Source: a virus. Taken from it: DNA of 45,761 nucleotides. This document shows, in pieces, positions 1-45,761 of the stretch. The DNA is taken from positions 1 to 45,761 of the IMG/VR virus record IMGVR_UViG_3300021197_001777; one strand, given 5' to 3'. The position numbers were made by a program, and so were the translations under genes. Below the pieces are notes generated by a model. It was given only the letters and a program-made list of their open reading frames with translations, did no database searches and was not told the origin of the DNA. Numbering within the stretch: the first letter of the stretch is position 1; every line of letters starts with the position of its first letter.

Positions 1-2283
1 CTCAAGGATGAGCTTTCAAAAGCAGTAAAGCAAATAACGGCAAAAGGACATGAGGATCCTGCTGCTATGGAAGTAATGCAAAGGCATTTAAACAAGATAA
101 AAGATTTCTCTCAGATTACAACACCAGTTGAAGCTGTTGTCTTCGATTACAACGGTCATACTTACAAGTTTGCTGGTAACTTTTCCCCTCTTAATCAGAT
201 TTTAGGGATGTTCAGATATGGAAGTGGGACTCCTATCCTAGCCAAAGAGGGAATAGAAAATAACAAAAGTATTCTATCAGAAGACGAGGGGAACATAAAG
301 ACTGACCGAGCTAAAAAGTTTGTTCTCTCGCTCCCTAAGTTTACTCCAACAGAAAGTTGGGGTAAGCCTGACTCTATGGAAAGAAAACAGGTTGAGAAAA
401 TCTTCTCAACTTTGTCTGGGGGTGCAAGCATTGAGGCTCGCCTACAGGATCTAAAAAGACGAGCATCTGACGAAGTAAAAATGACGTCTCCAAGGCGTAT
501 TATTAGTACTCTTATAATGTTAGAATCTTTGAGTGCTGTTATTAATAGTTTCTCATCCTCTGCTGCCGGATTTGTATTTGAAGGTTTTCTGGCTGCGATG
601 CTCGGAGGAAAACAAGAGGCGGAAATAAGTGCTAAGGGAAACCTTCCAATCCAAGATTTGATTGCATTTTCAAACATAGATGGTGCAGCAGAGGTACCAG
701 TCAGTCTAAAGCTCCTTAGACAAGAAGGTGGTATCCATGGCAGTTATACAAACCTTATTGATTCCTTAAACGAATTTACTGATGGAATGGTTTATATTGT
801 AGCAAGAAAAGCAAAAGACGAGATTCTTCTAGAGCAGTTTAAAATCACAAGAGATAACGTATTTGAACTATTGACCCAAGGTCGTAGGGAAGCTGCCCAG
901 AATGAGTTGTTTGGTCGTGGGGGCTATGGAGCTTCAACAACGCTGAACAAACTGAGAAGAGCTAAAACCTGGGAAGAAAAGTACGAGATATATCGTTCGA
1001 CCAATGGTTATAATGCTGCACAAAGGGAAAAGGATATAAACAAAGCTCAAAGCGATCTTGAATCCCGAGAAGAACAAGAAGCAGCTATGAACGCACCCTC
1101 AGCGGAAAGAGATGCCGAAGACACTCAAGTAAAAGAAGAAGGCAAGAGAATCATAACGGTCGAAGAAAACCGAAAAATGATAGAACAACACCTTCTTACT
1201 GAGGCTAAAAGAGGCGGAAAACAATGGGTCATTAGTGCCAAACAATTGCCTAAATTTGATACTACAATATCAAACTACAAAAAACTTGGTGAACTGCCTG
1301 TTTCTCCTGATAGAATCGTAAAAATAGCGGCTCAACATATGGATTCACTAAGTAAGTCCGTTGAAGATATTTTTGATGCAACCAAGAAGCTCTCCGATAA
1401 TATTGATAACTATTTCACTTACGGCGATCGAAGCCAAGCTATCAATGCTGGTTCAGAAGCTATCAAAGACTCTCAGACTATCGGGAGAGAGATGACTCAG
1501 CAAGTATCTGATGCATCCTCTACACAAACTGAATCATTAGATCGCAATAAAGTTATTACTGAGGATGAAGACCGCAGGATTGCTCTGTTCCCTGGTAAGT
1601 TCAAACCACCTCATAGAGGTCACTTTGATTATGTAAATCAGATTGCTAAGCGTTCTGATGTGGATGAAGTTATTATTCTTATTTCTCCCGTCGATTTCCC
1701 AGAGGTCACTAATGAACAGTCACTAGCGATTTGGAAAGAGTACCTTAAGAATGGTGAGCCAAATATCACTGCAAAGATTGCAGACTATAGAAGTCCTGTC
1801 CAAGCTGTATATGAGTTTGTGGCTGACCCAGTGTCAGCTAGAGATGGAGATACAGTTCTTCTAGTCAAGAGCAGTAAGGATGTTGGGGATACCCGATTCA
1901 ACAGAGCACAACAGTACGCTGATAAACATAACCCAGGTGTAACAGTGGATGATATTGTCGAGGACCCCATTCAATCTGATGGTGGTATTGTTTATAGTGC
2001 TCGTGATATGAGACAAGCTATTAATGATGGCGACAGAGAAAAGTTCTTATCTTATGTTCCTGAAAGCGCAGATGCTGATGCCCTCTGGAATACTTTGACC
2101 AAAAAGGAAGAGAGTTTAAATAGCTTGATTGATGATGCTATTGAAGAGATGAGTACAGTGGCTGGTGGTGCTGTCGGCGGATATCCTTTACCGCTAGGTG
2201 CTAAGCCTGTTTATCCCAAGGCAAACAAAAGAAAAAGAAACAAACCTAAAGTAAATCGTGGAAAACGTCAAAGACGGAGATAA
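1..2283 (+). CDS. Fusion protein with HxGH nucleotidylyltransferase domain (5' end outside window)
   Basis: The frame is open from base 1, so the gene starts upstream; the ATG at 67 is internal. About 760 residues are visible. Bases about 1579-2070 encode a cytidylyltransferase-like (NadR/NMNAT-type) fold: ALFPGKFKPPHRGH carries the HxGH nucleotide-binding motif, and SARDMR near 2000 sits where the family's ISSTxxR motif falls. Such domains transfer a nucleotidyl group to a phosphate acceptor; the substrate here is unknown. The N-terminal part (about 500-760) has a conserved-looking stretch with FEGFLA, QDLIAF and VSLKLL, faintly like the E-D-xK spacing of PD-(D/E)XK nucleases, which is speculative. 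Between them is a charged helical linker. The end carries EEMSTVAGGAVGGY and a very basic tail (KRKRNKPK...KRQRRR), which could bind nucleic acid. It may be a virion or capsid-associated protein. The domain call is fairly safe, the role is not. Confidence 0.7.
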   Translation, partial: LKDELSKAVKQITAKGHEDPAAMEVMQRHLNKIKDFSQITTPVEAVVFDYNGHTYKFAGNFSPLNQILGMFRYGSGTPILAKEGIENNKSILSEDEGNIKTDRAKKFVLSLPKFTPTESWGKPDSMERKQVEKIFSTLSGGASIEARLQDLKRRASDEVKMTSPRRIISTLIMLESLSAVINSFSSSAAGFVFEGFLAAMLGGKQEAEISAKGNLPIQDLIAFSNIDGAAEVPVSLKLLRQEGGIHGSYTNLIDSLNEFTDGMVYIVARKAKDEILLEQFKITRDNVFELLTQGRREAAQNELFGRGGYGASTTLNKLRRAKTWEEKYEIYRSTNGYNAAQREKDINKAQSDLESREEQEAAMNAPSAERDAEDTQVKEEGKRIITVEENRKMIEQHLLTEAKRGGKQWVISAKQLPKFDTTISNYKKLGELPVSPDRIVKIAAQHMDSLSKSVEDIFDATKKLSDNIDNYFTYGDRSQAINAGSEAIKDSQTIGREMTQQVSDASSTQTESLDRNKVITEDEDRRIALFPGKFKPPHRGHFDYVNQIAKRSDVDEVIILISPVDFPEVTNEQSLAIWKEYLKNGEPNITAKIADYRSPVQAVYEFVADPVSARDGDTVLLVKSSKDVGDTRFNRAQQYADKHNPGVTVDDIVEDPIQSDGGIVYSARDMRQAINDGDREKFLSYVPESADADALWNTLTKKEESLNSLIDDAIEEMSTVAGGAVGGYPLPLGAKPVYPKANKRKRNKPKVNRGKRQRRR

Positions 2284-2293
2284 TTAGAATACT

Positions 2294-3088
2294 ATGACTA
2301 TACTTGATCGTAACACTTTGATTGCTGAACAACTCATAAGAGAGTATGTGCGGGAAAGAATTAAAACTAAGATTACTGAGACCGCTAAGAATGAAGCAAG
2401 TCTCAGAGCCTCTGTCCGTAAACTTCTTATAATGGAAGCTGAGACTGGAACAGAAGAGCCCAGCACCTATACTGGTATAAATGTTCTTGCTGATCTATTA
2501 AGGAATATCATCCCAACCATTGAAGATGATTATACTATGCTGACCACCTCCAAGGAACAAAGAGATTCTTTTAGAAATCACTTAGTACATGCGATTAAAA
2601 ACTCCCTAAGACCTATCGAAGTAACTGCTCAAGCTGAAGATGATGATGCAATGGGTGAAAATATTGTATTTGAAATAGATGCTGATGTTCTTACTGAGAA
2701 AGTAACAATTGATATGACAGATGATGAACTAGGGTCTGATGACCTTGGATTGTCAGATGAGTTTATTGATATAGATAAAGAAGAAGAAAAAGACGAGTTT
2801 GTTTCCATAGAAGACCAAAATGAAACCGGTCGTAACTTTGCGGCAGAAACATTTAAAAGAGTAGAGAAACAAATAGTAGATTCTTATGATATGTTAGCAG
2901 ATGATAAGGATAGAGACATGTTCTATGATTACTTGGTCACGAATATGCTCCTGTATTTTGATAAGTTTGAATCAGATTTATCCACAACGCTTCCAGATGT
3001 AACTACCCCAGAATATGAAGAAGAAAAAGATTCAGCAGAAGCAGTTGATAATGAAGAAGAAACTTCAGATCTCGGTCTAGACTTATAA
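2294..3088 (+). CDS. Acidic hypothetical protein, 264 aa
   Basis: I do not recognise this protein. It begins 11 bases after the preceding stop, with a weak GGAGA-type site about 13 bases before the ATG. The first 50 residues are basic and helical (REYVRERIKTKITETAK), the middle and end are strongly acidic (repeated DDE, EEE and EEEKD clusters), and the region around residues 185-225 is again helical. There is no signal peptide or membrane segment. An acidic, helical protein next to the preceding possible virion-associated gene could be a scaffold or assembly factor, but nothing in the sequence proves it. It is the last gene before the tmRNA locus, and no clear intrinsic terminator follows it; an AT-only 5-bp hairpin just after the stop lacks a proper U run. 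Confidence 0.75.
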   Translation: MTILDRNTLIAEQLIREYVRERIKTKITETAKNEASLRASVRKLLIMEAETGTEEPSTYTGINVLADLLRNIIPTIEDDYTMLTTSKEQRDSFRNHLVHAIKNSLRPIEVTAQAEDDDAMGENIVFEIDADVLTEKVTIDMTDDELGSDDLGLSDEFIDIDKEEEKDEFVSIEDQNETGRNFAAETFKRVEKQIVDSYDMLADDKDRDMFYDYLVTNMLLYFDKFESDLSTTLPDVTTPEYEEEKDSAEAVDNEEETSDLGLDL

Positions 3089-3250
3089 AAAAAGATCACT
3101 TTTACTCTTAACGCTTTTTCATCCTTGGTTATAATAGCTGCAAGCTGCTAAACAACGAAAAAAACTCTTTTCTACTTTTTCTTACTTTTATCTTAGCTTT
3201 TCTAACTCTTAACAGCTTTAATAGCTTTTAACATAATACTTATGAATAAA
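3089..3250. other. Non-coding AT-rich leader before tmRNA promoter
   Basis: There is no credible ORF here. The stretch is pyrimidine-rich on the + strand (CTTTTTC, TACTTTTTCTTACTTTTATC), with short repeats of AGCTTT at about 3193-3230 and a small imperfect dyad at about 3133-3148 (TAGC...GCTA). The A/T-rich part at 3230-3250 directly precedes a consensus -35 box and could act as an UP element; that is inference. Confidence 0.5.
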
Positions 3251-3279
3251 TTGACAACTATTACGTGTTGTTGTATAAT
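3251..3279 (+). promoter_or_regulatory. Consensus sigma70 promoter of the tmRNA
   Basis: TTGACA (3251-3256) and TATAAT (3274-3279) both match the bacterial housekeeping consensus exactly and are 17 bp apart. Initiation would fall at about 3286-3289, right at the mature 5' end of the tmRNA (GGGGGUA at 3289). Host RNA polymerase with its major sigma factor could therefore transcribe the RNA from the start of infection, without any phage factor. Confidence 0.88.
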
Positions 3280-3288
3280 ATTATCAAT

Positions 3289-3613
3289 GGGGGTAACCGG
3301 TATCGACTGATGGGGAAGTAAAAACGGTGCAAGGGTGAGGGAAGCGTGGCTCACTAAAAACGCTTAACATAATAACTGCAAACAATAACGCAGAACTAGC
3401 ACTAGCAGCTTAAAAACCTGGCTACGCTTGAGGCGACGACAGCCAAAAAACAGAAAGTCGTATTTGCGATTCTAAGTGCTTTTGATTATTTTTGCCGCAA
3501 ATAAAATGATCTAGTCAAGTGGGCTGTCCGACGATAAAAACAGACCTAACCTTGTGAACGACCTTTTTATGGAGCTAGACAAGACGGGAGTTCGATTCTC
3601 CCTACCTCCACCA
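3289..3613 (+). ncRNA. ssrA: One-piece transfer-messenger RNA (tmRNA)
   Basis: The tmRNA rescues stalled ribosomes: charged with alanine and carried by SmpB, it enters the A site, its reading frame replaces the broken mRNA, and the product is tagged for proteolysis. The 325-nt RNA has a 7-bp acceptor stem formed by GGGGGUA (3289-3295) and UACCUCC (3603-3609), discriminator A and encoded CCA. The third pair is G-U, the alanine identity element. A T arm GGGAG-TTCGATT-CTCCC and a D-loop-like GGTATCGAC are present. The tag frame starts at GCA 3378 and encodes ANNNAELALAA then TAA, with the usual ALAA degron end. It has its own promoter and terminator and lies between phage genes. No smpB is visible, so host SmpB is presumably used. 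A host ssrA at a prophage junction is unlikely because phage genes flank both sides and no integrase is seen. Confidence 0.95.
3378..3413 (+). other. tmRNA tag reading frame (ANNNAELALAA-stop)
   Basis: The resume codon is GCA at 3378-3380. The frame then reads AAC AAT AAC GCA GAA CTA GCA CTA GCA GCT and ends at TAA (3411-3413). The 11 encoded residues end in ALAA, the signal recognised by ClpXP/ClpAP in bacteria. With the alanine carried by the tmRNA itself the added tag is 12 residues. Confidence 0.9.
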
Positions 3614-3636
3614 GCCGCCTTCGGGCGGCTTTTTTA
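3613..3636 (+). terminator. Rho-independent terminator of tmRNA
   Basis: A perfect 7-bp stem AGCCGCC/GGCGGCT (3613-3619 and 3624-3630) closes a TTCG tetraloop and runs into a T tract (3630-3635). The stem starts at the last base of the encoded CCA, so 3' trimming is needed to expose the mature end. The hairpin also separates the tmRNA from the phoH gene. Confidence 0.93.
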
Positions 3637-3694
3637 TTACCTTTAAGTATGCTCTCCAAACTAGTTATTTAAACCCATATTTTTCGGGGAAAGC

Positions 3695-4999
3695 ATGAAA
3701 AAAACTATTATTCTAGATACAAACGTATACCTCACAGAGGTTAGTTCCATCTTATCTTTCGGCGAGGACGATATTGCTGTTCCAACCATTGTTTTAGACG
3801 AGATAGACAAACATAAACACAGACAGGACACAGCAGGTCTTAATGCCCGTACAATGAACAGAATGTTAGATTCATTCAGAGAAAACGGGAGTCTTATGGA
3901 TGGCGTTCCACTCGGCGAGGGCAAAGGTAATGTATTCGCTGCTCATTTCGATGAGAAATATATGCCGCCAGGGATGAAAACAGATGACTCAGATAATAAG
4001 ATTATCGCTATTGCCCTTAGACTTATAGAAAAAGGTCATATAGTGGAGGTAGTTTCTAGAGATCTCAATATGAGAGTCAAATGTGATGCACATGGAATAA
4101 AATGCCAGGATTACCAGCCTCAGAAAGTTATTCAGTCAGTTGATAATCTGTTTGAAGGGACTCAGGAACTTGAGGTTGAATATAGTACTATAGATCGCTT
4201 TTATAGCGGCGACCCGTTCTGCTTAGAAGAGCAGGAAATAAAACTTTTCCCAAATCAGTTTTTACTTCTTAAGAACACAGCTTCTAACAAATCAGCTATT
4301 TGCAGATTTGTTAATCATAATACACCCCTCAGGAAAGTGAATAAGTATAAGAATATATGGGGTTTCTCAGCACGAAACAAAGAGCAACAATATGCAATGG
4401 ACCTCTTGTTTGATAAAGATGTCAATATTATATCCCTAACTGGTCCTGCTGGTACAGGTAAGACATTATTAGCTACTGCTTGTGCTTTAGAACAAGTAAT
4501 GAACACAACCAGTTCTAACGGGGGGTATGACAAGCTCATTATTACTCGACCCGTTCAACCTATGGGTCGGGATATTGGATTCCTTCCGGGGACATTAGAA
4601 GAAAAAATGATGCCTTGGATTGCTCCTATTCGAGACAACTTAGAACATCTGTTTGGTGATCGAACAGCTTTAGATATGCAAGTAGAACAAGGAACTATTG
4701 AAATCGAGGCTATGACTTATATCCGTGGTCGCTCTATTGCGAATGCTTTTATGATCGTAGATGAAGCTCAGAACTTAACGGCACACGAATTAAAGACTAT
4801 AATAACAAGAGTGGGGCATGGGACCAAGTTAGTTCTTACAGGGGATATTCAACAGATAGATAACTCTTATGTTGACTCTGTTTCTAACGGTCTTACTCAC
4901 GCTGTTGAGAAGTTTAAGGAATATAACATAGCTGGTCACGTCACTCTTACAAAAGGTGAGCGTTCAAAACTAGCGACTTTGGCATCGGAGATCTTGTGA
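3695..4999 (+). CDS. phoH: PIN-PhoH fusion protein (PhoH2-type RNase and RNA-dependent ATPase)
   Basis: The protein has two domains. Residues 1-130 form a PIN nuclease domain: IILDTN gives the first metal-binding Asp (D8), LDEID gives D35/E36, and DSDNKIIA near 95-105 supplies the later acidic residues. Residues about 230-434 form a PhoH P-loop ATPase with Walker A GPAGTGKT (250-257) and Walker B MIVDEAQN (353-360). PIN-PhoH proteins are known as sequence-specific RNases with RNA-unwinding ATPase activity, and PhoH-type genes are very common in marine phages, where the role is unsettled. At 434 aa it is about full length. The ATG follows a CGGGGA-type site. It is the first gene after the tmRNA terminator; I saw no convincing promoter at 3637-3694. 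Its TGA overlaps the GTG of the next gene, so the two are probably coupled. Confidence 0.92.
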   Translation: MKKTIILDTNVYLTEVSSILSFGEDDIAVPTIVLDEIDKHKHRQDTAGLNARTMNRMLDSFRENGSLMDGVPLGEGKGNVFAAHFDEKYMPPGMKTDDSDNKIIAIALRLIEKGHIVEVVSRDLNMRVKCDAHGIKCQDYQPQKVIQSVDNLFEGTQELEVEYSTIDRFYSGDPFCLEEQEIKLFPNQFLLLKNTASNKSAICRFVNHNTPLRKVNKYKNIWGFSARNKEQQYAMDLLFDKDVNIISLTGPAGTGKTLLATACALEQVMNTTSSNGGYDKLIITRPVQPMGRDIGFLPGTLEEKMMPWIAPIRDNLEHLFGDRTALDMQVEQGTIEIEAMTYIRGRSIANAFMIVDEAQNLTAHELKTIITRVGHGTKLVLTGDIQQIDNSYVDSVSNGLTHAVEKFKEYNIAGHVTLTKGERSKLATLASEIL

Positions 5000-5655
5000 G
5001 AGACTACATTGAAGAAAAAATCAAAAATACTACGAAACACTTCAAGTTTGGAAACGTTACAGTCCTTCAAGTAGATGATGGTGATAATGTCTCAGATTAC
5101 TCCCCAATATTTAAGAGATTAGAGAAAGAGTTTCCTCCTCATTATTTTAAAGATCTAGAAGGTGTCGAGATTGCCCATCGAAAAGAATTCGACGATCGCA
5201 ACATCTCAGCCTTGTATAGAGATAACTGGTTGCTTATATCGAATAAGCAAGACGGAATGAAAGATTTACTAGATGATTTGATCCATGAAATGGCTCATCA
5301 TATTGAAGTATCTCATAATGAAATGATATATTCTGATGGCAGCATAAAAAAAGAGTTCTTGGAAAAAAGAAAAAGATTAAACTTTGAGTTGAAGTCAGAG
5401 GGGTATTGGACTGATAAATACAACTTCTCAGATATTCAATACAATAAAGACTTTGATGATTTCTTATACAAACGTGTCGGATCTAATATGCTAAAGATGG
5501 TCACGGCAAGTGATTTTGTAAGACCTTATGCTTCAGTATCTCTGAGGGAATATTTCGCTACAGGGTTTGAGGCTTATTATTTAGGAAAAAAAGACTTGCT
5601 TTTTAAGCTATGTCCTGTATTATATAAGAAGATAAATGAACTCCATAACCTCTAA
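4996..5655 (+). CDS. Putative HExxH zinc metallopeptidase
   Basis: The start is a GTG that overlaps the phoH stop (GTGA), with GGAG 5 bases upstream; no better ATG exists nearby. The 219-aa protein has LIHEMAHHIE, with H97, E98 and H101 forming the HExxH zinc/catalytic motif, and a downstream REYFATGFEAYY segment where E185 is a good third zinc ligand. That arrangement resembles ATLF-like (anthrax lethal factor-type) gluzincins, which carry an EFFAEAF-like helix. No signal peptide or membrane helix is seen, so it would act in the cytoplasm or be packaged. The substrate is unknown; it could process phage proteins or attack a host protein. The family assignment is by motif only. Confidence 0.68.
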   Translation: MRDYIEEKIKNTTKHFKFGNVTVLQVDDGDNVSDYSPIFKRLEKEFPPHYFKDLEGVEIAHRKEFDDRNISALYRDNWLLISNKQDGMKDLLDDLIHEMAHHIEVSHNEMIYSDGSIKKEFLEKRKRLNFELKSEGYWTDKYNFSDIQYNKDFDDFLYKRVGSNMLKMVTASDFVRPYASVSLREYFATGFEAYYLGKKDLLFKLCPVLYKKINELHNL

Positions 5656-5672
5656 ATAGAAAGAAGGTTACA

Positions 5673-6512
5673 TTGGCTGGAAAACATATTTCCTATTCGG
5701 AGTGGAAGAACTGGCATATTTGCCCGCACTACCACAAACTCACCTACATTGATAAAGTAACTCAGTTCGAGGGCAACATTTTCACAGCCTTTGGTAAAGC
5801 CCTTCATACGGTTTGTGAATATACTTTGACTTCCCCCGAAAAGTACAGGGAAGTCGGTGCTATTGATGCGCTAGTTAAAGAGCAGTTCTTGAAAGAACTC
5901 AAGGCTCTGCCTGAGGATGAACAACAGAGAGCTAAACGTGATTTCAAACTCAAAGAGTGGCTTGTAAGTGGTTTGGAGATTGTTCCCGACCTTTACCGTT
6001 GCTTAGTAGAGAAGTTTGGTAAACTAGGTGAAGACTGGGAAGTACTCAAAGCAGAAGAAAAGCTCTATGTACCTATCACAGAGTTCACGGAAGCAGAAAA
6101 GAAGTTCAAGGGATTTATCGATCTTGTAGTCTACTCCAAAAAGGATGAGAAGATTCACCTGATTGATTGGAAGACTTGTTCTTGGGGATGGAAGCGGGAA
6201 AAGAAGAGCGATACTATACTGGCTTACCAACTAGTTTATTATAAGCATTTTTATGCCCGTAAATATGAAGTTGACCCAAAAGATGTTGACTGTCATTTTG
6301 TTCTTTTAAAGCGAACAGCTAAAGCTGGCAAGAAAGCAGAGTTTGTTCGAGTAACTGCTGCTAAAAAAAGAACTTCGGATGCCCTTAACGCTCTTGTAAA
6401 AGCATTGCATAATATCAACAAAGAAAACTATGTCAAGAACAGAAGTGCTTGCGTAGATTGCAAAGATCGATTTGGTACATGCGAGTTCTATAGGACAGAA
6501 CATTGTAAGTAA
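5673..6512 (+). CDS. PD-(D/E)XK nuclease with Fe-S-type cysteines (Cas4/RecB-like)
   Basis: The chosen start is TTG at 5673, with AGAAGG 5 bases upstream; the early motif ISYSEWKNWHICP, typical of this family's N-terminus, requires it. The 279-aa protein contains FGKALHTVCEY (family motif I region), GFIDLVVY with D150, and LIDWKT with D165 and K167, giving the D-x(n)-D-x-K active site. C17 plus C260, C263 and C270 (C-x2-C-x6-C, with another Cys at 278) match the split four-cysteine iron-sulphur arrangement of Cas4 and AddB nucleases. Related phage enzymes are DNA exonucleases used in recombination, DNA processing or host DNA breakdown. No CRISPR array or other cas gene is present, so a Cas4 role in adaptation is not suggested. 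Confidence 0.85.
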   Translation: MAGKHISYSEWKNWHICPHYHKLTYIDKVTQFEGNIFTAFGKALHTVCEYTLTSPEKYREVGAIDALVKEQFLKELKALPEDEQQRAKRDFKLKEWLVSGLEIVPDLYRCLVEKFGKLGEDWEVLKAEEKLYVPITEFTEAEKKFKGFIDLVVYSKKDEKIHLIDWKTCSWGWKREKKSDTILAYQLVYYKHFYARKYEVDPKDVDCHFVLLKRTAKAGKKAEFVRVTAAKKRTSDALNALVKALHNINKENYVKNRSACVDCKDRFGTCEFYRTEHCK

Positions 6513-6521
6513 GGAGAAAAC

Positions 6522-7772
6522 GTGACGAAGAAAATAAAAGTCCTAACATTAGGTGACCATCCCCTACTATCTTCAGGGGTTGGGACTCAAACAAAATATA
6601 TGATCGAAGCACTCGTAGAGAGTGGGAAATATGATGTATTTTCTCTTGGTGGAGCAATTAAACATCCAAACTACAACCTAATGAAGATAAATGAAAACTG
6701 GAGAGTCTTACCAGTCGATGGGTATGGGGACAAACAGAAAGTACTTGGGATTATAAAGGATTATAAACCAGATCTTCTTTGGTTTATGACAGATCCTAGG
6801 TATTATGAGTGGTTATGGATGTTTGAAGATGATATCCGCCCTGACGTCCCTATGATTTATTATCACGTTTGGGATAACTATCCATATCCAGAATATAACA
6901 AGAAAATGTACGATTCTAATGATGTTATAGCTACTATTTCAAAAGTTACTAGCGATATCGTTAGGAATGTCTCCCCTGAAGTCCACGAGGTCTATGTTCC
7001 TCATGCGGTACCAATGAATGTCTTTGGTAAGATTACAGAGTCAGATAGACAAGAAATACTAAAGAATAACCCAATGCTTCGTGATAAGTTTGTCTTCTTT
7101 TGGAATAACAGAAACGCTCGAAGAAAACAATCAGGCAGTTTGATCCATTGGTTCGCTGATTTCCTCAATCAAGAGCATATTGATCGAACAAAGGTCTGTC
7201 TGTTGATGCATACAGACACATCAGACCAACATGGTCAGCCACTAGAGTATTTAGCGGAGCACTTTGGCGTATCAAATGGCGAAGTAATCTTTTCTACACA
7301 GAAGATGCCAGCAGCGGAACTTGCAAAACTCTATAACATAGCAGATTGTACAGTCAACATATCAGACGCAGAAGGATTCGGTTTAGCAACACTTGAATCC
7401 CTTTCTACTGAGACTCCTATTATCGTAACAATGACTGGTGGTCTACAAGAGCAAGTAACTGATGGTAAAGAATGGTTTGGTGTTGGTATTGAGCCAGCGT
7501 CAAAGGCTCTTATTGGGTCTCAAACAGTTCCTTATATTTATGAAGATCGTATTTCCAAGGAAGATTTTATCGCTGCCTTGAATAAGATTTATACAATGCC
7601 AAAAGATGAACTTGCTGAGTTAGGCAGAAAAGGTCGTGACCACGTCCTTAAGAACTATAACTTTGAAGACTACAAAAAGACTTGGGTAAATCTTCTCGAA
7701 GAAGTCCACGAAAAATACGGATCTTGGGAAGAACGAAAAGGATATAAAGCTTGGAGAATGGTGGAATTATGA
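6522..7772 (+). CDS. GT-B glycosyltransferase (GT4-like)
   Basis: GTG start with a strong AAGGAGA site about 5 bases upstream. The 416-aa product has the two-domain GT-B layout: an N-terminal acceptor domain opening with KIKVLTLGDHP and a glycine-rich SSGVGTQT loop, and a C-terminal nucleotide-sugar domain with DAEGFGLATLE, in which E284 and E292 form the E-x7-E motif of GT4 enzymes. A retaining sugar transfer from an NDP-sugar is expected. Targets could be virion proteins, modified DNA bases or host surface glycans; the sequence does not decide. Its last codons overlap the next glycosyltransferase, so they are likely translated as a unit. Confidence 0.85.
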   Translation: MTKKIKVLTLGDHPLLSSGVGTQTKYMIEALVESGKYDVFSLGGAIKHPNYNLMKINENWRVLPVDGYGDKQKVLGIIKDYKPDLLWFMTDPRYYEWLWMFEDDIRPDVPMIYYHVWDNYPYPEYNKKMYDSNDVIATISKVTSDIVRNVSPEVHEVYVPHAVPMNVFGKITESDRQEILKNNPMLRDKFVFFWNNRNARRKQSGSLIHWFADFLNQEHIDRTKVCLLMHTDTSDQHGQPLEYLAEHFGVSNGEVIFSTQKMPAAELAKLYNIADCTVNISDAEGFGLATLESLSTETPIIVTMTGGLQEQVTDGKEWFGVGIEPASKALIGSQTVPYIYEDRISKEDFIAALNKIYTMPKDELAELGRKGRDHVLKNYNFEDYKKTWVNLLEEVHEKYGSWEERKGYKAWRMVEL

Positions 7773-9112
7773 CGGCAAAAAAGAAAATACTTATAATGGG
7801 TCCTATCTGCAACATTAGCGGATATAGCGAACATGCAAGAATGTTTGCAGATGCGTTCCTAGAGGATGAAGACTTCGAAACTTATATTATAGATCTTCAG
7901 TGGGCTAAGACAACTAGAAGCCGCACCTACGAAGAAAAGTATGAAGAGTGTATAACAAGATCTCAGGTGTACTTGCGGTATCTACACTCTACGAATACTC
8001 CAATGGGTAAAGGTTTTGACTGCTGTTATCAGGTGCGTCCTCCGAACGAGTTCCAGCAGGTCACTGATTATGATATAGGGGTGACTGCTGCATTAGAAAC
8101 TACTGCTGCTCCGGCTGAGTGGATTGATAACTGTAATGGTATGAAGAAGATTCTAGTTGTTTCCGAACACGCTAAACAGAATCTTGAGAATGCTGTGGGT
8201 GAAAACGATGAGAAGATCACTACACCTATTGAAGTTATTCCGTTTTATAACAACCTGCCTGCCACCAGTGATAGAGAAAAATTTGTCGGCTACGAAGCGG
8301 TGACGACTGATAATAACTTCTTGTGTGTTTCACAAATTGCTCCAAGAAAAAATCTGTACGAGATGGTCACGAACTTTGTACAAGAGTTCAAAGACGACTC
8401 GGATGTTGGTCTTATAATAAAAAGCTATATTCAAAACAATAGTGTTATTGATCATTATGAGACGACTAGAAATATTGAAACATTTGTAAAGACTGTAACA
8501 AAAGATAAGAAGTGTAAAGTATATCTCTTGCACGGAAATATGACAGAAACAGAAATGTCTTCTTTGTATGACAAAGATATGATAAGAGGGTATATCTCTG
8601 CTACACACGGTGAAGGCTTCGGTATACCGATCTTCAATGCAGTATGTTCAGATATTCCAGTTGTTGCTACTGCTTGGTCCGGACATTTAGACTTTCTTTC
8701 TGCTCCCGTTATAAATCAGGTAAGCAAAAAAACAAAAGTAAAAAACCTATTTATAAAGGTGCCTTATCTTATTGATAAAGTAAAGAAACAACATCTTATG
8801 CCTGGGCTGATCAATGAGGGTGCAAAATGGGCATACCCTGATATGAAAGCATTTAGAAAAAAGGTTAGAGAACTCGCTACATCAAGGCGTGTTTATTCCA
8901 AAGATGCGGAACACCTAGGTAAACACATCAGATCTATTTTTACTAAGGAGAGCGTATTTCAGAAAATTACAGATTCCTCCTTCAGTGTGGAGAAAACTTC
9001 GGAGATAGATACCGGGGATATGGATAAAAAATCTTTACACGCAATTAGCCATGCAACAGTAATGAGTAACTTAGGTAATCAAATTAAGTATATTTCGGAG
9101 AAGCAAAAATGA
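7769..9112 (+). CDS. Second GT-B glycosyltransferase (GT4-like)
   Basis: I start it at ATG 7769, which overlaps the preceding TGA (ATGA) and has GGTGGA just upstream; an in-frame TTG at 7751 would add six residues but is less likely. The 447-aa protein opens with KKKILIMGPICNISGYSEHA, a GT-B N-terminal glycine-rich loop, and has THGEGFGIPIFNAV followed by VVATAWSGHLDFL in the C-terminal domain. E282 is the first Glu of the E-x7-E motif, but position 290 is Asn rather than Glu, which may alter donor binding or activity. It overlaps the next gene by ATGA. It is probably part of the same glycan or modification pathway as its neighbours. Confidence 0.82.
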   Translation: MTAKKKILIMGPICNISGYSEHARMFADAFLEDEDFETYIIDLQWAKTTRSRTYEEKYEECITRSQVYLRYLHSTNTPMGKGFDCCYQVRPPNEFQQVTDYDIGVTAALETTAAPAEWIDNCNGMKKILVVSEHAKQNLENAVGENDEKITTPIEVIPFYNNLPATSDREKFVGYEAVTTDNNFLCVSQIAPRKNLYEMVTNFVQEFKDDSDVGLIIKSYIQNNSVIDHYETTRNIETFVKTVTKDKKCKVYLLHGNMTETEMSSLYDKDMIRGYISATHGEGFGIPIFNAVCSDIPVVATAWSGHLDFLSAPVINQVSKKTKVKNLFIKVPYLIDKVKKQHLMPGLINEGAKWAYPDMKAFRKKVRELATSRRVYSKDAEHLGKHIRSIFTKESVFQKITDSSFSVEKTSEIDTGDMDKKSLHAISHATVMSNLGNQIKYISEKQK

Positions 9113-9771
9113 GTTCTTTAGATTTAGGTATAGTACAGATCAGCAGTGGAGACACTAAAAGAAAAGATCTATTAATGAACAAGATCATTCCACACTGTAT
9201 AGAAGTATCAAATGGTAACTATACACTAGTGTCTAGCTATAATGAAGATATGAAAACTCAAGTTGAACTTCTTGGAGGAACCTTCTCAGAATACACAGCC
9301 TGGGAAAGAGATATGTCAAGGAAGTGGAGACAGGGGATTTCAACTAGGAACGAAGAGTGGATTTGTCTACTCGGTGATGATATCCTTTTGCAGGACGACT
9401 GGTTAGAAGAGATGTCAACATTCCTCAAAGATAAGGAACCTGGACAATACGGGTTTCGTCTAATAGACGGTAATGGTAAGCGTCATGAGATGGGGGAAGA
9501 TTGGATGCAATTTCCAGATCCCATCAGAGGTCTACCCCATCGACCCTTAAATTATAATATTGAAACAGGGGAAATAGAACAATCAGATACTGCTTACGTT
9601 GCTAACTGTGTTGTTCACAGAGATTTATTGGCTAAGATAGAGCCGTTCGGCTTATTTCAGTTCTGTCCAGATGTTATGTGGAGTTTGGCTATCCGAGATT
9701 ATGGTTTCCCTATCTCATTCAACCCCAAAGCCACAGCTTATCATCTCGGCGACCGTAAAGATAATAGATAA
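9109..9771 (+). CDS. GT-A glycosyltransferase (family 2-like)
   Basis: The ATG overlaps the previous stop (ATGA), so it is the third coupled gene of the cluster. The 220-aa protein looks like a compact GT-A fold: the central LLGDDILLQDDW segment (D90, D91) fits the DXD-type metal and nucleotide-sugar site. NEEWICLL before it resembles the usual beta strand leading into that motif, and FCPDVMWSLAIRDYG near the end fits an acceptor-side helix. It has no membrane segment, so it is soluble. Donor and acceptor are unknown. No promoter or terminator separates it from its upstream partners. Confidence 0.75.
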   Translation: MSSLDLGIVQISSGDTKRKDLLMNKIIPHCIEVSNGNYTLVSSYNEDMKTQVELLGGTFSEYTAWERDMSRKWRQGISTRNEEWICLLGDDILLQDDWLEEMSTFLKDKEPGQYGFRLIDGNGKRHEMGEDWMQFPDPIRGLPHRPLNYNIETGEIEQSDTAYVANCVVHRDLLAKIEPFGLFQFCPDVMWSLAIRDYGFPISFNPKATAYHLGDRKDNR

Positions 9772-9774
9772 AAC

Positions 9775-9803
9775 TAAACATTATAACGATATCTGCATAT
9801 AAT
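9775..9803 (+). promoter_or_regulatory. Candidate sigma70-like promoter
   Basis: A perfect TATAAT (9798-9803) lies 17 bp after TAAACA (9775-9780), which matches 4 of 6 bases of TTGACA. It sits in the only gap between the glycosyltransferase cluster and the small-gene/sigma cluster, about 23 bases before a strong GAGGAGA ribosome site's ATG. The position is sensible; the -35 box is weak. Confidence 0.45.
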
Positions 9804-9825
9804 AGGATACGAAGAGGAGAATAAA

Positions 9826-10020
9826 ATGAAACTTTCACAACAAGCTGTAGGCGCATTGCTAATGACATTACAAAAATGCTTAGCAGAACAAGTTGATATT
9901 ACAGAACTATTATCGGATTGGGATCTCAATGTAGAGGATGATTTGGTTTATGTCTTGAACGCACCAACCATCTCTGCTGAAACAGAAGAGCCAACTAAAA
10001 ATAAGTTTGAAGTAGAATAG
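9826..10020 (+). CDS. Small conserved-looking hypothetical protein, 64 aa
   Basis: ATG with a strong GAGGAGA site 6 bases upstream. The sequence begins KLSQQAVGALLMTLQKCLAE, a helical segment, and continues VDITELLSDWDL and LVYVLNAP. I recognise the general pattern (a KLS..A.GALM.ALQ start, then I..LL, then a polar VxNxP end) from small proteins of T4-like marine phages whose function is not known. It lies right before the zinc-ribbon protein with no gap and shares the operon leading to the sigma factor. No enzyme motif is present. Confidence 0.75.
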   Translation: MKLSQQAVGALLMTLQKCLAEQVDITELLSDWDLNVEDDLVYVLNAPTISAETEEPTKNKFEVE

Positions 10021-10290
10021 ATGCCCCTTTATCACTATATTTGCGACGAATGCAAGAAAGATTTTGAACTACGTCATAAATATGGTGAAAAGGGCATCCT
10101 TTGTTCGCATTGCGAATCACCCTCGGTTAGCAGGTTTCTTGGCAACAAGGTCAATATTTCTGTAAAGCAAAATAACAACGTATCAAAAAATAAAGTCGGG
10201 TACGAAGTCAATAAGGCAATCGATGATGGTAAAAGAGAACTAGAGAAAACAAGAAAGACTTTATCAAAAGAGAGGAAAAAAGATGAATAG
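10021..10290 (+). CDS. FmdB-type zinc-ribbon protein
   Basis: The ATG directly follows the preceding TAG, with no Shine-Dalgarno of its own, so it probably depends on coupled translation. MPLYHYICDECKKDFE is the typical opening of the FmdB regulatory zinc-ribbon family; C8-x2-C11 and C28-x2-C31 would bind one zinc. After residue 45 the protein is a lysine-rich charged tail. Proteins of this type have been proposed as transcription regulators, but the role in phages is not known. Its place in front of a sigma factor makes a role in transcription plausible; that is inference. Confidence 0.8.
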   Translation: MPLYHYICDECKKDFELRHKYGEKGILCSHCESPSVSRFLGNKVNISVKQNNNVSKNKVGYEVNKAIDDGKRELEKTRKTLSKERKKDE

Positions 10291-10579
10291 TACAATCCTT
10301 ACTTTGCTTTTGGTAGTTTCGTTTGTTTCAAATATCGTTCTTTTATGGTATTGCCGGAACCTAGTAAAATTCATTAATCTAACAACGCAAGACATGAAAA
10401 GTCTCTATGAATCAGTTGATTCATTCAAGGAGCACTTGAAGAAAGTCTATGGACTGGAAACCTTTTATGGTGACCAGACCTTGAAATCTCTCTTGGATCA
10501 TACTAAGCAGTTGAGCGGTGATGTTGGGGACTTTATTGAGATAAACCAAAACTTAATATACGGAGATGAGGATGCCTAA
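10283..10579 (+). CDS. Membrane-anchored small protein, 98 aa
   Basis: It overlaps the previous gene by 8 bases, with GAGAGG before the ATG. Residues 5-25 (ILTLLLVVSFVSNIVLLWY) form one hydrophobic transmembrane segment right at the N-terminus; the rest is a soluble helical domain with coiled-coil character, including FYGDQTLKSLLDHTKQL. The YGD-TL--L--H pattern recurs in small proteins of marine T4-like phages, without known function. It probably sits in the host inner membrane with its C-terminal part in the cytoplasm. Confidence 0.75.
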   Translation: MNSTILTLLLVVSFVSNIVLLWYCRNLVKFINLTTQDMKSLYESVDSFKEHLKKVYGLETFYGDQTLKSLLDHTKQLSGDVGDFIEINQNLIYGDEDA

Positions 10580-11261
10580 GCGATCGTCGAAGAAGAATCA
10601 TTATTTTACAAAGGTAACAGAACAGGCAATCATTGATTACTGTGCGACAGACAACTTGAATACAAGAACTCAGTTGTATGTTGAACATATTCAGCCAGCT
10701 TTCAATGAGTTGGTCACAAAGATTGTTTATACTTATAAGTTTACGTCCCTTGAAAATGTTGATGTTCTAAAAGAAGATTGCAAAGTTTGGCTCACAACTA
10801 TCCTGGGTAAGTTTGACCCATCTCAGGGAACTAAGGCATTCTCATATTTCTCTGTTGTAACGAAGAACTGGTTCACTCACAAGGCAAAACAACAGACTAA
10901 GAAAAACAGACGAGAGATTGAATATGACTCGATGATTCGTGAGATCGAAGCTGTATCCTCTGGTGACAATGAGGACCTTTTCGACGAACAAGAAGATCGA
11001 GAGTTTTGGCAGTTTTTGCTGGTAGAAATAAAAAGCTGGGAAAACCCAAACCTAAAACCAAATGAACAAAAGGTGTTGGATGCAATTCTGACTCTTATGC
11101 AGAATGTCGATCAGATAGAAATCTTCAATAAGAAGGCAATCTATTTGTATATGAGAGAAATAACAGGTCTCAATACCAAACAGATCGTCAGTTGTCTCAA
11201 CAAAATGCGGGAAAAGTTTAGGACTTTCAAGAGTAAGTGGAATGAGGGAGAAATAAAGTAA
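10572..11261 (+). CDS. 55: gp55-like late-transcription sigma factor
   Basis: Two ATGs are possible, 10566 and 10572. The second has CGGAG at the proper 6-base spacing, while the first abuts it, so I use 10572 (229 aa). Residues about 78-107 contain KFDPSQGTKAFSYFSVVTKN, which closely resembles the sigma region-2 core of T4 gp55-type proteins (a KFDP-KGT-AFSYFS--TKNW pattern). In T4 this small sigma, with the gp33 co-activator and the gp45 clamp, directs polymerase to late promoters. It overlaps the membrane protein gene by 8 bases. Phage late genes follow directly downstream, fitting a role in their expression. No gp33 homologue is apparent in this window. Confidence 0.85.
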   Translation: MPKRSSKKNHYFTKVTEQAIIDYCATDNLNTRTQLYVEHIQPAFNELVTKIVYTYKFTSLENVDVLKEDCKVWLTTILGKFDPSQGTKAFSYFSVVTKNWFTHKAKQQTKKNRREIEYDSMIREIEAVSSGDNEDLFDEQEDREFWQFLLVEIKSWENPNLKPNEQKVLDAILTLMQNVDQIEIFNKKAIYLYMREITGLNTKQIVSCLNKMREKFRTFKSKWNEGEIK

Positions 11262-11276
11262 CCTCCTATTTACTGT

Positions 11277-11567
11277 ATGAAAAAGAACCTAGAATCCCTA
11301 ATCGAGCAAGCTCTCGATAACATAAATAAAGATAGACAAGTCACTGAAGACTTGTTATCCAACTTACAAGAACATATGTCAGTCGCTCAAGACCGCTACT
11401 CTGATAGTGGTCCTGTGGCTGCAAAGTTTGTTGAAACTCTACAAAGAAGTAACGAGCAACTAGTAAAGCTCGCCACCCTGGTCTATAAGAAGGAAACCGT
11501 ATCCAAACAAGAAGGTTTAAGTGAGGAAGACAAGAACCAGTTGTTTGATCTTCTAAATAAGGAGTAG
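11277..11567 (+). CDS. Small helical hypothetical protein, 96 aa
   Basis: I do not recognise it. It is almost entirely predicted helix, charged, with no Cys and no membrane segment (LESLIEQALDNINKDRQ at the start, EEDKNQLFDLLNKE at the end). The ATG lacks a ribosome site at normal distance. Instead CCTCCT, an anti-Shine-Dalgarno-like sequence, lies 8 bases upstream and could pair with GAGG at the end of the sigma gene. It ends 3 bases before the M23 protein gene, so it may be the first member of the tail operon. Confidence 0.7.
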   Translation: MKKNLESLIEQALDNINKDRQVTEDLLSNLQEHMSVAQDRYSDSGPVAAKFVETLQRSNEQLVKLATLVYKKETVSKQEGLSEEDKNQLFDLLNKE

Positions 11568-11570
11568 GGT

Positions 11571-12788
11571 ATGTCTAATCCAATAATAGTAGAAAAAACT
11601 AGTGAAGGCTCAGCGCCAATAACCCTTGATGATCCAAGCTATTCTGTAGGAAATGACAACGGTCAAAACCTTGTGAGCAGAATGTCAACTGCTTTTATCA
11701 GGAAACGTGGCAAATCTGAGAACAATACAGGTCCTACAGCACAGGTACTTAAAAAACTAACTGTTGAACCAAGCTGGTTCGAAAAAACACTTACCAATCT
11801 TGGTATAACAGAGGCAGGATCAACTCTATATTTATGTAGGATTATAAGTGATCATAGGACTTCTGGTTGTCCAGAACCTGTAAGCATAGATGATAATATA
11901 ACAGATCTTCATTTCACTAGGTTTATTCTACCAGGAGATGGTCCCATCGCCGATAAAGATCCTTTAGGTCCTGGTGCTATAGTCAGGGTTAGAATGGATG
12001 ATAATCGCACAATGTTTGCGTCTGATATTGCTGGAACCATAGATAGAATAATTGATCGAAATGCTACAATAGAAAGTTTCTCTCAAAACTGTTCTACAGA
12101 TATCCCCAAACCAGGCGGTGATGCTAGAACGACAGTAAAGGGGTGCTCTGCAAATACTGCTGGTGGTGGATCATCTAGTAGAAAAATAAAGATAGCAACA
12201 ACCAAGCCGCCAAGACCAACAAGAGGAGAATTCCCTAAGAGTCCTCTAACTGGTAAGAGGGCAGTAGACACCGATGGCACGAGAACCCTATCTAGAGATG
12301 AAAGGAAGAAAAAAATAACAGGAGAAAAAGGGAACATTAACTCTCCATTCCCAGCGAGGAATGAAGGCGGATCTCCCCATAAAGGTATTGATCTTCGAAC
12401 AGAGAAAAACGGTCTTATAACAACAGGTGTTCCAGTAAAGGCAGCTTTAGATGGTCATGCTATTAACGGTAAAATAAAAGGTTACGGATATGTCGTAGCA
12501 ATTAAACACACAATATATAAAGCTCCAACTAAGAACAGTGCATTTTGGACATTCTATGCTCACCTTACCAAGGGTACTATGATTAGTGGTAAAGTAAGTG
12601 CAGGTCAACAAATAGCACTATCTGGAGATTCAAACGGTCTTGATACCTTTTCTAAAACAACACCCCATCTTCACTTTGAGGTCATATATGAAAACGACCC
12701 TAGCTGGACAACAGTTGGTCAAGTTATTTCTGGCGGAGCAGTTGACCCAATAGATGATTTTTTCCTTAATAAATTTGAGAAGAAATAA
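11571..12788 (+). CDS. Tail-associated M23 (LytM) peptidase
   Basis: ATG just after GGAGTAGGGT. Residues about 255-390 form an M23 zinc endopeptidase: HKGID (H270, D274) and HLHFE (H366, H368) provide the H-x3-D and H-x-H motifs, with the intervening YAHL strand. M23 enzymes cut peptide cross-links of peptidoglycan. The N-terminal region has GPGAIVRVRMDD and AGTIDRII strands that could be an OB-like domain as in T4 gp5, then a flexible Gly/Ser/Lys-rich linker. With no signal peptide and tail genes directly downstream, it is best read as a virion enzyme that opens the cell wall during entry, equivalent to T4's tail lysozyme. A free endolysin is less likely. Confidence 0.85.
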   Translation: MSNPIIVEKTSEGSAPITLDDPSYSVGNDNGQNLVSRMSTAFIRKRGKSENNTGPTAQVLKKLTVEPSWFEKTLTNLGITEAGSTLYLCRIISDHRTSGCPEPVSIDDNITDLHFTRFILPGDGPIADKDPLGPGAIVRVRMDDNRTMFASDIAGTIDRIIDRNATIESFSQNCSTDIPKPGGDARTTVKGCSANTAGGGSSSRKIKIATTKPPRPTRGEFPKSPLTGKRAVDTDGTRTLSRDERKKKITGEKGNINSPFPARNEGGSPHKGIDLRTEKNGLITTGVPVKAALDGHAINGKIKGYGYVVAIKHTIYKAPTKNSAFWTFYAHLTKGTMISGKVSAGQQIALSGDSNGLDTFSKTTPHLHFEVIYENDPSWTTVGQVISGGAVDPIDDFFLNKFEKK

Positions 12789-13744
12789 TGACTAGCAGAC
12801 CAACAAGACCAAAACAAAATCTTGAAAAAAGCAAAGAAAGAAGACTCAAGGAAAATCCTGGGGTAGTAGAAGAAAAGCAATCTGGCTACGGTCAGACTCC
12901 GATGCTTGAGGCTATACCCAAACACAAAACATCAAAAAACGAATCTCTTGTACTTGGGTCAGGAAATACAAACTGTTTTATTATCTTCGGTAAAGATAGA
13001 CCAGGAGATATAAATACCGGCTGGGGAACAGAACCAAAAACTGGTGCAGCTAGGATTGATCTTATAGCTGGCCTAAGTGGTGTCGCCGCCAAAGAAACAA
13101 ATGGAACCAGTGAAAATTTAGAAACTTCTCCTAATCCTTATTTAGATTCGGCAAGGATCTATATGACTCAGCAGGCAAGAGATATAGATTCAGAAGAATA
13201 CTTTCATATTGCCGACGGTAAAGTTGGGAGGGTTATAAATGAATCAGCTATTGTAGTAAAAGCAGATTCAGTCCGAGTAATCGGTCGTAAAGGTATCAAG
13301 ATTGTTACTGGTTCCGATAAATTTGCCGGCGGCTCGGGCTTCTTTGTAGGTGATGACATTCCAGGAATTGATCTAATCGCCGGCAACAATGATAAAGATC
13401 TACAACCTATGGTGAAGGGCGATGATCTACAGAGGGCTTTATTAGAGATGCATGAGATGCACAAACAAGCGTTTGAGTTTATAGTCTTTATATTCAAGCT
13501 ACAAATGAAGCACTTGTCAATAACATTACCAAATCCCTATATGGCGGCATCTATTCCCGCAATAATAAAGACCTTAGGTACAGATGGTGTTGAGTTAATA
13601 AGTAAGCTTGCCAAACACCAACTTAACTCTGTTTTCTTTAAGTACAATATAGGTGCACCAACAGACGAGCCTGCATTGATCCTCGCCCGTGCTCTCCTAA
13701 AACCAGCTTTTGATTTTCGAAGCAAACATAATAACGTGAACTAA
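12788..13744 (+). CDS. Probable central spike or hub-associated structural protein
   Basis: The start overlaps the previous stop by one base (TAATG). Residues about 145-185 have short alternating strands (AIVVKADSVRVIGRKGIKIVTG) like the beta-helix repeats at the C-terminus of gp5/VgrG/gpV spike proteins. Residues about 205-250 are helical (DDLQRALLEMHEMHKQAFEF). N-terminal residues 1-45 are basic and disordered-looking. It lacks clear enzyme motifs. Coming straight after the tail peptidase and before the baseplate wedge genes, a central spike or hub role is likely, but this is inferred from position and pattern. Confidence 0.65.
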   Translation: MTSRPTRPKQNLEKSKERRLKENPGVVEEKQSGYGQTPMLEAIPKHKTSKNESLVLGSGNTNCFIIFGKDRPGDINTGWGTEPKTGAARIDLIAGLSGVAAKETNGTSENLETSPNPYLDSARIYMTQQARDIDSEEYFHIADGKVGRVINESAIVVKADSVRVIGRKGIKIVTGSDKFAGGSGFFVGDDIPGIDLIAGNNDKDLQPMVKGDDLQRALLEMHEMHKQAFEFIVFIFKLQMKHLSITLPNPYMAASIPAIIKTLGTDGVELISKLAKHQLNSVFFKYNIGAPTDEPALILARALLKPAFDFRSKHNNVN

Positions 13745-13748
13745 AAAT

Positions 13749-16700
13749 ATGACTATCAATAGACAACAAAAAAACATAATCAATCCATATGTTCTAGAAG
13801 ACATAGAATATGATTTTACTTCAAATAAAAGAAACTTATTTGTTATAAGTGCTATACACGAATATTATATTTCTTCTTTCAACTTTCTTCCGCAAAATAA
13901 GATTCTAAAACTATCAGTACAAGAACTACAGTCCATGGGGATAGAGAAAGAAACTCCCGATCTTACTATCACAGCACAAGATCTACGGGCATATTCTTTT
14001 CTGTATCCGCAAAACTGCAACCTAATCGAGGCAGGTGAAACAGTAGAACTTGAACTGATAGGGGAAACTCTCGCAAACGACAAACTTTCAGCATTAGTGA
14101 ATAAACTAGACGACCGAGGTCAGTTAGATCTTTATACTACAAACTCATCGCCTACTGCTATACTTCCAGAAAACATCAATAGCACTTCTATAACCACCGC
14201 TTATACAAAACTCGTTGCTATCTTACCGTTCCATTCTTCGGAATATAAAAAACTAATATATAAATCGATAGGGGAAGAACTTGCCCTTTCACTAGATGAC
14301 TATCAGAGTGTTGAACAGTTATCATTATCTACAGTAGCTAACGCCTACATCAATAACGATGAAAATGTAGACATATATGACTGGCGTTCAAACTGTGGAC
14401 CTGGAACAGAAACAAGTAAGATCTATTACAATAGTGTAGATGATAAGTTCTATTTCACAGAAAGAACAGACTCATCCTCAAGTGAGTTATTTGACCAAGG
14501 GTACTGGTCTCGACTAGGTCGTGAAAACGCATCTCAAGAGATGATAAAAGCTATAAAGAAAGGTGTCAGTGAGATCTTGAAGCACACTGGTCGCTTCTCC
14601 ACTGCTAACTTGAATAGAATCCTTGCTATGGGTGTTGGTCTTCCTGCTGAAGATGAAAAACTAAACTTTTTATCTCACTTGGATGTCCGACCTGGATCAA
14701 GGTGGATGTATGCTATCCGAATACCAAGAAGTATAGTGGAAATGGCTCCAGAGAATAATGATGTATTTATATCATATGATGAATTTGAACTGACGCCCCT
14801 GGAGAGAGCTACTATTTTGCTCGACCCAGAAAAGAACAAATCATCAATAAAGACCCTAATAAAAGCAGAAAACCTAGTAATACACCTCCCCAGAGTTACT
14901 AGAACTTTCCTAACATACGCCAAACAACTACAGGAAGAAGATATTCAACCAGAGGATCTACGAGGAATAGATCTAGGTAGAGAAATTAGGCTCCTGGATG
15001 GCTTTGTTGATGATCTGGCACTTGCCTGTATTTACAATAAGGTCCGGCTAGACGACGAAGATATTATAGAGTTCTCATTCACGGATTCTTATGGGTTTGA
15101 ATATTTTACATTCAATGGTTATCTCATGACCCGAGCAATCGGCAATAAAAACTTCTATCCCGAAGAAGAAGAGGGGGTCGAACCAAATAAGGCACAGAAG
15201 ATACTAAACACCTTCTCAGATTCAACCCCAACTACATTTAGCGCTATACATAATAGCCATAGAATATATAACGACTACAGTATTACGAGTGAGGATACCC
15301 TAAAGCCTTGGCTTGACTTTTTCAATGACTATCTATATCCCTCCGTTGAGCTATCTGCGGAGAAAATAAGGAAGAAGTCGGCAAGCTCCAAAACAAGAGC
15401 AAGAAGGAATAGAAGAAAAAGTATATTCACAAAAGTCTCACAACTTGCAAAAGAGGGAAAAGAAGTAGAAGACTTTTACCGACGTATCAATACAAGTAGG
15501 AACCCTTATTATCAAATAGGCCGAGCTATTACAAGTCTTGATTGTGATACTGGACAAGCTGCGGCACTAAAAGATGTAATGTCTATTTGGTCATTAATGG
15601 ATTCTAAAATATCCATAAGAGGTAAAATTCGCCAAGCTATTTTACTTCTTAGAGACGAGGTGGTCAAAGATTCTGTTACAAGGGCTTATTTGACCCAAGC
15701 TATACAAGCAGAAGAAAACCCACAGTTATTCATACGTGATATTGAAAAACAAATCAATGAACAAATCTTTTGCTCCCTAGATGTGCTAGGGAATGTTATA
15801 GAAACATCATTCCTAGATCCCAAAGATATGAATCCCACTAAAACGGCGGCTGGACCGACACCGGCGGCAATGGCGACTAATGCACTAAAGGTGGGCTTAC
15901 AAGTTCCCAAGGGATGGAAAGGGACGCAGAAAAGCCTATTCTCAAAAGACGGAGATCTTTATGAGGGTATAATCATAAAAATAGTCACTGCTTATCTTAA
16001 ATCTATAGCAGTTGGTATTGGTAAGGACGTTATCAAGGCAGTATTGGGGTGCGGACCAAACGACAATAGTTCAGACCAACTTGATGATGCCCTAAGAGAT
16101 CTAAAGTACGGTTTATTAGACCTAAATCAATATGTTGATAGTCTAGATCTTATTGAGATTGCAAAAAGTGTAGATCTTGTCAACGTTTCCACAATTGAGG
16201 TTGACGGAACGGAACAAATAACAAAGACTGATCCAACAAATCTTCAGTTATCTACTCTTATCACAGATATATCAAACATGTGTACTCCAAGAGAACTCGA
16301 CCAGCTTATATTTGGCTCTGGTGATAATGTTTTATATGAGCTTATTCTAGAAACTGTTACTGATGGTGTTATTACTTTCCTTGTGGACAGTGATATTGAC
16401 CCTAACGGCGAAGAAGAGCGGATTACAAGAACAATCGATCCTACGGTATATGGGTCGTTTGAGTTCACAAAAGATAAGATCAAGAACTTCTTCATAGCTT
16501 TAGGCGACGCTATGAGAGACGAGAACATAGAAGACCTCGCTCAGATGAATATCTCTCCTCTCGATGCGTACTGTTCTAATTTAGAGCCCAACATCGGGCT
16601 AGATAGACTAGGGTTCAGTATCAGCCCTGAACAACTCGAAGCACAATATGCCAGTATTGCGGAAGATAAAATAAATAAGATAAATGCTTTATGTGATTGG

Positions 16701-19493
16701 CTAAAAGACTTAGAGAACATCCTTAAGGGCTTAGAAGAACTCTTGAATGATCTTCCGTTGATGAAGCAGTATGAGGATTTATTGGAATTCATAGCCAAGA
16801 TTTCTAATATGTTATGGAAATCTTTATCCGAATGGTGGGCTGATTTGTGGGATGAGGAGGTAGAGGATGACGCCACTGTCACTAGAAACCTCTATTCAAC
16901 ACAACTTGGGAAAGATTTATATTATACAATCAGAAAATTAATTTCTACCAGGGTTATGGCAGCAAATTTTAGAACTGCTTCAGGATCCGATGGTTTCATT
17001 TATTCAGCCCCGTCCCGGAATAGGTATCAACAATTAGAAGGATTAAGTGTCCAAACCAGTGGTACGAGGATTCAAGTGGGGGATAGTTCACCATTGATGT
17101 TGCCATATCCGCCGCCTGATGTCATTGATGATGACACCCATTGGCTTCCACTCGGTAAATATGATGATGAATTAGCAAGACCTAAAGACGGCGAATCATC
17201 TTATGCTCTGAGAACAAGTCCACCGGTTCTTAGGACTCCTTTCATCCAAACAATTCGCAGCGGCGGAGGGGGCGTGGCGAAATGGGATAAACTATATGAT
17301 CAGTTGGATGAATATCTGAAACTCTCTTATCAAACTAACGGACCTGATCAGTGGATCAGCGATGGCCCAACAAACAATGCACGATGTTTGATGTCTATAG
17401 AAAATATTGATGCTGGTGGAGTCCAAATCAGAAGGGCAGTAAAAAACAAACAAGGCATAATAGAGCAAAAAACAATAGCTCAATACATTCCTGAGCCAGG
17501 AGATATAGAGTCGGACCAAGAATCTGTAGATTACTATAGACTTTTATCAAACATAGGACAAAGATTATCAGGTGGTCCAATCCTTACTCAACCAAGGAAT
17601 CGACTTCTAATGCCTTCTAGAAATGACGCACTAATAAGAAATATTTTGGATTCCTCTATGTTTGGGCTCATCGACAATAATGGTTCTTTTAGTCTCACAA
17701 CTCTTGTGAGAACTTATGATAATGCACAACTTTCAACAATTCTTGAAAGTTATAGACTTACAACTTCCGAATCCAACGCTGACACTGAATCCGGCGTCTC
17801 GAACAGATACAGACTCGCCATCAGCGACTTTGGAGTAGACGGCAACGCCTTAGACACAGAAGATGAGTCCGTATCTATTTCGGGGTATAGATATTTCATT
17901 GATCAAAATATCAACTTCTCTTTCTCTAACGACACTGGTAAAGCAAGAATGAGATTGTACCTGAAAGGAACAAATAAGCCTCTTTATCAACCAAATAGTG
18001 AAGATTGTGTTACAAATAAGGAAGTGTCCATTGCTAATGCAATAGCATTATCGATCCAGGCACGAATGCAAAGATTCTTTATGAACGTTGTTTCTATGGC
18101 ATCTCCTTTTCCTCATTGGAACAGTTTCGGTACCAAGAAACTCGTTACTGATTATTTATTCAGGAAAATATATGATGATTTAGAGACAAGAGGCTTATCT
18201 AATCTAATTTTCGAGTATGCAGATATTTTTGAGAAAGTTTATATTGATAATCCCGAAAATGGTATCTCATCTTTTAATCAAGATAATCCAAGGGAATATA
18301 TAAGAAGTTTAGTAGAGCAAATATATTCTACAATGCTTGTAAATGTAACAGAAGATGTCCATCGCCGAGGCGATACATCTCCATACTCTCGTTCAGTAAC
18401 TAGGGATAGATATACGGGTCTAATAAAAAGATTTTATGAAGTACTTGTATTACTTATAGCAGCTAGGCTCGAACGTGAAGGCTCAACTTTATTTGGGATG
18501 TCCCGAACAGGAATGCAAACAGCTTCAGATTTTATTACCACCGATCTTTTAGATGAAAACGGAGAACCGACAGCAGAAGGGTTTTATTATGGTGCATATT
18601 ATTTCCCAATTGGATTTTTGATCGCTGAATACTTAATAACTTCTGATAGTTTGGTCAATATAACAAGAAATTTTAAACATAGTCATTATAGAAGCCTTAT
18701 AGAAATCGCCAATGCAGATGATGCAATATTATCATCTATAGTAGAACAAGATGTAACAAGGTATTCTTCTCAACACGTCGGGTTCCCCTATAGTCTCAAT
18801 ATACCCAGTGTTAATTCCGACCAAGAGGTCTTGAAAACATATTATTCAGTCACGGAAGCTCAGAATAGACTTGAGGAACTAGCGTCTATCTTGGGTATTG
18901 ACAGCGATTACTTCACTCAGCATTTGCGTCTTTTCTTGGCAACTAGGAACGAGAAACTATTGGCTGAAAAGAATATTCTCTTAGACAATACTCAAACCTT
19001 CCTAACTCTTTTAGAAATGGAAGGACAGGACCGGCTGCTCCCAGCACAAGATACACAATTAGCTTTATTCAGAGATTCTATTCCGAAACAAGTCGATAAA
19101 ATATATTCACAACAGGTGGTAATAGATTTTATTTCAAAAGTGTTAGATGGATCGTTACCTTCCATTGAACAATCCTTTCCTTCAATATTATCTTGGACTT
19201 CGTTGAATGAAGATTCTGCACCTTTCTTGCAGAATTCATATGAACAATTCTTTGAGAATAAGATTATCGATCCGGATACATTCTTATCGTTCCCAGGTTT
19301 TGATATAGAGGAACTATATAGCCGTAGTCTACAGTCGGTACCCCCTCAATATAAAATAGTTGGGCACGCTAATATCGAACAAGTTATCTCTAAATTCATA
19401 TCTGAAGTAAACAAATCTTATGAAGATGATAATTATAGTGACTTTATCGCTGAATATAATGAACTAAAAACTTTAGTAGGAGCTTATAAATAG
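13749..19493 (+). CDS. Very large structural (baseplate-region) protein, 1914 aa
   Basis: The ATG is 4 bases after the previous stop, without a clear Shine-Dalgarno, suggesting coupling. I see no domain I can name. Residues about 538-559 are strongly basic (KTRARRNRRK). Residues about 739-766 form a hydrophobic helix (IIIKIVTAYLKSIAVGIGKD) that might insert into a membrane or be buried. The segment near 975-1035 is helical with a Trp-rich SEWWADLWDEE. The protein lacks the long repetitive heptads of a typical tape measure. It lies between the spike-like protein and gp25, so it is most likely a baseplate or tail-tip component. Its last bases overlap the gp25 start (TAGTG). The reading frame is intact across 5.7 kb. 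Confidence 0.8.
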   Translation: MTINRQQKNIINPYVLEDIEYDFTSNKRNLFVISAIHEYYISSFNFLPQNKILKLSVQELQSMGIEKETPDLTITAQDLRAYSFLYPQNCNLIEAGETVELELIGETLANDKLSALVNKLDDRGQLDLYTTNSSPTAILPENINSTSITTAYTKLVAILPFHSSEYKKLIYKSIGEELALSLDDYQSVEQLSLSTVANAYINNDENVDIYDWRSNCGPGTETSKIYYNSVDDKFYFTERTDSSSSELFDQGYWSRLGRENASQEMIKAIKKGVSEILKHTGRFSTANLNRILAMGVGLPAEDEKLNFLSHLDVRPGSRWMYAIRIPRSIVEMAPENNDVFISYDEFELTPLERATILLDPEKNKSSIKTLIKAENLVIHLPRVTRTFLTYAKQLQEEDIQPEDLRGIDLGREIRLLDGFVDDLALACIYNKVRLDDEDIIEFSFTDSYGFEYFTFNGYLMTRAIGNKNFYPEEEEGVEPNKAQKILNTFSDSTPTTFSAIHNSHRIYNDYSITSEDTLKPWLDFFNDYLYPSVELSAEKIRKKSASSKTRARRNRRKSIFTKVSQLAKEGKEVEDFYRRINTSRNPYYQIGRAITSLDCDTGQAAALKDVMSIWSLMDSKISIRGKIRQAILLLRDEVVKDSVTRAYLTQAIQAEENPQLFIRDIEKQINEQIFCSLDVLGNVIETSFLDPKDMNPTKTAAGPTPAAMATNALKVGLQVPKGWKGTQKSLFSKDGDLYEGIIIKIVTAYLKSIAVGIGKDVIKAVLGCGPNDNSSDQLDDALRDLKYGLLDLNQYVDSLDLIEIAKSVDLVNVSTIEVDGTEQITKTDPTNLQLSTLITDISNMCTPRELDQLIFGSGDNVLYELILETVTDGVITFLVDSDIDPNGEEERITRTIDPTVYGSFEFTKDKIKNFFIALGDAMRDENIEDLAQMNISPLDAYCSNLEPNIGLDRLGFSISPEQLEAQYASIAEDKINKINALCDWLKDLENILKGLEELLNDLPLMKQYEDLLEFIAKISNMLWKSLSEWWADLWDEEVEDDATVTRNLYSTQLGKDLYYTIRKLISTRVMAANFRTASGSDGFIYSAPSRNRYQQLEGLSVQTSGTRIQVGDSSPLMLPYPPPDVIDDDTHWLPLGKYDDELARPKDGESSYALRTSPPVLRTPFIQTIRSGGGGVAKWDKLYDQLDEYLKLSYQTNGPDQWISDGPTNNARCLMSIENIDAGGVQIRRAVKNKQGIIEQKTIAQYIPEPGDIESDQESVDYYRLLSNIGQRLSGGPILTQPRNRLLMPSRNDALIRNILDSSMFGLIDNNGSFSLTTLVRTYDNAQLSTILESYRLTTSESNADTESGVSNRYRLAISDFGVDGNALDTEDESVSISGYRYFIDQNINFSFSNDTGKARMRLYLKGTNKPLYQPNSEDCVTNKEVSIANAIALSIQARMQRFFMNVVSMASPFPHWNSFGTKKLVTDYLFRKIYDDLETRGLSNLIFEYADIFEKVYIDNPENGISSFNQDNPREYIRSLVEQIYSTMLVNVTEDVHRRGDTSPYSRSVTRDRYTGLIKRFYEVLVLLIAARLEREGSTLFGMSRTGMQTASDFITTDLLDENGEPTAEGFYYGAYYFPIGFLIAEYLITSDSLVNITRNFKHSHYRSLIEIANADDAILSSIVEQDVTRYSSQHVGFPYSLNIPSVNSDQEVLKTYYSVTEAQNRLEELASILGIDSDYFTQHLRLFLATRNEKLLAEKNILLDNTQTFLTLLEMEGQDRLLPAQDTQLALFRDSIPKQVDKIYSQQVVIDFISKVLDGSLPSIEQSFPSILSWTSLNEDSAPFLQNSYEQFFENKIIDPDTFLSFPGFDIEELYSRSLQSVPPQYKIVGHANIEQVISKFISEVNKSYEDDNYSDFIAEYNELKTLVGAYK

Positions 19494-19897
19494 TGACGAA
19501 CCGACAAGGCATCTCGCCAAAAATACCATTATCCTACGATGTTATAGACGGGCCCTATCGTTTAAACAGGACTCTTGGGGAAACTATAAAGCAAAACTTT
19601 AAGAATATGGTTCTCACAATGCCTGGCGAAAGGATTATGATCCCAGAGTTTGGAGTTGGTCTATACGGTTACTTATTTGAAAATGTCAATGGTAATACAT
19701 TTGATGCGCTCGTCGAACGTTTGACGGAACAGACACAAACATATATGCCTATGATAAACCTACAAAATATTGATTTCCTAACGTCAGATGAAGACCCATC
19801 TCTGTCTTTCAACGAAGTAAGGGTAAGCATAAAATATAACATCTTGCCCTTAGATGAGGATGCTGAGCTACTAATAACGTCAACCATGACTACTTAA
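19493..19897 (+). CDS. 25: Baseplate wedge protein gp25 / gpW family
   Basis: GTG start overlapping the previous TAG, with AGGAG 10 bases upstream. At 134 aa it has the usual size of T4 gp25 and P2 gpW. The family signature is clear: NFKNMVLTMPGERIMIPEFG followed by GLYGYLFE (residues about 38-65), the conserved P-G-E-R...P-x-F-G...L-F-E pattern. This protein is a core wedge subunit of contractile tail baseplates, and gp6/gpJ comes right after it, as in other contractile tails. Despite a historical label it is not a lysozyme. Confidence 0.92.
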   Translation: MTNRQGISPKIPLSYDVIDGPYRLNRTLGETIKQNFKNMVLTMPGERIMIPEFGVGLYGYLFENVNGNTFDALVERLTEQTQTYMPMINLQNIDFLTSDEDPSLSFNEVRVSIKYNILPLDEDAELLITSTMTT

Positions 19898-19914
19898 TGG
19901 ACGAGGATTTATAA

Positions 19915-21708
19915 ATGGCGAAAAGACCAATAAACTATACGAGTAGAGACTTTGAGTCGATTAAGAACGACTTAGAGAACTATGCTCAAAGATATTATCC
20001 AACAACGTTCAAAGATTTCAGTGAAGCATCTTTTGGTTCAATGATGTTAGATATGGTGGCATATGTCGGCGATCAGCTTTCATTTTATGCAGATTTCCAG
20101 GCAAACGAAAGTTTCCTTGACAGTGCTATCACATATGATAGTGTAAATCGATTATCTAATACACTTGGGTACAAAACTCCTGGCGCAGCAAAGTCAACGG
20201 GACAGGCTGCAATTTATGCTATAGTCCCAGCCGACGCCAATACTAGAGGTCCAGATCTTGATTATTTCCCAATCCTCCAGAGAGGAAGCTTAATATCTTC
20301 AAACTCTGGTGCTGTTTTTACACTTATTGAGAACGTTGACTTTACAGACCCTAATAATCAGGTGACTGTGGCTCGTGTTGATAATACCACGGGTAATCCA
20401 ACCTATTTTGCCATCAAAGCTTTTGGTCAGGTAGTTTCTGGACAGAGAAGACAACAAACAGTCTCGATCGACAACTATCAAAGATTCTTGAGATTGAGGG
20501 TAGATGATAATAATGTCTCTGAAATATTGTCAATAAAGGACAGCCAAGGTAATGAATATTATCAAGTTGACTATTTGACACAAGATGTTATTGTAAAGGA
20601 GTTCCAGAATACTTCTGATGATAGACAGGTTGTTCCATATATAATGAAACTAAAACCTGTCCCAAGAAGGTTCGTTACAGAGTTCACCTCAGAAGGTCAG
20701 ACATTTGTCCAGTTCGGCTACGGCTCTGAGGACAATATAACCACAGACGTGATTGCAGATCCTTCCGATGTTATATTAGATGTCAGTGGAAGAACTTATG
20801 TAACAGACCAGACTTTTGATCCAACAAACTTAATCAGTAGTGATAAGTTCGGCGTTGTCCCAACAAATACTACGTTGACTATTGAATATACAGCGAATAC
20901 ATCAGATACCATTAACTTAGCTGTCAACGGCTTGAGTGAACTGATTTCCCCTGTACTGTCTTTCCGAGACCAATCAACACTAAACCAAGGGGAAGTAGTA
21001 AATGTTATCTCTTCCTTAGAAGTAACAAACGAAGATCCAATCCTTGGCGATACTTCAATCCCAACGGCAGAAGAGATCAGAGAAAGAGCTTTCGGAACAT
21101 TCGCTTCTCAGAACCGTGCAGTTACTAGAGTAGATTATATCAATCTTATTTATAGAATGCCTTCAAAGTTTGGCAAAGTCAAAAGAGCAAATGTTGTTAG
21201 AGATGCTGATTCACTAAAACGCAACCTTAATGTATATCTTTTGTCTGAGGATTCAAACGGTGATCTTGTTGAGTCGAACGAATCTTTAAAAGAAAATGCT
21301 GCTGTTTGGCTAAACAAATATAGAATGATCAACGATACTATAGATGTGTTAAGTGGTAAAGTGATAAATATCGGAATAAACTTCAAGGTTCTACCAGAAC
21401 TAGATGTCAATAGATACGAGCTTTTAGATGCTTGTGTGCAGAAACTTAAAGATGAATACATCAATATCAAATTCAATGTTGGTGAAGCTATCTATATCTC
21501 TGAAATATACAAACTATTGAATGAGGTCCCTGGGGTTGTAGATACAACTGAAGTTGAACTAGTGAATAAGTTCGGCGGTCTTTATAGCAACTATGTGTTG
21601 AATATTGATTCAAACCTTTCTGACGATGGAAGATTTTTGATAGTACCTGAAGACGCAGCCGTTGAAGTACTCCTTCCAGATACAGACATATTGGGGGCTG
21701 TGATATAA
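19915..21708 (+). CDS. 6: Baseplate wedge protein gp6 / baseplate J-like
   Basis: ATG with GAGG 9 bases upstream. The 597-aa product opens with KRPINYTSRDFESIKNDLEN and SFGSMMLDMVAYVGDQLSFY, typical for the N-terminal region of T4 gp6-type wedge proteins. The C-terminal half, with IPTAEEIRERAFGTFASQNR followed by VTRVDYINL, matches the baseplate-J pattern (a turn with R-x-A, then the T-x-x-D-Y strand). In T4, gp6 forms the inner ring that joins wedges. It follows gp25 at once and ends two bases before the next gene. Confidence 0.92.
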   Translation: MAKRPINYTSRDFESIKNDLENYAQRYYPTTFKDFSEASFGSMMLDMVAYVGDQLSFYADFQANESFLDSAITYDSVNRLSNTLGYKTPGAAKSTGQAAIYAIVPADANTRGPDLDYFPILQRGSLISSNSGAVFTLIENVDFTDPNNQVTVARVDNTTGNPTYFAIKAFGQVVSGQRRQQTVSIDNYQRFLRLRVDDNNVSEILSIKDSQGNEYYQVDYLTQDVIVKEFQNTSDDRQVVPYIMKLKPVPRRFVTEFTSEGQTFVQFGYGSEDNITTDVIADPSDVILDVSGRTYVTDQTFDPTNLISSDKFGVVPTNTTLTIEYTANTSDTINLAVNGLSELISPVLSFRDQSTLNQGEVVNVISSLEVTNEDPILGDTSIPTAEEIRERAFGTFASQNRAVTRVDYINLIYRMPSKFGKVKRANVVRDADSLKRNLNVYLLSEDSNGDLVESNESLKENAAVWLNKYRMINDTIDVLSGKVINIGINFKVLPELDVNRYELLDACVQKLKDEYINIKFNVGEAIYISEIYKLLNEVPGVVDTTEVELVNKFGGLYSNYVLNIDSNLSDDGRFLIVPEDAAVEVLLPDTDILGAVI

Positions 21709-21709
21709 A

Positions 21710-23221
21710 ATGAGCATAAAAAAATATTACGCTTCAAAAGACAATACCATTACAAATGCCTTCAAGGGCAACCTGTTGACAAGGGGTACTGGATCTAATA
21801 TGGGTGCTTCTGATATTTTAGAAGCATTTGTCATTCACGGTCAAACAAATGATAGTCTTTCTGCCGGACAGTCCGAGGGAAATGCTAACGCTGCCGAACA
21901 AAGCAGAATAATGATTCAGTTCCCAATCTCGACCATTATTGCAGACATGGCTTCAGGGGAACTGCCATCAGATGTCAGTAAGATAAAGTTCCACCTGAAC
22001 CTATATAATGCCCCTCACGGCGACTCTACCCCACTTGATTACACTCTAGACGTATTTTCCTTAGCTGGAGCCTGGACTGAAGGTCGTGGATTGGACATGG
22101 AAAACTACACAGATATAGGGGTATCCAACTGGATCAAAAAAAGCTCAGGCAACGACTGGACAAAACCTGGTGGAGATATTATCGACGCCGCCGCAGCACA
22201 AAAGACACTCTACTTCGATACTGGGCTTGAGAATATATCACTCGATGTTACTGACCCTGTTACAAGATGGATTGACGGAACAGATACAAACTATGGTTTC
22301 TTGATTAAGTTCCAAGATACGGCAGTCTCTGGCTCTGATTCATTTTATACCAAGAGATTCTTCTCAAGAACAAGTGAATATTTTCATTATCAGCCAACCC
22401 TCGAAGCCCGCTGGGATTCGACAAGAAAAGATAACAGAAGAAACTTTTATATTAGCAGTAGTATTGCAAGTTCAGAAGATAACCTGAACACCTTGTTTCT
22501 TTATAATATTGTAAGAGGTCAGCTAAAAGAAATACCAGGACTTGATAACCATAGTTTGGCTGTTCAACTATATTCTGGATCCACTACCCCAGTCGGAAAT
22601 GCTTTGTCCATTGTGGATAAAGACGGAGTTGCGACAACAAGCGTCAAGGCAAAACGCTTGGTTGAAAACGGCACTACTGTGACTGGAATCTATACAGCCT
22701 CGTTTGCTTCGACAAGCTCATTTGATACAGTCTACGACGTTTGGCACACAGGCTCTGGGGCAAGTAGAATTAATTTCTACACAGGATCCTATGAGCCACG
22801 ACAAATAGATACATCAGATAACCTCTATTCAGAAGAATATATAACTTCAATAACAAATCTTGAAGATTCATATACTCAGGGACAAAAACCAACTGTTAGA
22901 ATATTTGCTAGAAAGAAAGACTGGCAGCCTAACATTTATACGGTCGCAACGGCTGAGACAATGCCAGACATTATAGAAGATTCTTATTATCGAGTACATC
23001 GTGTTATAGACGGTTTGGAAGTTATCCCATACGGCACTGGAAGTGTTAATAATAACTTCGGTAGATTGTCATATGATGTGAGCGGTAGTTATTTTGAACT
23101 AGATACTTCCTGTTTGGAGCCGGGGTATGCATATGGAATTACATTTGCGTACTATTTACAGGGTAGATATAAAGAACAGCCTGAGGTGTTCAAGTTCAAG
23201 ATAAAAGAAGAAGATAAATGA
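21710..23221 (+). CDS. Virion protein with DNRLRE-like beta domain, 503 aa
   Basis: The ATG starts 2 bases after the gp6 stop with no clear ribosome site, so coupling is likely. Residues about 60-240 look like a DNRLRE/CBM-type beta sandwich: QSRIMIQFPI, LDVTDPVTRWI, NYGFLIKFQD and FHYQPTLEARW follow the strand order of that family, found in surface-binding and fibre proteins. The C-terminal half (PTVRIFARKKDWQPNIYTVA and on) is a pattern I associate with marine phage structural proteins. A role as a baseplate-attached adhesin or fibre connector is likely. It overlaps the following giant gene by 4 bases (ATGA). Confidence 0.7.
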   Translation: MSIKKYYASKDNTITNAFKGNLLTRGTGSNMGASDILEAFVIHGQTNDSLSAGQSEGNANAAEQSRIMIQFPISTIIADMASGELPSDVSKIKFHLNLYNAPHGDSTPLDYTLDVFSLAGAWTEGRGLDMENYTDIGVSNWIKKSSGNDWTKPGGDIIDAAAAQKTLYFDTGLENISLDVTDPVTRWIDGTDTNYGFLIKFQDTAVSGSDSFYTKRFFSRTSEYFHYQPTLEARWDSTRKDNRRNFYISSSIASSEDNLNTLFLYNIVRGQLKEIPGLDNHSLAVQLYSGSTTPVGNALSIVDKDGVATTSVKAKRLVENGTTVTGIYTASFASTSSFDTVYDVWHTGSGASRINFYTGSYEPRQIDTSDNLYSEEYITSITNLEDSYTQGQKPTVRIFARKKDWQPNIYTVATAETMPDIIEDSYYRVHRVIDGLEVIPYGTGSVNNNFGRLSYDVSGSYFELDTSCLEPGYAYGITFAYYLQGRYKEQPEVFKFKIKEEDK

Positions 23222-26200
23222 GCGTAAAAAAACTATTTGACAATAACAAACAAATCGTTACTGTTGGAAAATTCTTAAAGCTTGGATCGCCAAATCAACT
23301 TGGTGATGGCATTGAGTCTGCGAAGCATTTAGAATTAGCTTTAAAGAAAAAAGACTATTTTCTTCCACCCGTAGATTATTCAAATCCAGAAAACTTTGTA
23401 AAGTTCGGCTCTGCGGAACAATACTACAAAAATGCTTTTGATTATATTTCAAGTTATTATCCATACGACGGATCTAACTTAGAGAGGGTTGAGTTTTATA
23501 ATAAAATCAATCCTTTAGAGAAATATATACTTGATGATATATACCCAACATCTACAGGTTTTATTACCATAGGCTCGAACTATGGAATACCTTCTGTTAA
23601 CGCAACAGGTTATTATTCCACACCAACAGATGAATATGTCCAAATTAAAGGCGGTCCACATTCTGGCTCCATATACAATGAAACAAAAAACAGAACATCT
23701 AACTTAGAGTTTGGTGGAACAAGTGGTACAACTGTAGAGTTCTTCTTGAAAAAGAACACTTTAATTAAATCATCCACTGAATCTGAAAAACAAGTAATAT
23801 TCGATTTGTGGAACGGGTCTGCCACAACAGCCGCAGATTATGGTCGATTGAGGATTGAACTCGTATCAGGTTCAGAAGACCGCTTCTTTGTAACAATGAA
23901 GTCTGGCTCAAATGGCTTTACAAATGTCCAGGTACCATCGGCGGGCGCTCAGACAATCTCTGACGGGACATTTAGAAACTTTTCTTTTGTCTTCAATACT
24001 TCTGGATCATCACCTACAATTGATTTCTTTGTCAATGGTACATGTGTACAAACAGGTATCGGCGGTGCAGTTGGTGATATAGCACTGGTAACTGGTTCTA
24101 TGATCGGTAACATTGGCGCACTGAGAACAGATATATCTGGCTTACCAGGCGCTGCACAAGGATACGGAAAGTTATCTGCCTCTATAGACGAATTTAGATT
24201 TTGGAAAGCCAATCGAAACGATGAACAGATTGGAAGATACTGGTTTGATAATGTCGGCGGCGGTACAGACGCTTATGATGCTAACGTTTCACTGGGTGTC
24301 TATCTTAAGTTTAATGAAGGCATAACTCAGACTGCAAATGTTGACCAGGTGTGTTTGGATTATTCTGGTCGCCTTTCAAACGGTCTATTCGTTGGTTATG
24401 ACGCTTCTCGAAGCAGGGACACAGGTTCCGCCATCAACTCATTGAACCTAGAGTCAGTGGTTGAGGTCGGCGACCCAATCGTTAGAACTGATAACGCAAC
24501 TTACTCATCCACTCGGGCTAAATATATTCTATCTGGGAGTAATTACGATTACAATAACAACGCAAGATTGTTGAACCATTTCCCGAACTGGATTATCGAG
24601 GAAGAAGAAGAGGGTGCAAATGAGCTTGTAAATGTAACACAAATCATTTCAAGTTACTTTGATACACTTTATAATCAACTAACTTCTCTCAAAGAGTTGA
24701 AACATATAAAATATATTAGTGGAAGTATGGAATCTTCCATCAATGAGTATCCCTATAACGATCGCCTTGTTGAATCAATGGGTCTTGAAATGCCAGAGTT
24801 CTTTCAGAATGCTGGTACGCTCCAACAGTTCTTACAGAGAGATGAACAAATAAACTTTGACAACAAGCTTGTCGAAGTAAAGAACTCTATTTACAAGAAC
24901 ATTTATAATAATCTTGCCTTTATCCTTAAATCAAAGGGTACAGAAAAATCAATAAGAAACTTTATAAGATGTCTGGGTGTCAGTGAAGAGATTATAGCTC
25001 TAAACACATATGCAGATAATTCAGACTTCGAGATAAAGAGTAACTATGTTTCGACAACTAGTACGAAGAAGTTCGCTGATTTTACAGGCTTATTAAAACA
25101 GGCTGATGATGAAGCAACAGTTTATCAGTATCCAGAAGTTGGCAATGCCAATTCTAAGGGGTTTATAACAGGTTCATCAGCTATTGAAGAGTTCGCTTTC
25201 TCTTTACAAAGCGAAGTAGTATTTCCAAATAAGGACAACCCTGAGCTTTTATCATATGATATGCCAAGGGTTCTGACTTCTTCTATCATGGGATTTCACA
25301 CCCCAGCAGACACAAATCAGACTTCTACAGACCTAACCTGGGAAACAGCAGGTAATGATTATGGTCTGCAAATATATCTTGTCAGATCACCAGGTCAATA
25401 TGCAAAAGTATATCAACCAGACTTTCTTGTTCGTGACGGGTATTTCTTAGTAAAAGATCGTGCGGGAACAACACTTCTAACAAGCTCTATATTCAATGAT
25501 GTATATGATAACCAAAAATGGAATTTGACGCTTTCTTTGCGTCCTAAGAAATACCCATTCAATGATGGTATCAACGGAGCCGCTGTCTCAGCAGATGGTT
25601 ATACTTTAGAACTATATGGTGTTAATTATGATACTGGAATCAAGAGAAATAGTTTCTTAGCGTCCAAAGCTGTATCTTATAATGATGGTTCGAAAATTAT
25701 AGAATCGAACAAGCGTGTATATACCGGTGCCCATAGAACAAACTTTACTGGAAGTGTTTTAAATAACACTGACGTTAGAGCTTCTAGTGTACGATTCTGG
25801 TCTGATTATTTACCTACTGGGACTCTAGACCTACAAGCGAAAGAGGCAGATGGGCATGGTCGCATAAGACCACAGAAGAATGCTTATTCCTTTCAGGCAA
25901 ACAATCCAGGGGTATATATACCAGAAATACAAACACTTGCACTAAACTGGGATTTTGCCAACATCACAGGAAGTGATGCATCGGGCCGCTTTACTGTTTC
26001 TGACATTTCTTCAGGTTCAGCAGCAGCAGATTACCCAGCAGAATATCAAGGATCAGTCTTTAGTAAGTTCAACCTCCGCCAGCATACTGGTCGAGGAGAT
26101 TTCTTCGGAGCTAGCTTTACCCCCGTAAGAAAAGAATATATTTATGTTGACAAACTCCAGATACCTGAGTATATCGGTGGCGATGAGATGGTCAAATCTC

Positions 26201-29200
26201 TCAACTCTGATGAACAAACTTTCGGTATCTACACTCGACCAGAAACATTCTACTTTGCTATAGAAAGAAGCATGTATCGAAGCATCTCTAACAGGATGCT
26301 GGAACTGTTTGCTAGTATCGAAGATTTTAACAATCTAATCGGTGAACCAGTAAACAAGTATCGCTTGAACTACAAGCGAATGGAAAAAATAAGAGAAATA
26401 TTCTTTAGAAAAGTAAAGAATGACATTCCTGATTTAGAGAAATACGTTGATTATTACAAATGGCTAGACACCTCAATGAATCAAGTCATTGAAGAGTTCT
26501 TCCCAGAATCTGCCCGTCACGCTAGTGATGTTCGTAAAGTTGTGGAAAATCACGTACTTGAACGACCAAAGATCAGACATAAGATTTCTATTCTTAGAGA
26601 TAAGCACCCAGGCGGACCAGGCGGGATAGAAGGCTCTCCGAGGGGCACAGTATGTCTGGATATTCCAGGCTGGGGTAAAAACCACCACCCCATTTCTGGT
26701 CGAGAAGACGAGAACTGCACCTGGTGGAGAACCCGAGCAGAGAGAGATGTATCTCCTTTGGTAGCTACTGGCGGCGTGTTGGTCACTCGTAATGCTGTAT
26801 TGAATGCATTATCTAGAGAAATCGATCCTATTTTAGATCGTGCTGATTTACCAACTCCAACTAATAAACAAACCGGCGCAAACTCTGTTGTCTGTTTGTC
26901 CGCAAAAATACTTCCTCCTTATTATGGTGGTATCAACCAAGATCTTAGTAAAAAGAGAAGACTACGAGACCTAACTTTTGATAGATTTGAAGAGTTAGAA
27001 GACTGTAGCGACGAATTTGAACCAAATCAAAAGAAAAAGATTGCATTCCGAGCAACCAAGGGCGGTGTAGAGTACAAGGGTAATCTTGTAACTCCATTCA
27101 CAGCATTGAGTTCAAGTGTTACGACGGGTTACAATGCCTCTTTGATTTCTAGCGGACTCACTGGAATCTCACTAACCAACATTCATGAAGATTCAGTTCA
27201 CCCTTATCGCCAAAGTGTACCAATGCAGGGTCCATTCACTGAGCGCTGGGTAGGTGGCATCCAAGCAAGGCACGTTGCCCCATTTAGAGTAACAGATAGA
27301 GCAGAGGAATATAGTTTAACAATAGCCTCTGGCGCTGGCTCGATAACAACACTTACTGTCGAAAATACTCCTAAAGGTCAATACCTAAGAGGCTTGGCTT
27401 CGAAATCGCCGGTAAACATTCAAAACATTAAAACTGTTGTATCGGGACACACTGTTGATCAGGGTGTAAGAGAAGTCGGCAACTACTCAAAATATTATGA
27501 AGTTGTACAGGGTAACGATAGATCCCAAACGAATATGGATCTTGCATTCAATGCTAGTAAATATTCATTCACTATGCCTTCGGCTTTCCTAACAACTCCT
27601 GCCCGACGAACAGCAGGATTGACAGGTTCAGCGGATTACCCTGCTCCTCGTCAGCGCCCTGACGTCGCCGCAACTGTTGTCTTGATCACGGATAGTGCGC
27701 CCATCGCCGCCGATGATGGCAAGACAATCATTATTGCAAATCACGACGGAAGTTCTGTTACCTTTACGATAACACCAGCCACGACTTCTGCAACTCAGAT
27801 CTCTCGTGCTGCATCTGGTAACGCCGATGACTTTGCTGACGCTATAAAAGCATCTATGGACCTTGCTGTTACGGCAGGAACTTTGAAAGGTACAGTGTCG
27901 GCTGTAGAAAACGATGGCAACGGAAACCCAAGAAAAGTAACAATAACTTCTGGTGTTGCTGGTCTTATAGGAAATAAAACTGTCAAGGGAACACTAATCA
28001 CTGGCGGCGGCGGAGAAGTTGTATGCAATCCAGCAGGTAACATACCCGGAAGCGGTAATGGTGCTTTAGCATTCACTGGCGGCGAAGATGCTGCTCGTTC
28101 AAATGAAACAATATTTGTAGACAGATTCTCATCCCCAGGTTCGAAACAAGACTCAAAACAGCAGTTTAGAGATGTAAACTCAGACCAATATTCTCCAAAC
28201 AATGCATTACCATTCAGAAATATGGCGGTAAGGCAGCCTCACAATAATGATCTAAAAGATCATTCTCTCTTTGGTGGACTTGTTGGTGTTAACTCAGCTA
28301 CAGTAAATTTGATTACAGATTCCGCTCCAATCGCTGCCGATGATGGTAAGACAATCATTATCACAAACCACGATGGTAGTATTGTTACACTTACTATGAC
28401 ACCAGCTACTACTTCGGCAACTCAGATTTCTCGTCTTGCTTCCAGTAATGCTGATAACTTTGCAGATGCCATCAAGGCATCTATGGACCTAGCCTTCGCT
28501 GCGGGGACACTAAAATCTACCGTATCTGACGTTCTAAACGACGCCACGCCCAACCCAAGAATGATTATCTTGACCTCAGAAGTTAGGGGAACAGTAGGTA
28601 ATAAATCAGTAAGCGGAACTTTGATAACTGGTGGTGGTGGAGAAGTGATTTGCAATCCTGCTGGCAATAATCCTGCCGTAGGTAACGGTACTCTAGCATT
28701 TACTGGCGGAACTGACAAACCTTCAGTTCATAAAGTACAAAGGAATGGGGTACAACAGCTAAGAACAGGCGTGACCTATCCAGCATCAACCGTTATAACT
28801 GCCAGTATTTATGATAATGCTTTTGTAACTCGCCCCGTGCCTGCTGCTGATAGATCCCAATGGACATCTTATCTAGTGGGCGCTGATAACTCTTCTATGT
28901 ATGATCAATATATTTCCTTGCGTTCAAGATATCCTGAGAATATTTCTTTTGCTTCCCAGGATCCTGTAACTGAAGCTTCATTTAACTCTGCTACAGAAAA
29001 CAACTTATCCTTACAAAGTCAGTTCAAGTGGTCTAATAACCGTAACTTTGTACCTTGGAAGCAGATTAGTAACTCTGAGAATCCATACGCTAAGTTCTAC
29101 ACAAAGAACAACACGTATGAGCTAGCTCCTCAAATAGTCGAGAGTAGTCAGGTTGGTACTGGTCTGCCTGTAAGATCTTTTGCTGATGGTTCAAGAGGTA

Positions 29201-32200
29201 CAATACCTACAAGTGTCCGTCAAGTCAGTGACCGTAAAGGTAATCTATCAAACTATTATTACTCGTTGTCACTTAGGGAAGCTCCGGTAACATCCAGATA
29301 CAAGCCGTTGATCCACCAGATCAGAACTCCTTTAGGTACTCCTGCATCAACATCCGATGAAGCCGTTACCGTAAGTTTGAAATATAGCTATGGTAATGAT
29401 TTGATGGGATTTGCCAACAGAGAACTAAACAGACTTATTCAAGGAAAGACCAAGTTCTCTTATGGGACAATCAAGAGACCATATGAAATCTTGAGAGAAC
29501 AGTTTGTTCCAGCAGCACCACGCTCAATTAGTGGAACAGACTTAATAAAAGTATTCTCATACTCTGAAACAATATATCCAAAAGAAGTGTATACTTACTT
29601 GTCAGGGTCTAGGGCAAGGTTGTCATTCGCTAATGATTTCTGGAAAGATGACTCAATTGTTACAAGTTATAATGTTGGGGCGTTTGTTAAGTACAGTGAT
29701 TTACTAACTCCGGCAAATCAAACAACCTTTGTCCGACAGTTACCAAGAGTTCGAACCCCTTTCACTACATCTCAGGGATATGCTGTCAAAGCAAAAGAAA
29801 ATACTCCTTTCAATACTTTGGACGCATCTTTCCCAATAGCAACTGGTGCCGGCAAAGCATCAATCTGGTCACTTGATTCATTCATGTATTCTGACTCCAC
29901 AACCTCATTATCGACTATTTTAACTGCATCTGCCCCTGTTTTGCTGGGCGATGCCGCTACAATGCCTTGTGGTGAGTTGATGATGACACACTATGGAACA
30001 GTCGATGACGGTGTAACAAATACTCTTTTAGCCAATGGTACAGCGTCTTATCAGACATCCAGTGTAAACTCGGCACAATATGTATATAATGTTCCTGTTA
30101 CAACTTTCGCACAACTTGCTGTAGCAGCAGCCGCAGCACAATGTTCTGTTACAATAACCAGTAATAATGCAACTCTTTTAGACCCATCAGCCGCTGGTGA
30201 TCCCACCTCTGGAACACCCCCCAAGGGTATTAAAATCTATGATAACTCGGGCAATTTTGTTACTTTCTGGTTTGACCAATCTAAACCACCCCTTTCACCT
30301 AATCGTCTTGATGCCAATAACTATCAGGCAGGTATTGGATCAACTCCTTCCGGCGTTGATGTCGTTGCCCTTGGGTTATATAATGCCATTGCCTTGGCTA
30401 AAACCAATGCAGAACTTTTAGTAACAGCCGTATCACCAACAACCGGCTTGGTGACAGTCGTAGCTGATAATCCCGGCGCTGCAATAAACACAACTGCGGT
30501 TGGTGGCACAGGCATTGGTACTGTGGCTACTCAAATACCTTATGCAGGTGGTGTTGACGCTGGTGTAAGAAACGGCGGCGAAAGACCTGAGCCACGATCT
30601 CCTGGTTCTGCCTATACAAGACCCGCTTGGACTGCTGGTATCGAGCGCCGTTATGTTGACGGTGGGAACAAGGGAACTTTAGCACAAGCACAATATCCCT
30701 TCTATAACACTTACGAAGAGTTTGCAAAAGATATTAGACTTGTGGCTAAAGATCACACGATCGTACCAGAGTTTAGAGTTAGTGAACATGTTTCTCAATA
30801 TGAACAACAAGGATCTCTTTTCTCTATTATATCTGATTCCCTTGAAATTACGGGATCAAACAATAATAACTTCAATGGTGCGAATCCACTCTTTTATGAG
30901 AGATTCTCTCAAACTGATGACATTGAGTTTTTAGAGGACTTTATGCCAACAAACGAAGGTGATAGAAACTACATCTTCAATAAGTACCCAAGACACTTCG
31001 AGATAAACTCAGAGGCTATCGTTAAGCTTTTACCATATGATGGTTTCTATCCAGTGGATAGGACTTTAGACTTAGCTACATTGTTTAGTTCGTCTTATGG
31101 TCCAAACGCTGTTATAACTGGTACCTCTGCCGCTAACAAAGCTTCATGGCGCTCAATCTTGAGACCCTTTTATTCTCCAGGTATTATGTACAATGCAATC
31201 AAATCTGGGCTTGCTGTTGATTATCCAATAAGAAGATCTGGCAGAAATGATACACAATTCGAAGATGTTTCTGTAAGTAACGCAGATCCACTTAAAGGTT
31301 GTCTTAGTGGCACTTTAACCGCCTTGACTCCCGAGGGAAGTATTCCGGGTCAAAGAAGAAGAAATCTTACAAATGCTGAATGGTCCTCGGCTGCAACAGA
31401 TGCAAACAAATTCTATTGGGCAGACCGGCTTCCTTTTGAAACAATACTTGACCCAGCGGAAGCTCTGAGAACAGGTTTCGAGAGACCGACTGTATTGTCT
31501 GATATTAATAGTTTGATGTCTCTCGACGCAAGCGGCTCTATAAGCAACAAGAGTCTTGATGACTCTCTTTATAAGAAAGCTGTTTCTAACTTTTTAGCCA
31601 ACGTACCGAAGTTCTTTCTCAAGAAGAAAGAAAACAAGTTTGGCTCAAATGGAAATCTTACAAAGTTTGTCTCTCAGTTCGGCGCACCTGCAATATTTGG
31701 CGGGGAAACAGCCAACCGAGTAAGAACTGTGAATGTCGAGAGAGATTCTGCTTATATGATGGAAATTGGACTTCTAAAGACAGAAGACTTCAGTTTCTAC
31801 AGTAACCCATATGCTTTCGGTATTCCAACTGCAACAGGTTCAGTTGCTTGGGAATCACTAGCAACAAACCAAACCCCCTCAGGTTCAGACTGGCCTAGAC
31901 GTCGAGGAGAGTTTGCTCCATACACTCCTCCACATTATTACGGACCCTCATTAGCTCGTGTTACCTTCATGCCTATCGGGGACAAGGAAGAATATACACT
32001 AGAAGAGATCTTAAACAATGATCGTGGTGAAGTTTTCGTGAGTTTCCTCAATGAAAGTGGAAGCTACTATGATATTACTTCCGGCTCCTTCGTGGATAGA
32101 GATGGTAATCCCGCCATCACTACTGCTAGTCCAGACTATGGCTGGAACCGTGCTTGGCAGAATCGTATGGATATTGATGCTTCTATTAGCATTGGAAATG

Positions 32201-33639
32201 AGTTCCCAATTGACGGCGGAGGAAAATATAAATCTCTTGATCCTAATAAATGGGTCATTATGCCAAAATGGGAATGCCCAACTTTGGATTTCCCAAATAG
32301 AGATGTATCTGATGTATATGAGTTCTCATCATCAGTTACTCCTGGGGAATATGTCCAGCAAACGCAGGGCATGTGGCACCAGTATGGCGTAATGCCAAAC
32401 AACAACCAGGGTTCTTATCTTTATATTAAGGATGTCCCAACTGGTGATGATGAAGAATATGATTATGTTGCTATTGGAACGGCTCCAGTGGCAAACACAG
32501 AGATTGCATACAAATATGCCTGCAAGATCCCATCATTTGTAACGAACGCAAATAGAACAGTCAGATCTTTAGCAGACCTTGTTGGATTTGATCCTGATGA
32601 AATCATTCGAAAAGGATTCGACCCAGCTAAAGCAAAGAGGCTGGGCGAACTTGCGGAGTCTAATGAAAAATCTATTTCTGAGGCAATCTTAGCTCTTCCA
32701 TTCTATATCGATAAAGAACAAAATACAAGACTAATAACCTTACAAGCTCCAGCAGATAAACTAGGGCCAAAAATCAAACAGTTCAGAAAACAGTTTACCA
32801 AGTTTTCTCTACCACCTTCTCTCTCTTCTAAACTGTTGGGTATGGTGCCTAGTGGCTATCCAAACATACCTGACCTAATAAATCCATTTGGTGGTGATGA
32901 TTATGACTCCATATTATCTGGTGAATCAATGGCGGAAACCCCCGTTGTGTACTTGATGGAGCACAAAGTAAATCTTACAAGACAAGATCTTGCAGATATC
33001 TGGCAAGGTATTATGCCCGATCTATCTACAGGATTTTCAACTAGCCTAGCCGCAGTAGATCATTATATGCCTGGCGATAATGTAGAGGAAGAAACGACAA
33101 GATTCCCAGAGATATTGAGGGAACAACTAAACATAGGCGCTCGAAGAAGCGGTCACCCCCGTTATGATTTGCTAGATGTTGTTAGATCTCCTGATAAGCT
33201 TGGTTTATTTCCTGATATAAAATGGCTTGTCTTCAAGGTAAAAGAAAGAGGCATTGCTGATTATACCCAAATGGTTATCGAGGAAGTAGAAGGGGAAACT
33301 GCGTTTACATATGACAGTGTACGCCAAACTCTTCTCAATGGAGGAGCATCAGAAGATCAAGCATCTACCCTGTTGAGGAGTCGAGATGACTTCTCAAAGA
33401 ATATGTACATTTATAAGCACCGTTTAGACGACCCAACATTTAACTGGCCTTATGATTATTGCTCTCTGATAGAGCTAGGTAAGATCAACACCAAAGTAGG
33501 ATTCCGCCCAGAACTAGACCGAGAAAATACCGAAGCCGCAGCCGTGGCTCAAAGAATCGAAGATGCTGTAGAAAGTCCATTACCAGACGGTGTTGGTAGA
33601 AACGGTTTACCAGGCGTTGGTTCCGGGAATGGATTTTAA
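23218..33639 (+). CDS. Giant multidomain baseplate/tail-fibre protein, 3473 aa
   Basis: ATG overlaps the upstream stop. The frame is intact for 10.4 kb. Residues about 130-370 form a LamG/concanavalin-like lectin domain (GTTVEFFLKK, ASIDEFRFWKANRN, GVYLKFNEG). Residues about 440-600 have HFPNWI, then LVEVKNSIYKNIYNNLAF and SKGTEKSIRNFIRCLG (about 570-585), which resembles the gpI/T4 gp7-type wedge segment with its conserved Gly-Thr turn. Residues 1486-1622 and 1695-1831 are two copies of one beta-rich domain, about three quarters identical, with a diverged third copy near 2310-2450. A C-terminal region (about 3090-3473) is rich in charged helices. It probably combines a wedge protein with host-recognition domains. 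The exact role is inferred. Confidence 0.85.
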   Translation: MSVKKLFDNNKQIVTVGKFLKLGSPNQLGDGIESAKHLELALKKKDYFLPPVDYSNPENFVKFGSAEQYYKNAFDYISSYYPYDGSNLERVEFYNKINPLEKYILDDIYPTSTGFITIGSNYGIPSVNATGYYSTPTDEYVQIKGGPHSGSIYNETKNRTSNLEFGGTSGTTVEFFLKKNTLIKSSTESEKQVIFDLWNGSATTAADYGRLRIELVSGSEDRFFVTMKSGSNGFTNVQVPSAGAQTISDGTFRNFSFVFNTSGSSPTIDFFVNGTCVQTGIGGAVGDIALVTGSMIGNIGALRTDISGLPGAAQGYGKLSASIDEFRFWKANRNDEQIGRYWFDNVGGGTDAYDANVSLGVYLKFNEGITQTANVDQVCLDYSGRLSNGLFVGYDASRSRDTGSAINSLNLESVVEVGDPIVRTDNATYSSTRAKYILSGSNYDYNNNARLLNHFPNWIIEEEEEGANELVNVTQIISSYFDTLYNQLTSLKELKHIKYISGSMESSINEYPYNDRLVESMGLEMPEFFQNAGTLQQFLQRDEQINFDNKLVEVKNSIYKNIYNNLAFILKSKGTEKSIRNFIRCLGVSEEIIALNTYADNSDFEIKSNYVSTTSTKKFADFTGLLKQADDEATVYQYPEVGNANSKGFITGSSAIEEFAFSLQSEVVFPNKDNPELLSYDMPRVLTSSIMGFHTPADTNQTSTDLTWETAGNDYGLQIYLVRSPGQYAKVYQPDFLVRDGYFLVKDRAGTTLLTSSIFNDVYDNQKWNLTLSLRPKKYPFNDGINGAAVSADGYTLELYGVNYDTGIKRNSFLASKAVSYNDGSKIIESNKRVYTGAHRTNFTGSVLNNTDVRASSVRFWSDYLPTGTLDLQAKEADGHGRIRPQKNAYSFQANNPGVYIPEIQTLALNWDFANITGSDASGRFTVSDISSGSAAADYPAEYQGSVFSKFNLRQHTGRGDFFGASFTPVRKEYIYVDKLQIPEYIGGDEMVKSLNSDEQTFGIYTRPETFYFAIERSMYRSISNRMLELFASIEDFNNLIGEPVNKYRLNYKRMEKIREIFFRKVKNDIPDLEKYVDYYKWLDTSMNQVIEEFFPESARHASDVRKVVENHVLERPKIRHKISILRDKHPGGPGGIEGSPRGTVCLDIPGWGKNHHPISGREDENCTWWRTRAERDVSPLVATGGVLVTRNAVLNALSREIDPILDRADLPTPTNKQTGANSVVCLSAKILPPYYGGINQDLSKKRRLRDLTFDRFEELEDCSDEFEPNQKKKIAFRATKGGVEYKGNLVTPFTALSSSVTTGYNASLISSGLTGISLTNIHEDSVHPYRQSVPMQGPFTERWVGGIQARHVAPFRVTDRAEEYSLTIASGAGSITTLTVENTPKGQYLRGLASKSPVNIQNIKTVVSGHTVDQGVREVGNYSKYYEVVQGNDRSQTNMDLAFNASKYSFTMPSAFLTTPARRTAGLTGSADYPAPRQRPDVAATVVLITDSAPIAADDGKTIIIANHDGSSVTFTITPATTSATQISRAASGNADDFADAIKASMDLAVTAGTLKGTVSAVENDGNGNPRKVTITSGVAGLIGNKTVKGTLITGGGGEVVCNPAGNIPGSGNGALAFTGGEDAARSNETIFVDRFSSPGSKQDSKQQFRDVNSDQYSPNNALPFRNMAVRQPHNNDLKDHSLFGGLVGVNSATVNLITDSAPIAADDGKTIIITNHDGSIVTLTMTPATTSATQISRLASSNADNFADAIKASMDLAFAAGTLKSTVSDVLNDATPNPRMIILTSEVRGTVGNKSVSGTLITGGGGEVICNPAGNNPAVGNGTLAFTGGTDKPSVHKVQRNGVQQLRTGVTYPASTVITASIYDNAFVTRPVPAADRSQWTSYLVGADNSSMYDQYISLRSRYPENISFASQDPVTEASFNSATENNLSLQSQFKWSNNRNFVPWKQISNSENPYAKFYTKNNTYELAPQIVESSQVGTGLPVRSFADGSRGTIPTSVRQVSDRKGNLSNYYYSLSLREAPVTSRYKPLIHQIRTPLGTPASTSDEAVTVSLKYSYGNDLMGFANRELNRLIQGKTKFSYGTIKRPYEILREQFVPAAPRSISGTDLIKVFSYSETIYPKEVYTYLSGSRARLSFANDFWKDDSIVTSYNVGAFVKYSDLLTPANQTTFVRQLPRVRTPFTTSQGYAVKAKENTPFNTLDASFPIATGAGKASIWSLDSFMYSDSTTSLSTILTASAPVLLGDAATMPCGELMMTHYGTVDDGVTNTLLANGTASYQTSSVNSAQYVYNVPVTTFAQLAVAAAAAQCSVTITSNNATLLDPSAAGDPTSGTPPKGIKIYDNSGNFVTFWFDQSKPPLSPNRLDANNYQAGIGSTPSGVDVVALGLYNAIALAKTNAELLVTAVSPTTGLVTVVADNPGAAINTTAVGGTGIGTVATQIPYAGGVDAGVRNGGERPEPRSPGSAYTRPAWTAGIERRYVDGGNKGTLAQAQYPFYNTYEEFAKDIRLVAKDHTIVPEFRVSEHVSQYEQQGSLFSIISDSLEITGSNNNNFNGANPLFYERFSQTDDIEFLEDFMPTNEGDRNYIFNKYPRHFEINSEAIVKLLPYDGFYPVDRTLDLATLFSSSYGPNAVITGTSAANKASWRSILRPFYSPGIMYNAIKSGLAVDYPIRRSGRNDTQFEDVSVSNADPLKGCLSGTLTALTPEGSIPGQRRRNLTNAEWSSAATDANKFYWADRLPFETILDPAEALRTGFERPTVLSDINSLMSLDASGSISNKSLDDSLYKKAVSNFLANVPKFFLKKKENKFGSNGNLTKFVSQFGAPAIFGGETANRVRTVNVERDSAYMMEIGLLKTEDFSFYSNPYAFGIPTATGSVAWESLATNQTPSGSDWPRRRGEFAPYTPPHYYGPSLARVTFMPIGDKEEYTLEEILNNDRGEVFVSFLNESGSYYDITSGSFVDRDGNPAITTASPDYGWNRAWQNRMDIDASISIGNEFPIDGGGKYKSLDPNKWVIMPKWECPTLDFPNRDVSDVYEFSSSVTPGEYVQQTQGMWHQYGVMPNNNQGSYLYIKDVPTGDDEEYDYVAIGTAPVANTEIAYKYACKIPSFVTNANRTVRSLADLVGFDPDEIIRKGFDPAKAKRLGELAESNEKSISEAILALPFYIDKEQNTRLITLQAPADKLGPKIKQFRKQFTKFSLPPSLSSKLLGMVPSGYPNIPDLINPFGGDDYDSILSGESMAETPVVYLMEHKVNLTRQDLADIWQGIMPDLSTGFSTSLAAVDHYMPGDNVEEETTRFPEILREQLNIGARRSGHPRYDLLDVVRSPDKLGLFPDIKWLVFKVKERGIADYTQMVIEEVEGETAFTYDSVRQTLLNGGASEDQASTLLRSRDDFSKNMYIYKHRLDDPTFNWPYDYCSLIELGKINTKVGFRPELDRENTEAAAVAQRIEDAVESPLPDGVGRNGLPGVGSGNGF
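27673..28083 (+). repeat. Duplicated domain, copy 1, within the giant protein
   Basis: Encodes residues 1486-1622 of the 3473-aa protein. Key landmarks are LITDSAPIAADDGKTIII, TPATTSATQISR, NADDFADAIKASMDLA, GTLITGGGGEV and LAFTGG. It aligns without gaps to copy 2; I count about 31 differing residues of 137. It appears inserted between a TGSADYP-type backbone strand and the following ETIFVDRFSSPG. Confidence 0.9.
28300..28710 (+). repeat. Duplicated domain, copy 2, within the giant protein
   Basis: Encodes residues 1695-1831, exactly 209 residues after copy 1. The protein is largely conserved but many third codon positions differ (for example GCGCCCATCGCC against GCTCCAATCGCT), so the duplication is not recent or was followed by selection on the protein. 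Confidence 0.9.
30139..30564 (+). repeat. Diverged third copy of the duplicated domain (possible)
   Basis: Residues about 2308-2449 show the same order: a strand KGIKIYDNSGNFVTFWF like the KTIII-NHDGS-VTFTI of copy 1, a helix VDVVALGLYNAIALAKTN like the DAIKASMDLA helix, then LVTVVADNPGAAINTT and a closing AGGVDAG. Similarity is low and judged by pattern only. Confidence 0.45.
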
Positions 33640-33664
33640 AACCTTTGTAGGTGATATTTAGATT

Positions 33665-34570
33665 ATGGTTAAGTTTTTCGATCAAAAGCAGGAAGTCATT
33701 CAGATAGAGTTAACTCCTTATGGTAAACAAGTCTTCTCTGAGGGCAATTTTAGCCCATCGTATTATGCTTTTTATGATACTGGGATTTTATATGACGGCT
33801 CTCATGGTGGTTTGATAGAAACACAAAATCAGATCGTAGACAGGATAAAAGATAACACTCCTCGTTCTCGACCTATAACAAAATTTAGCACATCAAGGGG
33901 GTCAATGATTTCCCTCTCAAGTGCGAACTATAAAAACTATTTCTCTCAACAAGAAGAATATTGTGCAAACTATAACAGGTTCCTGGGCAAGAATAACATT
34001 TTTTCAGACTTTGCTCCATCTTGGGATATATCTGTAACAAATAATAGTGATGCTACCTTGGGAGATGCTGTTGTATACAAAGCAAACAATACTCTCCCAG
34101 AGGCTAGTGCCTCTTTAAACCTTACATACGAACTTCATCAAGTGGATGAGGCAACTTCCTATACGCTTGATGAAAACCAAAATATTATACTTGATATGTT
34201 AGAACTCAACACAGTATTCAGTGTCAACGGAAACTTTGACCTTGAGGTCTTCAAAATAGATCAAAAGGGTGAAATGCAAGCACTAAGTTTTATAAGTGAC
34301 CATTCTTCCAATGCACAGGACCTTCGTGATCAAATAGATCCAACGGTTTTATCTAATACTATACAGGGGTCTAATCAGCAAATACTAAACAATTTCCCTG
34401 TATTGGATGATACATATGTTGAGTATTATTTTGAAGTTCTTTTAGATCAAGAGGTTGCCGGCGTTGAAATGCCATCCAACTCTTCGATTTATAAGAGAAA
34501 TGTAAACAGAAACCCAGGAAATATTTGCAAAGTTGTACAATCAACCTCAGATCATTTCCCGATAGTTTAG
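33665..34570 (+). CDS. Virion structural protein, 301 aa
   Basis: The ATG has AGGTGAT 11 bases upstream. The N-terminus KFFDQKQEVIQIELTPYGKQ and SPSYYAFYDTGILYD is a pattern I recognise from structural genes of uncultured marine myoviruses; the function is not established. Its LTPYG...FSEG-F...AF-D core resembles the N-terminal core of the later 321-aa protein (LTDAG...LAAG...FALGDD), suggesting a shared attachment module. The remainder is mixed alpha/beta with no enzyme motifs. It ends 8 bases before the 1251-aa gene. Confidence 0.75.
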   Translation: MVKFFDQKQEVIQIELTPYGKQVFSEGNFSPSYYAFYDTGILYDGSHGGLIETQNQIVDRIKDNTPRSRPITKFSTSRGSMISLSSANYKNYFSQQEEYCANYNRFLGKNNIFSDFAPSWDISVTNNSDATLGDAVVYKANNTLPEASASLNLTYELHQVDEATSYTLDENQNIILDMLELNTVFSVNGNFDLEVFKIDQKGEMQALSFISDHSSNAQDLRDQIDPTVLSNTIQGSNQQILNNFPVLDDTYVEYYFEVLLDQEVAGVEMPSNSSIYKRNVNRNPGNICKVVQSTSDHFPIV

Positions 34571-34578
34571 GATAAAAG

Positions 34579-37500
34579 ATGTTATTAAGGTCAATAAAGA
34601 GTCTAGACTTTGGATCGATCACATTAGAAGTGAGTCGTTCGGAGGAAGACAACAATAATATAAGAAGATTAGGAATAGTAAACGCTTCCTTCACACAGGC
34701 TGTATCCAAAGTCGAAGATATGGACAAAGAACTTGAAAATCTTAGAATAAGAATCGTCGCATCTTATGATAAAAAATCATCACAACTAATTGATTATGCC
34801 ACACAAAGAAGTAATGAGTACCTTTTCTTAGAAAAACAAAACCCATTGTTCAGGCTTGATCCTCCAGCTAATGAATATATCAGTTTCCTAAGGCAAGACT
34901 TGGGGAATTCTGCTAGTGTTCTCAGCGAATCACAGCCATTTTCTCCCTACTCTACAGAGAGATCAGCTATACCTAATATGTTTAGGGATGCATTTTCTAC
35001 AGAGGATGTGCTTCCTGGGACAATATATTATGATATTCCATTGGTCTATACGCTCCCACGAGACCAGGATGGTCAAATTATAAGAAGACAAATAACAGGA
35101 ACCGATCCTGCTGTTATATCAGGTTTACCAGAAGAGCAGCTAGCGAACCCAAACACCAATTGGGGAGAAATATTCATTCAGCTTGTTTCTCGTGCAAGTA
35201 CCCAGACTACCCAGAGAGTTTATTTAGAGCCCGTTCAGTTTGACTTCTCTGGTCTTACAGACAGTGACCTAGAACAACTAACATTTTATATGTTTGTGTA
35301 TGACTCTGAATTTGCTGAACCTGGGCAAGATTTTAACTTACCCGAGATATCACTTGTAACCGGTATGAGCTTTTCTCGAACAGCTAATGTCATAGGTGAC
35401 CGTACAGTTTGGCCTAGAATGGCACCAGAAAAGCCTTATCCAACAATCGGAAAACTTCTTCCCGACGGAAATTATCAAGACACCGTTATAGTAAATGCAC
35501 CAGAGGCAACAATATTCCAGAGAATTGATCTAAATCCTCAAGGCGTTATCATCGAGCGTGTGAATAGTATGTTCGATAGGGTCTACGGCAGACTAGCCAG
35601 ATCTATATTAGATTCCAAGCCAGAAATCAAGAAAGTAATAAAGAAGGATAACTTCTTCAGCGATCTGTGGATAACAAAAGATAGTGATGAAAACAACAGG
35701 TTTATGTTTGCATTTGATTTAGAATCAAGCCTGATAGCAAATAGTTATTTTCCATTTCTATATCGCAGTCCCAATATATCAAATCAGTTGATCAATAGCA
35801 CAGGTTTGATGAGCGATCCAGGCTCAGATCCCTCTAGGGTATTGATGATGAATGTTACCAGGAGAATGGTAGACGAGGATTCAGACATAGCGATCAATGA
35901 TCTAGGGACAATGGGCGGCAGAAAACCGCTTGGTCCAAGCAGAACTTTTAGAGAGAAGACTATCGGAGAGGCAACTCCAGTCGAGAATATTTACCTAAAC
36001 CCAGATAATACTCGCAGCGTAAAAAACAAAACTATTTTCTATGAAGGGAGAGACTCTCTAACAGGTCCCACCAAAGAAGACTCAGGTAAATATGAAGTAA
36101 TAAATACCGATGTTGTTTATGGGGTCGAGTACGTGGTTTACGACGCTGCGCCCATCTTCATGAGAAATATGATAAAGTTTCTTACTAACAGAAAATCGTT
36201 GGTAACAGAAGTTTTTGACACTATCGTGAACTCTGTTCCGACTAATGAAGGATACCAAGGTGGTATAGTTAAAGACGGTAGAGACTTATATAACCCTGTA
36301 GCTCTAGCTCTAAATGTACCATTGTCGAATATAGCAGGAACACTTGACGGAAGAGTTCAAATATTTGAAACAGCACTTTTAGACGCTATATTAGAATACC
36401 AGCGGATGTTAGATGATCTAGTTCCATTTGAATTTGAGTCTGGCGGGATTGATATCAGAGCTTTTTATCAAAATGAATTTCAGAAGAACGATGGGCTTAT
36501 TGATCCGTTAGTAATAAAAGACGTAGAAAAGCTTATGGATATAGGTATCCAGCTTATATATCGTAAGCTCACAGAGTTCTTCCCTAATGATCCTATGGGT
36601 CGAGGATTAGATGTTAGTATACAATCAAATCTTGAAAGAAGGGGCTTCTGCCAGAGAAAGGTACCCTTGGTTCATGGAGAATATTATTTCGATACAACTA
36701 AGCCAGAAGGTAAAACCTTTGGTTTTGGTTCCGACTTCATCTTCAGAACAGAGTCAGATTCTAATGATTTCGACGGGCTAACAAGAATATCTATTGAAGA
36801 ATACATCGAAAGAGTAAACAATGAGTTTGAGAAATATTTCTCATCGTATACTCCAGGACTATCAGTAACTCCGGTGGGTAGTTATGAGGCTCCGGCATAT
36901 GGTTATATGACACCCAACATTATAAGGACCCCTGGCCGTGATGAGTTGCAAACTCAAGTATTGTCCAGACCCACGCCAGGAACCCCAGTTGTTGAGTATA
37001 AATTAAATGAATACGCTCAGATTTTTGCTGATATTGCAAATCTTAAATATTTTATAGAAAACCGCCAAACAAATCCTTCTACAATTGGGTTTTATAGTCA
37101 AAGGCAGACCAGAAACAACGCACTATATGATTCTGTTATTGAGGCACTCGAAGAGCAGCATGGGGTAGAAATAAACTATAATATTAAGCCGCAATACCGA
37201 GTACCCTCAATTATGACTGGCGAGACTCTCCCCACTGTCGGGGACAACTTCTCAAGATCTTATATATCAATTTTTCGAAATGGTCCGCTTGCTATCCCAA
37301 CATTAATCGGAGGAGAAAATAATACAAATCCGAGCGTTATCAGCTTTATAGACAGTATTGAAGAGACCTTGTCTCAAACAGACCCAGATCGATCAAAGGG
37401 TACCTTAGACAGAGAAATCACCAAAAGGGAACAACAGGAAAGACCGATCAAGCTTCCCTTTGCTATCTTGGGTGAACTAACTGTAGACAAAACTCTTGAT

Positions 37501-38334
37501 TTCTCGACAGATTACGAAGACAAAGAGTTCAACTCTCTTAGGGAGTTTACAAATATTAGAAATTTTAACAGTGCTAATCTAAGAGGTGCTTTACAAGATA
37601 CGTTTTATTCTACTCTACCTAATCAAATAAAGAGTGCTATAATCATTTCAACGACCAATGACAGAATAGACTTTGGTTTTCGGGGCATTACATTTGATGC
37701 CCGCCGTCCGATTCTGATAGATCAAGATTCCGGTGAAGAAAGAAGACTAATTAGTTTTGCTGGTGATGGAGAGGTGCAGGTTCCTTATCTTAAGACCTAT
37801 GACCCTATGAAAATATACGCTAAATTCTTAACCTTTTGGATGAACTATAAACAAATAGCTAAAATTGAGTATCTAGACAGTTTCGGGGACCTAAGTGCTC
37901 CACGAGATTTCTATCCAGACCTAGCTCAACTAGGTATTCGAACAGATGAGTCTACAATTGATAAAACCAAGTTGTCACAATGGAGAATATTAAGTCCAGA
38001 AATTATTAGAAAAACTGAAGGCAATCTTTTGTGTCGAGTTAGAATGATGTCTCCCGAAGAATATATAGATCTAGCCTCTCCGGAAAAATATGATGAACAA
38101 TCCCTAAACAAATTGAAAAAGTATTTTGAACGTAAAGAATCTCTAGAGATGCCAATATACAATAAGTATTTCCTCCTCGATATAAACGCTGTCCAGGAAG
38201 AAACGCAGGATCCTCCATCAGAACCTGACCCTAAATATCCAGCAGTTTTAGTAACAGAAGAACAGGTAGTGACTGATCCAGTTGTTGGCTCACTTGCTGG
38301 TTTAGTTGGGGCAGGATACGCAGGGGAAGAATAA
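34579..38334 (+). CDS. Large virion structural protein, 1251 aa
   Basis: ATG with AGGA about 7 bases upstream. I cannot name a domain family. Residues 1-70 contain a strand segment and a helix (ASFTQAVSKVEDMDKELENL) of a kind seen in tail or neck-fibre subunits. The middle has several proline- and aromatic-rich beta segments, and the end is low in secondary structure (EEQVVTDPVVGSLAGLVGAG). There is no signal peptide; the isolated hydrophobic C-terminal stretch is short. It is cotranscribed with the 301-aa gene and directly followed by the 972-aa gene, so a tail or baseplate-fibre component is likely. Confidence 0.75.
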   Translation: MLLRSIKSLDFGSITLEVSRSEEDNNNIRRLGIVNASFTQAVSKVEDMDKELENLRIRIVASYDKKSSQLIDYATQRSNEYLFLEKQNPLFRLDPPANEYISFLRQDLGNSASVLSESQPFSPYSTERSAIPNMFRDAFSTEDVLPGTIYYDIPLVYTLPRDQDGQIIRRQITGTDPAVISGLPEEQLANPNTNWGEIFIQLVSRASTQTTQRVYLEPVQFDFSGLTDSDLEQLTFYMFVYDSEFAEPGQDFNLPEISLVTGMSFSRTANVIGDRTVWPRMAPEKPYPTIGKLLPDGNYQDTVIVNAPEATIFQRIDLNPQGVIIERVNSMFDRVYGRLARSILDSKPEIKKVIKKDNFFSDLWITKDSDENNRFMFAFDLESSLIANSYFPFLYRSPNISNQLINSTGLMSDPGSDPSRVLMMNVTRRMVDEDSDIAINDLGTMGGRKPLGPSRTFREKTIGEATPVENIYLNPDNTRSVKNKTIFYEGRDSLTGPTKEDSGKYEVINTDVVYGVEYVVYDAAPIFMRNMIKFLTNRKSLVTEVFDTIVNSVPTNEGYQGGIVKDGRDLYNPVALALNVPLSNIAGTLDGRVQIFETALLDAILEYQRMLDDLVPFEFESGGIDIRAFYQNEFQKNDGLIDPLVIKDVEKLMDIGIQLIYRKLTEFFPNDPMGRGLDVSIQSNLERRGFCQRKVPLVHGEYYFDTTKPEGKTFGFGSDFIFRTESDSNDFDGLTRISIEEYIERVNNEFEKYFSSYTPGLSVTPVGSYEAPAYGYMTPNIIRTPGRDELQTQVLSRPTPGTPVVEYKLNEYAQIFADIANLKYFIENRQTNPSTIGFYSQRQTRNNALYDSVIEALEEQHGVEINYNIKPQYRVPSIMTGETLPTVGDNFSRSYISIFRNGPLAIPTLIGGENNTNPSVISFIDSIEETLSQTDPDRSKGTLDREITKREQQERPIKLPFAILGELTVDKTLDFSTDYEDKEFNSLREFTNIRNFNSANLRGALQDTFYSTLPNQIKSAIIISTTNDRIDFGFRGITFDARRPILIDQDSGEERRLISFAGDGEVQVPYLKTYDPMKIYAKFLTFWMNYKQIAKIEYLDSFGDLSAPRDFYPDLAQLGIRTDESTIDKTKLSQWRILSPEIIRKTEGNLLCRVRMMSPEEYIDLASPEKYDEQSLNKLKKYFERKESLEMPIYNKYFLLDINAVQEETQDPPSEPDPKYPAVLVTEEQVVTDPVVGSLAGLVGAGYAGEE

Positions 38335-38335
38335 A

Positions 38336-41254
38336 ATGACATATAAAAGAAAACTACAGATAACAGTACCAGATACCTCCCAACAATACGATCCTCTTCG
38401 GAGGTATTATTCTCGTGCTGGGTTCATGAAGCCAGTTAGGGAAGACTCCTCGCTCTTAGCTTCCGAAACTGATTCTGGCAGTAAAGTGAAGTGGTCACTT
38501 GGTGGCTATACTGAGAATAACCCCGATGCAATCAAGACACCAACTCAAAAGCAAATGGATGACTGGGCAGCCGCTCATAAGTCCACTCTCCAGAGCGAGA
38601 CAGAAACAACGGAAAACCAATACCTTACAAGAGGTCCCGATGAAGAAGTCATAAGTCTGCCAAAAGTATTGCAGCAGCTTCGAATCAATACTGTAGATAA
38701 GATAATGAGAGGGCAATATGAGACTGTAAAACGAGAACTCGACAGTATCCAAATATATAATGAAGAAGGAAACTTTATTCCTGAATCGGGCATTTTCCTT
38801 GGAACAATATTAACATCAGTAAATCCTGATAGTCCTTTGTATACGACAATCAGACAAATATTTGACAGAGATCGAAATCTTAGACCACGTTTCCTGAATC
38901 TTGGCGCTATCTTTGAATTTGCAACTTTGTATTTGTACGCTGGAGTAGGAACAGAATCAATCCAAGACAAGCTCGCCGTATTTAAGGCAGTCAGACAACA
39001 ACTTGGAACAGAAGAACTTAAAAGAATTATTAGTTCTACACCCAGGTCTCAAAGAACAACATATCAAATAACTCAGATAACAGAGGACACGCCCTTTATA
39101 ACAAGGTCGGAAATACAGCCATTCTTGTCTCTAAACGCTGGTTTGAGGAATGATGAAGGCGTCGCCCAAATCGAGCCTGAATATGTTTTATACAACGAAA
39201 AATATGAACAAGCAGTAAGTGGCTCAACTGTTTTGGAGACAACTCAACCAAATCTGTACCTCTATGATCTATATACATCCGCAGGAATAGATGAAGAGGG
39301 TAGAAGAGTCGATGGCTCATGGCAAGGTGACCCCTCTTTATCTAACACAATGCAGCTAAAATATGGAACATCTGTTACTTTAGACGGCAACATAGAACAG
39401 AATCAAGGACTTTTGAATGATACAAGCCTATCTGATTACCTTAGGGTGTATTCGAAAGAATTAGAGTGTAACCTCACTGAAGAACAGAGATCTAATATCA
39501 ATCATCTTTTGCAGAGAACTATTGTTCCTGCAACTGATTTAGGTATCTTGGAAAAGATTAATGAGAAAAAGAACTTTTTCCCAATGTACATCGAGACTTC
39601 ATTTGCATCAGACGCTCTTGGTCCTGTTGGTTCTATTATACAAAGTAATACTGTAAGTTCTACGGTCTTAGACTTTCTCAGTTCAGATGAAGGTCAAAAT
39701 AGACAATATAATATCAAATCTGATTACTTTGTTGGAAGATTGTTCTCTGACCCTGAAGATGATGCTGAAGGTAGTTATATAACCTCATTAGTGAACGTCG
39801 GCAATCAACCACTTAAGGTAATGGATATATATAAAGCACTTGAGTACGGTACAAATGATGAGATGGTGCAAGCTCTCACAATAACGGAGAATGGTTTAGA
39901 ACCCCTAACTGGAGTCGAGCTTTCGAACCAACAAAAGTCTAATCTTGACAGAGCTTCTGTAAATGTAAGATCAACAGTGCAGCAAGAAATGAGAAGTTAC
40001 GCTGATTTCTTGTCAGACTTGAGAACCCAGAGTCACTCCGAAGCACTTGGATACAGGCTTAGCAAGTTTGACACCGACGGACAAAAGGTACAAGAAGTAA
40101 TATTTGGAAACAATCTAGAAACTAGAGAAATAAAATATGTTGACACACAAGTCAAATATGATAAAGAGTACAGGTACGAACTGAGTGAGTTTAGATTATC
40201 AGTCAGTACAGAATACCAAATGGTTGTATTTGGTCAAGAGCCAGAACAGTTTGCTAGACAATCAGACTCAGAAAAACCAGATACTCTTGCCCCTGCTAAT
40301 GTATTTTATGATATAGATACAATCGAAAGACCCGTTATAGAGGTTATAGAAGTTCCTGTTTATGGATCCTTCTACGCAGGGCAGTTTGTAGGACTTGAGT
40401 ATGGTATAAGTTATCCACAGGCAAAAGTTATGGACCACCCACCTGCGGCTCCAGATCTTCAGGTACTTCCTCTATTAGACAACTACCGCCAAGTCAAACT
40501 AGTGGTTCATCCAAATACAGGTGACTACACTGGAGATTATGCTCTTCCATTAATCACTTTACCTGGGAGCGAAGATCGTATCCAGTCTTTGTTCAACTAT
40601 CAGAAACAGTTTGAAAACTTCAATCTAAGACCTGGCTATTTGGAATATAAAAATGAGGGTGCAAATGAAATACATAAAGTCCGCTTACTTAGAACACGAG
40701 ATCTAGATCTTACGGTCCCAGAGTACAACGACTTGTATGTATCTTTCTTTACGAGCGAGACGGGTGAAATAAGGACTCTATCTACAGATCCTGATGCTGG
40801 TGAGGAAACAGTTGTATCTTATGATATCCTAGACGACCTACAAATCAACACTTATTATTACTATTCTTGTTATGTTGAGGATGTTCATGGTAATCCCTCT
40901 TTACCATCTCCTATTTATCGTGTAAGATTAGTCTACGAAAAGGGTCTTTATGTTCCGGAGATTGAGTTATTCAACTATAAACCAATGTCAAACAAGACTC
41001 CTACCAAGAAGTTTGCAAGGTTTATACAGTTGGCAGCCTCTGAGATTCAGTCTTTCCCGTTCACGGAAAGAGATGAAAACGATGTTTTGAAGGGGATAAA
41101 GAATCTAGCATCCGAACAAGGAAAGTCAGTAGCAGACAACTCCTTCATATTTAGATTTACCTCACGAGATACAGGCAGAAAGTTTGATTTGAAAATAAAC
41201 GTAGAAGAAAAAACAATAACTCCGGAAGACGGAAATATTTTTGATTGTGAATAA
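38336..41254 (+). CDS. Large virion protein with fibronectin-III-like segments, 972 aa
   Basis: I use ATG 38336, one base after the upstream stop, with AGGGGAAGA as ribosome site; an in-frame TTG at 38306 lies inside the upstream gene and is less likely. Residues about 605-635 (KEYRYELSEFRLSVSTEYQM) and 836-870 (INTYYYYSCYVEDVHGNPS) look like the F and G strands of fibronectin type III folds, common in tail proteins and thought to bind surfaces. The N-terminal third is helical. A 69-base gap without a gene follows, containing a 5-bp dyad ACTAC-CACA-GTAGT just before the next ribosome site. Confidence 0.75.
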   Translation: MTYKRKLQITVPDTSQQYDPLRRYYSRAGFMKPVREDSSLLASETDSGSKVKWSLGGYTENNPDAIKTPTQKQMDDWAAAHKSTLQSETETTENQYLTRGPDEEVISLPKVLQQLRINTVDKIMRGQYETVKRELDSIQIYNEEGNFIPESGIFLGTILTSVNPDSPLYTTIRQIFDRDRNLRPRFLNLGAIFEFATLYLYAGVGTESIQDKLAVFKAVRQQLGTEELKRIISSTPRSQRTTYQITQITEDTPFITRSEIQPFLSLNAGLRNDEGVAQIEPEYVLYNEKYEQAVSGSTVLETTQPNLYLYDLYTSAGIDEEGRRVDGSWQGDPSLSNTMQLKYGTSVTLDGNIEQNQGLLNDTSLSDYLRVYSKELECNLTEEQRSNINHLLQRTIVPATDLGILEKINEKKNFFPMYIETSFASDALGPVGSIIQSNTVSSTVLDFLSSDEGQNRQYNIKSDYFVGRLFSDPEDDAEGSYITSLVNVGNQPLKVMDIYKALEYGTNDEMVQALTITENGLEPLTGVELSNQQKSNLDRASVNVRSTVQQEMRSYADFLSDLRTQSHSEALGYRLSKFDTDGQKVQEVIFGNNLETREIKYVDTQVKYDKEYRYELSEFRLSVSTEYQMVVFGQEPEQFARQSDSEKPDTLAPANVFYDIDTIERPVIEVIEVPVYGSFYAGQFVGLEYGISYPQAKVMDHPPAAPDLQVLPLLDNYRQVKLVVHPNTGDYTGDYALPLITLPGSEDRIQSLFNYQKQFENFNLRPGYLEYKNEGANEIHKVRLLRTRDLDLTVPEYNDLYVSFFTSETGEIRTLSTDPDAGEETVVSYDILDDLQINTYYYYSCYVEDVHGNPSLPSPIYRVRLVYEKGLYVPEIELFNYKPMSNKTPTKKFARFIQLAASEIQSFPFTERDENDVLKGIKNLASEQGKSVADNSFIFRFTSRDTGRKFDLKINVEEKTITPEDGNIFDCE

Positions 41255-41323
41255 GAAAAACCAATTTTGATAAAACGATACTACTTAATAAGAACTACCA
41301 CAGTAGTATAAAGAGGAAAAGAT

Positions 41324-42289
41324 ATGGCATTTATAGACAACAGTGGCGACATTATTTTAGATGCTGTCCTAACCGATGCAGGCAGAAAGAGACTAGCCGC
41401 AGGTGATGGAAGCTTTAGGATCGCCAAATTCGCTCTCGGTGATGATGAGATTGATTATTCTCTCTATAACACCGGCGCTACAAGCGGACAAGAAGATTTG
41501 AGAATCTTGCAACTTCCTGTATTTGAAGCTTTTACAAACAACACAAGCGTTCTCAAGAACAAACTATTGACATACGCTGACAACTCTTTGTTATATTTGC
41601 CCGTTATCAAGCTCAATAATAAGACTGGCGATACTGGTCATCAAACTCTCAGTAACGGAGGGTACCGAGCCTCGGTGGACACAACTACCTCAACCCTAAT
41701 AACTAATACCTTTCTTAATGATGGATTTGGTACTGCTGGTTACCGTAACGCTGCACAAGATGCAGGTCCAGGGGTATCAAGAATCTCATTTGATCAAGGT
41801 CTCGATTCCGCCGACCTATCGCTTGCCAGCCTTTCAACTACACAAAGAAATTTGATGGAAACCCAATATATTGTAGAGGTTGATAATAGACTATTACAAC
41901 TAACTACTGGCGACGGGTCACTTGCTACTCCAACATTTATAGATGATGACAGCGTAGCAAGTTATTACTTTTCGATGAACTCAAATCCAGATTATTTTGC
42001 AAATTATAATTTAGAAAACGTAAACCCAGATGTCGGAATAGGAACGAAGGTTATTGGACCAACAGACACAACTGGTCGTCTTGGACCAAGGTTCTTCTTC
42101 GGTCTAAGATCAACTCTAGACCTCCAGGTCAGCACAAGTCTCTTTACTCAATTAGGTAAGACGGGTCAGTCGCTGTTACCCGACCTAGCAGGAAGTTTCA
42201 GTATTCTAGATACAGTGGTCAGAGTCACTGGATTTACTACTGGGTACAGAACAGACGTACCACTACAACTAATTAAGTTAGAATCATAG
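41324..42289 (+). CDS. Virion protein with tail-fibre-type N-terminal module, 321 aa
   Basis: ATG with AGAGGAAAAG upstream. The N-terminus DNSGDIILDAVLTDAGRKRL followed by FRIAKFALGDDEIDY is widespread in marine phage structural proteins as I know them. The LT-x2-G-x3-LA...A-L-G-D pattern also resembles the N-terminal module of P2-type tail fibre/collar proteins, which anchor fibres to the baseplate; that link is inference. The C-terminal half is beta-rich with no named domain (SILDTVVRVTGFTTGYRTDV). It leads a run of three probable fibre-associated genes. Confidence 0.72.
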   Translation: MAFIDNSGDIILDAVLTDAGRKRLAAGDGSFRIAKFALGDDEIDYSLYNTGATSGQEDLRILQLPVFEAFTNNTSVLKNKLLTYADNSLLYLPVIKLNNKTGDTGHQTLSNGGYRASVDTTTSTLITNTFLNDGFGTAGYRNAAQDAGPGVSRISFDQGLDSADLSLASLSTTQRNLMETQYIVEVDNRLLQLTTGDGSLATPTFIDDDSVASYYFSMNSNPDYFANYNLENVNPDVGIGTKVIGPTDTTGRLGPRFFFGLRSTLDLQVSTSLFTQLGKTGQSLLPDLAGSFSILDTVVRVTGFTTGYRTDVPLQLIKLES

Positions 42290-42301
42290 AAGGAATAAAC
42301 A

Positions 42302-43399
42302 ATGGCAACGAGCTTTAAAACACTACTAAGCGAGAATGTTCTACAGAACATGACCAAGCTTCATGAGGCTATTCCTCTAACTGGTACTATATTATCAGGA
42401 ACATATAACGACGCAAGCGTCCCCCCAGATCCTACTAACGTAAAGAACTACTCACATGGTATGTTCCAATCTGTTTATGATTATCCTTATCTAAGTTCTT
42501 CTGCAAACCATATCCTAGACTTGACTTTAGGAATGGATTCAGCTAATATGGCTGCTGCTAGTCTTGATGGTGTAACTCAGCAAAACCAGAAACAAGACAT
42601 CTATAACGAGATGGCTCAAATGCTCTGTGGGTATGATACCAACGGTAACATCCAAAAGTTTGATGCAAGTGGTTCATTCGCTGTTACTCCAAGTAACAAA
42701 ATGGGGCAGGTATATTTCGTCAACTTTGCTAGATTATTGACAAAAGATGAAATGCAAAAGGTCGCCGGCGGCGGATTCATAATGAGTTTGAACGTTGATG
42801 CAACTTATGATGTACCACAGACAACCGCTGCCAGACTAACGCTCCAGGACGTCAATGCAACAAACGCTCTTACTTCTTCTCCAGTGGGGGAGTACAATGT
42901 CTTGTACGGTAGTACATCTGGCACTCCTTCTGCTGCAACAGACAAGGCTTTAGGTTTAGTATTTTATCAGGCTGGTATTGCTGTTTTGACTGCATCTATC
43001 TTTGATTCTGCTGTAACATCCGAAGCAACAGATTCAGAACTAGACAGTGGCACTCAAACAGCCATTCAGTTGATGGTCTCTGGTGCAATCAGTGCCACAG
43101 CCGATGGTATCCGACACCGTATTAATGATATTGACTTCAATAATACAACAGAACTAAACTCTACTATTTACTTCTGCCGAGCAGGGTCTAACGAGTTCAA
43201 CTACAGTAGTAACCCAACTTACTTAAACTCAAGTCAGATTCGTGTAAAAGAAGTAAGCACTGACGACCCAACTTCATATATTACAACAGTTGGGTTGTAC
43301 GGCGCTAATAATGAGCTACTTGCTGTTGGTAAGCTAAGCGAGCCTCTAAAGAAGACTCCTGCTGACGAGTACACTCTTAGGGTCAGACTAGACTACTAA
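42302..43399 (+). CDS. Structural protein, paralogue of the next gene in its C-terminal part, 365 aa
   Basis: ATG with AAGGA 8 bases upstream. N-terminal motifs SENVLQNMTKLHEAIPLTG and FQSVYDYPYLSSSANHILDL are of a type I associate with marine phage virion proteins. The last 80 residues (NPTYLNSSQ, then ITTVGLYGANNELLAVGKL and a KTPADEYTLRVRLDY end) match the 392-aa neighbour closely in order and chemistry. The VGLY---NELLAVGKL strand pair also looks like the EIGLFD--G-L-AVAN pattern of tail-fibre collar domains. It probably forms part of a fibre or its connection to the baseplate. Confidence 0.72.
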   Translation: MATSFKTLLSENVLQNMTKLHEAIPLTGTILSGTYNDASVPPDPTNVKNYSHGMFQSVYDYPYLSSSANHILDLTLGMDSANMAAASLDGVTQQNQKQDIYNEMAQMLCGYDTNGNIQKFDASGSFAVTPSNKMGQVYFVNFARLLTKDEMQKVAGGGFIMSLNVDATYDVPQTTAARLTLQDVNATNALTSSPVGEYNVLYGSTSGTPSAATDKALGLVFYQAGIAVLTASIFDSAVTSEATDSELDSGTQTAIQLMVSGAISATADGIRHRINDIDFNNTTELNSTIYFCRAGSNEFNYSSNPTYLNSSQIRVKEVSTDDPTSYITTVGLYGANNELLAVGKLSEPLKKTPADEYTLRVRLDY

Positions 43400-43410
43400 A
43401 GGGAGGCTGC

Positions 43411-44589
43411 ATGTCATACCTCCATAAGTTTGGCAGAGATGATATTTTTATAAATAGGATGGTTGCCCATCCTGAGTATGAATTTCTAATGTATAGCGGA
43501 TCTGCCTATGTCAATAATGACAGGCATATGGGGGAGAATATCCCTACCGGATCCATAAGTCTATATGAAATAAATGTTGATAGAGACGGAACAGCACAAG
43601 AGTTAATATATCCTTTTATAACAAAGGACGGTTACTGGCTGGCTTTTCCAGGTGTAACTGATACCGCCTATGAAAATCTTGATTATGGAGATACTATAGT
43701 CGGGTCCTATCCTCTAACTGCTTCTATCTACCGTCAGTACTTCGGTGCGACAACCAATCCATTTCCTGCTGGCTCAGATGCGGCAAAAGATACATATATT
43801 ACAAATAGAAAAAAACTAGTAGCTCTTAAAAACACAATGAACTATTACCGCTATATTAGTGATAGTTATAAGTATGACGGTATCTATGACAAAGACGCAG
43901 TCAATATGTTTGAAATCCCATCAGTGTTCTTCGATTCAGGGATAGAAAAAGGATCAGTAAGTTTAAAGTTCTATTACACTGGCTCCTTAATGGATGAAGC
44001 AAAAGACCTTAGGCACAATGGAGAGCTTGTTTCCACAATGGGAGCAACTGCTGGCAAAACGGTCGGAGTCGTTCTCTATAATGAGGGTTTTATCCTTCTG
44101 ACCTCCTCAGCAACAATCGCCAACAACTATGACGATTATGAGGGATCGGGCACTGAAGTGACCTCCCGTTGGACTTATTTCGGCGCATACCAAGCCACGG
44201 GCAGCGGCGGCTTCGCTACTGCTAGTGTTGGTACTATAACATTCAAGGGAACACAAAAGATCCCAACAATGACAATGTTCGCTACCGCACAGCCGGGAGA
44301 ACTTAATAACTCCCTAAATCCAACCTGGCTCAGTTCATCAAACGGCAATTGGAGAGACTTGACGCTCACTGGTACCGCTGGGTATACAGAACCTCGACAA
44401 TTGGTTATCAAGAATACAATCCAAAGTCAATACTGTGATTTTGAAGAGGACTTCTCTAAACAAACATTCATAACCGAAATAGGAATCTTTGACGATGATA
44501 AGAATCTTATTGGGGTTGCTAAACTAGCAAACCCTGTTATGAAAAAAGAAATAGACGAATACACATTTAAACTAAAACTAGATCTCTGA
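43411..44589 (+). CDS. Structural protein, paralogue of the previous gene in its C-terminal part, 392 aa
   Basis: ATG with GGGAGG 5 bases upstream. The N-terminus (KFGRDDIFINRMVAHPEYEF) differs from its neighbour. The C-terminal third is paralogous: ELNNSLNPTWLSSS, FITEIGIFDDDKNLIGVAKL and KKEIDEYTFKLKLDL line up with the same stations in the 365-aa protein, and VGVVLYNEGFILLTSSA matches its LGLVFYQAGIAVLTASI. Two such paralogues in tandem could build heteromeric tail-tip fibres or collars. It is the last gene of the structural block. Confidence 0.72.
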   Translation: MSYLHKFGRDDIFINRMVAHPEYEFLMYSGSAYVNNDRHMGENIPTGSISLYEINVDRDGTAQELIYPFITKDGYWLAFPGVTDTAYENLDYGDTIVGSYPLTASIYRQYFGATTNPFPAGSDAAKDTYITNRKKLVALKNTMNYYRYISDSYKYDGIYDKDAVNMFEIPSVFFDSGIEKGSVSLKFYYTGSLMDEAKDLRHNGELVSTMGATAGKTVGVVLYNEGFILLTSSATIANNYDDYEGSGTEVTSRWTYFGAYQATGSGGFATASVGTITFKGTQKIPTMTMFATAQPGELNNSLNPTWLSSSNGNWRDLTLTGTAGYTEPRQLVIKNTIQSQYCDFEEDFSKQTFITEIGIFDDDKNLIGVAKLANPVMKKEIDEYTFKLKLDL

Positions 44590-44600
44590 TATACTGACCT

Positions 44601-45173
44601 ATGATCTTAGGACTTGATATATCGACCGCTGTTGTCGGCGTAGCTGTTATTGATGACGGCAAGTTAGTTCTCAGTACTCACTGGGATATCTCTAAAGCTG
44701 ACACTTTGTTTTCTAAGGCAGAGGCAATCGGCGCTGAACTCTGGCAAATAAGAAATGATTATAACATTGAAAGTGTTTTCATTGAGACGGCACTGAAGAA
44801 GTTTATACCAGGACGTTCCAGAGCCGATACGATTATGAAGCTGGCAAAGTTCAATGGCATTGTGTCGTGGATGTGTTATGAGAGTTTTGAGATCCAACCA
44901 ACTTATATTAATGTCAACAGCGCCCGAACACTTTATGGTCTATCTTTCCCACGAGGAACTAAGGGACCAAAAAGAAAGAAGATGGTTATTGAAGCTGTGA
45001 TAGACAGAGAGAAGACAGCTTTCAGTTATGAGATGGCACGTGGCGGGAAGAACTATAAAAAAGGTACTGACGACAGAGCCGACGCCATTGTTATTGCAAG
45101 GGCCGGCGAGTTCCTTCTCAAAAACAAGGATAACGAAGGATTCCTTACAGAGAAGATCGTTTTAGTAGACTAG
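44601..45173 (+). CDS. RuvC-like Holliday junction resolvase
   Basis: ATG 11 bases after the previous stop with no good ribosome site. The 190-aa protein has an RNase H-type fold: ILGLDIST (D6) is the first catalytic strand, VFIETAL (E62) the second, and TDDRADAIVIA (D157/D158, D161) the terminal helix, giving the D-E-D-D set of RuvC enzymes. Length is typical for RuvC-type resolvases. Such phage enzymes cut four-way or branched DNA during recombination or before packaging, the task of the unrelated T4 gp49. The gene is placed directly after the fibre genes. Confidence 0.8.
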   Translation: MILGLDISTAVVGVAVIDDGKLVLSTHWDISKADTLFSKAEAIGAELWQIRNDYNIESVFIETALKKFIPGRSRADTIMKLAKFNGIVSWMCYESFEIQPTYINVNSARTLYGLSFPRGTKGPKRKKMVIEAVIDREKTAFSYEMARGGKNYKKGTDDRADAIVIARAGEFLLKNKDNEGFLTEKIVLVD

Positions 45174-45200
45174 AACAGATTTCTAAAAAGAAAAAGTAAA

Positions 45201-45239
45201 AACACTTGACCTACTCTGGTCATATGCTATTATAGTGTT
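45201..45239. promoter_or_regulatory. Nested inverted repeats over the promoter (operator candidate)
   Basis: TGACC (45207-45211) and GGTCA (45218-45222) form a perfect dyad with 6-base spacing over the -35 box. An outer pair AACACT (45201-45206) and AGTGTT (45234-45239) brackets the whole promoter. A dimeric regulator binding the inner site would block or aid polymerase. No regulator gene is identified, so this is a sequence-only observation. Confidence 0.4.
45206..45233 (+). promoter_or_regulatory. Promoter with extended -10 element
   Basis: TTGACC (45206-45211, 5 of 6 to consensus) is followed after 16 bp by TATTAT (45228-45233, 5 of 6), which is preceded by TG-N (45225-45227), an extended -10 element. 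Initiation would be at about 45240, three bases before the GGGAGG ribosome site of the nucleotidase. Housekeeping sigma of the host could use it. Confidence 0.7.
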
Positions 45240-45255
45240 GAAGGGAGGTGCTCCT

Positions 45256-45761
45256 ATGAAGTACCAAGTCTTTAGCGATATGGATGGCGTCCTCGTCAAC
45301 TTTGAGGGTGGCGTTCTAAAATACATGAACAGACGTTTTCAGGAACTGAAGGATCAGCCAGATCATCCAGATTACAAACTGGCTGCTTCGGCTGCCAAAG
45401 AACTGGGCGGCTGGGACGTCGAGATCAACAAATGGCATATTGCCCGATCTGACCAAGAGAAGAGTCTGCCCCGCAACTATCGAGTTCGAGACTTTATGTA
45501 TCGGCTTGTGGAAGATGATGTAGATCTGTGGGCAAACCTTGAGTGGGAACGTGGTGGCAAAGAACTTTGGGATTACATCAAAAACATTCCAGGTCTAGAG
45601 ATTCTATCCGCCCCTATGGCAGAAGGTTCAAAGATCGGCAAGCGGATGTGGGTTGAGACGAATCTAGGTGTCCCGATGGAAAAAGTCAATCTTTCTGACA
45701 GCAAGAAGCCCTACGGAGTTTGGAACGGAAAACAAGGACTTCTGATTGATGACCGTGACAA
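45256..45761 (+). CDS. HAD-family 5'-nucleotidase (3' end outside window)
   Basis: The ATG has a strong GGGAGG ribosome site 7 bases upstream, and the frame is open for 168 codons to the window edge. FSDMDGVLVNF supplies the HAD motif I (D8, D10), EILSAP near residue 115 the motif II Ser, a conserved Lys follows in GSKIGKRMW, and LIDDRD at the edge is motif IV. That set matches 5'(3')-deoxyribonucleotidase-type HAD phosphatases, which remove phosphate from nucleotides; a role in nucleotide pool control is plausible. Codons are visibly more GC-rich (many CTG, CGC, GCC) than in the structural genes, which could hint at separate acquisition. It has its own promoter. Confidence 0.82.
   Translation, partial: MKYQVFSDMDGVLVNFEGGVLKYMNRRFQELKDQPDHPDYKLAASAAKELGGWDVEINKWHIARSDQEKSLPRNYRVRDFMYRLVEDDVDLWANLEWERGGKELWDYIKNIPGLEILSAPMAEGSKIGKRMWVETNLGVPMEKVNLSDSKKPYGVWNGKQGLLIDDRD

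Follow-up and report, generated by a model that had tools for sequence, protein, structure and literature searches.

A complete tmRNA (ssrA) gene of 325 nt with an encoded CCA is located on the plus strand at positions 3289–3613 of the window, by which we mean the whole stretch of viral DNA analysed here (45,761 nucleotides). Its assignment is supported by a match to the Rfam family RF00023, by conservation within a clade of related viruses and by 20 covarying base pairs. From these comparisons, we consider it probable that the gene is functional and that it has long been retained in one clade of marine myoviruses which belong to the T4 superfamily at a considerable distance from T4. This uncultivated marine clade is thereby added to those known for phage tmRNAs, and the gene is fixed in it instead of sporadic, which suggests that selection probably acts on ribosome rescue in these phages.

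Identity and structure of the tmRNA gene

The preliminary description of this DNA had proposed a complete one-piece phage tmRNA with acceptor stem, T arm, CCA and tag frame, and had named Rfam and ARAGORN searches as checks. In the Rfam search (cmscan), RF00023 spans 3289–3613 (+) and model positions 1–374 of 374 with 90.7 bits (E = 4.3e-34) against a gathering score of 47 bits, and the match is collinear over the entire model, as expected for a one-piece, unpermuted gene. No Rfam family other than RF00023 was matched in the window, and a riboswitch partner of the type seen in phage Melnitz was thus not found. With ARAGORN, the outcome was divided: no call was made for the window gene at the default settings, but it was called at a relaxed threshold with the tag ANNNAELALAA. 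The default settings suffice for the tmRNAs of many relatives, which ARAGORN assigns to the ordinary type, none being called permuted. The window copy thus shows that ARAGORN at its default can overlook phage tmRNAs which Rfam detects. The limits given earlier for the gene, 3251–3636, take in the promoter from its −35 box onwards and the whole of the terminator. The minimum free energy of the tmRNA folded without pseudoknots (z −1.2) is unexceptional and uninformative.

The structure was examined in 37 distinct sequences by using 64 pairs, including pseudoknots, drawn from the window sequence. In this set, 95.9% of the cells were paired, a value which is biased upward by drawing the structure from the window, more so than the count of double changes. 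Changes on both sides were found in 20 pairs, amounting to 94 cells, whereas shuffles gave 28.5 such cells and slid controls no more than 17. The 5′ strand of the acceptor stem (GGGGGUA, 3289–3295, +) forms seven pairs with UACCUCC at 3603–3609; the stem is 100% paired, its seventh pair changes from A-U to G-C in four sequences, and the G3-U pair, the alanine identity element, is present in 37 of 37. The discriminator A and the encoded CCA follow the acceptor strand and complete the tRNA-like domain, in which the T arm (3586–3602, +; a 5-bp stem with a TTCGATT loop) is also 100% paired, with compensatory changes in two pairs. Both stems of PK1 (3336–3365, +) are paired in all 37 sequences and are invariant, so they provide no covariation evidence; the first stem of PK4 and the central helix are likewise invariant. 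In PK2 (3432–3461, +), five of eight pairs changed on both sides, as did four of nine in the PK3 stem (3484–3511, +; 93.4% of cells paired; one stem counted and the second PK3 stem left out) and five of ten in PK4 (3514–3546, +), where the pair at columns 252/274 is mostly unpaired. Collectively, the window RNA has the architecture of a tmRNA, with an alanine-accepting tRNA-like domain, a tag frame and pseudoknots PK1–PK4 as predicted from its sequence.

The gene was also said to have its own promoter and terminator, and both were recovered. A sigma-70-type promoter (TTGACA-17 nt-TATAAT, 3251–3279, +) matches the consensus at 12 of 12 positions, ends 9 nt before the 5′ end of the tmRNA and scores highest among nine sites of the region. 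The promoters of relatives reach at least 9 of 12 consensus positions in 28 of 46 cases, and several of those below this level retain TTGACA in the alignment, with TATAAC. Upstream of the tmRNA in three relatives (L034, L035 and L041), the usual −35 box is absent and an ACCG...CGGT stretch resembling an inverted repeat is found instead, so these copies may use another type of promoter. The intrinsic terminator (3613–3636, +), detected by scanning and folding, begins at the final A of the CCA and consists of the stem AGCCGCC-TTCG-GGCGGCT (3613–3630) and a T run; stem and T tract fold at −14.3 kcal/mol (z −3.8), and 42 of 46 relatives have a perfect stem.

Conservation of the locus and variation of the tag

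The loci of relatives (n = 50) were fetched from IMG/VR by the downstream PhoH protein, and the whole records were searched with RF00023. A tmRNA over the cut-off was found in 41 of the 50 records with a PhoH relative. In the clade with PhoH identity of at least 68%, every contig reaching far enough upstream has the tmRNA just before phoH, so the search for the same locus in related contigs, proposed earlier as a check, was positive in all informative cases; the only members lacking a full match (L019, L027, L039 and L050) are those in which the contig end cuts the tmRNA or phoH. Among relatives with 52–54% PhoH identity, the tmRNA is a few kilobases upstream of phoH in two (G043 and G048) and missing from that place in three (G041, G044 and G045), and one further record is cut. 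Since phoH occurs there without the tmRNA, the pair is not obligatory.

The gene order is conserved beyond this pair. The shared block reads gene-gene-tmRNA-phoH-gene-exonuclease-glycosyltransferases, and it was also found in contigs from a separate scan with the PK1 motif, which returned 47 IMG/VR virus contigs. Of the eight additional contigs with sufficient flanking DNA, seven (L098, L099, L105, L111, L118, L130 and L135) have the same order, and the upstream gene is present in the eighth (L096). In the window, a conserved hypothetical protein without a family match is encoded upstream of the tmRNA (2294–3088, +), and homologues with 51–60% identity occupy the same place in other contigs. 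Among 84,980 species genomes of bacteria and archaea, none matched the PK1 motif, which excludes host contamination. The synteny among virus contigs and the absence of the motif from cellular genomes both agree with the earlier statement that the gene is phage-borne and lies between phage genes.

The tag frame (3378–3413, +) was read from the sequence, in agreement with ARAGORN, as GCA AAC AAU AAC GCA GAA CUA GCA CUA GCA GCU UAA, with a GCA resume codon, the peptide ANNNAELALAA and a UAA stop. The alanine start, the 11 codons, the AA end and the UAA stop are retained in all alignable copies except one, and synonymous codon swaps (GCA/GCT/GCC, AAC/AAT, TTT/TTC, CTA/TTA and GCA/GCG) occur among relatives. 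Four tag types were found, ending in LAQAA (19 copies), EMAA (15) and QLALAA (4) or identical to the ANNNAELALAA of the window (6). Tag-type changes numbered at least 14 on the PhoH tree and 8 on the tree of the remaining tmRNA, counts that are rough as both trees are quick ones with many weak branches. From the two counts, it seems that the tmRNA genes are mobile between phages relative to their neighbour, and that tags switch within the gene as well. At least 80 tag-shaped loci, mostly ARAGORN-confirmed tmRNAs, were found in bacterial genome contigs, none with an identical tag among the matches listed, and the tag pattern was absent from 398 and 379 genomes of two groups. In the exceptional copy (L032:4607–4933, IMGVR_UViG_3300009129_001478), a small insertion shortens the tag to GCA GCU UAA (AA*); the sequence beyond the new stop has drifted, so this may be a true, nearly tagless tmRNA rather than a sequencing error.

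Regarding the phages themselves, the window contains PhoH and gp25- and gp6-like baseplate genes, and no head genes were found in it. Its 190,528-base relative G046 has relatives of gp23, gp20, gp21, terminase and UvsX, and gp23 was present in seven of seven records searched. The nearest deposited relatives of the G046 gp23 are Immutovirus, the huge phage LR756508, Mel-JY01 and RM378, which places the group by sequence in the T4 superfamily, yet far from T4. The label T4-like used at first is thus supported by the gp23, gp20 and gp21 homologues of G046, but is too close a term given how far these nearest relatives are from T4. Of the deposited phages, LR756508 and LR756500 have tmRNAs by RF00023, Mel-JY01 has a match limited to a 17-nt T arm, and Immutovirus has none; when the window tmRNA was compared as DNA with deposited phages, only fragments of at most 17% coverage were matched. 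As minor observations, G046 carries four tRNAs, and its loci L262–L271 encode PrkA kinase, SpoVR and DUF444 family proteins, these three being homologues of the stress genes yeaG-ycgB-yeaH, as well as a GroEL-like chaperonin, IMP dehydrogenase, an S-adenosylmethionine synthetase domain and ClpP. The tail region of the window contains two long open frames (23218–33639, 3473 aa; 13749–19493, 1914 aa) without Pfam matches, the shorter also without a PHROG match.

The PhoH neighbour and the proposed role of the tmRNA

The placement of the tmRNA next to phoH, noted before, was confirmed by a PF02562 protein encoded directly downstream (3695–4999, +), starting 81 nt past the tmRNA end. It is a PhoH2-type protein in which a PIN RNase domain (PF13638, 3e-23) is joined to a PhoH helicase ATPase domain (PF02562, 2.5e-52). 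The acidic quartet of the PIN domain (D8, E36, D100 and D123) and the Walker K and DE lie on a single chain, as in the PhoH2 class, and are invariant (45 of 45). The gap between tmRNA and phoH ranges from 50 to 346 nt among relatives (L030, L015, L017, L029, L021, L031, L032 and others): around half of the copies have 50–82 nt and the rest 217–346 nt, where the additional DNA may contain a small gene or a further promoter. In mycobacteria, PhoH2 acts both as an RNase and as an RNA helicase (PMC7390352). Cut mRNAs strand ribosomes, and a PIN-PhoH neighbour thus suggests a reason for a phage to carry a tmRNA, the combination of the two being an attractive one. The earlier idea that rescue is needed owing to mRNA degradation is plausible, and the adjacency, which is the sole evidence for the link, adds support to it. 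This conserved RNase/helicase neighbour offers a concrete and testable reason for a virus needing a tmRNA.

We propose the following sequence of events. During infection, a host-type RNA polymerase would produce a short independent transcript from the consensus promoter to the terminator. By analogy with known tmRNA biology, RNase P and exonucleases would trim it, host alanyl-tRNA synthetase would charge it via the G3-U pair, and host SmpB and EF-Tu would deliver it where ribosomes have stalled at the end of an mRNA. With the tag frame as the new template, translation would then resume, ClpXP-type proteolysis would take up the tagged fragment, and the ribosome would be recycled for phage translation. 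Cutting by PIN-PhoH together with the general mRNA breakdown in infection may generate the nonstop mRNAs that make an extra tmRNA worthwhile, a step suggested by the adjacent position of the genes and by what PhoH2 proteins are known to do. An SmpB gene was found in none of 20 related records, most of which are fragments (the bacterial control was positive), so the SmpB of the host would be needed. A fit of the phage RNA with the SmpB and proteases of the host is assumed here. A more elaborate version, in which host mRNAs, or all mRNAs, are cut by PhoH2, the stranded ribosomes are released by the tmRNA for phage translation and the tag ends are re-tuned among phages to suit a given protease, possibly a phage ClpP, is rather doubtful.

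The variable tags could also be read as the main point, such that stalled or host proteins are sent to particular proteases, perhaps the phage ClpP, for recycling amino acids or removing host factors. The differing tag ends (LAQAA/LALAA/EMAA) fit this idea, all 11 relatives searched that carry a tmRNA and measure at least 97 kb have a ClpP-family protease, in G043 and G048 the tmRNA is followed after about 0.9 kb by a ClpP-like gene on the same strand, and amino-acid recycling was put forward for phage Melnitz (PMC9004378). However, clpP is tens of kilobases away in the clade of the window (in G046, clpP at 73.3 kb and tmRNA at 117 kb), Mel-JY01 and G041 have clpP without a tmRNA, and the phage ClpP is divergent, its pairing with ClpX being only presumed; we regard tag redirection as unlikely to be the main function. 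ClpP is a known jumbo-phage gene (PMC7824862), and since phages lacking a tmRNA can have it too, its association with the tmRNA is suggestive only. No clpP was found among the window proteins scanned. The ClpP-like genes close to the tmRNA are at G043:C1:153219–153725 and G048:C1:33810–34310, and a second ClpP lies elsewhere in G043.

Still less probable, in our judgement, is a phage RNA that acts as a mimic or inhibitor, titrating SmpB or blocking host tmRNA, instead of performing full trans-translation. Mycobacteriophage DS6A has a truncated tmRNA with the tRNA-like domain, and a comparable molecule acts as a tmRNA inhibitor (PMC4131195); the lack of SmpB in the 20 related records and the AA* tag of L032 would also suit such a role. 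A decoy, however, would require the tRNA-like domain alone, whereas the mRNA-like domain, four pseudoknots, alanine resume codon, AA end and stop are preserved in more than 40 copies, which counts against the mimic.

The origin of the gene was considered as well. Host ssrA genes commonly serve as integration sites, and the window gene might be a recent capture of a host ssrA or an attachment-site remnant from a temperate phage. The authors of the Melnitz study proposed such an origin (PMC9004378). The integration-site remnant was rejected since no tyrosine integrase was found in 13 relatives (the control was positive), and recent capture is highly improbable in view of the full-length gene with its own promoter, its single fixed place in dozens of contigs and the lack of the PK1 motif in the 84,980 species genomes. 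Misassembly or a chance match, to which the negative default ARAGORN result might point, is ruled out for practical purposes by the E value, the helix covariation and the identical synteny in independent contigs, the last of which excludes misassembly.

Comparison with known tmRNAs

The functional, long-retained phage tmRNA that we favour extends a known phenomenon. The preliminary description called phage tmRNAs rare, which was an overstatement, since a published survey (PMC9004378) counted ssrA in 402 of 18,146 phage genomes, the carriers including marine myophages that infect OM43 and SAR11, mostly with two-piece genes, and tmRNA is also reported from huge phages (PMC7162821). Complete ssrA genes are present in mycobacteriophages Bxz1, Cali, Catera and Wildcat and in Bacillus phage G (PMC4131195), phages unrelated to the present group and likened to it by description only. 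A tmRNA was found in Bradyrhizobium phages in a study (PMC12656738) which cites that certain coliphages (lambda-immP22) depend on host tmRNA. What appears unusual in the group of the window, judged from sequence, is the clade-wide retention, the fast tag switching (LAQAA/LALAA/EMAA) and the ClpP of the larger relatives.

Like the window phage, Melnitz and the pelagimyophages are T4-type myophages of the sea that encode an ssrA close to an early promoter; however, their tmRNAs are two-piece (permuted), that of Melnitz is tied to a glutamine riboswitch, and the Melnitz type was present in 17 of 47 related contigs (PMC9004378), whereas the window tmRNA is one-piece, adjoins phoH with no other Rfam RNA and occurs in every informative contig of its close clade. 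Compared with bacterial one-piece tmRNAs (RF00023), the viral gene has the same architecture, with the G3-U acceptor, AA-ending tag, pseudoknots and CCA, but its PK1 sequence was not found in the bacterial genomes searched and the exact phage tags were not among the matches listed. The huge phages LR756500 and LR756508 likewise have RF00023 matches, and LR756508 shares gp6 and gp23 relatives with the group. Their tmRNAs are longer (about 410–450 nt, versus 325 nt in the window), the LR756500 tag is GNNAEMRMAA, and its phoH-like match lies about 55 kb from the tmRNA rather than adjoining it. For huge phages as a group, SmpB has been reported (PMC7162821), whereas it was not found in the 20 records related to the window. 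Besides its longer tmRNA, LR756508 has a second, short RF00023 match at 414804–414915 (58 bits, 112 nt), possibly consisting of a tRNA-like domain only.
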